Shown here piece after piece: positions 1 through 64,000 of a stretch of DNA of 64,000 nt. Under the pieces are notes generated by a model. It made no database searches. It saw nothing but the letters and a program-made list of their open reading frames with translations, and was not told where the DNA came from. The DNA comes from Xestospongia bergquistia (lineage: Eukaryota; Porifera; Demospongiae; Haplosclerida; Petrosiidae). The number at the start of each line of letters is the position of its first letter. Within the stretch, counting starts at the first letter, position 1. The stretch spans positions 15,491,349-15,555,348 of the forward strand of contig OZ014412.1 in NCBI GenBank assembly GCA_963965975.1. The letters run 5' to 3'. A program made the position numbers and the translations under genes.

Positions 1-2099
1 ATGGATTGTGTCATTTTCAACTGAAGCCAGGGTTTCCATGGTTCCTGAATTCCCAAAAGTCAAAACTAGTCTGACTCAGTGTGTTTGAAGCCATGAGCAA
101 AGAGACAGATAAGAATTTAACTGAATTAACAAATTGTTCTGGTTAGTTCAGTTGTAAACAGCATCTACTCATTGCTTCAATTATTAGGCAATAAACATCT
201 TTTTAGCTCTTAGTTGGCTTATACATATTAAATTAGACTAGGTTTGTCTTTTTGGATAATTCAATATTATGGTAACCAATGCTTCAGTTGAAATGACATA
301 ATACTTTTGTAAGTGTATATACTTGATGCTAACAAAGGACAATGTATATTTACCTATGTTTTTTTATACAAGTATGGTGTTTGAAAGCATATTTTAAGTG
401 AGAATGCCTCACTAAAACCTTATAACTTGCAGATACTAGGTTATTGTGATTATTTGATATACTGTTGAAATAAATGGTATCTGTATGTATTAGATGTGTT
501 GTTGTGGTATTTGCTATAAGAAAGTATGAATAGTTGTTTATTGATTGTAATTGATCTGGCTAATGATATCATTGATTTCAAACATTTTAATTTCTTAGCC
601 AAAAAGTGGTATAAATACCAAGGAATTGGACTAAAGTCATCAGATGATTAAGTTAGTGGGCGTTGAGATAAGCTATAGAATCCTATAAAGCTAACCAGAT
701 AATCAATTATTTCCCACTACATGTTACTAACTATTAATTAAGCATGACCACCAAACAAGTTAGGCTTCTTTCCTTGACTTAACTATACATGTACATATTA
801 CTATTACAATATTGGGCTTCCTACCTTCTAAGGACATTTACATATAGTTGTTAGACCTTTCCATATGTTAGCATGTGATGTAGCGGTCTATAAGTGATCA
901 CTTAATCAATCAAACAGTACATTTGCTTTGTAAGGTCTACCTTTAAGTACATTGCTATAGTGAATAAGACCTGACTTTGAAATCCCATACATGCTGTTAA
1001 TACTTTTCAATGTATTTTGTAGGCATCTATACATGAGTTGGTAAAAACAACCAATCTATTTTAGCAGTGTGCAAGATTTTATAGTACCTAAAGAATGAAG
1101 ATATATTGATGACTTAATGTATAAACACATAAGCGAATTTGATATTTGCTAACATCAACAAACTACCATAATTTTTAAAGGAAATAATTGTTACATTCAT
1201 TTAAAATAGCATATATTTTAGTTTTTAAACTACTATTTTAATATACAGACACACTACCAGTGAACATTACTTGTGTTATACATTAGTATACATTACAAAT
1301 ACACATCTTATGTGTAATATTAATAGTATGATAATATTATGCCAAACTAAAAATACTATCATTATCCAAGATAACTAATTTAATAGTGTTAATAATTTTT
1401 AAATGAGATGTTCATACTAGTGTTGTCAGTAGATAACATATTGTTTATGACAGTTCCAATTAATGTGTGTATTTCCGTTTTCCCCTTTCAATATCTTGAA
1501 ATGTCATTATGGTGTTTATCAAAACATGTTGACAAAAACACAGTGCATTAATTGTATATAATTAATTAGTGAAATATTCATTTTCCAAATGATTAATTGC
1601 TTAGTGAATTCCTTCTGAACATGCTCTAGATCTATTGATATATATAATATTCCTTAACACATTATGAGATAAGGGCAGCCCTGAATTATTAATATCAGCT
1701 TCTGTAGATGTTGATTGCATGGTAGACTAATTATGGGTAGTTAGTTGTATGAGATCTGTTGCCATCATAGGTAGGTCTTCTCTGATATTATCATCACATG
1801 TCAGCTTATGTTTTTTCATTTGTTGCTTTCAATGTATATAATTCATAGTACAGTTAATTATATTCATAGTACTTAAGCTGGTCATGAGCTGACTCTTCCT
1901 CCTTGTGAGTCAAAGTTATTAAAATCCTCGAAATATGGTCAACTAACAATACTTTTAAAATAAATTTTGACAAATTTTCTTCAAAAAAACAATGAAAGAA
2001 GAAACTACCAATATATTAAACTGCACTACAAAATAAAGCATTGTACAATAATATATAGTATACATTGTCATATAATAGGCCTAAATGAGTTTAGATATA
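1..2099. repeat. Diverged duplicated non-coding segment (unit A flank)
   Basis: I see no gene here. Bases 1-45 match 20149-20190 and 32475-32516, and the stretch from about 140 to 1650 is repeated at 7320-8470 and more loosely at 20149-21200 and 32475-33530. The part at 1770-1990 resembles 21180-21400. This is an older copy of the duplicated protease unit, diverged by many substitutions and small indels. Confidence 0.6.
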
Positions 2100-2395
2100 G
2101 TGAAGGAATAACTGTTTATTAAACTGCCGTCATAATAACAAATCCAAATTTATAGTTTATAGAAATGTGACCTGGTGATATGAGTGGCTCTGTTATGAGT
2201 AGAATAACCTTTAGCATGAACACCATAGATGATACGAGATCTACTACTGAAGTAGACAACACTACCACTCATTCCATGAGCTGTATAACAAACATAACAA
2301 TACTGTCCTCTAAAGTTAATGTCATAAAATGAACTATCCACTATACAGACAGTTCTGGTTAGTTCAGTTGAAATAGTATTCACTAATAGCTTCAT
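2100..2395 (-). pseudogene. C-terminal relic of second-subfamily V8-like serine protease
   Basis: A minus-strand open stretch ending at 2150 reads like the last third of an S1B protease: it holds GMSGS (catalytic-serine motif), then RIIYGVHA and ITRSHFYKL. These match the degenerate protease at 40319-41120 better than the intact genes. No signal peptide, propeptide or catalytic histidine region lies upstream, and the normal C-terminal tail is missing. It is a decayed fragment in unit A. The histidine in YGVHA sits where V8 protease has the S1-pocket histidine. Confidence 0.65.
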
Positions 2396-2800
2396 AAATA
2401 ACTGGAGTTGGCTTACACATATTAAATTAGACTAAGTTTGGCTTTTGATAATTCAGTATTATGGTAGTCAATGCTTCAGTTGAAATGATACAATACTTTC
2501 GTAAGTGTATACTTGATGCTAACAAAGGACAATGTATATTTACCTATGTTCTTTTGTATATGTAACAAGTATGGCATTTGAAAGCATATTTTTAAGTGAC
2601 ACTCCCTTACTAAAACCTTATACTTGCACATACTAGGTTATTGTGATTACTTGATATACCATTGAAAAAATGTATATGGTATATGTATGTAATAGATGTC
2701 TTACTGTGGTATTTGCCATAAGAAAGTATGAATAGGTTTGAAGCAGATGTCAGGTACATGCAGATATATACATAGAGATTGTCAAAAACATGCTTGAATA
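2340..2800. repeat. Third copy of the 140-1650 / 7320-8470 repeat
   Basis: Bases 2400-2780 repeat 220-540 and 7400-7740 at high identity, including the stretch beginning 'acaatactttcgtaag'. I see no gene in it. The rest to about 3290 shows no recognisable feature. Confidence 0.5.
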
Positions 2801-3479
2801 ACATATTTTAAATTTACTAGAGATGGGTACTGTACCACCATTCATTGGTTTTTATTTAAAAAGTTGGCCTGAAAAATTACAGACTCATGAATAATAAAAA
2901 GTAATCTTTAAATAAAGTTCTTTTGAACAATTGTGAGTTTTGGTAAAGATTTTGGCTCAAACATTATGACACTGGCCTAACTCACTTTGACCCGTTTCTC
3001 TGTATGACATTTTATAATAGTGTCAATTCCCATTCTTATCAATTATATATTATGGCTGAGTACATAGCACATAGTCACACAGACAAATAAACTACTATAA
3101 TCATCACATACTCACAGCAATTGCACTTCAATTTGGTGGTCTCATCCTGATTTTATTTGTGTGTATGCCTTTGTTACCGACTTAAAAGCAGATGTAACTT
3201 TATTTACTTGATGAAAGTGGAATTTATTTTTATTCAAAGTTAATTTAATAATTGTAATGTGACTGTATATAGCTTATCTTCTGAGACATTCAAGGGTCAC
3301 AAATCACTTTTTGATTAGCCGATTGCTTTTAGTAAAAATACACCACACACTTGATGGTAGTTAAAATCAGTCTGTCTGTTTAAAGGAGGACATTCAAGGA
3401 TGTACATGCATTATCATATACTATATTTATGTCTAAATCTCATATAGTTATTATGATGACTAACAGATACTGGTACTGG

Positions 3480-3800
3480 AAAAAGCAATGAGAAAACTAA
3501 ATAAAGAGAAACAGAAAAATGTTAGAGAAAATCGTGGAAAGACTCACAACATATAGACAGAGAAGAAAAGAAAGCAGAGAGAGAAGAAGGAAAACAAGAA
3601 AGGCTTGACGATGAGAGACAGACAAAGAAACTAAAAAGCAGCAAAAGCTGGAAAGAAAGGCTTGTGATAGACAGAAAAAGACAAAGGAATGAAGAGAAAC
3701 AGAAACAGCTGAAAGAAGACAAGTAAGGGTTGCTAGCAAAAGACCGTGATGAAGTAAAAAAAAGAGAAGCAGTCAGAACAGTAAGAAGAGACAAAGTTGA
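3480..3800. repeat. Decayed purine-rich minisatellite (unit A copy)
   Basis: The plus strand is purine-rich with imperfect repeats of 'gagaagcag', 'gacaaagaga' and 'aggcttg'. It corresponds to the regular 117-bp array at 16431-16790 and 28757-29116, with surrounding sequence homologous from about 3290 to 4010. The pyrimidine-rich minus strand gives long Ser/Leu/Phe-rich open frames that look like composition artefacts. Confidence 0.55.
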
Positions 3801-4009
3801 GACTTATGAAAGACAGACAAAGACCAAGGGAATGAACACAAGCAGAGTGTAAATAAAAGATAATAAAGACAGGTTAGACAAAGACAGAGATCTACCAATG
3901 AATGTATTGAAGAGAGCATTATAGGGAGCGAGATATGATAAAACTAGTGATAATTGTTGCATGGAAATATGCAACATTTCAAACAACTCTGAATCTTTCA
4001 ATCGGACAT

Positions 4010-7000
4010 GGAGTCATTACACTTTATAATTTGCTTGAATCTTTTCTATTAATTACATTGGTATCATGTACTATGGAATATTGTTAATGCTCACATATTT
4101 AGTAGTTTTAAAGTTGTTTTCTGCAGAGAACAATATGAATCCATTATTATAAATAATACATATCTTCATTTATCAATGACTTTTAGTTCATTAATTCACT
4201 AAAACTATTATATATACATTATGATGGAATTGTTTAACACACACAGCTCAGGCTCATTCCACTATGTTTGTTTATATATACAGTCTAATTACCTTATAAT
4301 TATTAAGTGTAATAATTCTAAGTATTCCCTTTCCATGTGATGAGATGTGATGACTATAAACAATAATGGAGTATATTGAGAAGTGCTTTACTTAAAAACA
4401 AAAAGAGAGATAAGGTAAGTTGTAATCATAGATATTAGAGTTGTAATTCAGTTCATCCCACAAGATCAACTCTCACATAATTAGCTCTTTTTTGATCAAT
4501 CCCAACTCAATTTTAATTACTGTCAAATTTTTGTTACACTTAACTTCCTCTAACCTCTTTGAACAATTAACCTTTTTTACTAACTATCAATTTCCTGTTG
4601 TTATAATATTAAAATTACTTATCAAAAATGACTTTCACAATTAAAGAAACTTGAAAAGTTACTTACATACCAGTTTATGACTATTATTAAAAGCTAATCC
4701 GTTTAAATATAGGAGTCTACTCATTTACTTTTCTACATAAGATATCGTTAAATGATCATATAAAATGATTTTATTAGAGTTGAAACACTTAGGGTACAAT
4801 GTCACAGGAACTAGAAAAAGCATGTCAGCATATTGTGGTTTACATTACATTTGTTATTTGCCATATTATATTATTACATTATCAATTTGGTAAGCCTCTA
4901 CAGGATTACTTGAAAATGAGCATATGTTAAGTCAACATACTATCAATTCACAAAACCTAATATTTCAATGATCTAGTGAGTCAAAGGCATATCTACATAA
5001 GGGCAGACTAGGGCATTGCCCTACTAAAAATTTTCCACTATGAACTTTTAAATAGATTTTATAATTTATTTATAGACACTCCTACTTGGCACTGAATACT
5101 TCATAGCTTCACAGCACTGTTTAATTAGTTTACATAATACTTCACAGGTCTATCCACTTACAGTAATTAAACCACATGGTGTGTTTAACCAGCTGACTAT
5201 TACTGGTACAACAATGAAACAGAGAACAGCAATTATGGAATTTTGGGTTGGAAACTGTAAGAGTTCTAGAGTTGAATCAGTAGATTCAATTTATTCAGTT
5301 GATGTTGAACTTGAAGTTAGCGACAGCAAGGTTATTGAGAGTGATACTAATAATAGTAAATCATTATCACAGTCACCACGTATGAGTCACTAGATAAACT
5401 ATTGCTTGTAGTTAGGTGTGAAGCTAGCACAGTCTGTTCAGATTATAATCCTTTAGTTATTAAATCTGCACAAGTACACAAGAACACTAAAATACCTTTG
5501 TTATAACTAGAAGTAATAGTAATTAATCAGTAGTTATTTAATATGAATATTAGTGAGCCCTACTATTCCACTAATCCTAGATATGCCTATGCATAGAGTC
5601 TCCTCATAGTACAAGCATGGCCTAAAATGAATGAGTTATAAACCTCAATATCTATTGTAGGCTTTCTATAAAAAATGTCTGTCTCACAAATTGATGGAGT
5701 AATTTGTTGTTACATCTAACAGCCCTTGCTAGAATTGGTATACCACAGCCATTATCAGAATGTTTCAGATATGAAACTCATTGTTGTTCTACATTTTTCT
5801 ATTACACTTCCATTAGACATAATACAAGAATTGCCTATTAATAAGCAATCATTTATATAAGGTTACTTCATATGCAAACGTGCTATATTATAATATAAGC
5901 AACAGGATTCTTTCAAATGTTATAGTACTTGAACTATATAGCCAATTTACTTAAGTCTATTAGTACAAGAATAGACCACATTTTCAATTTTTAGCAAGAC
6001 AACCCTTAATTGAGAAATATATAGATTATAAGTTCTTAAAAATTATCGTACATAATTTCAAAGAGAGATTTTTCAAACTCTAAATTCACTGTTCTGTTTA
6101 AGCATCTATATATATACATTACATTGTAACACTTCTTTATATTTAATATTTATTAACATAGACAAATGAACATATCTTGGCCCTGAAAGATCATAGCTTT
6201 AATTCCTATGTGTTAATTACTTGTTATATAATGAGCCACCTGTCTCTTTCCTGGTTTGTGAAGTCTTAGTATGTATCTCTAAATTCCTTGAAAGGCCTCT
6301 GTTGGTGAATTCACACTATTAGAAATCATTCAACCATAATTGCTTTAGTGAAAGATCATTGCCACTATCTCACAACTAGGGTTGCCTTTCCATGGAAGTT
6401 TATTACCAGAATTTTAAGTTATGATAATGACTATTAATATATATTTCACTTTATTCAATAATGCCAATAGTAAAAGTATTTATTCACATTTAATTAGGTA
6501 GTAAACAAGATGTATTGTTTAACTAAATATACTACTTTCATTACAAGTGTTAATGTTATTGAGGATGTTATATAGACATTTGTAAGATAAGAATATTAAC
6601 TTGAGTCAATAATATGTACATATAATAAGTCTAAGTGAATTTCTAAGTGATACTTCCTTACTATTGTAATTGTTGCTCTAAGAATTATTGTGTTTTAAGC
6701 ATGATTTATGGTAGACTTTTTAGCTAAATAGGCAAGCTTGACACATTGTAAAATATAATATCTAAAATGAGAAAATAGTGTACTATAAACAAAACAAATG
6801 CTAATTGTACATGCACTCATATTATGGTAGACATGTGGTACAAAATATCTATACATATTGATATACTTTAAGTACAAGGCAATGAACTAAAGTAGGTATA
6901 TTATACTGTTGAGCTAATATATAGCATAGTTTATTAGAGTAAGTATTATACAATAGGACTAATGCCTAAACATAATACATAACTTAGTTTCTTCTATAAA

Positions 7001-7320
7001 AACCATTTAGTTCATTTGTATAATCATCATGTTACATTTACTATTTTACTAGTAATGTTTATATTCTGAGAATCCACATGTGTTCCTTCATATGTTAATT
7101 TGTGTCTGTATGTACTCTGTTATACATTAGAGATAATGTAACATGAAACTCTATAGCTTAATCATTATGTATAATGTAATTGCTGGTCATTGTCTTTACA
7201 ATTTTGTGAAGTCATATTAGTCACTATACATTCCTTTGTAAGTTTAGTTGGTATACTAAAGGTACACTGAACTAATATAACTAGGGCTACCTTTATCTTA
7301 TATTATATTACAGTTCAACT
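4010..7320. repeat. Older copy of duplicated non-coding segment (unit A)
   Basis: No gene is supported. The interval is collinear but diverged relative to 17050-20150 and 29380-32470. It is interrupted by a transposon insertion at 4985-5588 that is absent from the other units. Confidence 0.55.
4985..5588 (+). mobile_element. ~604-bp non-autonomous DNA transposon, probably hAT-like
   Basis: The block is absent from the homologous sites at about 18470 and 30810, so it is an insertion into unit A. The ends form an 11-base inverted repeat, AGGCATATCTA at the left and TAGATATGCCT at the right. Inside, 5181-5393 has an open frame of 70 codons containing MKQRTAIMEFWVGNCK, which resembles the start of BED/ZMYM-type hAT transposases. 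No clean target-site duplication could be defined, so the superfamily is inference. Confidence 0.5.
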
Positions 7321-8470
7321 GTACCAATTCTAGTTAGTTCAGTTGTAAACAGGATCTGCTCATGGCTTCAATTATTGGGCAATAAACTGCTTTTTAGCTC
7401 TTAGTTAGCTTAATACATATTAAATTAGACTAGGTTTGTCTTTTTGGATAATTCAATATTATGGTAGTCAATGCTTCAGTTGAAATGACACAATACTTTC
7501 GTAAGTATATACTTGATGCTAAAATGTATATTTACCTATGTTCTTTTGTATATGTAACAAGTATGGCATTTGAAAGCATATTTTTAAGTGACACTCCCTT
7601 ACTAAAACCTTATACTTGCACATACCAGGTTATTGTGATTACTTGATATACCATTGAAAAATATTGCTATGGTATATGTATGTATTAGATGTGTTACTGT
7701 GGTATTTGCCATAAGAAAGTATGAATAGTTGTTTATTGATGGTAATTGATCTGGCTAATGATATCATAGAGTTCAAATTTCTTAGTGAAAAATTGTTTAA
7801 ATGCCAAGGAATTGGACTACAGTCATTACATGCATTTTCTGCATTAACTTAGTGGGTGTTGAATTAGAATCCTTCTAACCAGATATTTCCCACTACACAT
7901 TACTAACAATTAATTAAGCATAACCACCAAACAAGTTAGGCTTCTTTCCTTGACTTACCTATACATGTACATATTACTATTACAATATTGGGCTTCCTAC
8001 CTTCTAAGGACATTTAGATATAGTTGTTAGACCTTTCCATATGTTAGTCTGTCAGTAGTTCTTAAACTACTATTTTAATATACAGACACACTACCAGTGA
8101 ACATTACTTGTGTTATACATTAGTATACATTAAAAATACACATCTTATGTGTAGTATATTAATAGTATGATAATATTATGCCAAACTAAAAATACTATCA
8201 TTATCCAAGATAAAACTAATTTAAAAGTGTTAATAATTTTTAAATGAGTTTATTATACTAGTGTTGTTAATAGATAACATATTGTTATGACAGTTCCAAT
8301 CAATGTGTGTGTTTCCAATTTCCTCTTTCAATATCTTAATATGCATAATGTGCTTGTCCAAACATGTTGACAAAGACACAGTACATTAATGGTATATAAT
8401 AAATAAGTGAACTATTCATTTTGCAAATAATTAATTGCTAGGTGAATTCCTTCTGAATACACACTATTGT
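7320..8470. repeat. Direct repeat of the 140-1650 segment
   Basis: Long stretches match 140-1650, for example the AT-rich words around 8060-8250 against 1215-1410. No gene is seen. The two copies flank unit A material, consistent with unequal exchange. Confidence 0.55.
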
Positions 8471-8741
8471 TAGTGAATATCATTGTTAGAGAATGTTGTG
8501 TTATATTATAAGCGCGCTTGTGTTAGCATATCAGACAAACATTGTAATCACATTAAGTAGTTCAAGTAGTCTAGAACTATGCACAGACTGTATAGAACAT
8601 CCACTGGTCATTTTGGTTCTTAAAAAAATGTATAAAAATTAGAGATCAACATTTAACCATAACTTTGATATATGTGTACAATGTTGATTTTGACTCAATT
8701 GAAATACTCTCATTAATTTTATTGTTTTTTAATTGCTATAG

Positions 8742-8887
8742 GTTGTTATTATCAATTTGAAGCAAACACTAGTCAAGAAAGGTTTAGATATGACACTCAC
8801 AGAGCAATCTCTAATGCAGAAATGCAATTGTTTAAGACATCTCAGAGCAACAAATCAAACAGTGCAGTTTCAAGAAACTTACAATAG
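8742..8887 (+). other. Possible orphan exon or transposon coding scrap
   Basis: A splice-acceptor-like 'gctatag' is followed by 48 open codons up to a TAG. The peptide is mixed and hydrophilic (for example QERFRYDTHRAISNAEMQ), unlike the AT-driven translations around it. It lies in a stretch (8470-9060) with no clear partner in the other units, so it may come from an inserted element. I do not recognise the family. Confidence 0.25.
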
Positions 8888-9059
8888 ATGATCAAATTTA
8901 TTGGTAAGAACAATGCAAAGTTAAACTGCTTTGTCAGCACTCTTAAGTTATGATGAACTCATTTAAAAATAATTTTATTACAATTCTAATTAATGTACAG
9001 ACTCATAACTATTATCCCTAATGTGATTATGGTGTTTTATCTGACATGCTAGCATTAAC

Positions 9060-10539
9060 ACACCTATAATATTCTTTTGCACATTATGACATAAAGTTAT
9101 CCCTGAACTCTTTGAATATTTGGTGGCAAGTTGTGTGACATCTGTTGTCCTTATATGTATTCATGTTTTTTCAAGTATCTTTGAAAGTCTTCTCCAGAAG
9201 ACAATAATATTAATATTACTAAGAATACAATGATGTGCAGGATTTGCCTCGTGCAATAGACAGCTATTACATGTGAATATGATCTCTTAGTCTATCCAGA
9301 ATAAATGCTAACTAGCCATGATTCCATAGCCTTGGAAAAGTGTATACTGCAGCATTGACCAAAAACACCTTTTGTGAATGACCATATAAGGAAGTATGTA
9401 ATCATATTCATAGCTAGTTAACCATTTCATAATTTCTCTAAGTTTCCGAGTAAGGTCAGGAATTGACTACTATAGTTTGCCTAATGCTACAATAGCTTTT
9501 GAATGGTTTTGTACAGCCTCCTTCCTGGTTTGCGAGGCTATGGACTCCTACTTCAATATACATAGCTTCTATAACTTATTTTTTAATCTTACACTTTTAA
9601 ATTGACAAATCAGTTGTTATAGTGCCTTCTATCTGATCTACTACAAGTATCTTTAATGTTTGGTAGAATATGTCCAAAAAGTAAAATAAAAATTACTTAT
9701 TTTCTTTTACAATATGAATCATTGTATTTGAGCTTAACTAAATAAGGTGTGGTCATGTTTGTTCATTAAATTTTGTAGCCTATAACAGGAAAGAAAGACA
9801 GTAGACCACACGCTTAATTGTTTATTGTTATGGCAGTATTGATGTATGTAATTCACTGACTATAGTAGTAACTATTTTAACATGCCAAAATTCTTAGGAT
9901 TATACAACCTTTATTGCTCTTTCATTTAGTCAGAAAGCCTACTGTACATGTGTCACTGCAAATCACTTGAGAGAGAACATACAAAGATTTTGAGAAGGAA
10001 CAAACAAATCTGTTTATTCAACTAGACAACTTCTACAGCAGTTAAATAATTTGTTTGTAGCTGTAAATAATTATTTGTTTGCTAAAATGCTTCTGTACTA
10101 ACTGTATTTATTGCATAATTTTTTTGGGTGATGGTTAATATGATGTACATTAAAGTAGAGCTGGCTTTGTCTAAATAACAAGTATATTTAGTCCTCGTAC
10201 ATCAACTATACTTGTCTACAAGAAGTTAGAACCATCTCTATCCACAACAGTAAATGTTAATAGTAGACCAAGTTCTTGCACTTCTGTGAACTCTTACAAG
10301 TGCATCTTGTTCCAGTTACTATCTCTCTTTTTTACATCACATATTTACAAAATATACTTAGTTTGTACTATATTGGAAGTTGTCTTAAGAATGAACTTTT
10401 TTGAAGACATATCAGAATGCAAAAATCCCACTACATGAAAAAAAGGAAACTACCAATAATTAAAATGGTGTAAAACAACATAAAGTAATTGTGATGTTAT
10501 ACACTAGGCCTAATTGAGTTTGATGCCAATATTAGGCAT
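9060..10539. other. Intergenic, partly homologous to 21480-22288 and 33800-34624
   Basis: From about 9660 onward the sequence is a diverged copy of the DNA downstream of genes 2 and 3. I see no gene. No AATAAA signal for the gene at 10540-11766 is evident close to its stop codon. Confidence 0.5.
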
Positions 10540-11766
10540 TTAATAACCACGATAGTAACGGATCCAGCTTTGGAGGTGATTAAAAACTGAACGTGTGATA
10601 AGAGGTCCTCCATTAAAAAGTGTGGTAGTTCCTCTGTAGTAAGCATATGCGACAATACCATATATGATACGATTAGGACGACCGTAACGGAAGTAAGCAT
10701 AGGCACCACTACCACTTGTTCCACCAGCTATATCACAAGGGAATTTCATCATTCGTCCATAGTTGAAGAAACCAGATATTCTGCAGTTAGAGTGCCACAT
10801 ACACCTTCCTGGTTTGTCACCAGGATAACCATTTATATAAATGTAGTACCTTGGCATTGGGTAGCGCCATCCAAAGGCCATCCAGTTGTTATAATAAGCA
10901 TATGTGATTATTATTGCAACATCATAATGTTGATAACGGTAACGATACCATCCATAATAGGTGACAGCTCGGTGCCAGTTGTAGTAAATTCCATTGTTTG
11001 GGTTACAATTCTTTGCACGACGAAATTGTAGACGGCTGTACCATCCACTTGGACTGTTGTTACCTCTATGTACACAGTGACCAGCTGTGAGGATGGTCCT
11101 GCCACGAACGAATGTTCCGGTGCAGCCAATATCAATTCTACCCATTGTCCTCCATGGATAACGTATAAGATAATAATGAGATACTTTTACACGAGTATCA
11201 GGTGGAATAACTCCAATTGTTCGTTTCTTAATATTATGTGCTTCCTCAAGAACATCTTCTAGATCATCAGTGTCTCCAACACTCTCATTCTCACCAGGAT
11301 CTTCCTCACTAAAAACATCTTCCTCTTCAGTATTACCAGGAAGACTAGGACCTTCCTCTTCAGTGTTACCAGGACTACTACTAGGACCTTCAGAATCTAG
11401 AGTATCGGTATCTTCGTTAGTGCTAGGGTCTTCAGAAACAAAAGGATGAGGATGAGAAGGGTCATCACTTTTTAGAGGATGAGGATGAGAAGGGTCATCA
11501 CTTTTTTCTTCCGTTTGTACAGCCATCTTGTCCATCACTTCTTTTAAAGTTCCCATTGTTTCCCATCCATCGCTAGTAACTGACACCCATCGTTGAGCTT
11601 GGAAATCTTCAGCTGTGCCTTCTTTTGGGTTATTTTCATTGAATTTCACAATTTCATGGGTGATGTCTTTTATGTTGGAAAAGGTTATCTTTCGTCCTTT
11701 AGTTGCATCATCTGCATAAGCAGCTAGCATGCAAAAGCATGCAATGAAAAGGAGAGCACTTTGCAT
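10540..11766 (-). CDS. Secreted V8-like (S1B) serine protease, copy 1
   Basis: Single-exon gene of 408 residues. Residues 1-18 are a hydrophobic signal peptide. Residues 19-182 are an acidic pro-region with a duplicated SDDPSHPHP motif (residues 89-107) and two GNTEEE motifs. KKR at 180-182 is the likely activation site, leaving a 226-residue catalytic domain. The triad is visible: His230 in TAGHC, Asp282 in YDVAI and Ser351 in GGTSGSG. GYPGDKP at 313-319 followed by MW is a hallmark of Staphylococcus V8 / glutamyl endopeptidases (S1B, COG3591) rather than trypsins. Val372 sits where V8 has its S1-pocket His. The mature domain is very rich in Tyr (31) and Arg (25) and has no Glu. Expected role: extracellular or vesicular proteolysis; the substrate is unknown. 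The start is the first ATG, with a TATA box 71 bases upstream. Confidence 0.9.
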   Translation of the reverse strand: MQSALLFIACFCMLAAYADDATKGRKITFSNIKDITHEIVKFNENNPKEGTAEDFQAQRWVSVTSDGWETMGTLKEVMDKMAVQTEEKSDDPSHPHPLKSDDPSHPHPFVSEDPSTNEDTDTLDSEGPSSSPGNTEEEGPSLPGNTEEEDVFSEEDPGENESVGDTDDLEDVLEEAHNIKKRTIGVIPPDTRVKVSHYYLIRYPWRTMGRIDIGCTGTFVRGRTILTAGHCVHRGNNSPSGWYSRLQFRRAKNCNPNNGIYYNWHRAVTYYGWYRYRYQHYDVAIIITYAYYNNWMAFGWRYPMPRYYIYINGYPGDKPGRCMWHSNCRISGFFNYGRMMKFPCDIAGGTSGSGAYAYFRYGRPNRIIYGIVAYAYYRGTTTLFNGGPLITRSVFNHLQSWIRYYRGY

Positions 11767-11836
11767 TGTAAATCCACAAAAAGAGACTAAATCTGGTTTG
11801 CTGGATTTGTCTGCAGTAAAGCTGCAAATGCCTCAC

Positions 11837-11843
11837 TTTTATA
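11837..11843 (-). promoter_or_regulatory. TATA box of protease copy 1
   Basis: TATAAAA reads on the minus strand 71 bases upstream of the start codon. It is conserved at the same place in all four main-family copies, within an otherwise AT-rich leader that includes 'gctataaaagtgagg'. Confidence 0.65.
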
Positions 11844-12788
11844 GCATAAAGAAGTCATAGTAATGCATGTAACAAGTGCTTGCATTCAGGGCTATGGGCC
11901 ATAAGTTATTTTAATTTTACAAATGTTTATTCAAGATATGCTAGGAAGACACTCGTTGCATCCATATGTAAGCATATATGATAATCATAGCTTTCTTATC
12001 AATAAAAGTATTCAGAATAGAAAAATTAACATGAAAATTAAGCAGTCACTATAATATTGGACTCATAATAGTTTGACAAAGCTAACATGATATGTAGTTC
12101 AGGCTAATAAAATTTTATGATTTTCCCTTCATATTACAGCATCCATCAGGTGGTCCTAATATTATTTTGTACCACATGCTAACTATAAAGGTATGTTTGT
12201 TTTCATTGGGGGTTTCTATTGCTGAACTACAAGATAAGTGGGTGTGGTCAAAGATAGCAGACAAAGTGGCCCTAAGTTCAATTAGCCTCACTATTCACTA
12301 TCTACATAGCAATGTTTGTCTAAGTTTGTTATCAGTAAATCTGCATTTCTAAAATCAATAAATCTGTAATTCTGCAATACTTTTAATCTATATATAAAAA
12401 GGCCCTAAATTTTACGCTGGAATAGGAAAACTCAAATTAAAGCAGTCTGCAATGCATTCAGAAATGTAGATTGGCTACACTTTACAGCAGTTATTGTTTT
12501 CATGAAGTCTGTTGGATAACACATTGGTTGCTGCTTTATCTGTTTCCTGCAGATAGTGCTAGATCTCTAGCACCTTTAACAATATAATGTATGCCTATTT
12601 GTTGTTACCATATCACACAGTGTGATTGGCCATTTGTACATGTCATTGACCTTTACCATAAGCCTTCTAGGTTTGGTGTAATCTCTGTGACATACATTCA
12701 AGTACAACTGAAATTAGTATATGTTTTAAACTATACTTACTTCATGTTTTAGAGGGTGGACCTTATGAAGTTTCTTTTGAAGTAGTGA
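11844..12788. other. Conserved upstream region of protease copy 1, no gene seen
   Basis: The sequence is nearly identical to 23608-24552 and close to 35944-36886. No gene is supported; a 61-codon open frame at 12167-12352 is repeated in all copies but shows no family features. Regulatory elements for the protease probably lie here, but none beyond the TATA box can be named. Confidence 0.5.
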
Positions 12789-13164
12789 TGTTTTAGTTAG
12801 CTATAACTAAACCCCTTTTAGTTTAGCCTATTTGACTTTTAATTAACTAACTATAACTAATTATATCACTGTAAAAATTAATATTTTAACAATTGCTTTG
12901 TACAGTACATGGATGGATTACTATGGAATATAGAACTCTTGAGAATTGCTCACTATGTAATTTGTTGGTATGTTGTAGTGGTACATACCAACAAATTATA
13001 CAATGAGTAATTAACATAAATTCTACATTCCATAGTAATCCACCCATGTAATGTACAAAGCAATTATTAAAATGACATGTTAATTTTTACTGTGTATAAA
13101 ATTAATGCAATAATGACAAAAACTAACTATAATTAACTATTATAGTTAGTACTGAACTAAAACA
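12789..13164. mobile_element. 376-bp foldback (hairpin) element, unit B
   Basis: The interval is one long imperfect palindrome. Its ends are TGTTTTAGTT and AACTAAAACA, and the centre is 'ttggtatg-ttgtagtggta-cataccaa' with an 11-base loop. Internal words such as 'taactaactataa', 'caattgctttgtac' and 'ggattactatgga' return as reverse complements. There is no coding capacity. It looks like a non-autonomous foldback MITE of unassigned superfamily. Confidence 0.7.
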
Positions 13165-13240
13165 ATAGACTCCTGTACTCAATAAATACATGTCATAGCT
13201 GCACAAAAGATAAACCACTTGTAAGTGATAGGTTAGCTGT

Positions 13241-14340
13241 GACGCTGAAAAAAACATTTCGTCATTTTAACTGAGGTCTTTGTTACCACCGTTTATCATT
13301 ATGATGTAAACTAAATCTAAGTTGCTAGAAGGCCAAAATTAGTGTAACTCATAAAACCAACTAGTTGCATCTACAAACGTATTTCTTTTATACCCACTTT
13401 GCTATAGTAATTTAGTGTTCTATCTAGAATTTTTCTTTGGGGGGGGGGGGGGAGAAGTTGACTTCCAATGCACTTTTAGCTTTATTAAATAATATGTTGC
13501 GAATAACTAAAGAGAATAAATAATAATTATTAATTACAGGGCTATTTTTTATTTCTTGACTTTTATGCAATTTTCGATAATCAATTCCAGTGTTTCATCT
13601 GTTAAATGCTCAGCTCCTTCAAAATACATATTCTCATTGCATGCTCTAATGTTTCTTCTCTCATCCCACTTCTCAACCTTCTTTTTATTAATTTCATGCT
13701 ACTAAATCACTGTAATTTTTTTTTGGTGGGGGGAAGTTACTGAGTTTGGGGGGGAAGCTTCCCCCACAGTAGATAAAACCCAGCAATGAATCATGGACGC
13801 TGAAAAAAACATTTCGTCATTTTAACTGAGGTCTTTGTTACCACAGTTTATCATTATGATGTAAACTAAATCTAAGTTGCTACAAGGCCAAAATTAGTGT
13901 AACTCATAAAACCAACTAGTTGCATCTACAAACGTATTTCTTTTATACCCGCTTTGCTATAGTAATTTAGTGTTCTACCTAGAATTTTTCTTTGGGGGGG
14001 GGGGGGAGAAGTTGACTTCCAATGCACTTTTAGCTTTATTAAATAATATGTTGCGAATAACTAAAGAGAATAAATAATAATTATTAATTACAGGGCTATT
14101 TTTTATTTCTTGACTTTTATGCAATTTTCGATAATCAATTCCAGTGTTTCATCTGTTAAATGCTCAGCTCCTTCAAAATACATATTCTCATTGCATGCTC
14201 TAATGTTTCTTCTCTCATCCCACTTCTCAACCTTCTTTTTATTAATTTCATGCTACTAAATCACTGTAATTTTTTTTTGGTGGGGGGAAGTTACTGAGTT
14301 TGGGGGGGAAGCTTCCCCCACAGTAGATAAAACCCAGCAA
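13241..14340. repeat. ~555-bp satellite, two tandem copies (unit B)
   Basis: Copies start at 13241 and 13796, each beginning 'gacgctgaaaaaaacattt' and ending near 'aaacccagcaa'. Each contains a G-homopolymer and a pair 'tctatctagaattttt' / 'ttttatctactgtggg' suggestive of a degenerate terminal inverted repeat. The minus strand of the core encodes a short Glu/Lys-rich open stretch (NENMYFEGAEHL), so the unit may have grown from a dead hAT-like element. Confidence 0.75.
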
Positions 14341-15600
14341 TTGAATCATGGCTTCAATTTAAGCTATAAGCAGATACTATTTCAACTGAATTAACCTAGT
14401 TAGTTAAGTTGAAATAGTATCTCTCTCTCATTCATATAGTTTCAGTTATTGGACATAAACTACAGAGAGTACATTATGGCTTAATTTGGCTTTATACATA
14501 TTGAGTTAGACCACTTTTTGAGGTAACTCAATATTGGATTTACATCATATTGATGAAACTCTAGTAACAAAGACAATGGTTGAAATGACAAAAAGCTATT
14601 TTAAGTGGATAAGTTAACTGATAACTAAAGATAGCACTATTCAATACAACCACATTATTACATTTCACCTTGGCTATATAATAAGCTATCACAATGCAAA
14701 ATGCAACCATGTGCAGGCCATGAATCAATGAGCAAGTAAGAAGTCAAGAAGTTGAAACTACAGTTATGTCTGCTATGTCAACAGGAAGACCAAAAGCAAG
14801 CCCAGTTTGGAAATAATTTGACCATGATGAAATATCAAACAATAATGTTTACAAGATTGAGAACTCAGAAAAAGTTGAATGTGGGAAGAAAATAAAAGAG
14901 AGAACATCTTCCTCAGATGTTCTCTCTTTGGTCTTTCCATTCTCCCTGCACTCTCTTTTTCCTTTTAATATATACTTCATTGAAAATGATTACTTGACTT
15001 AACCAATATACAGCTATATAGCTTGAATGCATGTATAACAGGAAGTAAATGTCCATTGTTATTATTCCTAATGTATTACCATATTGACTAAACATTCCTA
15101 ATGTATTCTCAATCTCATAGTACATCAATAATTAAAACAGTATAAAGTTAATTTTCACTAAACCATCAATAATTTATTATCATGATCAAATCTTTATAGC
15201 CATGTAAAATTAATTAACCAGTCAATTTTTAAAGTGGTACTAACAATAGCAATTATAATAGCATCAAAAAATACTAGAAGGGAGTATTAAGACATTCCAA
15301 TTATTTAGATCTGTCACCTGTTTATAATATCAGTGGAGGGTGGAGCATGTAAATATTCAAAGTATGTAAGGTCTGGTTCATCAATGTCTTCCTGATAACA
15401 TTGTTTACATGAATAATGACACAGAGAGTCAGCATTTACTTGCTTCTGTCCTAGACAGTGTTTAACTTCAAACTCATATTCAGACAGTGTCTACATTCAT
15501 CAACTAAATGTGACAACGTGTCTCCTCTCAAATAAGCATCCTATTTTGGAGATCACGGTCCTTTGCATTATGGAAGTCAAGACCTTTTGACCAAAATTGT
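14341..15600. other. No functional gene; shared unit sequence
   Basis: The stretch is nearly identical to 26665-27925 and related to 37973-39190. It holds the BED-finger scrap at 14766-14913 and nothing else I can support. Confidence 0.5.
14766..14913 (+). mobile_element. BED-finger transposase scrap (unit B)
   Basis: Plus-strand reading gives MSAMSTGRPKASPVWK followed by a stop; the unit D copy (38398) reads WKYF at this point, a BED zinc-finger signature, then HDEISNNNV and ECGKKIK. The 3' end is a 14-base hairpin (AAAGAGAGAACATC ... GATGTTCTCTCTTT). It is a dead N-terminal fragment of an hAT-like transposase. Confidence 0.5.
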
Positions 15601-16045
15601 TTTCTCAGTGTACACAATGACCAGCTGTAAGAATGGTTGTCTTCAATAAAAGTAATAGTACACCTTGTACCAATTTGTACAAATTTTTACATTTACCAAT
15701 TACCTTATATGGTAATTACCATATGAGGTAATTGGTAAATGTATCAATTTGTAACCTTGAAACAACAGTCAGGAGTAAAAACCTTCCTATTATTATGTAA
15801 AGTATCTTTTAATTTAGTCAAGAGGTTGTTCTCACCAAACACATCATTACCATCAACAAAATCTTCAGAATCAATTAGATTATCAACAACACTTTCATCA
15901 ATAGTATCTTTGTCAACCTGCTGCTACCATAATAGACAAGACCAATCTCTTTTGCAGTTGTCTGCTCTGCTGACCAAGTGAATCTTTGCAATGAAACCAG
16001 TAACACTGATCATAAAGAAAGGAGCATTACATTTATAGTGATACA
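15600..16045 (-). pseudogene. Decayed second-subfamily protease relic (unit B)
   Basis: Read on the minus strand, 16040 to 15754 gives a weak signal-peptide-like start, an acidic stretch (DKDTIDESVVDNLIDSEDF) and NNRKVFTPD, which resembles the activation site KRRVFGPD of the broken gene at 40319-41120. A 76-base palindrome then interrupts it, after which 15608-15645 reads ILTAGHCVH, the catalytic-histidine motif. The rest of the catalytic domain is absent. Confidence 0.55.
15678..15753. repeat. 76-bp near-perfect palindrome
   Basis: The arms pair around 'ggtaattacc': the left arm contains 'tttaccaattacc' and the right arm 'ggtaattggtaaa'. It splits the protease relic between its activation site and histidine motif, so it is probably a tiny foldback insertion. 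Unit C has the same palindrome at 28004-28079. Confidence 0.65.
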
Positions 16046-16430
16046 GGGAATAATAATAGAACTGATACAACAAGACACATAGTCATGACACGACTTGATT
16101 GTTACGTAAGTAATATCAGAGCTTCACTGACATTTTGTTGGCCAAGCCTGAGTGAGCCAAACACTTGATGGTAGTTAAAATCTGTCTGTCTACTGTCTGT
16201 TTGTCCCCAGGAGGACATCCAAGGATGTGTGTGCATCATCACATATACTATATTTATGGTCTAAATCCCATACGATTATTATGACAACTAGCTGCAGATA
16301 CCAGTACTGCAGTAAACAATGAGAAGACTAAAGGAAAAGAAGCAGAAAGATTTTTAGAGAAAAGGAGGAAAGACTCACAACTTATAGACAGAGAAGAGTA
16401 AGCAGAGATAGTAGAAGGAAGACAAGAAAA

Positions 16431-16790
16431 GATTGTCAATGAGAGACAAAGTTAAGGGAGCAGAAGGTAGGGAAAAAGGTTTGTGAGAGACAGAGAAAGA
16501 CAAAGAGAACAAAGAGAAGCAGGAGCATTTGAAGGAAGACAAGAAAGGATTGTCAATGAGAGACAAAGTTAAGGAAGCAGAAGGTAGGGAAAAAGGCTTG
16601 TGAGAGACAGAGAAAGACAAAGAGAATAAAGAGAAGCAGAAGCATTTGAAGGAAGACAAGAAAGGATTGTCAATGAGAGACAAAGTTAAGGGAGCATAAG
16701 GTAGGGAAAAAGGTTTGTGAGAGACAGAGAAAGACAAAGAGAATAAAGAGAAGCAGGAGCATTTGAAGGAAGACAAGAAAGGCTTGCTAA
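16431..16790. repeat. 117-bp purine-rich minisatellite, three units (unit B)
   Basis: The word 'gattgtcaatgagagac' recurs at 16431, 16548 and 16665, exactly 117 bases apart. Because 117 is a multiple of three, the minus strand carries a long repetitive Ser/Leu/Phe frame (16375-16878). I treat that as a composition artefact, since neither frame has a recognisable domain. Confidence 0.75.
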
Positions 16791-17049
16791 CAAAAGACAA
16801 TGATGAAATAAACAAAGAGAAACAGAGAAAAAATTGAGACTTGCTAAAGACAGACAGAGACCAATAGAATGAATACAAGCAGACAGTATAGGTAAAAGAT
16901 AAGAAAGGCTAGTGAGACAAAGACAGAGACCTACCAATGAATGTATTAAAGAGAGACATACATGGAGTGCGATATGATAAAATAGTGATAATGGCTTCAT
17001 GAAAACTAGCAGCATTTCAAACAACTCTAAACTTTTCATTCAGACATGG

Positions 17050-20000
17050 AGTCATTGTATTTTGTAACTTGAATCTTTTCCATCTATTACATTGGTACTA
17101 TATACTATGGAATATTGTTAATGTTTACATGATTTAATGATCCTACAATTTCCCTGTTTATATATGAAGTTAAACTAACTTAAAAAGTTATAACTATCAA
17201 GTATCATGTGATGTAGGTGTGACTAGCCATTTGAAAACAGTAATGGGTCTATGGAAAAGAGCTTTACATAAAGACAAAAAAAAACAGATAAGGTAACCTG
17301 TAGTCATGTATATTAGAGTCTATATATAATGCTTTAATATGAGGTTTTTGGTAAGTAAAGTATCATTGTCCTTAAGTTGTCTAAATACTATACATAGTGG
17401 CTCAATCATCTACTAGATGCTAATTTAGACATTGCCATTATACAAGTAATAGAGATCAAAAGATCAAACATATAACTTGAGCAGTAACATTTCCTTAATT
17501 TATAATTTAATTTTGTTTTAGTAATTATTATTAAATAAAAGTAATGATAAATGAATTTGTCACAACACTGTGTCGAGTCATTGCCTATTGAAGTCACTAA
17601 ACTGCCCTATTTATATACCAGTGATATGATAAACTTTTGACTGCCCTTCTTATTTAAAAATACTATTAGCATAATAGTTACATTTACACAACTAGTTGTC
17701 TAGATATGATCACAGTTTTGCTTAGGTAAGGGTATTTCAATGATCCTTATATAATAGACTTTATTATGCCTCAAATAACATTTTTAAAGCCATGTTTGTA
17801 TCTTTCTTCCTTAATGATTAGTTATAGTAGTCTCGTTCCCAGACATCCATTCACTAATGATTAGCAAGTGGACGTCTTGGGATAAGACTATAGCTACAGG
17901 TTTAATTGAGTTTAGTTGAAATTTTAATCTGATGACATCATTGTCCTGTATATGACCTTTTTACTAACTACCAAATTCCTGTTGTTATAATATTAAAATT
18001 ACTTAGCAAAAAATGACCTTTGCACAATTAAAGAAACTTGAAAGTTACTTTGTGTTGTATAAAATAACATAAGAAGTAATAGTTTATACATATTGTTATA
18101 TCAAGTAGGAATCATAGACATGTTTGCCTCTATATTTTTATGGCTCTCTCATAGACAACTTAAGTCTACAAGTTTATGACTATTATTAAAAACTAATAGA
18201 TTTAAATATAGGAGTCTATTCATTTACTTCACTACATAAAATATCATTAAATGACCATATAAAATGATTTTATTGAAGTTGAATCACTTAGGGTACATTG
18301 CCACAGGAACTAGAAGTACATGTCAACATATTGTGGTTTTACATTATACTTGTCATTTGCCATATTATATTAGTGCAGTATCAATTTGGTAAGTCTCTGG
18401 TTTGGTTGGAAATAAACATGTGTTAAGTCAACATACTATCAATTTAGGAAACCTAATATTTCAATGACCTAGTCTTATCATCTCCCCATAGTACAAGGAT
18501 GACTCTAAAATGAATTTAGTGATAAACCTTAATATCTATTGTAGGCTTTCTACTAAAAAAACATCTCTCCCACATGTTATGACTAATAGAACTTACTATA
18601 ATTTGTTTAACATAGCCAATGTACACCTGTTGTAGTATTTAAACCCATTTATTGGAAATAACTGAACTTTAGTTATGAAGCTCACTGTTGCCCTTCATTT
18701 TGCTATTACACTGCCATTACATGTGCTACAGGAATTACCCAGATATAAACATGTGCTGTGTTTATAATATAAACAACATGTAGTTGATTTTTCAAACATT
18801 ATAATATTGGCACTATATAGCCAACTTACTTAAGTCTTTATTAGCGTAAGAAAAGGCCACATTTCCAATTTTTAGTGGAACAACCTAAGGCTCTATTTTT
18901 TTAAAAAACTATCAGAACCTAATTTCAATGAGATATTTTTCAAACCCTAACTTTACAGCTCTGATTAAATATCTATGTGTGTAATAATTTACATGTAACA
19001 CTGCCTTATTTTAATATTTATTAACATAAACAAAAGAACATATCTTGGCTCTGAGAGATACAATGAGCCAGAACCTTAATTTCTCCATGTTAATTAATTG
19101 TAATGTAATGGACTATTTTCCTGGTTTGCGAATTACTTGGAAGATCTGTTTGTGAATTCATACTATTAGAAGTTACTCATTGCCATAATTGCACTACTAG
19201 GACTATTCCTTCGAAGTTATGATAACAGTAGTATTAAATTTTTATCTACATTTCGTTCTATTTTATAATGCCAACGATATAAATGAATATTCACATGCAA
19301 TGAGTTATGTTATGTTTCACTAACTACACTACTTTCTACTACTAAAAGTGTTAATCTCGTTGAGGATATATTTATCAGACACTTGTAAGATAAAGATATT
19401 AACTTACCTCAATATGTACATGCAATAAGTCTCAGTGAATTGTTAAGTGACACTGGTTTACTATAGCCATTTGTGATTGTAGTTCTAACAATTAATTGAT
19501 TTAAAGTATGATTTGTGGTAGACTAAATATAGGTAAGCTTGTCAGATTATAAAATATAATATCTAAAATGAGAAAATAGTATACTATAAACAAAACAAAT
19601 GCTAATTGTACAGGCACTCATATTATGGTTGACATGTGTTACAAAATATCTATGCATAGTGATATACTTTGAGTACAAGGCAATGAACTAAAGTAGGTAT
19701 ATTATACTGTTAAGTTAATATATAGCATAGTTTATTAGAGTAAGTATTATAGAATAGAACTAATGCCTAAACATAATATATAACTTAGTTTCTTCCATGA
19801 TAACTATTTTGTTCAATTTTATATAATCATCATGTTACATTTACTATGTTACTAGTAATGTTTATATTCTGAGAATCCACATGTGTTCCTTCATATGTTA
19901 ATTTGTGTCTGTATGTACTCTGTTATACATTAGAGGTAATGTAACATGAAACTCTATAGCTTAATCACTATGTATAAAGTAATTACTGATAATTGTCTTT

Positions 20001-22288
20001 ACAATTTGTGAAGTCATATTAGTCACTATACATTCCTTTGTAAGAGTTTAGTTGGTACACTAAAGATACACTGAACTAATATAACTAGGGCTACCTTTAT
20101 CTTATATTATATTACACTTATAAAAATGTCCAGGTGTTATACTTAAAAATGGATTGTGTCATTTTCAACTGAGGCCTTGGTTACCATGGTTATATACTAA
20201 AGATACACTGAACTCAATACTGAATTATATAAACTTTATACTGAATTACTACAAAGTCAAAACTATAGTCTAACTATATATGTATAAAGCTACCTTTAAC
20301 TCTTAGTTGGTTTAATACATATTGAGATATAATACTATAGGTTTGGCTTTTTGATATCTCTATTATGGACACCAATGCTTCAATTGCAATGACACAACAC
20401 TTTTTTAAGTGTATAGCTACAAGGTACAATGTATATTTACCTATGTTCTTATGTACATGTAGGAAGTATGGTATTTACTCTCTCATTAAAACCTTGTAAC
20501 TGATAGATACTTGGTATATTGTGATTATTTGATATACTGTTGAAAGTGGATATGGTATACTCATGTATTAGTTGTGTTGCTATGGCATTTGCCATAAGAC
20601 GTTATGCATAGTTGTTTATTGATGGTAATGATATCATAGATTTAAAACATTCTGATTTGTTAGCCAAAAAGTAGTTTAATTCCCAAAGAATTGGACTAAA
20701 CCCACCAGATGACTTTTAATTTAAGTTAGTGGGTGTTGGCATAAGCCATTAGAATCTAAATAGAGTTATCCACAACATTAATTATTTCCTACTACATGTG
20801 GCACTAGAATCCCCTAAACATCACTAACAATTATTTCAGTGTAACCACCAAAACAAGTTAGGCTTCTTTCCCTAATACAATTGTGGTTACTTGACTATAC
20901 ATGTACAAATTACCTTTATAATATTTGGCTTACTACCTTTAATGAACATTTACACATAATAATTAGACCTTACCATACATTAGCATGTGTTGTATTTGGT
21001 CAATACATAATCGTTTGAGTCATCAAAGAGTGCATTTGCTATTATAAGGTCTACCTTTAAATACATTGTTATAATGGATACGACCTGACATTGAATACCA
21101 CATATGCTGTTAATAGTTTAATGTATTTTGTATCCATGCATCCATGAGTTGGTTAAAACAATATCTTTTCCTAATCAATAACTTTGAGAATTAAGAGTCT
21201 TCTCTAATATTATCAAATATGTCATATGTCAGCTTATGTGTGTTGCTAACAATGTTCATATTAGTAAAGCTTCCAAGTCTTGCTATTGTGCGGTTTGCCT
21301 CTCTTTGTCAGTTTTAAAGTGAGAGTTACACTTCCTCATTGAAGTTACTAAAATCCTCTAAATGTAGTCATTGACTGTTGTTATACTTATTACACAGTGA
21401 CCAGCTGTAATGATAGTCTTTTTACAAATGAAGGTTCCCGTGCAACCAATATTGATTTGTTCCACTGTCTTCCAAACAATCAAATTACTTATTTTTCTTT
21501 ATAATAATGAAACATTGTATTATAGCTTAACTAAATAAGGTGTTGTCGTGTTTGTTCATTAAAGTTTGTAAATTTAACAGGAAAGAAAGACAATAGACCA
21601 CACACTTAATGGTTTATATGTTATGGCAGTACTGATGTATCTAATTGACTGACTATAGTAGTAATTATTTTGACATGACCAATATTCTTAGGATTATACA
21701 ACCTTTATTACTCTTTCATTTACTTAGAAAGCCTACTGTAAATGTGTCACTGCAAATCACTTGAGAGAGAACATACAAAGATTTTGAGAAAGAACAAACA
21801 AATCCGTTTATTCAACTTCTACAGCTTTAAACAATTACTTGTTTGCTAAATAACTCTGTACTAACTGTTTTTATTGATACCTTTTTTATTGATAGTTAAT
21901 ATGATGAACATTGAAGTAGAGTTGGGTTTGTCAGTATACGTAGTCCTCACAAGTAACTATACTTGCCTACAAGAAGTTAGAACCATCTCTGTCTGCAACA
22001 GTAGATGTTAATAGTAGACCAAGTTCTTGCACTTGTGTGAACCTTTACAAGTGCATCTTGTTCCAGTTACTATCTCTCTTTTTTACATCACATATTTACA
22101 AAATATACTTAGTTTGTACTATATTGGAAGTTGTCTTAAGAATGAACTTTTTTGAAAACATATCAGAATGCAAAAATTCCACTACATGAAAAAAAGGAAA
22201 CTACCAATAATAAAAATGGTGTAAAACAACATTGTAATTGTGATGTTATACACTAGGCCTAATTGAGTTCAATGCCAATATTAGGCAT
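17050..22288. repeat. Intergenic part of unit B, duplicated in unit C
   Basis: No gene is seen. The stretch is collinear and close to identical with 29376-34624, differing by scattered substitutions (for example around 17398-17440 versus 29722-29765). It carries one protease crumb at 21393-21477. Confidence 0.6.
21393..21477 (-). pseudogene. Protease crumb with histidine motif (unit B)
   Basis: Minus-strand reading gives INIGCTGTFICKKTIITAGHC, equivalent to IDIGCTGTF...TILTAGHC in the intact genes, here about 85 bases long with nothing recognisable around it. Confidence 0.6.
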
Positions 22289-23530
22289 TTAATAACCACG
22301 ATAGTAACGGATCCAGCTTTGGAGGTGATTAAAAACTGAACGTGTGATAAGAGGTCCTCCATTAAAAAGTGTGGTAGTTCCTCTGTAGTAAGCATATGCG
22401 ACAATACCATATATGATACGTTTAGTACGACCGTAACGGAAGTAAGCATAGGCACCAGCACCACTTGTTCCACCAGCTATATCGCATGGGAATCTCATCA
22501 TTCGTCCACCGTTGAAGAAACCAGATATTCGGCAGTTAGAGTGCCACATACACCTTCGTGGTTTGTCACCAGGATAACCATTTATATAAATGTAGTACCT
22601 TGGCATTGGGTAGCGCCATCCAAAGGCCATCCAGTTGTTATAATAAGTATATGTGATTATTATTGCAACATCATAATGTTGATAACGGTAACGATACCAT
22701 CCATAATAGGTGACAGCTCGATGCCAGTTGTAGTAAACTCCTCTGTTTGGGTCACAATTCTTTTGACGACGAAATTGTAGACGGCTGTACCATCCACTTG
22801 GACTGTTATTACCTCTATGTACACAGTGACCAGCTGTCAGGATGGTCCTGCCACGAACGAATGTTCCGGTGCAGCCAATATCAATTCTACCCATTGTCCT
22901 CCAAGGATAACTTCTAAGATAAGAATATGGTACTCTTACACGAGTATCAGGTGGAATAACTCCAATTGTTCGTTTCTTAATATTATGTGCTTCCTCAAGA
23001 ACATCTTCTAGATCATCAGTGTTGTCATTCTCATCAGGATCTTCCTCGCTAAAAACATCTTCCTCTTTGGTATTACTTGGACCTTCCTCTTCAGTATTAC
23101 CAGGAAGACTAGGACCTTCCTCTTCAGTATTACCAGGAAGACTAGGACCTTCCTCTTCAGTGTTACCAGGACTAATACTAGGACCTTCAGAATCTAGAGT
23201 ATCTGTATCTTCGTTAGTGCTAGGGTCTTCAGAAACAAGAGGATGAGGATGAGAAGGGTCATCACTTTTTTCTTCCGTTTGTACAGCCATCTTGTCCATC
23301 ACTTCTTTTAAAGTTCCCATTGTTTCCCATCCATCGCTAGTAACTGACACCCATCGTTGAGCTTGGAAATCTTCAGCTGTGCCTTCTTTTGGGTTATTTT
23401 CATTGAATTTCACAATTTCATGGGTGATGTCTTTTATTTTGGAAAAGGTTATCTTTCGTCCTTTAGTTGCATCATCTGCATAAACAGCTAGCATGCAAAA
23501 GCATGCAATGAAAAGGAGAGCACTTTGCAT
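22289..23530 (-). CDS. Secreted V8-like (S1B) serine protease, copy 2
   Basis: Single-exon gene of 413 residues, same architecture as copy 1. Signal peptide 1-18, acidic pro-region to KKR at 185-187, catalytic domain 188-413. The triad is His235, Asp287 (YDVAI) and Ser356 (GGTSGAG). The pro-region has one SDDPSHPHP and three GNTEEE repeats plus an NTKEE variant, where copy 1 has two of each; this accounts for the different length. Mature-domain differences from copy 1 include RVRVPYSYL, RQKNCDPNRG and GRTKRI. There is no Glu after the KKR site. A TATA box lies at the conserved distance upstream. The gene sits in a unit almost identical to unit B, so recent duplication or gene conversion is likely. 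Confidence 0.9.
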   Translation of the reverse strand: MQSALLFIACFCMLAVYADDATKGRKITFSKIKDITHEIVKFNENNPKEGTAEDFQAQRWVSVTSDGWETMGTLKEVMDKMAVQTEEKSDDPSHPHPLVSEDPSTNEDTDTLDSEGPSISPGNTEEEGPSLPGNTEEEGPSLPGNTEEEGPSNTKEEDVFSEEDPDENDNTDDLEDVLEEAHNIKKRTIGVIPPDTRVRVPYSYLRSYPWRTMGRIDIGCTGTFVRGRTILTAGHCVHRGNNSPSGWYSRLQFRRQKNCDPNRGVYYNWHRAVTYYGWYRYRYQHYDVAIIITYTYYNNWMAFGWRYPMPRYYIYINGYPGDKPRRCMWHSNCRISGFFNGGRMMRFPCDIAGGTSGAGAYAYFRYGRTKRIIYGIVAYAYYRGTTTLFNGGPLITRSVFNHLQSWIRYYRGY

Positions 23531-23600
23531 TGTAAATCCACAAAAAGAGACTAAATCTGGTTTGCTGGATTTGTCTGCAGTAAAGCTGCAAATGCCTCAC

Positions 23601-23607
23601 TTTTATA
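23601..23607 (-). promoter_or_regulatory. TATA box of protease copy 2
   Basis: TATAAAA on the minus strand, 71 bases upstream of the start codon, identical in context to copy 1. Confidence 0.65.
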
Positions 23608-24552
23608 GCATAAAGAAGTCATAGTAATGCATGTAACAAGTGCTTGCATTCAGGGCTATGGGCCATAAGTTATTTTAATTTTACAAATGTTTATTCAAGA
23701 TATGCTAGGAAGACACTCGTTGCATCCATATGTAAGCATATATGATAATCATAGCTTTCTTATCAATAAAAGTATTCAGAATAGAAAAATTAACATGAAA
23801 ATTAAGCAGTCACTATAATATTGGACTCATAATAGTTTGACAAAGCTAACATGATATGTAGTTCAGGCTAATAAAATTTTATGATTTTCCCTTCATATTA
23901 CAGCATCCATCAGGTGGTCCTAATATTATTTTGTACCACATGCTAACTATAAAGGTATGTTTGTTTTCATTGGGGGTTTCTATTGCTGAACTACAAGATA
24001 AGTGGGTGTGGTCAAGGATAGCAGACAAAGTGGCCCTAAGTTCAATTAGCCTCACTATTCACTATCTACATAGCAATGTTTGTCTAAGTTTGTTATCAGT
24101 AAATCTGCATTTCTAAAATCAATAAATCTGTAATTCTGCAATACTTTTAATCTATATATAAAAAGGCCCTAAATTTTACGCTGGAATAGGAAAACTCAAA
24201 TTAAAGCAGTCTGCAATGCATTCAGAAATGTAGATTGGCTACACTTTACAGCAGTTATTGTTTTCATGAAGTCTGTTGGATAACACATTGGTTGCTGCTT
24301 TATCTGTTTCCTGCAGATAGTGCTAGATCTCTAGCACCTTTAACAATATAATGTATGCCTATTTGTTGTTACCATATCACACAGTGTGATTGGCCATTTG
24401 TACATGTCATTGACCTTTACCATAAGCCTTCTAAGTTTGGTGTAATCTCTGTGACATACATTCAAGTACAACTGAAATTAGTATATGTTTTAAACTATAC
24501 TTACTTCATGTTTTAGAGGGTGGACCTTATGAAGTTTCTTTTGAAGTAGTGA

Positions 24553-24928
24553 TGTTTTAGTTAGCTATAACTAAACCCCTTTTAGTTTAGCCTATTTGAC
24601 TTTTAATTAACTAACTATAACTAATTATATCACTGTAAAAATTAATATTTTAACAATTGCTTTGTACAGTACATGGATGGATTACTATGGAATATAGAAC
24701 TCTTGAGAATTGCTCACTATGTAATTTGTTGGTATGTTGTAGTGGTACATACCAACAAATTATACAATGAGTAATTAACATAAATTCTACATTCCATAGT
24801 AATCCACCCATGTAATGTACAAAGCAATTATTAAAATGACATGTTAATTTTTACTGTGTATAAAATTAATGCAATAATGACAAAAACTAACTATAATTAA
24901 CTATTATAGTTAGTACTGAACTAAAACA
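24553..24928. mobile_element. 376-bp foldback element, unit C
   Basis: Same palindrome as at 12789-13164, offset by 11764 bases and essentially identical, so it was copied with the unit rather than inserted again. Confidence 0.7.
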
Positions 24929-25004
24929 ATAGACTCCTGTACTCAATAAATACATGTCATAGCTGCACAAAAGATAAACCACTTGTAAGTGATAGGTTAG
25001 CTGT

Positions 25005-26664
25005 GACGCTGAAAAAAACATTTCGTCATTTTAACTGAGGTCTTTGTTACCACCGTTTATCATTATGATGTAAACTAAATCCATGTTGCTAGAAGGCCAA
25101 AATTAGTGTAACTCATAAAACCAACTAGTTGCATCTACAAACGTATTTCTTTTATACCCGCTTTGCTATAGTAATTTAGTGTTCTACCTAGAATTTTTCT
25201 TTGGGGGGGGGGGGGAGAAGTTGACTTCCAATGCACTTTTAGCTTTATTAAATAATATGTTGCGAATAACTAAAGAGAATAAATAATAATTATTAATTAC
25301 AGGGCTATTTTTTATTTCTTGACTTTTTTGCAATTTTCGATAATCAATTCCAGTGTTTCATCTGTTAAATGCTCAGCTCCTTCAAAATACATATTCTCAT
25401 TGCATGCTCTAATGTTTCTTCTCTCATCCCACTTCTCAACCTTCTTTTTATTAATTTCATGCTACTAAATCACTGTAATTTTTTTTTGGTGGGGGGAAGT
25501 TACTGAGTTTGGGGGGGGAAGCTTCCCCCACAGTAGATAAAACCCAGCAATGAATCATGGACGCTGAAAAAAACATTTCGTCATTTTAACTGAGGTCTTT
25601 GTTACCACAGTTTATCATTATGATGTAAACTAAATCTAAGTTGCTACAAGGCCAAAATTAGTGTAACTCATAAAACCAACTAGTTGCATCTACAAACGTA
25701 TTTCTTTTATACCCGCTTTGCTATAGTAATTTAGTGTTCTACCTAGAATTTTTCTTTGGGGGGGGGGGGGGGGAGAAGTTGACTTCCAATGCACTTTTAG
25801 CTTTATTAAATAATATGTTGCGAATAACTAAAGAGAATAAATAATAATTATTAATTACAGGGCTATTTTTTATTTCTTGACTTTTTTGCAATTTTCGATA
25901 ATCAATTCCAGTGTTTCATCTGTTAAATGCTCAGCTCCTTCAAAATACATATTCTCATTGCATGCTCTAATGTTTCTTCTCTCATCCCACTTCTCAACCT
26001 TCTTTTTATTAATTTCATGCTACTAAATCACTGTAATTTTTTTTTGGTGGGGGGAAGTTACTGAGTTTGGGGGGGAAGCTTCCCCCACAGTAGATAAAAC
26101 CCAGCAATGAATCATGGACGCTGAAAAAAACATTTCGTCATTTTAACTGAGGTCTTTGTTACCACAGTTTATCATTATGATGTAAACTAAATCTAAGTTG
26201 CTACAAGGCCAAAATTAGTGTAACTCATAAAACCAACTAGTTGCATCTACAAACGTATTTCTTTTATACCCGTTTTGCTATAGTAATTTAGTGTTCTACC
26301 TAGAATTTTTCTTTGGGGGGGGGGGGGGGGGAGAAGTTGACTTCCAATGCACTTTTAGCTTTATTAAATAATATGTTGCGAATAACTAAAGAGAATAAAT
26401 AATAATTATTAATTACAGGGCTATTTTTTATTTCTTGACTTTTTGCAATTTTCGATAATCAATTCCAGTGTTTCATCTGTTAAATGCTCAGCTCCTTCAA
26501 AATACATATTCTCATTGCATGCTCTAATGTTTCTTCTCTCATCCCACTTCTCAACCTTCTTTTTATTAATTTCATGCTACTAAATCACTGTAATTTTTTT
26601 TTGGTGGGGGGAAGTTACTGAGTTTGGGGGGGAAGCTTCCCCCACAGTAGATAAAACCCAGCAA
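25005..26664. repeat. ~555-bp satellite, three tandem copies (unit C)
   Basis: Copies start at 25005, 25560 and 26117. They differ mainly in G-run length and in 'gactttttt' versus 'gacttttatg' in the core. The third copy explains most of the length difference between units B and C. Confidence 0.75.
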
Positions 26665-27091
26665 TTGAATCATGGCTTCAATTTAAGCTATAAGCAGATA
26701 CTATTTCAACTGAATTAACCTAGTTAGTTAAGTTGAAATAGTACATCTCTCTCATTCATATAGTTTCAGTTATATTGGACATAAACTACAGAGAGTACAT
26801 TATGGCTTAATTTGGCTTTATACATATTGAGTTAGACCACTTTTTGAGGTAACTCAATATTGGATTTACATCATATTGATGAAACTCTAGTAACAAAGAC
26901 AATGGTTGAAATGACAAAAAGCTATTTTAAGTGGATAAGTTAACTGATAACTAAAGATAGCACTATTCAATACAACCACATTATTACATTTCACCTTGGC
27001 TATATAATAAGCTATCACAATGCAAAATGCAACCATGTGCAGGCCATGAATCAATGAGCAAGTAAGAAGTCAAGAAGTTGAAACTACAGTT

Positions 27092-27239
27092 ATGTCTGCT
27101 ATGTCAACAGGAAGACCAAAAGCAAGCCCAGTTTGGAAATAATTTGACCATGATGAAATATCAAACAATAATGTTTACAAGATTGAGAACTCAGAAAAAG
27201 TTGAATGTGGGAAGAAAATAAAAGAGAGAACATCTTCCT
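27092..27239 (+). mobile_element. BED-finger transposase scrap (unit C)
   Basis: Copy of 14766-14913 with the same stop after WK, carried along by the segmental duplication. Confidence 0.5.
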
Positions 27240-27925
27240 CAGATGTTCTCTCTTTGGTCTTTCCATTCTCCCTGCACTCTCTTTTTCCTTTTAATATATA
27301 CTTCATTGAAAATGATTACTTGACTTAACCAATATACAGCTATATAGCTTGAATGCATGTATAACAGGAAGTAAATGTCCATTGTTATTATTCCTAATGT
27401 ATTACCATATTGACTAAACATTCCTAATGTATTCTCAATCTCATAGTACATCAATAATTAAAACAGTATAAAGTTAATTTTCACTAAACCATCAATAATT
27501 TATTATCATGATCAAATCTTTATAGCCATGTAAAATTAATTAACCAGTCAATTTTTAAAGTGGTACTAACAATAGCAATTATAATAGCATCAAAAAATAC
27601 TAGAAGGGAGTATTAAGACATTCCAATTATTTAGATCTGTCACCTGTTTATAATATCAGTGGAGGGTGGAGCATGTAAATATTCAAAGTATGTAAGGTCT
27701 GGTTCATCAATGTCTTCCTGATAACATTGTTTACATGAATAATGACACAGAGAGTCAGCATTTACTTGCTTCTGTCCTAGACAGTGTTTAACTTCAAACT
27801 CATATTCAGACAGTGTCTACATTCATCAACTAAATGTGACAACGTGTCTCCTCTCAAATAAGCATCCTATTTTGGAGATCACGGTCCTTTGCATTATGGA
27901 AGTCAAGACCTTTTGACCAAAATTG

Positions 27926-28371
27926 TTTTCTCAGTGTACACAATGACCAGCTGTAAGAATGGTTGTCTTCAATAAAAGTAATAGTACACCTTGTACCAAT
28001 TTGTACAAATTTTTACATTTACCAATTACCTTATATGGTAATTACCATATGAGGTAATTGGTAAATGTATCAATTTGTAACCTTGAAACAACAGTCAGGA
28101 GTAAAAACCTTCCTATTATTATGTAAAGTATCTTTTAATTTAGTCAAGAGGTTGTTCTCACCAAACACATCATTACCATCAACAAAATCTTCAGAATCAA
28201 TTAGATTATCAACAACACTTTCATCAATAGTATCTTTGTCAACCTGCTGCTACCATAATAGACAAGACCAATCTCTTTTGCAGTTGTCTGCTCTGCTGAC
28301 CAAGTGAATCTTTGCAATGAAACCAGTAACACTGATCATAAAGAAAGGAGCATTACATTTATAGTGATACA
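27926..28371 (-). pseudogene. Decayed second-subfamily protease relic (unit C)
   Basis: Copy of the 15600-16045 relic, with the acidic stretch, the RKVFTPD site, the palindrome at 28004-28079 and the TAGHCVH motif. Confidence 0.55.
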
Positions 28372-28756
28372 GGGAATAATAATAGAACTGATACAACAAG
28401 ACACATAGTCATGACACGACTTGATTGTTACGTAAGTAATATCAGAGCTTCACTGACATTTTGTTGGCCAAGCCTGAGTGAGCCAAACACTTGATGGTAG
28501 TTAAAATCTGTCTGTCTACTGTCTGTTTGTCCCCAGGAGGACATCCAAGGATGTGTGTGCATCATCACATATACTATATTTATGGTCTAAATCCCATACG
28601 ATTATTATGACAACTAGCTGCAGATACCAGTACTGCAGTAAACAATGAGAAGACTAAAGGAAAAGAAGCAGAAAGATTTTTAGAGAAAAGGAGGAAAGAC
28701 TCACAACTTATAGACAGAGAAGAGTAAGCAGAGATAGTAGAAGGAAGACAAGAAAA

Positions 28757-29116
28757 GATTGTCAATGAGAGACAAAGTTAAGGGAGCAGAAGGTAGGGAA
28801 AAAGGTTTGTGAGAGACAGAGAAAGACAAAGAGAACAAAGAGAAGCAGGAGCATTTGAAGGAAGACAAGAAAGGATTGTCAATGAGAGACAAAGTTAAGG
28901 AAGCAGAAGGTAGGGAAAAAGGCTTGTGAGAGACAGAGAAAGACAAAGAGAATAAAGAGAAGCAGAAGCATTTGAAGGAAGACAAGAAAGGATTGTCAAT
29001 GAGAGACAAAGTTAAGGGAGCATAAGGTAGGGAAAAAGGTTTGTGAGAGACAGAGAAAGACAAAGAGAATAAAGAGAAGCAGGAGCATTTGAAGGAAGAC
29101 AAGAAAGGCTTGCTAA
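28757..29116. repeat. 117-bp purine-rich minisatellite, three units (unit C)
   Basis: Same three-unit array as 16431-16790; the repeat number has not changed between the units. Confidence 0.75.
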
Positions 29117-29375
29117 CAAAAGACAATGATGAAATAAACAAAGAGAAACAGAGAAAAAATTGAGACTTGCTAAAGACAGACAGAGACCAATAGAATGAAT
29201 ACAAGCAGACAGTATAGGTAAAAGATAAGAAAGGCTAGTGAGACAAAGACAGAGACCTACCAATGAATGTATTAAAGAGAGACATACATGGAGTGCGATA
29301 TGATAAAATAGTGATAATGGCTTCATGAAAACTAGCAGCATTTCAAACAACTCTAAACTTTTCATTCAGACATGG

Positions 29376-32300
29376 AGTCATTGTATTTTGTAACTTGAAT
29401 CTTTTCCATCTATTACATTGGTACTATATACTATGGAATATTGTTAATGTTTACATGATTTAATGATCCTACAATTTCCCTGTTTATATATGAAGTTAAA
29501 CTAACTTAAAAAGTTATAACTATCAAGTATCATGTGATGTAGGTGTGACTAGCCATTTGAAAACAGTAATGGGTCTATGGAAAAGAGCTTTACATAAAGA
29601 CAAAAAAAAACAGATAAGGTAACCTGTAGTCATGTATATTAGAGTCTATATATAATGCTTTAATATGAGGTTTTTGGTAAGTAAAGTATCATTGTCCTTA
29701 AGTTGTCTAAATACTATACATACTTGCTCAATAATCTACTAGATACTAATCTAGACATTGCCATTATACAAGTAATAGAGATCAAAAGATCAAACATATA
29801 ACTTGAGCAGTAACATTTCCTTAATTTATAATTTAATTTTGTTTTAGTAATTATTATTAAATAAAAGTAATCATAAATGAATTTGTCACAACACTGTGTC
29901 GAGTCATTGCCTATATTGAAGTCACTAAACTGCCCTATTTATATACCAGTGATATGATAAACTTTTGACTGCCCTTCTTATTTAAAAATACTATTAGCAT
30001 AATTGTTACATTTACACAACTAGTTGTCTAGATATGATCACACTTTTGCTGAGGTAAGGGTATTTCAATGATCCTTATATAATAGACTTTATTATGCCTC
30101 AAATAACATTTTTAAAGCCATGTTTGTATCTTTCTTCCTTAATGATTAGTTATAGTAGTCTCGTTCCCAGACATCCATTCACTAATGATTAGCAAGTGGA
30201 CGTCTTGGGATAAGACTATAGCTACAGGTTTAATTGAGTTTAGTTGAAATTTTAATCTGATGACATCATTGTCCTGTATATGACCTTTTTACTAACTACC
30301 AAATTCCTGTTGTTATAATATTAAAATTACTTAGCAAAAAATGACCTTTGCACAATTAAAGAAACTTGAAAGTTACTTTGTGTTGTATAAAATAACATAA
30401 GAAGTAATAGTTTATACATATTGTTATATCAAGTAGGAATCATAGACATGTTTGCCTCTATATTTTTATGGCTCTCTCATAGACAACTTAAGTCTACAAG
30501 TTTATGACTATTATTAAAAACTAATAGATTTAAATATAGGAGTCTATTCATTTACTTCACTACATAAAATATCATTAAATGACCATATAAAATGATTTTA
30601 TTGAAGTTGAATCACTTAGGGTACATTGCCACAGGAACTAGAAGTACATGTCAACATATTGTGGTTTTACATTATACTTGTCATTTGCCATATTATATTA
30701 GTGCAGTATCAATTTGGTAAGTCTCTGGTTTGGTTGGAAATAAACATGTGTTAAGTCAACATACTATCAATTTAGGAAACCTAATATTTCAATGACCTAG
30801 TCTTATCATCTCCCCATAGTACAAGGATGACTCTAAAATGAATTTAGTGATAAACCTTAATATCTATTGTAGGCTTTCTACTAAAAAAACATCTCTCCCA
30901 CATGTTATGACTAATAGAACTTACTATAATTTGTTTAACATAGCCAATGTACACCTGTTGTAGTATTTAAACCCATTTATTGGAAATAACTGAACTTTAG
31001 TTATGAAGCTCACTGTTGCCCTTCATTTTGCTATTACACTGCCATTACATGTGCTACAGGAATTACCCAGATATAAACATGTGCTGTGTTTATAATATAA
31101 ACAACATGTAGTTGATTTTTCAAACATTATAATATTGGCACTATATAGCCAACTTACTTAAGTCTTTATTAGCGTAAGAAAAGGCCACATTTCCAATTTT
31201 TAGTGGAACAACCTAAGGCTCTATTTTTTTAAAAAACTATCAGAACCTAATTTCAATGAGATATTTTTCAAACCCTAACTTTACAGCTCTGATTAAATAT
31301 CTATGTGTGTAATAATTTACATGTAACACTGCCTTATTTTAATATTTATTAACATAAACAAAAGAACATATCTTGGCTCTGAGAGATACAATGAGCCAGA
31401 ACCTTAATTTCTCCATGTTAATTAATTGTAATGTAATGGACTATTTTCCTGGTTTGCGAATTACTTGGAAGATCTGTTTGTGAATTCATACTATTAGAAG
31501 TTACTCATTGCCATAATTGCACTACTAGGACTATTCCTTCGAAGTTATGATAACAGTAGTATTAAATTTTTATCTACATTTCGTTCTATTTTATAATGCC
31601 AACGATATAAATGAATATTCACATGCAATGAGTTATGTTATGTTTCACTAACTACACTACTTTCTACTACTAAAAGTGTTAATCTCGTTGAGGATATATT
31701 TATCAGACACTTGTAAGATAAAGATATTAACTTACCTCAATATGTACATGCAATAAGTCTCAGTGAATTGTTAAGTGACACTGGTTTACTATAGCCATTT
31801 GTGATTGTAGTTCTAACAATTAATTGATTTAAAGTATGATTTGTGGTAGACTAAATATAGGTAAGCTTGTCAGATTATAAAATATAATATCTAAAATGAG
31901 AAAATAGTATACTATAAACAAAACAAATGCTAATTGTACAGGCACTCATATTATGGTTGACATGTGTTACAAAATATCTATGCATAGTGATATACTTTGA
32001 GTACAAGGCAATGAACTAAAGTAGGTATATTATACTGTTAAGTTAATATATAGCATAGTTTATTAGAGTAAGTATTATAGAATAGAACTAATGCCTAAAC
32101 ATAATATATAACTTAGTTTCTTCCATGATAACTATTTTGTTCAATTTTATATAATCATCATGTTACATTTACTATGTTACTAGTAATGTTTATATTCTGA
32201 GAATCCACATGTGTTCCTTCATATGTTAATTTGTGTCTGTATGTACTCTGTTATACATTAGAGGTAATGTAACATGAAACTCTATAGCTTAATCACTATG

Positions 32301-34624
32301 TATAAAGTAATTACTGATAATTGTCTTTACAATTTGTGAAGTCATATTAGTCACTATACATTCCTTTGTAAGAGTTTAGTTGGTACACTAAAGATACACT
32401 GAACTAATATAACTAGGGCTACCTTTATCTTATATTATATTACACTTATAAAAATGTCCAGGTGTTATACTTAAAAATGGATTGTGTCATTTTCAACTGA
32501 GGCCTTGGTTACCATGGTTATATACTAAAGATACACTGAACTCAATACTGAATTATATAAACTTTATACTGAATTACTACAAAGTCAAAACTATAGTCTA
32601 ACTATATATGTATAAAGCTACCTTTAACTCTTAGTTGGTTTAATACATATTGAGATATAATACTATAGGTTTGGCTTTTTGATATCTCTATTATGGACAC
32701 CAATGCTTCAATTGCAATGACACAACACTTTTTTAAGTGTATAGCTACAAGGTACAATGTATATTTACCTATGTTCTTATGTACATGTAGGAAGTATGGT
32801 ATTTACTCTCTCATTAAAACCTTGTAACTGATAGATACTTGGTATATTGTGATTATTTGATATACTGTTGAAAGTGGATATGGTATACTCATGTATTAGT
32901 TGTGTTGCTATGGCATTTGCCATAAGACGTTATGCATAGTTGTTTATTGATGGTAATGATATCATAGATTTAAAACATTCTGATTTGTTAGCCAAAAAGT
33001 AGTTTAATTCCCAAAGAATTGGACTAAACCCACCAGATGACTTTTAATTTAAGTTAGTGGGTGTTGGCATAAGCCATTAGAATCTAAATAGAGTTATCCA
33101 CAACATTAATTATTTCCTACTACATGTGGCACTAGAATCCCCTAAACATCACTAACAATTATTTCAGTGTAACCACCAAAACAAGTTAGGCTTCTTTCCC
33201 TAATACAATTGTGGTTACTTGACTATACATGTACAAATTACCTTTATAATATTTGGCTTACTACCTTTAATGAACATTTACACATAATAATTAGACCTTA
33301 CCATACATTAGCATGTGTTGTATTTGGTCAATACATAATCGTTTGAGTCATCAAAGAGTGCATTTGCTATTATAAGGTCTACCTTTAAATACATTGTTAT
33401 AATGGATACGACCTGACATTGAATACCACATATGCTGTTAATAGTTTAATGTATTTTGTATCCATGCATCCATGAGTTGGTTAAAACAATATCTTTTCCT
33501 AATCAATAACTTTGAGAATTAAGAGTCTTCTCTAATATTATCAAATATGTCATATGTCAGCTTATGTGTGTTGCTAACAATGTTCATATTAGTAAAGCTT
33601 CCAAGTCTTGCTATTGTGCGGTTTGCCTCTCTTTGTCAGTTTTAAAGTGAGAGTTACACTTCCTCATTGAAGTTACTAAAATCCTCTAAATGTAGTCATT
33701 GACTGTTGTTATACTTATTACACAGTGACCAGCTGTAATGATAGTCTTTTTACAAATGAAGGTTCCCGTGCAACCAATATTGATTTGTTCCACTGTCTTC
33801 CAAACAATCAAATTACTTATTTTTCTTTATAATAATGAAACATTGTATTATAGCTTAACTAAATAAGGTGTTGTCGTGTTTGTTCATTAAAGTTTGTAAA
33901 TTTAACAGGAAAGAAAGACAATAGACCACACACTTAATGGTTTATATGTTATGGCAGTACTGATGTATCTAATTGACTGACTATAGTAGTAATTATTTTG
34001 ACATGACCAATATTCTTAGGATTATACAACCTTTATTACTCTTTCATTTACTTAGAAAGCCTACTGTAAATGTGTCACTGCAAATCACTTGAGAGAGAAC
34101 ATACAAAGATTTTGAGAAAGAACAAACAAATCCATTTATTCAACCAGACAACTTCTACAGCTTTAAACAATTATTTGTTTGCTAAATAACTCTGTACTAA
34201 CTGTTTTTATTGATACCTTTTTTATTGATAGTTAATATGATGAACATTGAAGTAGAGTTGGGTTTGTCAGTATACGTAGTCCTCACAAGTAACTATACTT
34301 GCCTACAAGAAGTTAGAACCATCTCTGTCTGCAACAGTAGATGTTAATAGTAGACCAAGTTCTTGCACTTGTGTGAACCCTTACAAGTGCATCTTGTTCC
34401 AGTTACTATCTCTCTTTTTTACATCACATATTTACAAAATATACTTAGTATGTACTATATTGGAAGTTGTCTTAAGAATGAACTTTTTTGAAAACATATC
34501 AGAATGCAAAAATTCCACTACATGAAAAAAAGGAAACTACCAATAATAAAAATGGTGTAAAACAACATTGTAATTGTGATGTTATACACTAGGCCTAATT
34601 GAGTTCAATGCCAATATTAGACAT
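29376..34624. repeat. Intergenic part of unit C, no gene seen
   Basis: Collinear with 17050-22288. The only protease-derived piece is the histidine-motif crumb at 33721-33805. Confidence 0.6.
33721..33805 (-). pseudogene. Protease crumb with histidine motif (unit C)
   Basis: Copy of 21393-21477, reading GCTGTFICKKTIITAGHC on the minus strand. Confidence 0.6.
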
Positions 34625-35866
34625 TTAATAACCACGATAGTAACGGATCCAGCTTTGGAGGTGATTAAAAACTGAACGTGTGATAAGAGGTCCTCCATTA
34701 AAAAGTGTGGTAGTTCCTCTGTAGTAAGCATATGCGACAATACCATATATGATACGTTTAGTACGACCGTAACGGAAGTAAGCATAGGCACCAGCACCAC
34801 TTGTTCCACCAGCTATATCGCATGGGAATTTCATCATTCGTCCACCGTTGAAGAAACCAGATATTCGGCAGTTAGAGTGCCACATACACCTTCGTGGTTT
34901 GTCACCAGGATAACCATTTATATAAATGTAGTACCTTGGCATTGGGTAGCGCCATCCAAAGGCCATCCAGTTGTTATAATAAGTATATGTGATTATTATT
35001 GCAATATCATAATGTTGATAACGGTAACGATACCATCCATAATAGGTGACAGCTCGATGCCAGTTGTAGTAAACTCCTCTGTTTGGGTCACAATTCTTTT
35101 GACGACGAAATTGTAGACGGCTGTACCATCCACTTGGACGATTATTACCTCTATGTACACAGTGACCAGCTGTCAGGATGGTCCTGCCACGAACGAATGT
35201 TCCGGTGCAGCCAATATCAATTCTACCCATTGTCCTCCAAGGATAACTTATAAGATAAGAATGTGGTACTCTTACACGAGTATCAGGTGGAATAACTCCA
35301 ATTGTTCGTTTCTTAATATTATGTGCTTCCTCAAGAACATCTTCTAGATCATCAGTGTTGTCATTCTCATCAGGATCTTCCTCGCTAAAAACATCTTCCT
35401 CTTTGGTATTACTTGGACCTTCCTCTTCAGTATTACCAGGAAGACTAGGACCTTCCTCTTCAGTATTACCAGGAAGACTAGGACCTTCCTCTTCAGTGTT
35501 ACCAGGACTAATACTAGGACCTTCAGAATCTAGAGTATCTGTATCTTCGTTAGTGCTAGGGTCTTCAGAAACAAGAGGATGAGGATGAGAAGGGTCATCA
35601 CTTTTTTCTTCCGTTTGTACAGCCATCTTGTCCATCACTTCTTTTAAAGTTCCCATTGTTTCCCATCCATCGCTAGTAACTGACACCCATCGTTGAGCTT
35701 GGAAATCTTCAGCTGTGCCTTCTTTTGGGTTATTTTCATTGAATTTCACAATTTCATGGGTGATGTCTTTTATGTTGGAAAAGGTTATCTTTCGTCCTTT
35801 AGTTGCATCATCTGCATAAGCAGCTAGCATGCAAAAGCATGCAATGAAAAGGAGAGCACTTTGCAT
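34625..35866 (-). CDS. Secreted V8-like (S1B) serine protease, copy 3
   Basis: Single-exon gene of 413 residues, nearly identical to copy 2. The same triad residues are present: His235, Asp287 (here YDIAI) and Ser356 (GGTSGAG), with KKR at 185-187. I count seven amino-acid differences from copy 2: V16A, K31N, Y202H, R206I, S243R, V288I and R346K, against one clear silent change. Copy 3 shares the LAAYADD signal-peptide ending and TFSNIKD with copy 1, a mosaic pattern suggestive of gene conversion. TATA box, leader and downstream sequence match the other copies. Function as for copy 1. Confidence 0.9.
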   Translation of the reverse strand: MQSALLFIACFCMLAAYADDATKGRKITFSNIKDITHEIVKFNENNPKEGTAEDFQAQRWVSVTSDGWETMGTLKEVMDKMAVQTEEKSDDPSHPHPLVSEDPSTNEDTDTLDSEGPSISPGNTEEEGPSLPGNTEEEGPSLPGNTEEEGPSNTKEEDVFSEEDPDENDNTDDLEDVLEEAHNIKKRTIGVIPPDTRVRVPHSYLISYPWRTMGRIDIGCTGTFVRGRTILTAGHCVHRGNNRPSGWYSRLQFRRQKNCDPNRGVYYNWHRAVTYYGWYRYRYQHYDIAIIITYTYYNNWMAFGWRYPMPRYYIYINGYPGDKPRRCMWHSNCRISGFFNGGRMMKFPCDIAGGTSGAGAYAYFRYGRTKRIIYGIVAYAYYRGTTTLFNGGPLITRSVFNHLQSWIRYYRGY

Positions 35867-35936
35867 TGTAAATCCACAAAAAGAGACTAAATCTGTTTTG
35901 CTGGATTTGTCTGCAGTAAAGCTGCAAATGCCTCAC

Positions 35937-35943
35937 TTTTATA
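35937..35943 (-). promoter_or_regulatory. TATA box of protease copy 3
   Basis: TATAAAA on the minus strand, 71 bases upstream of the start codon. Confidence 0.65.
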
Positions 35944-36886
35944 GCATAAAGAAGTCATAGTAATGCATGTAACAAGTGGTTGCATTCAGGGCTATGGGCC
36001 ATAAGTTATTTTAATTTTACAAATGTTTATTCAAGATATGCTAGGAAGACACTCGTTGCATCCATATGTAAGCATATATGATAATCATAGCTTTCTTATC
36101 AATAAAAGTATTCAGAATAGAAAAATTAACATGAAAATTAAGCAGTCACTATAATATTGGACTCATAATAGTTTGACAAAGCTAACATGATATGTAGTTC
36201 AGGCTAATAAAATTTTATGATTTTCCCTTCATATTACAGCATCCATCAGGTGGTCCTAATATTATTTTGTACCACATGCTAACTATAAAGGTATGTTTGT
36301 TTTCATTGGGGGTTTCTATTGCTGAACTACAAGATAAGTGGGTGTGGTCAAAGATAGCAGACAAAGTGGCCCTAAGTTCAATTAGCCTCACTATTCACTA
36401 TCTACATAGCAATGTTTGTCTAAGTTTGTTATCAGTAAATCTGCATTTCTAAAATCAATAAATCTGTAATTCTGCAATACTTTTAATCTATAAAAAGGCC
36501 CTAAATTTTACGCTGGAATAGGAAAACTCAAATTAAAGCAGTCTGCAATGCATTCAGAAATGTAGATTGGCCATGCACACTTTACAGCAGTTATTGTTTT
36601 CATGAAGTCTGTTGGATAACACATTGGTTGCTGCTTTGTCTGTTCACTGCAGATAGTGCTAGATCTCTAGCACCTTTAACAATATAATGTATGCCTATTT
36701 GTTGTTACCATATCATAGAGTGATTGGCCATTTGTACATGTCATTGACCTTTACCATAAGCCTTCTAGGTTTGGTGTAATCTCTGTGACATACATTCAAG
36801 TACAACTGAAATTTGTATATGTTTTAAACTATACTTACTTCATGTTTTTGAGGGTGGACCTTATGAAGTTTCTTGTGAAGTAGTGA

Positions 36887-37261
36887 TATTTTAGTTAGTT
36901 ATAACTAAACCCCTTTTAGTTTAGCCTATTTCACTTTTAATTAACTAACTATAACTAATTATATCACTGTAAAAATTAATATTTTAATAATTGCTTTGTA
37001 CATTACATGGATGGATTATTATGGAATATAGAATTCTTGAGAATTGCTCACTATGTAATTTGTTGGTATGTTATAGTGGTACATACCAACAAATTATACA
37101 ATGAGTAATTTACATAAATTCTACATTCCATAGTAATCCACCCATGTAATGTACAATCAATTATTAAAATGATATATTAATTTTTACTGTGTATAAAATT
37201 AATGCAATAATGACAAAAACTAACTATAATTAACTATTATAGTTAGTACTGAACTAAAACA
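36887..37261. mobile_element. Foldback element, unit D (diverged copy)
   Basis: Same hairpin element as in units B and C but with more substitutions, matching the greater divergence of this part of unit D. Confidence 0.65.
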
Positions 37262-37337
37262 ATAGATTCCTGTATTCAATAAATACATGTCATAGCTGCA
37301 TAAAAGATAAACCACTTGTAAGTGATAGGCTAGCCGT

Positions 37338-37972
37338 GAGGCTGAAAAAAACATTTCATCATTTTAACTGAGGTCTTTGTTACCACAGTTTATCATTATG
37401 ATGTAAACCAAATCTAAGTTGCTACAAGGCCAAAATTAGTGTAACTCATAAAGCCAACTAGTTGCATCTACAACCACATTTTTCATTTCTTTTCTTTTAT
37501 TTCTTTTATTTCTTTTTTTTCTTTTATTTCTTTTTTTTTCTTTTGTTTTCTTTTTTCATTTCTTTTCTTTTATTTCTTTTTTTTGCTATAGTAATTTAGT
37601 GTTCTGCCTAGAATTTTTTTTTTTTGGGGGGGGGGGGGAGAAGTTGACTTCCAATGCACTTTTAGCTTTATTAAATAATATGTTGCGAATAACTAAAGAG
37701 AATAAATAATAATTATTAATTACAGGGCTATTTTTCTTTTCTTGACTTTTTTGTAATTTTCGATAATCTCTTCCAGTGTTTCATCTGTTAAACGTTCAGC
37801 TCCTTCAAAATACATATTCTCATTGCATGCTCTAATGTTTCTTTTCTCATCCCACTTCTCAACCTTGTTTTTATTAATTTCATGCTACTAAATCACTGTA
37901 ATTTTTTTTGGTGGGGAGAAGTTACTGAGTTTGGGGGAGAAGCTTCCCCCTCCAGTAGACAAAAACCAGCAA
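37338..37972. repeat. Satellite monomer with microsatellite insert (unit D)
   Basis: A single copy of the ~555-bp satellite, lengthened by a T/C-rich run of TTTCTTTTATTTC-type words at about 37478-37585, followed by the usual G-run at 37626. It may resemble the pre-amplification state of the array. Confidence 0.7.
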
Positions 37973-38397
37973 TTGAATCATGGCTTCAATTTAAGCTATA
38001 AGCAGATACTATTTCAACTGAATTAACCTAGTTAGTTAAGTTGAAATAGTATCTCTCTCTCATTCATATAGTTTCAGTTATTGGACATAAACTACAGAGA
38101 GTACATTATGGCTTAATTTGGCTTTATACATATTGAGTTAGACCAGTTTTTGAGGTAACTCAATATTGGATTTACATCATATTGATGAAACTCTGGTAAC
38201 AAAGACAACAGTTGAAATGACAAAATGCTATTTTAAGTGGATAAGTTAACTGATAACTAAAGATAGCACTATTCAATACAACCACATTATTACATTTCAC
38301 CTTGGCTATATAATAAGCTATCACAATGCAAAATGCAACCAAGTGCAGGCCATGAATCAATGAGCAAGTAAGAAGTCAAGAAGTTGAAACTACAGTT

Positions 38398-38545
38398 ATG
38401 TCTGCTATGTCAACAGGAAGACCAAAAGCAAGCCCAGTTTGGAAATACTTTGACCATGATGAAATATCAAACAATAATGTTTGCAAGATTGAGAACTCAG
38501 AAAAAGTTGAATGTGGGAAGAAAATAAAAGAGAGAACATCTTCCT
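38398..38545 (+). mobile_element. BED-finger transposase scrap (unit D, best preserved)
   Basis: Reads VWKYFDHDEISNNNVCKIEN, the start of a BED zinc finger, here without the stop seen in units B and C. The second zinc cysteine is not where expected. It ends in the same 14-base hairpin. Confidence 0.55.
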
Positions 38546-39870
38546 CAGATGTTCTCTCTTTGGTCTTTCCATTGTCCCTGCACTCTCTTTTTCCTTTTAA
38601 TATACTCTGTTGAAAATGATTACTTGACTTAACCAATATACAGCTATATAGCTTGAATGTATGTATAACAAGAAGTAAATGTCCATTGTTATTATTCCTA
38701 ATGTATTACTATATTGACTAAACATTCCTAATGTAATTTCAATCTCATAGTACATCAATAATGAAAACAGTATAAAGTTGATTTTCAGTAAACCATCAAA
38801 TAATTTGCTGTCATGATGAATTATAGCCATGTATTGGTTAAATCAACCAATCAGTTTTTAGAGTGGTACAAACAACAGCAGATATAATAGCATCAAGAAG
38901 TACTACCAGCTGAGAGTGGAATATTAAGATATCCCAAATACTAATATATCTCACCCGGTCATTTTATAATACCAGTGGAGGGTAGAGTATTTAAATATTC
39001 AAAATATGTAGGTCTGATTCATCAATATCTTCCTGATGACATTGCATGCTTACATGGATAATAACACAGAGAGTCAGCATTTCCATGCTTCTGTCTTAGA
39101 CAGTGCTGAACTTCATTGTCATATTCAGCCAGTGTCTACATTCACCGACTGAATGTGACAAGACCTTTTAACCAAAATTGTTATATCAATGTACACAATG
39201 ACCAGCTGTTAGAATGGTTCTGTCTTGAATAAAAGACTATTAAGTTACAATGTATCTTATATCAATTCGTACAATTACCATATGAGCTAACATCAAAGAG
39301 GAAAGAGACTATATACTTACTGCTAGAAATAGACTATGCTTCAGTTTAGTATTAATTATTCATAACAAAATGGCTTACTAAGAGTAGTTATTGATTGTAA
39401 ACTGCTGAAATTACTATTTTTTTCTAGAGCAGTCAAAATGAGAAGGACATCTGTTGTAGTCAAGCATGTTACTTCTGTGATTTTGATGTCCAAACTGTCT
39501 AATGGTTATTGAATTATTGCGAACTATAAAGCAAAGGCAGAAGTGATAAAAAGATAAACAAATTCAGCATTTCAACAATTGTGTCTGTCATAGTTAGAAG
39601 CATTGTCTTAAGCCATAACAAACTTATAATGAAGAGATTGTCATAGAAAGAAATATTGCAAAGAATTGAAAAATAGATATCTTTTGAGTGCGATATTTCA
39701 TTGCATTTTGCTAATACTTTTCTACCACATACTTTAAAATCCTCTAAATCTGGTCATTAACCAGCTAAAAATAAATTGACAAATTTTATTCAAAAACATT
39801 AAAAAAATTAAATCAAACTGCACTGGCACTGGCATTAATTTTTAACATTTTGTTCGAAACTAAAAACTTC
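38546..39870. other. End of unit D and gene-free DNA
   Basis: Homology to the other units fades at about 39240, just after another TAGHCVH-like crumb at 39188-39225 (minus strand). The minisatellite and the following ~5 kb are missing. I see nothing else up to 39785. Confidence 0.45.
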
Positions 39871-40215
39871 AAAGGCTCAACAGTACAGTAGATAATATAC
39901 TGTCATGCAGTGGCTTGGCTAAGAGTAGAATAACCATGAACACTATAATGACAAGAGATCCACTACTGAAAGAAATAGGCACAGATGGCACTATAACAAA
40001 GGTAACAAGGGTTACATGGTAAATGTGTGTGCAATGTGACTGCAACCTGGGTAACCATAGATGCACAAACAAGATTGAAGCTTGTATGGAAATTGGGATC
40101 CCAGTCAGCCTCCTATAAATGTGGTCTTATCCTCGTAAATAAGGCAGCATGCAACTACGCAGGACAGCTAACTGTCAACGTGTATATTCATATTGTCAAG
40201 TACTTAAGTCCACTA
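39785..40215 (-). pseudogene. Protease C-terminal relic, repeated at 43640-44060
   Basis: The stretch resembles the C-terminal coding part of the 40319-41120 pseudogene but is heavily scrambled. It is also a direct repeat of 43640-44060, sharing for example 'ataaatgtggtcttatcct'. No open frame of the right kind remains. Confidence 0.45.
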
Positions 40216-40318
40216 AATGTGGTCATTATTGAAAAACGAGAAACTACACTAAGAAACTACACTAACACTACATTAAACTACAAAATAAAGTATTGTACAA
40301 CAACATCATTTAAGTGAC

Positions 40319-41120
40319 CTAAAGTTCAATGAAGGTCCCTCCATATGTACAGATCCAACTTTCTAGTTTATAGAAATGTGACCTGGTGATACAGGGGTGA
40401 GTAGAATAACCATAAGCATGAACACCATAGATGATACGAAATCCACTAGTGAAGTAAACATAGACAGCACTACCACTAATTCCACAAGCTGTATCACAAC
40501 GGTAACGATACTGTCTGCCATAGTTAACATGGTAAACGTATTTGCAACGTGAGTGCCACATACATTTTCGTGGTTTATCACCTGGGTACCCATTGATATT
40601 GATGTACCAAGTAGATGGGAAGTATGAGTGCCATCCAAAGGCCATCATATGATCACTGCAACTATAGTAGTGTTGATAATGGTAACGATACCATCATAAT
40701 AAGTGACAGCTCTTTTCCAGTTGTAGTAATATCCCTTGTATGGGTTCCAGTACTTTGCACGACAAATTGTAGATACTTGTACCATCCACTTGGAATGTTG
40801 TTACCTTTATGTACACAATGACCAGCTGTAAAATGAAAGTTTCTGTGCAGCCAATTTTCATTCTTCCCATTGTACTCCAGGGAAAATGGTCGAAGACTAA
40901 TCTTAATACGACTATCAGGTCCAAAGACACGACGCTTTTCTTTGGTTTCCTCCAGAACATCTACTGCAGTCAAGAGAGATCATCAGAGTCTTCACCGATG
41001 TCATCATTCTCACCAGGTGCATCATCGTTCTCACCATCTTTGCTGCTGAGCTGTTCTGAATCAATAGGATTGTGAGGATCTTCATCTGAAGAATCGATAG
41101 GATTGTGAGGATCTTCAGGA
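40319..41120 (-). pseudogene. Second-subfamily V8-like serine protease, broken
   Basis: Minus-strand pieces follow the protease order: an acidic pro-region with a duplicated EDPHNPIDS motif (about 41110-40975), the activation-like KRRVFGPDSRIKI, FTAGHCVHKG (catalytic His), YININGYPGDKP, GISGSAVY (catalytic Ser), RIIYGVHAYGYSTH and ITRSHFYKLESWI. At least three reading-frame breaks separate them, the signal peptide is not recognisable and the catalytic-Asp stretch is degraded. The histidine in YGVHA corresponds to the V8 S1-pocket histidine, which the intact main-family genes have replaced. It is a dead member of a separate lineage. Confidence 0.75.
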
Positions 41121-41129
41121 TATTGAGCA

Positions 41130-41410
41130 ATAAAATAAAATAAAAATCATGAAGTCACAAATGACTACTACTCAATATATTAGAGGCATGACGTGAATCA
41201 TGTCACTTAACTCTTAATTACATTCCTAGATCTCAGGGCATCATATAAATCATGTCACTTAACTCTTAATTACATTCCTAGATCTCAGGGCATCATATAA
41301 AGAGTCTCCAGACCTTTTCTTTAGCACTTTCCAATTTAGAAGTGAAAGTGAAAGGTCTGCTTGGCAGACTAACGAAGCCAATGTCTGCCTTTGAAGTAAC
41401 AGCTTTTACA
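41130..41410. repeat. Direct repeat of 45725-45940 with internal 58-bp duplication
   Basis: The segment from 'gaagtcacaaatgactacta' to 'gaagtaacagcttttac' recurs at 45725-45940. Within it a 58-base block (from about 41203) is tandemly doubled. It includes 'catcatataaagagtctcc', a TATA-like context on the plus strand. Confidence 0.65.
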
Positions 41411-41815
41411 GACCAATAAACAGGAAAGAAAGACAAATAGACCACACACTTAATGGTTTATTGTTATGGCAGTATTGATGTATGTAATTGACTGACTATA
41501 GTAGTAATTATTTTAGCATGACCAATAAAGGAAGACAATAGACGACACACTCGATGGTTTATTATTATGGCAGTACTGATTATGTAATTGACAACTATAG
41601 TAGTAATTATTCTAATGACCAATATTCTTAGGATTATACAACCTTTACTCTTTCATTTTAGACAACTTTTACAGCTGTAAACAATATCAGAATGCAAAAA
41701 TTCCACTACATGAAAAAAAAGGAAACTACCAATAATAAAAATGGTGCAAAACTGTAAATTGTAATTGTGATGTTATACACTAGGCCTAATTGAGTTCAAT
41801 GCTAATATTAGACAT

Positions 41816-42903
41816 TTAATAACCACGAAAGTAACGGATCCAGCCTTGGAGGTGATTAAAAACTGAACGTGTGATAAGAGGTCCTCCATTAAAAAGTGTG
41901 GTACGTCCTCTGTGGTAAGCATACGCAACAATACCATATATGATACGTTTAGGACGACCATAATGGAAGTAAGCATAGGCACCACTACCACGTTCCACCA
42001 GCTATATCACATGGGAATTTCATCATTCGTCCATAGTTGAAGAAACCAGATATTCGGCAGTTAGAGTGCCACATACACCTTCCTGGTTTGTCACCAGGAT
42101 AACCATTTATATAAATGTAGTACCTTGGCATTGGGTAGCGCCATCCAAAGGCCATCCAGTTGTTATAATAAGCATATGTGATTATTATTGCAACATCATA
42201 ATGTTGATAACGGTAACGATACCATCCAATATAGGTGACAGCTCTGTGCCAGTTGTAGTAATATCCTTTGTTTGGGTCACAATTCTTTGCACGACGAAAT
42301 TGTAGGAAAAAATTTAAGAGCATAAGCAGACACTTTTATACGAGTATCAGGTGGAATAACTCCAATTGTTCGTTTCTTAATATTATGTGCTTCCTCCTCA
42401 AGAACGTCTTCTAGATCATCAGTGTCTCCAACATTGTTATTTTCACCAGGACCTTCCTCTTCCTCTTCAGTATTACCAGGATCTTCCTCTTTACCAGGAT
42501 CTTCCTCTTTAGTATTACCAGGAACACTAGGATCTTCCTCTTCTGTATTACCAGGACCTTCCTCTTCAGTATTACCAGTACTAATACCTACGTTAGTGCT
42601 AGGGTCTTCAGAAACATGAGGATTAGAAGGGTCATCACTTTTTTCTTCCGTTTGTACAGCCATCTTGTCCATCACTTCTTTTAAAGTTCCCATTGTTTCC
42701 CATCCATCGCTAGTAACTGACACCCATCGTTGAGCTTGGAAATCTTCAGCTGTGCCTTCTTTTGGGTTATTTTCATTGAATTTCACAATTTCATGGGTGA
42801 TGTCTTTTATGTTGGAAAAGGTTATCTTTCGTCCTTTAGTTGCATCATCTGCATAAACAGCTAACATGCAAAAGCATGCAATGAAAAGGAGAGCACTTTG
42901 CAT
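41816..42903 (-). pseudogene. Main-family V8-like serine protease, copy 4, broken
   Basis: The first part (42903 to about 42325) has the normal signal peptide, a pro-region with expanded acidic NTEEE/GKEEDPG repeats, and NIKKRTIGVIPPDTRIKVS. The segment that should carry the TAGHC catalytic-histidine region is missing, replaced by a short filler. Sequence resumes at the LQFRRAKNCDP equivalent, keeps HYDVAII and GYPGDKP, and has a second frame break at the catalytic-serine motif. The C-terminal end (to 41816) is otherwise normal. It cannot make an active protease. The intact-looking 208-residue N-terminal part could still be secreted as an acidic peptide. Confidence 0.85.
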
Positions 42904-42968
42904 TGTAAATTCACAAGACTAAATCTGGTTTGCTGGATTTGTCTGCAGTAAAGCTGCAAATGCCTCAC

Positions 42969-42975
42969 TTTTATA
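42969..42975 (-). promoter_or_regulatory. TATA box of protease copy 4
   Basis: TATAAAA on the minus strand, 66 bases upstream of the start codon; the leader has small deletions relative to the intact copies. Confidence 0.55.
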
Positions 42976-43467
42976 GCATAAAGAACTCATAGTAATGTAT
43001 GTAACAACATTCAGGGCTATGGGCAATTAGAGCCTTAAGTTATTTTAATTTTACAAATATTCAAGATATGCTAGGAAGACACTCATTGCATATGTGACCA
43101 TACTATGGCTTTCTTATCAATAAAAGTTATTCAGAATAGAAAAATGAAAATGAAAATTAAACTGTCACTATAATATTGGACTCATAATAGTTTGACAAAG
43201 CTAACATGAAATATAGTTCAGGAAAATAAAATTTTATGATTTTCCCTTTATATTACAGCATGCTAACGATAAAGGTATGTTTGTTTTCATAAATATTTGG
43301 GGGTTTTCTATTGCTGTATTTCAATAGGAACTACAAGATAAGTAGGTGCAGTCAAAGATAGCAGACAAAGTGGCCCTAAGTTCAATTAGCCTCACTATTC
43401 ACTATCTACATAGCAATGTTTGTCTAAGTTTGTTATCAGTAAATCTGCATTTCTAAAATCAATAAAT

Positions 43468-43635
43468 CTATATGATGAAATATCAAACAATAATGTTTAC
43501 AAGATTGAGAACAAAGAAAAAGTTGAATGTGGGAAGAAAATAAAAGGGAAAAATCCAACTAATTTTAAACAGCAACTGAGCAATTGTCATGCTGATACTT
43601 ATAGGAAGTTTATTGGAGAAAGAAAAGGATCTTAA
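43468..43635 (+). mobile_element. BED-finger transposase scrap with longer finger
   Basis: Reads DEISNNNVYKIENKEKVECG and then NPTNFKQQLSNCHADTYRKF, matching the BED pattern of a basic stretch, Asn-Pro and a terminal His-containing helix. The first zinc cysteine is Tyr. It extends the unit scraps at 14766, 27092 and 38398 by about 25 residues, so it identifies what they are. Confidence 0.55.
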
Positions 43636-43639
43636 GGCA

Positions 43640-44260
43640 TTAATTTTAACATTTTGTTCAAAAATAAATACTGCACTACAAAATAAAGGCTCAACAGTAC
43701 AATATATAATATAATGCAGTCATACAATGACCTGGCTCTGAGTAGAATCGTGGTTAATCATGAACACCATAATGACAAGAGATCCACTACTGAAACAAAT
43801 AGGCATTGATGGCACTATCACTCATTCCATCAGCTGCATGTATAACAATAGGTAATGAGGGTTACAGGGTAAGTGTATTTGCTTGCTATGTGACTGCAAC
43901 CTGGATACCCACCATTGTTGTACAATGGGATCCCATTCAATCTTCTATAAATGTGGTCTTATCCTCGTAAAGAAGGTAGCATGCAACTACGCAGCACAGC
44001 TAACTGTCAACAAGTATATTCATATCATTAAATGTGGTCCATATCACTAAATGTGGTAATTATTAATTTAGGTGTATATTGTGCATACACAGCTAGCATG
44101 TAAAAGCATGTCATGATGGAAAGGATAGCAACTTGCATTGTAATCCACAATAAAACACTAAATCTGGTTTGCTTGATTTATCTGCAGTTAAACTGTAAAT
44201 CACTTACTTCAAGAAGTCATATAATACATGTCGCTGCATTCAGGGCTGTGGGCAATTAGA
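43640..44260 (-). pseudogene. Protease relic: C-terminal piece plus leader and signal-peptide piece
   Basis: Bases 43640-44060 repeat 39785-40215. Bases 44085-44260 resemble the start-codon region and leader of the intact proteases ('ctaaatctggtttgc', 'gcattcagggct'). The middle of the gene is gone. This marks the right edge of recognisable protease DNA. Confidence 0.5.
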
Positions 44261-46444
44261 GCCTTGTAGTGCATTGTAATAGATAGTCTTTTAGACTTTT
44301 CATTGTTAGTATACAAGCTCTGTCATGTTTGTGCTTTATCTCTATTATATAGTACTGGCTGAGTCTGGCTCCTACCTTACTCCTACAGTCAAGACTTGTG
44401 ACTACATGAACTAAATATTTGTTTGTCTCCATTGTTAGCATATAAGTTCTTTCAAGTTTGTCTAATAAATAAGTGTTAATATGTCCTATACTCTTGAGAT
44501 AATATAATAGCCGCATACAGTAACAACCAAAACTTAGAATAAGTGAAGAAGTATAATCTAAATCATCTAAATATGACATACATATAGTTAAGTGTTAACT
44601 AGAAAAGTGTTAACTAGAAACAGAAGATATATTCTATTCACATTTGAGAGTGACTGCAGTTTAGTAGAATTTCAATTATCATCAACCTAACTTGGGTGTG
44701 ACATCATATTTGCAAAGTATTTGGTGAGTCATACCAAAGCTTTTCATGGTTCTTTGCGGCTGTCTCTTCTTCCTTTTACTGTTAAAGATATTTTCAACAA
44801 TTTTTGAACTTTTCTACAGAAGCTAGACAATTACATAAACATTCATTAATAATATGCAAAATATCAGTCATGGTGGAATGTGAAAAATGCCATTCATTTT
44901 ATATTGGATTTATGGTTTGTGACTACTCTAGATAGCTATTAGCACTCAGGTTTTTTAATAAAATATGCAGACTTGCAGGGCATTTTGAATGATGCAAACC
45001 ATATCTCTCTAGTTCATTCTTAGTCTTAGTTATAACATTAAGTTAGTGTTCATTTCTGAACTAAAAATAATGCAACTTCAAATGAATTAACAAGTAAAGA
45101 TGTAACAACTAACAAGGTAGTCAGTAATGGTGTGTCAAGTATATCTTAGAACCAATAGATCAGTATCACCCAAACACAAACAGTACAGCATTGCGTTACA
45201 AATAATCTTTTTAATAGTCCTGTCTTTTTTGACTTATTATTAAAACTCTATTATATTACTAATTAGACTTCAATATACTTGGTAACAAAAACAGACCAAG
45301 AATCACATTTTAAGATGACATTCATTGAAGTTAATAAAAGTAACAAGTATAATGATGTTACAAGCACAAGCAAGCATAGATCCTTACATAATAAAGACAT
45401 TGGTACTACAACAAAAGAAAAGAATGCCTAAGAGTTAATATCTGAAAGATAAGAATTTTGAAGTGTATATTATCCACAAGTATTTCACAATAATTTTGGT
45501 CTACATTTAATTAAATAATTAATTGTCATTATTTATTATCCTTTATTTTGTACTGTTGTTTTAAACTAGCATAATAATCACCCTTTAATACATGAATGCT
45601 ACATTTAGTATTTAATGTGTGATATTGCTAATGTAAGAGCCCCTTTGAATGAACTATTAATAATAACGACAATTAACAGCTTTAAGTGCTACCAAAACAC
45701 TAGTTTAATATTAGCTGAAATAAAATCATGATGAAGTCACAAATGACTACTACTCAGTATATTAGAGGTGTGATGAGAATCACATGACTTAACTCTTAAT
45801 TACATTCCTAGATCTCAGGACATCGTATAAAGAGTCTCCAGACCTTTTCTTTAGCCCTTTCCAATTTAAAAGTGAAAGTGAAAGGTCTGCTTGGCAGACT
45901 TAACATAACATATCTGCCTTTGAAGTAACAGCTTTTACGGAGAGAGCTCATATGACAAAGTTACAGACTTACAGAAGAAAAAAGGACAGGTAATTTTATT
46001 TTTGTCTGGGTAACCAATACTAAAATCATAGCAAACAAAGCAATTTATACAATACAACAACTATTCAATACCATATAAAGAGTCCTTAGCAACAGATTAA
46101 TAGTCATTACATGATCTTTAGTTGTTGCTAAAGACTTTTATTTGATTGTTTATTCTATTGCTTGGTTTTGTTTGGTCTTGCTATAATTTTAGTCCAGACA
46201 AAAATAAACCTGTCATATTCATATTTACTATTAATTCTCTAACTAAAAGATTTTTAATACAGATGTTAAAAAGTTAATGTTACTCTGTTTCATGAAAATA
46301 CAAGCAACCTTATAACAAAAACTACCTTGACACGTGCACGTAGAAAATTAACATACATTCGCAAACTAACTACATAATATTAGTTAATTTAATATTATAT
46401 ACCTTTAATGATAGTGGGTAGCTTATATGTCCTCTTTCTTCTTC
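44261..46444. other. Gene-free spacer upstream of WDHD1
   Basis: No convincing gene. A 107-codon minus-strand frame (44256-44579) has a loosely repeated sequence but no domain. Bases 45725-45940 repeat 41130-41410. TATAAAG at 45826-45832 and a donor-like 'ggacag|gtaatttt' near 45990 could form a WDHD1 leader exon, but this is unproven. Confidence 0.4.
45725..45940. repeat. Direct repeat of 41130-41410
   Basis: About 215 bases at high identity, including 'tacattcctagatctcagg', the TATAAAG context and 'gtgaaaggtctgcttggcag'. The copies lie 4.5 kb apart on either side of the last protease relics. Confidence 0.65.
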
Positions 46445-46449
46445 AGTAT

Positions 46450-46679
46450 CAGGGGTGGAGACAGCTACTGAAAAGTGGGGGGGCCAAGTGCTTAGTGAAA
46501 AATCAGATAGGTGTAAATGAAAAATAATTAACTAAAAATTACCAAAGTGAGGAGTGCAATTCGTCATACATACGTGTATATCACACAGTCAAAAATCAAA
46601 CAGTAAGGGGGCAGAGACCCCCCCACTTCCAAAAGTGGGGGGCTCCAGCCCCCCTGCCCCCCCTAGTTCTCCACCACTG
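46450..46679. mobile_element. 230-bp G/C-rich MITE at a splice-acceptor-like site
   Basis: Ends are CAGGGGTGGAGAC and GTTCTCCACCACTG, a hAT-like inverted repeat. AGTAT flanks it on both sides (46445-46449 and 46680-46684), a 5-base target duplication. The interior has long C and G runs. Removing the element restores 'ctctttcttcttcag|TATACGG', which looks like an intron acceptor just 5' of the WDHD1 start codon. Confidence 0.75.
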
Positions 46680-46806
46680 AGTATACGGAGGAAGAAAAAC
46701 ATGACAACGGGTTCAACGTGCTCAGGCATGGTCCAGTCGTCGTCGCATTACTCACGTGCTTCGTTGATGACGACATAAATTCATTGGCGGGAAAAATCAA
46801 TGCAAG

Positions 46807-49800
46807 ATGGAGGGGAACATCATCAAGAAACTTCTTCATGGTGAAGGTCCGTCCAGAATCACCATGGACTCAAACAGGTATAACATGTCAGTTTTTATTC
46901 ACTTTACATGAATCTTTTTTTATTTTTTACATCTCTTCAGTCAGATAGCCAGTTGTGGTCACCATAGCAACAGTATTGTCTTTCACAAAGGGGGAATAGA
47001 AGAAGAATCCTATCAATTTGAAGTTGATGGAATAATCAACATCTATGACATTGCCTGCTACAAGTTAGAAGAACGCCATTTAGTTGCCATAGCAACTGAT
47101 GATCATACTGTCTTGTCTTACGCATACTGTTCTGGTAATATCAATGACGATCCATTTGCTGAGGTGGGTGTGGCTACCCAAAGAGCACTTGTTTTAGTAA
47201 ATAAAAGTGTTAATAATATTCAATGAATAAAAGGAATTCTTATAAATTGGAGACTTTATTTGTACTGAATATATGAGATTTATTTTCTTCTCAAAGGGAT
47301 TTGTATATGTTGGTTAGTTGTAGTACTATTTCTAGTTAGTAGACAAAACATTCTATAAAAATGACATTGTCTATTACATGTATTTTTTGGTACATGTACA
47401 ATGGAGAAAACTATATCATGTTTTTTACATAATTTCTTTTCACTTTTTAGAATGAGTTTAATACATTATTGATACGATTCACAGCACAGATCAACACACT
47501 TGACATTAATAGTGATGATACTAAGTTAGCAGCTGGTGCAAGGTATGATAATGCAATTAAGTCGTGCTAGATTTGCTTGTACATGGACTTAGCAATGACA
47601 TGTTTAGTTACTAGTTAGAAATTTTATTTTTTAGTGATTTCTTAGTCAAGTTAGTAGATCTTACTAACACTACTAAAGTGTCCACATTAGAAGGTCATAA
47701 TGCACCCGTACTTTATGTAAAGTTTGATCCACTTAATGAATATCTTGTGAGTTAACTGTTATAATTCTTAATATATAATGTATTTTTTATATTAGGCCTC
47801 ATCTAGTTGTGATGGTACTGTTAAAATATGGACAGTCAATGAAAAAGTAAGTTTTAGTACATATACTATAAGTTAACTGTTTGTATTTTGAAGTATTAAT
47901 ACATGCATTAATGTTACATTAACATTATAATGACATTAACTCTTAATAATGCAGTCTTTTATACACAAGTACATGCATACATTGTGATGTGTATCTATAT
48001 AATGTCTTTTGTCTATATGTTACATGTTATAGGTAATGATACATTCTGTTGATGTATTCCCTAAAACCAATGACATCATGTTTGCTTCCACCCTCTGCAA
48101 ATTGTCATGGCAACCAGATCAAGGACAGGTACATGTACTAATCAGACATGGGGCAAGCACTTGAGTGCTTGTGCTTGAAAGCACTTTAAGCACATTTTTT
48201 GGAATGCTTGGAGGTGCTTTCAAGCATTTATTATACATAAGCATTTATGCTTGTGCTTGTGCTTAAGCACTTTATAGCATTAGTGCTTTAAAGCACTTTA
48301 TAAGCACTTTTAAGCACAAAGGCTGCAAGTTCTTTGTGCACTTAGCACATCTATTAATACTCTTTTGCTATCAGTCTGTTTATCCATCATTAGCAACTAT
48401 AACTACAACTGTGTTGGGAGTTCCTGTATCTTTTTATGTAGTAGAGCAGCTGTTTAGTGTGGCAAGCAAGATCTTTAGGCCAGAGAGATGCCGATTGGTA
48501 GATACTATATTCTATAACTAATGTTTATACGATCTAACAAGAAGTATTTTAAAAGTTGACTTAGATAAAAGAATTGTTTATTTGAAGGACATTTTTTTGT
48601 CAAAAATGCTTGTGCTTGTGCTTCAAGCATTTTTTAAGTGCTTGAATTTGTGCTTCAAGCACTTATTTTTAGAAGCATAAATGCTTGTGCTTGTGCTTAA
48701 GCTCTTTTATGAATGCTTTAAGTTGTGCTTCAAGCACTTTAGTAAATGCTTGCCCCATGTCTGGTACTAATATATATTGTATAAATGAATGCACGTAACA
48801 TTTTTGAATGTCTGGTTTCTTTTCTAACATAGTACCTGGCTGTCCCATTAGGATCAGGTGTAAAGATATTTAAGAAAAAAGACAACTGGAATTGTGTTCA
48901 AACAATTGATGATAAAATTGAAGATAAGGTAATGGGTACATATCAGACATGGGGCAAGCATTTACTAAAGTGCTTGAAGCACAACTTAAAGCATTCATAA
49001 AAGAGCTTAAGCACAAGCACAAGCATTTATGCTTCTAAAAAATAAGTGCTTGAAGCACAAATTCAAGCACTTAAAAAATGCTTGAAGCACAAGCACAAGC
49101 ATTTTTGACAAAAAAATGTCCTTCAAATAAACAATTCTTTTATCTAAGTCAACTTTTAAAATACTTCTTGTTAGATCGTATAAACATTAGTTATAGAATA
49201 TAGTATCTACCAATCGGCATCTCTCTGGCCTAAAGATCTTGCTTGCCACACTAAACAGCTGCTCTACTACATAAAAAGATACAGGAACTCCCAACACAGT
49301 TGTAGTTATAGTTGCTAATGATGGATAAACAGACTGATAGCAAAAGAGTATTAATAGATGTGCTAAGTGCACAAAGAACTTGCAGCCTTTGTGCTTAAAA
49401 GTGCTTATAAAGTGCTTTAAAGCACTAATGCTATAAAGTGCTTAAGCACAAGCACAAGCATAAATGCTTATGTATAATAAATGCTTGAAAGCACCTCCAA
49501 GCATTCCAAAAAATGTGCTTAAAGTGCTTTCAAGCACAAGCACTCAAGTGCTTGCCCCATGTCTGGTACATATATGTACATGGATATATGGGTCCTCTTT
49601 TACATATATGTACATGGATATATGGGTCCTCTTTTTTAGTCCGATCACGTGACGTGTTGGTCACCATGTGGTCAATATTTAGCTGTTGGCAGCTCTGATG
49701 GGTCTATCTCGGTGTGGGTGTGGCCTCAATGTACTCTTCTATCTAGGTAAAGAATTGATTTAATTAGTGGATAGATGGATGGATCAATTCCTGTATAGTT

Positions 49801-52800
49801 AGGCAATGCATTAAAGGTAGTGTGGTTCGGTAACAATTAATTTTAACATATTCTATTTTTAGGCACAGTGCTGAGGTTGGTGTTATTTCGTCACTTTATT
49901 GGGACAAAAGGGGAACATCTTGTGACCATCCTCTTATGTTTTCTACATCATCTGGTTACATAGGATCATTACCACAACAATGGATCTATTCTGAGAGCAC
50001 TAAAGAAAGTGAATCTAATGTTGACGATCCCCTTATAGAAGACAGTTTATTAATGGAGGTAAACTAAGTACATTTATGATAATTATATATAGCATTTAAT
50101 AATACATTAGAGGTAAGTTATATTAAGTTGAGAAGAGCCATCCAGACATGTGATAACTTTACTGTTTTACAAGCTATGCACATGGAACTTGAACCACTCA
50201 ATTCAGCTCAGAAATGTGCTATATATATTGTGCTTTAGTGGTATGAAAAGGCAGAGAACTAGAAAACTCCATGCATTTCCAATGGCATGCTATTAGATAT
50301 CCTTGCGTTCTTCATCTTAAAGGATTTAACAAAATACAATTTTCACTTTAGTCAGGCAACCATTTTCCATGTGAACAATAAAAAATTACATTCTAATTAT
50401 GCAGACAAATATATTTTAAAATAACATACACAAAAATAAAATACAATAAAAAAGTCAGCAGTTCTAATAATATATTGAAAAAAATTCCTCATGCTACATT
50501 CCATGCATATCACTGAATTTTAATAGGGAGCTCTTCTCAATTCAGACAGACTATAGTAGGAAACATAACGTATTGATGGGTAATGTTTTTAGCATCTAAA
50601 TACAGACTTTAAATGGCACACCTAGTATAGCAATAGTATAAGATTTGAAATGTGTCATAAATAATAGAGGGTGTTAAATCAGAATGACCTTTATGAGGTT
50701 TGCTAATTATTACTTTTATTACAGGGTATACCTCCTGATAGCATCTTTGATGATAATAATGATGAGGAATATGTATCAAATATAATAGTTCCATTGTCTG
50801 ATACTAACAAAACTACTAACAAAAGAAACAATGAAGACATAATAGATAACGAGATACCACCTCCAAAAAGACATTATATGAGACTTCCTGATGACCAAGA
50901 AGATGACGAATCTATAAATCAGGCTTTGTCACCATGGCAACCAGAAGTGTCATCAATCGTTCAGAATCAAGTTATGTCTCCAGTTAAATCACCTGAACCT
51001 GATAACTTTCATGAGATATTTCAGCCATCAGCCACACCCTCTCATTTGAGCCATCGTTTTATGGTATGACATCATTTTAAGGACTATTAATTTTTATTAT
51101 TAAATTAGGTTTATAATTTAGTAGGCATAGTACGTTGCCATGACGATGACTCTTCCCCAATGGTGGAGGTAGAATTTCATAGTTCTTCTACTCATCATCC
51201 ATTTTCCATTCCAAATCACAATGGATGGAGTATGGCAAGTCTTTCTTCAAAAGCATTAGTGCTAGCTACAGAGAAAGATGACAATGAACTAAGGTTAGAT
51301 CAGACAATAGGAGACATATATTATACAACAGGGTACATATATCAGACAATAGAGGACATGTATTGTTGTATTCTGTAAGTTTATGTGCTCAAGTCTAAGA
51401 AAAGGGGACTTTAACACAAAAAAATTCAAGCTAATGTTTGTGTATAAACCTTTGTTCATGGCTATCTTAAACAGAAGGTCTACATAATTGGTATAGTGGA
51501 CGGACAACTATTGTGCTTCCTGTGTACCAACTTCCGTGAGCTTCTTATTCAAGATAGCCACATAGCAAACATTTATAAACAAGCATTCATTGAATGATAA
51601 GACCAGACCCCTTTTGTCAGACTCAGTGACCTATATACCTACTATTATTACTGCTTGTATACAACATTTGTAGTAACTCTCCATTACAATAGTTTTATAT
51701 ATTTTTTTTTTATTTCACATAGTCAGTTACATTGCATAGTCTTCTCCTCTTGGGATCATAATAAGGACTGGTCTATCCAACTACCAAAAAAAGAAAACAT
51801 TGAGGTACATGTTTATATGTAAATATATCACTACTTTTATATTACGTATGAGGTGTGATATGTGGTTATAATTCTCACTATAATATGTGACCTTATTTAG
51901 AAATACCACACATGTTACACTAAAAATTCCAAACGAATGATTGAGTATATGTGATTGCTACACGGCCATTTTGTACATGATATGTACCAAACTCAGTATC
52001 CATAAGACCTATCATTAAAATACTTGGATACCAAATTTGGTAAGCATCATATACAAAATGGTCTTGTAGCAGCTGCGTATATACAACCTTTCATTCAAAA
52101 TATTTTAGCATAGCATGTACAGTTCTCCCAAATTGAATGACATATACAATTTGATTTTAACCCCCTTATATGCAAAATTGGGCATGCTCCATTAATACTA
52201 AATTGTTAGACGTAAAATATCTTTACCTTATTAGTATGCACTACATGACATTTTTTTATGTCTATTATATGCACCATATTAGTATATGCTATTATTATAT
52301 ATACATGTAATGTACTTTATAGGTAATTACCTTAGGAGATGGTTGGGTTGCTATGGCAACTAACAAGCAATTTTTGCGACTTTATACATTGGGAGGAGTT
52401 CAACGTGAAGTCATCAGTTTGCCGGGACAAGTTGTCACATTAAATGGAGAAGGAGATTATGTAATAATTGTTTATCAAGAAACCACAAGTATGTTAAATT
52501 ATACATGTACATGTATTGTTATGTGATATTGTACTATTATGTCTTATATGATATCTGTGGATAGTGTCATCCTTAACTGTATGGATACTTGATGTTAAAG
52601 AACGGGCTCAGCTCCACCCACCTCATCTCCTCCCTCTCTCTGCTCAAGCAAAGTTAGAGTGGATAGGGTAAGAGAGTCGTAAGTACATGAACTAATGAAT
52701 GATAAACTTATTAAATGAAAAGTACCAGGAATTAGATCATCTAATCATGTAATAGTAATGGGAATTAAGTCCAGGATTTCCTAAATGCTGGTGGGACACT

Positions 52801-53664
52801 TTATCAAACCAATTACACCCACACATAATATGCTCAATTGATTGGGGATTTTTACTTTTCCTCTCAAGTTCATTATCAGAATATGTCAATAAAAGTTGCT
52901 ATATAGAACTTCAACAAGAGTATTGTCAGAGTATTCCTGGAGTTTATATTTCTTACATCATGCAAATATCATGTAGAGAAGTTTGTTAATATTACAATTG
53001 TGTCAGCCATGTTTGTACTCAATGAGCATGCTCAGTAGCACATACTTGTTGATATGAAGATTAGAGAGATAATCTACAATTTGTTATTAATGAATGTGAT
53101 GTACTACAATATTCTTTGCTCTATTAAGGTTCTCAAGTAATGGAGTCCCTGTTTCATACGACTCAGTGGGTGTGGTTAGAGTACTTTCAACTCAATATCA
53201 GTTGTCATGGTTACCAGTCTTGGACACTACTAAATGTCTAAGTCATAAAGGTGATCATTACTTTGTCGTGGGTATGACCCATAACCCTAATCAAATGAGG
53301 TAACAAGCAAATAATATGTATTACTGTATATAGTACAGATTGATCTTGATAACTAACTACATTAGCTTCAAGAAAATATTTGGATAGCTCTAACATTGTT
53401 TTAGACCACATGTGATATATTTACTATGTTATATACAATTCTGTGTCCACTTTCACAAATTTAATTGTTATACACAACTTTCAAGAGCAACAAGTCCAAT
53501 GCACATACAATCAATGAATATTGTTATTTTTACTTATAAAAATATGTCTTTAATAATTCCATATTCTTCCAACTCTTTAAGTCTTGTAATTTTCAGAGCA
53601 ATATTCCCATCCTTTATAGCAACAATATCATAATAATCTTAAGACAATGTTTATCATGCTACAT

Positions 53665-53696
<32 letters not shown>

Positions 53697-55729
53697 ATAA
53701 TATATATATACGTACAATTACAGAGTGATCCTTTGTAATGGATTAAACTATCCTCCCATTCAACCACGCCCAGTGATGTCTACTTTATCTCTGTCTCTAC
53801 CTCTCTGTGATCCTCAAACAGAAAAGACCATTGTTGAAGTAACTATATATTATTAACAACATCAATATCTTCATGGTATAGGCACAATACTTAGAAGAAT
53901 TGTTTATCCAACCTCCTGGAGTGTCACCGTCACCTACTGAAATCTTGAAACCATTGATGAAAATGTTGGCAGTAAGTATAAAGTTATTTGAGTTATTTAG
54001 TAACTGGCAAATTAACATATGTAGGCGTACATACATGTACATGTACTATGATTGTTGTGGTTTGATGTGCTTTTTTAACATGTTTCAATAGCTGGCTTGT
54101 CATTCTAATCACGAATTCAGAGCCTTTGAAGTAGCAAGTATGATGACATTGGATCAAGGAGTAAGTTCCATATAATCTTTACATAATATAATACAGTTTA
54201 GTCTAATAAATGCAATATCTATCATTATTGCATTAACGCTTCCATCCTCATTCCCATACATATCTAAGACAGAAACCCAAACCATAAAAATAACAATGAC
54301 ATATGTCAAGATATTTTTCCAGTATAGTTTAATATTATAACATTGATATACAATGATTATTGCATATAATATAATACTTTATTTTCCAAGTATTGAATTG
54401 AAATGAGAAATGTTTAAAATTTTAATAATTTAATAGCCTTAAAAATTTTAATGACAACACAAAAATTATTTTTATATTAAAATTAAATGTTTAATTTATG
54501 TGAGAAACAGCACATGTAGATACAATATTGTTCTACCATTATACTTTCTCTATATTTCTAACCTTATAAATTACCGTTCTTACAATCTATTTCTATCTAT
54601 CTAGCTTGAATTAGCATTACAATATGCCAGCAAATCAAGACATTTCCGCTTAGCTCGACAAATCAGTGATCTAAAAGAAAGAAGAACTACAGAAATGGAA
54701 GATGACAATGATGACTATTACCATGACAACTATGAACCTGCTCCATCAAGCTTCTCGTCTCCTCATCATCCAAGTAGCCACAGTGTTAGCCAAAACAGAT
54801 CACAGAGAGTTGATGTCGAGAAAAGTAAATATGTGTCAAAAGTACGTAGACTGTTGATACCAAATAACAAATTTATAAAAAGTAATAAAGAAAATTGTGA
54901 AACCATTGAAACTGATAACCAGGAAGATACACTCGAAGAAGAAGATGGTGACATATCTGAAAATGGTAACAGTCAAGACAAGGAAAGTGAAGCTGGCATT
55001 GATGAGGACAACAATGAGTTTAATGATACTATTGAAAATGAGCCCTCAATAGATTGTAATAGTCAAGTCTATTCTCCTCAAGTTAACAGCCAAAACCCAG
55101 TCAATCCATTTAAGGTAAAGTCTGTAAATAAATGCTTGTGGGTGTGTCCTTGAGATTGTTTTTTGTTGTCCTTATAAAAATTATAGTCCAATTAAACTAC
55201 TTTTAAATAGGAAAGTTGATCAGCAACTTAAACACACTTCATGGTGATATATGACTTGAACTATGTGCCTAAATTGAGTGTCTTCCTGAGTCCTTTAGGA
55301 ATACATTGTAAATGTTTAGTACATATACTCACAGGCTCACAGCTACCAATTCTTACATTAAATTTTATCTTGTGATTGTTGACTGACTTTTCTTTTTAGA
55401 TGACTACTCCTGTTTCTAAGCAGATTCAAGTGGATAGACGTTCAAGTTTCTTGGATAAAATCTCTCATGAAGTTGAAGAAAAAGAAAGAGAGAAACAGAA
55501 GAAAACAGCAGCAATAAATAAAAGTATTATGAATTAACAAAGTTCTTGTATACAGGATACTTTAGTAGAACTTACTTCACATGCTTGCCTTTGTTACTGC
55601 TCTGTTTCTTAAATAATTCTAGGCAAGTTAAAACCTGCCAATTATGGATCATCTTCAAAATCAAAAAGCAAAAAGAAAGGAGACACTACATTGAAATTAG
55701 CAGCATTTTCTTTTGTCAAAGAAACTTAA
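46807..55729 (+). CDS. WDHD1: WD repeat and HMG-box DNA-binding protein 1 homologue (AND-1/Ctf4), no HMG box
   Basis: Replisome scaffold linking CMG helicase to DNA polymerase alpha in the nucleus. Twenty-one exons: 46807-46877, 46941-47163, 47451-47542, 47635-47746, 47796-47846, 48033-48128, 48833-48928, 49640-49746, 49863-50058, 50725-51063, 51109-51293, 51723-51804, 52323-52488, 52565-52667, 53129-53299, 53724-53838, 53882-53971, 54092-54160, 54605-55114, 55400-55523, 55623-55729. All junctions are GT-AG and in phase, giving 1034 residues. An N-terminal WD40 propeller covers about 1-345 (LEGHNAPVLYVKFDP, SCDGTVKIW, CWSPCGQYLAVGSSDG), then an acidic linker. The SepB/Ctf4 domain covers about 450-735 (SHLSHRFM, LGDGWVAMAT, SDHYWVVGI in sense), then a helical part to about 810. 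The tail is acidic, then basic, ending LKLAAFSFVKET like the human LSAFAFKQE. The human HMG box (total 1129 residues) has no counterpart. The start follows an in-frame stop. Confidence 0.93.
48143..48763 (+). mobile_element. 621-bp non-autonomous hAT element in WDHD1 intron 6
   Basis: The element begins CAGACATGGGGCAAGCA and ends TGCTTGCCCCATGTCTG, a perfect 17-base terminal inverted repeat of hAT type. GTACTAAT flanks it at 48135-48142 and 48764-48771, the 8-base target duplication expected of hAT. Bases 48336-48521 encode 61 residues with VVEQLFSVASKIFRPERCRL, the conserved end of the hAT dimerisation domain. Subterminal regions are dense in 'gcttgtgctt' and 'aagcac' words. It is internally deleted and has no complete transposase. 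Confidence 0.93.
48944..49565 (-). mobile_element. 622-bp non-autonomous hAT element in WDHD1 intron 7, inverted
   Basis: Near-identical copy of 48143-48763 in the opposite orientation, with the same 17-base ends. Its own 8-base target duplication, GTACATAT, lies at 48936-48943 and 49566-49573. The 61-residue dimerisation fragment (49187-49372, minus strand) is identical in sequence to the first copy, indicating very recent activity of a related source element. Confidence 0.93.
49568..49635. repeat. Two tandem 34-bp repeats next to the hAT element
   Basis: 'acatatatgtacatggatat' plus 14 further bases occurs twice, at 49568 and 49602, ending just before the exon 8 acceptor. The repeat begins inside the hAT target duplication. 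Confidence 0.7.
50128..50540. mobile_element. Candidate MITE in WDHD1 intron 9
   Basis: TTGAGAAGAGC at 50128-50138 is mirrored by GCTCTTCTCAA at 50530-50540. The 413-base interior is AT-rich and non-coding. No clear target duplication was found, so it is only a candidate. Confidence 0.35.
51385..51630. mobile_element. Foldback MITE in WDHD1 intron 11 (family shared with 59741-59975)
   Basis: The ends are an imperfect inverted repeat around 'aagtctaag' and 'gtcagactcagtgac'. Internal arms include 'ctatcttaaacagaag' and 'cttcttattcaagatagcc'. The same words occur in order in the element at 59741-59975, in an intron of NDUFAF5. Confidence 0.55.
51850..52170. repeat. Dispersed repeat in WDHD1 intron 12 (family shared with 62025-62265)
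   Basis: Shared words in the same order include 'gattgctacacggccatttt', 'caaactcagtatcca', 'gacctatcat' and 'acttggatac'. It is non-coding, with internal dyad symmetry around 'aaaatggtc'; probably a MITE. Confidence 0.55.
53664..53712. repeat. (TA)n microsatellite in WDHD1 intron 15
   Basis: An almost pure run of TA dinucleotides with short interruptions, about ten bases before the exon 16 acceptor region. Confidence 0.8.
54235..54358 (+). repeat. Copied fragment of NDUFAF5 exon 8 / intron 7 inside WDHD1 intron 18
   Basis: About 120 bases match 58557-58720, starting with 'acgcttccatcctcattccc', which is the first ~28 coding bases of NDUFAF5 exon 8 plus its acceptor, and continuing into intron 7. 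The copy is in the same orientation and has small deletions. It carries no function by itself. Confidence 0.75.
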
Positions 55730-55974
55730 AAAATTATTTATAAGTCAATCAAAAATTGACCTAGATACAAGAACAGTGTACATACTGAACAAAGATAGAA
55801 TGCTTAAATGTATTTCAATACAACAACCACCTGCATCCTTTGGTAAATGACCTTAGACAGCTAAAAATGTAATGTTTATAATAATAATTGTTGAGAAAAT
55901 ATGTTAATATTTAAATACACTCCAGTTATATATAAATAATTAGAAGTGTGGTCAATTCTAATGTGATTCTATAC
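55730..55974. other. WDHD1 3' flank, nothing firm
   Basis: No canonical AATAAA signal is visible close to the WDHD1 stop. No coding stretch could be supported; remnants of the TTC36-like C terminus were looked for and not found. Confidence 0.4.
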
Positions 55975-57305
55975 CTTAAAGTCTTGTAACGCTTCATTCT
56001 CATTCCCACATAACATAAGAATGAGTCCTTCTTAAATATAAGCCTGTTCAGCTGCTTTGCTTTGCTGTTTCCTCTACTTACTATGATAGTAGTATTGAGA
56101 TCAGAGAGGGCTTCATCCACTCTGTTATGTAATCGATAGATCTAAATGAAAATAAAAATTATTCTAAAGTATTTTGCTATTACAAGCATTAATCTGATCA
56201 GTATATTGTAACACATAAAAGTAGATTTATTGATTAGTGTGTCTGGTACCATGATGTCATTAAAACCATGACATCATCATGATATCATTATTACAATCTA
56301 TTTTTAATTTGATAATGGAGGGCATAATTGATATTCAAATAAAACAATAGATTAAAATAATGATAACAGATATAATTGCATTATTATCACTTGTTTAGTT
56401 ATGATCTTATCAGCCGTTCACATACTTAGTAAAGTTATGTTCCTTACAGTGACCACTATATAAAGCAGTACATTTAACTTTGAATAGACTATAACTATAT
56501 AATTTTGTTCCTTATCATTATTTTAATCTATTGTTTATGTGAAAATGGAAAGGAAACAATTAAAATTGGATTGTATTTGTTGTTTTTAAATTTTCAAATA
56601 AAACAATAGATTAAAATAATGATAACAGACATAATCACTTAGATAGCACTTGTTTAGATGTGATCTTATGACCTCCTCACATGTCTTCTTACAGTGACCA
56701 CTATATAAAGCAGTACATTTAACATTGAATGGACTAGTACATGATCAGTTATGTCATAACTTATAACATGTCATTCTATACCTAAGGTGTGACTACTATT
56801 TGGCTGAACATCAATAGAGTTATAATTGACTTATTATAATGTAACATTATATATCACTAAGATATGCTTTGATGTAATTTAATTGTGTTTAAATTGAGAA
56901 ACCTCCATTTTGCAGGTTGCCATGGTTCACTGCCATTGCGTCTGGTCCATTCCTACACACTAGAAAAAAGACAATAATAAGTTATATCTATATATAATAC
57001 AAGTTAACTCTAAATTATAAATTCGAGAATAGTCTAGTTTATAATAATGTCATTTATACAACATTTAACTTTGAATAGACTAGTACATTATCAGTTATAT
57101 CATAACTTATAACATGTCATTCTATACATAAGGTGTGACTATTGTTTGGCTGAACATCAATAGAGTTATAATTGACTTATTATAATGTAACATTATATAT
57201 CACTAAGATATGCTTTGATGTAATTTAATTGTGTTTAAATTGAGAAACCTCCATTTTGCAGGTTGCCATGGTTCACTGCCATTGCGTCTGGTCCATTCCT
57301 ACACA
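55975..57305 (-). pseudogene. TTC36: TTC36-like TPR protein gene, decayed
   Basis: A minus-strand exon at 55975-56141 reads IYRLHNRVDEALSDLNTTII, then after a shift AAEQ...EGLILMLCGNENEALQDF, matching the order of the last two TPR motifs of TTC36 (RLQGDVAGALEDLERAVELS ... GRDDDARRDF in human). A 5-base tandem duplication (AAAGCAAAGC) shifts the frame and a TAA lies where the family has Gln. A second exon, NGPDAMAVNHGNLQNG, resembling the first TPR, occurs twice at 56903-56959 and 57249-57305 with good splice sites. The exon between (the Tyr-Asn-Asn-Arg helix) was not found. The family is a small cytosolic co-chaperone-like TPR protein. I judge this a pseudogene; splicing around the breaks cannot be excluded. 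Confidence 0.5.
56330..56735. repeat. Two direct copies of a ~145-bp segment
   Basis: 'caaataaaacaatagattaa' to 'gcagtacatttaac' occurs at about 56330-56480 and again at 56590-56735 with moderate divergence. Non-coding. Confidence 0.65.
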
Positions 57306-57401
57306 CTAGAAAAAAGACAATAATAAGTTATATCTATATATAATACAAGTTAACTCTAAATTATAAATTCGAGAATAGTCTAGTTTATAATAATGTCATT
57401 T
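56715..57401. repeat. 346-bp tandem duplication carrying a TTC36-like exon
   Basis: Bases 56715-57060 and 57061-57401 are nearly identical with a period of 346. Each copy contains the 57-base exon and its splice signals, so the exon was duplicated whole. Differences are few, implying a recent event. Confidence 0.85.
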
Positions 57402-57589
57402 GACGCGTGAATATCAAGATTTGCTAATAAACCAGTTGAAGAATTATCTGATAAAATTTATCCTAATCATATTAATTTTCTTTGTTGTTAAAGTTTGCTA
57501 TACCAATTGTATATTTTTGTATATACAATTACATACCAGTAATTTAAATGGATTTAATATTTATAAAAAATAATTAAAAAATAAAAAAA

Positions 57590-58110
57590 ACCCTTGTGTG
57601 TTGCCCAAACGATTCCTACTCGCTCACCCACTCAGGCTTCCACTTAGGCTCCAGGATTCCCTGCTATTGCTAGCTGGGACCGCCACCTGGCTTGGTAACC
57701 CTCGTCTTCGCGAGGTAATCCTGGCTGGAGCATCGCCCTAACTTAAAACCAGCCGTACGGGATTCCAGCTCTTAGGGAATGTCGCATTCAGGAACCGGGA
57801 ACCACAAATACACCAGCCTCATCTCGTTTAAAGGGAGACTACCAGCCCTATCCTAGTCGGCCTTTCGGATACTCCGTAGAGTATGCTGGTAACCATCTCA
57901 GAGGTCTGATGCATTGCAGAACGCTGGCCCACAACACACTGGCACTCATGACTGTTTCAGTTTCTTTTTATATGTACGTCAGATTTTTCCTTCATGCTCT
58001 TGTGGGGCGCGGTGTGACCGCTATGAATATCATTAACGATGCTAAGACTATGACTATGACTATGATTACTGGCATTGAAGGCTGGAGTAAAACTTTTCAA
58101 GGGTCATGAA
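57590..58110. other. GC-rich island of unknown origin, SINE candidate
   Basis: About 520 bases are far more GC-rich than everything around them and have no coding continuity. The left edge follows an A-rich run ('aaaaaataaaaaaaaccc'), which on the minus strand would be a T-run like a Pol III terminator. The right edge ends with four tandem 'gactat'-like words. Several short stems are visible (for example 'ctcgtcttcgcgag'). I could not match it to 5S, 7SL, snRNA or tRNA from memory. Confidence 0.4.
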
Positions 58111-58414
58111 TAAAAGTAGTCCAATTGAAATAAACTAAAACAACACTAAATTATGTTAATTATTGTCATTTTAAAGACTTTTCAACACAACAATTACTAA
58201 CAATGACCTATATAACTTTCTAAAGAATTTCAAGTGATTTTGTTGACAAAACTTGACAAATTTTCACCTATATACAAGATTATTATATATAACTAACAAA
58301 GGTAGCATGCTTCTAACCTGTACTTAAGAAATTACATCCTAATTAATTACAAATTGAAATAAATGATATTAAAATTAAAGAACACATAATAGATCAGCTC
58401 ACAAAAATAAGACA
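58111..58414. other. Spacer downstream of NDUFAF5
   Basis: AT-rich sequence with no recognisable gene or clear polyadenylation signal. Confidence 0.4.
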
Positions 58415-61054
58415 CTACTCTAAAATGTTTTTATCAGTAGTCACTATTTCTCCAAGTTCTTTGAGGGATACAGTACCTGAGCCTCGTTTTGCTGGTCCTA
58501 AGTGAGATGGATCTGGTTTCCAACCAATAAAATACAGTAGTTGAAATGTTGCTGGAACGCTTCCATCCTCATTCCCATACATATCTAAGACAGAAACCCA
58601 AACCATAAAAAAACATATAAATAACAATGACATATGTCATAATATTTTATGGATTGTATCCTTTAAGTAAATATCAGGGATTCAAGGTATAGTTTAACAT
58701 TATAACATGGATATGCAATGATGGTCTAATGTACACATTATCTAAATATAAAGATGTATACCCTTATAAACCTCAGCAGCTCTTTTAAGAGTGCTTCTTC
58801 GAATGTAATTAGGACGATGCCTTGCTGCATTATTTTCTCCCATTCCTATATATTATAACACAAAAAATGACAAGAAAAGAGCTATATTAAATTTATAACT
58901 CATTGACTCTTGTGAAGTAATTTCAAAGATATACTTTTTATAGCATTCACAACTGTACATAAGCTCTAGTATCTATTATAAGGGGTTTGAGCAAGTTATA
59001 ACAAATTTATACTACACCCAATACTGTAGTTGTATACAAAAACTACTGTGCTCTCAAAACAAAGTAAAACGCATGACTACAATAGATGTTCTATTACTAA
59101 CTATTGCGACTCTCAGTTCTGATCAAAGTGCTTTGTATCCATGATAGAATTCTGTATTAAATTTAGCAAGCATCTACCTAACCTTTTAAATCATGCATGA
59201 CTTCCCACAGTGAAGGATAATTGACAATTACCTCATCGACATCCTACATAACAATACATTTCCAATAATATACAGTACTTCCACAAAATAGATACTTAAA
59301 TGTGTATGTTCTCCTTACCACAGTAGTCATAACAAAACCACTTCTAGTTAACAAACTGCCCATATCATTGAGTTCAGTAAATGGTGACACATGAGGAGAA
59401 AAACCCTGTACATGCAAAGTTCAATACAATATGATTTCATTATAAAAAGAAATATAGCCATAAGGCTTTTTAATTTATTGAATAAAAATTGGATATAATG
59501 TCTGTAAAATTGTTCTTGGTTGTGACTACAGACTAGTATCTTAAATTAAAGGGACTTACTCCTTCCTTTTCTTCTTGGGCTATTTGTAAAGAGCATCTTA
59601 ACTCAAATAGAGTATCTCCAGAGAACATGGCTCCTATTAAACAACTATCAGGTTTTAAAACTCGAGCTATCTAACAAATAAGAGATATTGCTCATTCCAA
59701 GATTGAGCAGTATGTACTTCCTTTTTGCATTATAATATGTGTGACTAAGTCTGAAAAAAATTATTCTTATTGCACAAAAAAATTAGAACAATCGCTAAAA
59801 GGGTTGCTATGCAGCTATCTTAAACAGGAAGCTAATAAAAGGTGGTATGTAGGAAGAACAATAATTGTCCTACCTAAATACAAAATTATGTAGACTTCCT
59901 GTTTAAGATGGCCATGTAGCAACTGTTTATATGCAAGCATTGCACAATAAGACCCCTTTATGTCAGACTTAGTCACATATAGCGAAAGCTTGATACAAAA
60001 TTAACAATTACATTATTTAAATTAATGCAAATATAATAACAATAGAAAAGCATTGTCCTTACTTACTTCACTAAATGCTTTAGGCAAGTCATTAACCCAA
60101 TGTAAACTACAGCTACTAGTAACAAGATTAAAAGTATTACTAGGAAAAGGAAGGAACTCCTCATCAGCTACCAAACGGTAGGTAGGAACATCCTCAGGGA
60201 TATGGCTTTGAGACTATAGAAATATATAGAAAAAATTAAATGGTAATGACAATGTCTATAAAAGTTATAATGTAGTTAGCACTTACACGTACCAGTGGTG
60301 TCTCTGCATAATCACATTGTACTAATTTATCAATAATGTCATTGTCCATGTATTTAGCTATATGTCCACGACCACACCCAACATCTAATGCCAGAGGAAA
60401 CTTTCTAAATAAGGAAATTGTTGTATTATTTATTATTGGACAATAAGATTAATTAATATCAATTATGTCAGGGGTCATCAGTATACTTTTTCTTAGTTCT
60501 TAAATAGTGAGAACAAAAGAGGTAGTTGTAATGAACATTGTTCTTTTGACTATAAAAAAATGGCTTCTTGCACTCGTTATTATTGTGATCAACTCTTTAT
60601 TAACTTCAAGAAATTGTATCAATTCAATTAATACTAAGTCTATTTTAATGTATAACTTGTCCCTGGATTACATCATTCAACAGATCCCTAGATCCTAAAA
60701 TTAAAAATAGTAACAATTCTAAAAATAGTAGCCATTTGGTGTGATGTCATGCAAGTTACATGAACCCTATATTAACACAGTCTAAATTACAAACCTTGCT
60801 ACATCACAGACCCTATCTATTACTTGATCTGCTACTGCATCTTTGAGATAATCATAGAGCCCGGGATTATCTACTGAGCATGCTCTATTTTTTTGTATCC
60901 TCTTAGCATTTCTGTCGAAAACATTAACAGCACCAGAAGAAGAGAATAAACGTAATAGGATTTTGATGTGAGATGTATTGTCACGTGACCTGAGCTCCTT
61001 CAGTAAAGTAGAACTGGTACACAAGACGTCTAAGTGGCGCCATTTGCTCAACAT
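58415..61054 (-). CDS. NDUFAF5: Arginine hydroxylase NDUFAF5, complex I assembly factor
   Basis: Mitochondrial matrix protein of the class I methyltransferase fold that hydroxylates an arginine of the NDUFS7 subunit during early complex I assembly. Eight exons in transcript order: 61054-60795, 60404-60293, 60213-60067, 59670-59560, 59405-59319, 59243-59183, 58845-58762, 58584-58415. All are GT-AG and in phase, giving 343 residues against 345 in human. Residues 1-45 are Arg/Ser/Leu-rich, as expected of a targeting peptide. [14 protein letters not shown] matches the family start. [15 protein letters not shown] is the SAM-binding loop. [40 protein letters not shown] and [16 protein letters not shown] follow in family order, and the end has [14 protein letters not shown]. 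The acceptor pair chosen for exon 3 is the only in-frame one. Confidence 0.94.
59741..59975. mobile_element. Foldback MITE in NDUFAF5 intron 3
   Basis: Ends GTGACTAAGTCTGA and TCAGACTTAGTCAC are perfect inverted repeats. Inner arms 'gctatcttaaacaggaag' and 'cttcctgtttaagatggc' also pair. It is a relative of 51385-51630. Non-coding; the superfamily is not assignable because the target duplication is unclear. Confidence 0.7.
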
Positions 61055-61183
61055 TATGGTTCAATTACATCTCCTACTTAATTCAATAAAGGTTTTAATG
61101 GGGTGTGTCACGTAGTCGTTACCATGACAACAAACACTAGAATACAACTACAGACAAAGCAGTAAGCACTTGTCGAGATCAAG
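61055..61183. promoter_or_regulatory. Shared bidirectional promoter of NDUFAF5 and CFAP70
   Basis: Only 129 bases separate the two divergent start codons. There is no TATA box in an obvious place for either gene. It contains 'gtcacgtagtcgttaccatgac', with a CACGT core. Nearby, inside NDUFAF5 exon 1, is 'tgtcacgtgacc'. Both are possible factor sites; inference only. Confidence 0.55.
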
Positions 61184-64000
61184 ATGAGCGTAGAAGAAAC
61201 TGTTCAAATCTCACTAGGGAAATGTAGACATCTGGTAAGCAAACACGCTCATAGATTATAGTATTATAGTTATAAATTTCTTCAGACTTCTCCTCAAGGA
61301 TATAACTTTACAACATTCAGTCGATTGGAACTTGGAAATGTTTTACTTGGAGAATCAACAAGACTAGATTATAAGATCGAAGATGATGACTTCTCTTTTG
61401 GTTTGGACGTGAAACATATTTGTAAAGTATCTGATCCCTTGTCTATTGATGAGCTAGCTAGAAATCCATTATTAGGTACATTAAATGGACGACTGTGTTG
61501 ATTGATGGATGGCATGGGTGTGTCCAGAGATGGATGACAATACTGAGAAATAAGTTAATGGATACATGAATCGATAAACAGACATTCACAAAAGATCGAA
61601 GAAAAGGTTTATTGTTAACGTACTTTCCTTTTACAGTCAGTGTATGGGAAGTCTTACCAAAAGACAAAAAGGCTAAAGAAGAGAAGACTCACTTACTAGG
61701 CGTTGCTAATGTTGACCTAATTCCATTACTACAAGGTAGAATCACTAGAGTACATGTGTGGTCTATGATCGATGTATGCATTCAGTCAGGGGTGGAGGAA
61801 CACATTTGAATTTGGGGGGGGGGGGGAGGGGCACCAAAGGAGGGGGTCTAGGGGGCACGTTGTAATTTTTAAAATTTTTAAGTTGTAATTAGTATGTTGT
61901 AATTTTTTTTGGGGGGGGGGCACATGCCCCTGGTGCCCCATAGGTTCCTCCAACACTGTATACAATATAATGTAATGTTGATGTACCTATTTCTACATGT
62001 ATGTGTGTAAGAACTCATTTTATATCTGACCTAAAACACATGTTATGCTAAAAATGGTCAAGTATGCATGATTGCTACATGACCATTTTGTGCATAATGT
62101 ATATCAAACTCAGTATCCAGGAAGACCTATCATGAAAGTACTTGGATATCAAATTTGGTAAACATATTATTACCAATGACCTCAGAGCAGCCTCAAATGT
62201 GCAACCGTTAGTTCAAACGTTTTAGCACAGTATGTGTGATTTTTCCAAATTAAGTTACATATTAAATAGCCTCATACCCAGGTGTTTGTGAAAGCCTGGA
62301 TATGAGGCTACATATTAAAGGGCAAATTATTTATACTTTTAGAACATACAGTAACTTTATTCAATAGGTCAAACAAGGATTGAGCAATGGTTAAAGCTCC
62401 ACCCACTAGAAGTTGCTCCACCCACGGATGAACAATCTCCATTGCCTGAGATTGAAGTAGTGGTATCTGTGGAAAGATTACTCCTAACTCCCGATATTAT
62501 TAATAACAGGTACATTAAACCTGTTTTTGAATGAGTTTTAAATGTCTCTTGTTTTAGTAATTTTTTGTCATTACGAGTAAAAGGTCTCTATTCATTACCT
62601 GATGGATGGTCACCAGGACAACAATCCCCGCCCACTTTTACTGTAGCTATACCTAGACCACTACAATCGGTAGATATCATAGCACTATATTACATAATGT
62701 TACATTTAATACATTGGAACATGTACATGTAAATTTCTCTATTGTCCTTACATCAATAAATGCTATTCATCTTTGTTCACTAACTCAGACTGATGACCCA
62801 TCTCCTATTAGTATAACTGGAGGAGAAATCAAAGCAGCAGGTGAGGTTGACTTAGCACAGACAAAAGGATTATGGAAATGGGCGGGACTTAATTCAACGA
62901 CAACAGGAGTAGCTTCATTAATGAATGACAGGTAATGTATATGTACATGTAGACCTCTTCACTGTAAATCTACTTGTATTTTAACTATACTTTAGTGTTT
63001 TAGAAGTCAATGCTGTGGAAGACGAGTCAGGACAACTGACATCATCACAGGACGTTGAGTTTAGACGTTCAGCTGAGTCTCAGAAACCAAGAGTCATTTG
63101 GAACTCCGAAGCTCGGGCTTATCTTAGTCCCATTAATAAGACTACATTATTAATGAATCTATCATTGTGTCCAATCTGGCCTGTTGAAGTAGTTAAAGTC
63201 GTGACTCACACTGGACGTGGGAAAGGGAAAGAGGAGGAGACCATTTTATCACATCATGGAATGGCATACATTGACATGTCTAGTTTACTATATCCTGGAG
63301 TAACTCGTGTCTTTGGTGCATATTGTGTACAAATAGTGAATGAAACAGATCTGACTGATAAAACCAGTCATGTACATACTAAGAGTATAGTGCATTTCGT
63401 ACATAAATCTTCTATAGAAAGTAAGCATTTTATGTACTACTATAATACATTATTATATTTACTAATAAATATGTTTTTTTGTCACTCAACCTTAATTCAT
63501 TTTCATAATCAGGGTTTCATTTAGGGGGGGGGGCGGGAGGGGGCATTTGTCCCCCTTGCCAGAGTTTGCCCCCCCTTGGACATTAGGTTAGCCATTTTTT
63601 TTCAAGGGGTAATTGGATGTAATGAATACAGAACTGAAACTCAACACAAGGAATATACAGCATAAGATAACCTTAGACTAAACACAAGAAGAATGTACAG
63701 TTTTTAACCTAAACAGCTATTCTTCTACTCTTTCTATTCCATGTCATTTGAAAACCACAAATGGTCTGAAAATGTGCCAGAAGCAATCTCAGAGGGTCTA
63801 AAATTCAAAAATTTTCTGGGGCACATGCCTCCAGACTCCCCTAGAGGGCATGCTGTCGCACACAGTTCCTTCGCCCCCCTAAATTTTCTCTAAGTATTAT
63901 TTTGCCCTCCCCCCTTTGTCCATTTTTCTAAATGAAACCCTGATAATATTAAGATCTAAAACATTCCATTGTATTGTCAATTGTTCCATATCCAGTGTCT
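61184..64000 (+). CDS. CFAP70: Cilia- and flagella-associated protein 70, N-terminal part (runs off window)
   Basis: Axonemal protein of the central apparatus region in cilia and flagella. Exons: 61184-61234, 61286-61475, 61637-61735, 62368-62509, 62558-62669, 62789-62931, 62996-63420, and probably a next one from 63996. Seven exons are in phase and give 387 residues, about a third of the family length; the TPR half lies beyond the edge. SVWEVLPKDKKAKEEKTHLLG and VDLIPLLQG match human LTVTEVLPKEKKQKEEKTLILG and VDLLPLLEG. VERLLLTPDIINNSNFLSLRV, VIWNSEARAYLSP and HGMAYIDMSSLLYPGVTRVFGAY follow in order (human [23 protein letters not shown]). Intron 3 and the intron after exon 7 carry G-rich MITEs. 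Confidence 0.92.
61787..61958. mobile_element. G-rich MITE in CFAP70 intron 3
   Basis: CAGGGGTGGAGGAAC at the left is mirrored by GTTCCTCCAACACTG at the right, as in the element at 46450-46679. Two long G-runs and 'cacatgcccctggtgcccc' lie inside. No target duplication is evident. Confidence 0.55.
62025..62265. repeat. Dispersed repeat in CFAP70 intron 3 (family shared with 51850-52170)
   Basis: It has the same ordered words as the WDHD1 intron copy, with 'cactttttcc'-type ends. Immediately after it a small hairpin 'cctcatacccagg ... cctggatatgagg' is seen at about 62269-62311. Confidence 0.5.
63510..63942. mobile_element. 433-bp G/C-skewed MITE after CFAP70 exon 7
   Basis: Ends CAGGGTTTCATTTAG and CTAAATGAAACCCTG are a perfect 15-base inverted repeat. 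ATAAT flanks it at 63505-63509 and 63943-63947, a 5-base target duplication. It is G-rich at the left and C-rich at the right, with no coding capacity. Probably hAT-related, like 46450-46679. Confidence 0.8.

Follow-up and report, generated by a model that had tools for sequence, protein, structure and literature searches.

Bacterial glutamyl endopeptidases of the V8/Bacillus intermedius type, which we take to be the family labelled S1B, are the described enzymes with which the genes reported here are best compared. One review terms His213 and Ser/Thr190 mandatory in V8-like glutamyl endopeptidases and states that in V8-type enzymes residue 1 contributes its amino group to the pocket; it adds that position 216 is not decisive, that residue 190 is of little weight in some viral enzymes and that Gln-specific viral enzymes likewise carry His213 (PMC5508998). 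According to the same review, other proteases as a rule activate V8-type enzymes, and the Streptomyces griseus enzyme, a protein more distant from those described here, loses its self-processing at Glu through His213→Val and through other changes (PMC5508998). The three intact genes of the present locus, c1–c3, are predicted to encode secreted chymotrypsin-fold proteases akin to the bacterial enzymes, with which they share the fold, the catalytic triad, a PGDK motif, a secreted pre-pro architecture and, as judged from the relatives sampled, a Glu-poor mature part.

The precursor of eosinophil major basic protein, with its anionic pro-segment and cationic mature part, is a parallel of another kind; our literature search on acidic propeptides of that protein found nothing. 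In α-defensins, too, an anionic pro-segment is joined to a cationic mature domain, and studies reportedly suggest that the pro-segment holds the cationic part inactive (PMC3308943). The mature part of c1–c3 differs from a defensin in being a 226-residue protease fold. Masking or inhibition of it by the pro-segment would be putative.

All three genes lie in the window, by which we mean the whole 64-kb stretch of DNA that was analysed, and each is a single open frame with the TATA-like sequence CTATAAAAG upstream. Copy 1 (c1; 10540–11766 on the minus strand, to which all protease genes, parts and fragments given below belong) is complete and encodes 408 aa. Its signal peptide (residues 1–18; 11713–11766), assigned by eye from the sequence, would be cut after AYA, and is followed by a pro-segment (residues 19–182; 11221–11712) with 24 Glu, 20 Asp and a net charge of −30. 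Part of the Glu-rich linker in this segment is coded by 33-bp repeats (11319–11391 in c1), identified from sequence repeats and alignment, which number 2.1 units in c1 and 3.4 in both c2 and c3. The presumed processing site, KKR180–182 (11221–11229), precedes the predicted chymotrypsin-fold mature domain (residues 183–408, 226 aa; 10543–11220), in which a direct count gives no Glu, 5 Asp, 4 Lys, 25 Arg, 31 Tyr and 8 Trp. Copies 2 (c2; 22289–23530) and 3 (c3; 34625–35866) each encode 413 aa, with 28 Glu in the pro-segment and none in the mature domain (22292–22969 and 34628–35305, respectively). The net charges (K + R − D − E) of pro-segment and mature part are −30/+24 in c1, −32/+26 in c2 and −33/+26 in c3, and the calculated pI values for c1 are 4.19 and 9.99. 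A first-pass annotation of this DNA had counted 24 Glu in c1 before KKR182 and none in the next 226 residues, which proved exact on recount, as did its 31 Tyr, about 25 Arg and 5 Asp for the mature domain; its further statements, that c2 and c3 are Glu-free after KKR and that a basic, aromatic domain is paired with a strongly acidic pro-segment, are borne out by the counts and charges above.

Copy 1 scores above the cut-off for the Pfam Trypsin family (23.2 bits, cut-off 20.6) and slightly below that for Trypsin_2 (27.1 bits, cut-off 27.6), and an NCBIfam search with c1 and c2 gave no family assignment. Glutamyl endopeptidases rank first for c1 in a sequence search of the PDB, 1p3c being the best, and this Bacillus intermedius glutamyl endopeptidase is also the best solved fold match (TM-score 0.83, target length) of a structure model of c1 built from a 58-sequence alignment of c1–c3 and 55 of the 80 relatives described below. 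In ten-residue blocks from residue 191 onward the pLDDT of the model is 76–97; linker residues 106–187 fall below 50 and are unstructured in the model. Relatives were obtained by a scan of prokaryotic genomes in which 132 stretches yielded 83 confirmed loci, the best 80 of the 83 being used; the scan motifs exclude the pocket, and a locus was confirmed by how closely it resembles c1. The triad letters His57-Asp102-Ser195 are intact in c1–c3 and identical to those in all of the best 80 of 83 relatives, corresponding in c1 to His230 (11077–11079), Asp282 (10921–10923) and Ser351 (10714–10716).

Closest among the best 80 of 83, at 40–44% identity over the mature part, are five loci (L001–L005) from Hoeflea, Phyllobacteriaceae, Sulfitobacter and two Gammaproteobacteria bins. 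A quick tree of 83 rows, namely c1–c3 and 80 relatives, all of the latter prokaryotic, groups c1–c3 with these five (the inner forks have SH-aLRT 93 and 80, and the wider 13-row set holding c1–c3 has 99), nested among bacterial relatives of 1p3c; the c1–c3 branch is long (1.45), and the program flagged an odd letter make-up in c1–c3 and, elsewhere in the tree, long branches. Judged from such sequence relationships, acquisition of the c1–c3 type from bacteria by transfer is possible. A search of viral contigs found no relative of c1–c3, and a literature search found no eukaryotic glutamyl endopeptidase, which does not imply its absence from print. The classes of L001 and L004 were sampled further (385 and 369 genomes), and matches at E ≤ 0.001 turned up in 25 and 10 genomes, respectively; the starting genomes aside, no match had an E-value better than 1e-16 or a full-length identity above 35%, so that close members seem rare in these classes. 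These samples yielded 41 loci, and of the 12 in which the pocket was read, 10 contain His213; two of the 10 (L161 and L163) appear to be relatives already sampled (L021 and L043) that were found again. The remaining two of the 12 (L134 and L157, perhaps one gene read twice) are bacterial loci with Ile213 and Val190, and bacterial relatives without His213 therefore exist; a hydrophobic pair at 213/190 is common to these loci and c1–c3, from which they differ in having 6 Glu.

In the predicted specificity pocket c1–c3 are unlike the bacterial enzymes. By alignment they carry Val213, Ile190 and Ala216, whereas among the best 80 of 83 relatives position 213 is His in all 80, position 190 is Thr in 78 and Ser in two, and position 216 is Gly in 77, with Ala, Ser and Tyr once each. 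The residues concerned in c1 are Val372 (position 213; 10651–10653), Ile346 (position 190; 10729–10731) and Ala375 (position 216; 10642–10644), and the pairing of Val372 with His213 recurs in the HMMER alignment of c1 to 1p3c. Neither of the two residues by which a glutamyl endopeptidase is recognized, His213 and Ser/Thr190, is thus present in the aligned columns of c1–c3. The aligned letters show that the predicted pocket differs from that of the Glu-cutting relatives; the substitutions do not tell its ligand, and the combination of Ile190, Val213 and Ala216 suggests a more hydrophobic pocket. The junction differs as well: between KKR and the aligned V-I-x-x-D, c1–c3 have TIG, so that in the alignment the usual N-terminal residue is preceded by two more residues than in the bacterial enzymes and by three more than in the broken gene c5 (described below). 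In enzymes of the V8 type, where position 216 is Gly, the free α-amino group at residue 1 serves to compensate charge. By itself, a KKR junction would not set c1–c3 apart from the family, given that V8-type enzymes normally depend on other proteases for their activation. In activation site and in the motif around the catalytic Ser, c1–c3 may also resemble the vertebrate proteins PRSS23 and PRSS35. The latter has Thr in place of the catalytic Ser (PMC3579851), unlike c1–c3, which keep the Ser.

The first-pass annotation had proposed that the lack of Glu protects an enzyme that cuts after Glu from self-digestion and directs it to its own propeptide, and had suggested a comparison with bacterial mature enzymes, in which the absence of Glu turns out not to be special to c1–c3. 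Among the best 80 of 83 relatives, mature Glu averages 1.47% and Asp 4.9%, and nine of the 80 have no Glu at all; the five closest have 2, 1, 1, 0 and 0. The relatives' pro-segments hold 8.6% Glu (best 80 of 83, some start codons being uncertain). If Glu were as frequent as in 28 trypsin-like PF00089 controls (3.2%), finding none in 226 residues would have a probability of about 7e-4; with the frequency of the 80 relatives the probability is 0.035, and with that of the five closest, whose 1060 residues include 4 Glu, it is 0.43. The absence is therefore unusual among proteases generally and ordinary in the c1–c3 branch. A count of the codons that a single step separates from Glu (30 of 226) was uninformative.

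The controls were PF00089 domains of 28 genomes that also hold relatives, of which 50 were read (30 loci as returned and 20 hand-picked by rank and wide coverage): 28 are trypsin-like with 3.2% Glu and 22 are HtrA-like or other with 3.3% Glu, Asp being 6.0% in each. Compared with the 28 trypsin-like controls, the relatives have lower Glu (p 4e-7) and, less markedly, lower Asp (p 0.005), the rows in this and the following test being mutually related, so that the p-values are too small and the effect size is what matters. Since most controls are actinobacterial, a comparison matched to Actinobacteria was chosen, actinobacterial HtrA-like domains being excluded; here mature Glu is 0.83% in 18 relatives and 3.17% in 25 PF00089 trypsin-like controls (p 1.2e-6), while Asp (5.4 against 6.1%, p 0.14) and Lys + Arg (7.2 against 7.8%, p 0.60) are similar. 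Within the relatives themselves, Glu makes up a smaller fraction of the acidic residues after the junction than before it, mature part against pro-segment, in 60 of the 72 rows that have enough such residues and in 43 of 46 clusters; divided by junction letter, the same holds for 46 of 47 rows with Glu and for three of 13 with Lys. Glu occupies the aligned position before the expected mature N-terminus in 50 of the best 80 of 83 relatives, the junction letters being taken by alignment column and misplaced in poorly aligned starts (e.g. L010, L024, L061 and L062). As a predictor of a Glu-poor mature part, junction Glu was rejected, having p 0.004 over the 80 rows, 0.026, 0.088 and 0.32 over 46, 35 and 23 clusters, respectively, and no effect in independent contrasts.

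Avoidance of Glu in this family of glutamyl endopeptidase relatives is supported by these sequence comparisons, and self-cleavage is a fair reading of its cause. It is not obligatory, because four relatives combine His213 with 10–20 mature Glu (L050, 14; L062, 13; L079, 10; L156, 20). Nine trypsin-type controls have 8.1% Lys + Arg, without avoidance. The idea of self-digestion avoidance thus stands for the relatives with an intact pocket, which are Glu-poor against controls and often have Glu at the junction; it fails for c1–c3, with their replaced pocket residues and KKR, and as an explanation of these genes themselves it is not supported.

In other residues c1–c3 do depart from the bacterial enzymes, with a host that is probably eukaryotic and with Arg and Tyr counts beyond those of all 80 relatives: in the region compared they have 24–28 Arg against 2–23 and 28–30 Tyr against 6–21 (best 80 of 83), and their mature net charge exceeds that of 79 of the best 80 of 83. 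With 5–6 Asp they are at the low end of the family's 5–18 (best 80 of 83); taken with the Arg and Tyr counts, this suggests that positive charge was gained and that more than Glu avoidance is involved. At 37 of the 56 Tyr/Arg sites of c1, none of L001–L005 has a matching residue. These five are like c1–c3 in having 0–2 Glu and, in four of them, an acidic pro-segment (−21 to −28) with a basic mature part (+14 to +33), L004 being −3/+4; they are unlike c1–c3 in their intact Glu-pocket letters and Glu-Ser-Val junction. The pairing of acidic pro-segment and basic mature part may therefore be partly inherited. A search for common ancestry of the pro-segments themselves was negative: a profile search of the c1 pro-segment against those of L001–L005 had shuffles only, not c1–c3, among the matches listed, and a similarity around VTxDG in a MAFFT alignment was rejected as not significant, c1 not scoring above shuffles.

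The first-pass annotation had offered, as an alternative, that the acidic pro-segment neutralises a basic domain. This fits c1–c3 better, in view of their low Asp and of opposite, near-balancing charges that persist although the number of acidic repeats differs between copies. Across the relatives, the charges of mature part and pro-segment are anti-correlated (rho −0.44 over 46 clusters, and also in raw rows), but this compensation vanishes in independent contrasts (r about 0), which makes charge balancing a weak argument as a selected trait.

Positions 13241–25140 and 25560–37473, holding c2 and c3, are tandem repeats with 99.2% identity over 11.9 kb, positions 9690–14351 and 21482–26117 are 94.9% identical, and the segmental tandem duplication spans 9690–37473. 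Between copies, mature-part dN/dS is 0.88, 0.74 and 1.71, from small numbers of changes (29, 29 and 6); residues 1–97 show 2, 0 and 2 changes, none of them synonymous, against 1 to 9 synonymous changes in the mature part. This suggests either exchange between c1–c3 or fast change in the mature part; gene conversion in the 5′ part is possible, and the high mature dN/dS makes relaxed constraint possible.

Two broken genes were recognized from translated matching pieces. One, c4 (41819–42903), is of the c1–c3 type: its pieces have Ile190, Val213 and Ala216, and those matched to the mature domain are free of Glu. The part matching residues 205–245, including the catalytic His, is absent, and the reading frame changes beside the catalytic Ser. 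The other, c5 (40337–41104), is a diverged relative whose uninterrupted 3′ piece reads CDT...GISGS...GVHAYGY, giving Thr190, Ser195, His213 and Gly216. Its junction, KEKRR/VFGPDSR, is without the three-residue insert of c1–c3, and the pieces that align in register contain at least two Glu (CTETF and LESWI), which may have arisen after its decay. Smaller remains comprise fragments of a diverged copy with one Glu each at 33704–33802 and 21376–21474, about 0.8 kb downstream of c3 and c2, respectively, and, at 39177–39278, a stop-containing translated match to the region of the catalytic His motif. Remains of a more diverged relative thus lie about 0.7–0.8 kb downstream of c2, c3 and c4, not of c1, as if the ancestral unit had been a pair. 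The letters of c5 suggest a local ancestor with a Glu pocket and, already, a basic junction; c5 being broken, its pocket speaks for ancestry by inference only.

That the host is probably eukaryotic is judged from the eight open frames of at least 150 aa in the 64 kb and from two domain matches, to a hAT transposase and to Ctf4_C. A near-perfect inverted repeat at 48143–49565 (99.7% over 625 bp) is a mobile element; the arm that was scanned contains a hAT dimerisation domain, with a hAT transposase match slightly above the cut-off, and the other arm has the same open frame. The open frame at 54605–55153 has a weak match, below the cut-off, to Ctf4_C, the C-terminal domain of Ctf4 (E 0.013), and is possibly an exon of what we assume to be a WDHD1-like gene.

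On balance, it seems probable that c1–c3 are descendants of Glu-cutters that were duplicated, lost Glu recognition, became basic and rich in Tyr and Arg, have a charge-balancing acidic linker and are matured at KKR. On this account, read from sequence, the ancestor would have been Glu-poor because of its own cutting after Glu, and after duplication the c1–c3 line would have dropped Glu recognition. The mature chain would then have evolved towards its very basic, Tyr/Arg-rich state, and a furin-, convertase- or trypsin-like enzyme would cut at KKR. Until that cut the acidic linker would offset the charge of the basic domain within the same molecule, so that the domain stays soluble and off membranes, nucleic acids or polyanions.

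That c1–c3 still cut after Glu, with a Glu-free mature chain and a Glu-packed propeptide as their own substrate, we regard as unlikely: the Glu-poor mature parts, Glu-rich pro-segments and junction Glu of the pocket-intact relatives are in its favour, whereas the pocket and KKR of c1–c3, the fact that Asp is low too, the many Glu of His213 relatives such as L050 and L156 and the lack of Lys/Arg avoidance in trypsin-type controls all speak against it. Loss of acidic residues might instead be a by-product of a positive surface selected for polyanions, membranes or mucus, with the pro-segment as a prodefensin-like mask and the Glu-poor ancestry incidental. The extreme Arg, Tyr, Asp and charge values, and the 37 Tyr/Arg sites of c1 not shared with the five closest relatives, favour this view, which we hold to be possible if doubtful, as four of those five already have the charge pairing, which may be inherited. 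Chance and composition, by which a Tyr/Arg-rich, low-acid protein merely happens to be without Glu, would be in keeping with the probability calculated from the Glu frequency of L001–L005; such an account is improbable, and leaves the relatives' Glu deficit against the controls unexplained. Finally, in what would be a two-enzyme system derived from a single gene of bacterial type, a c5-like sister with its Glu pocket retained might cut after Glu, shaving the Glu-packed pro-segment of c1–c3 and being unable to cut their Glu-free mature domain. We think this very unlikely; the sister copies in the window being broken, an intact one would need to lie elsewhere in the genome, and if the system were real the Glu-free state would protect against the partner, not against self.

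Under the reading that we prefer, descent from Glu-cutters with loss of Glu recognition, a protease family known chiefly from its bacterial members would appear to have changed its specificity at this locus. Intact genes lacking the Glu-pocket letters stand next to a relict that retains them, and the switch is therefore testable at three named positions, 213, 190 and 216. For the family at large the comparisons suggest a rule that can be checked, namely that, within Actinobacteria, relatives of these enzymes have about one-quarter of the Glu of other trypsin-fold domains, Asp being similar.
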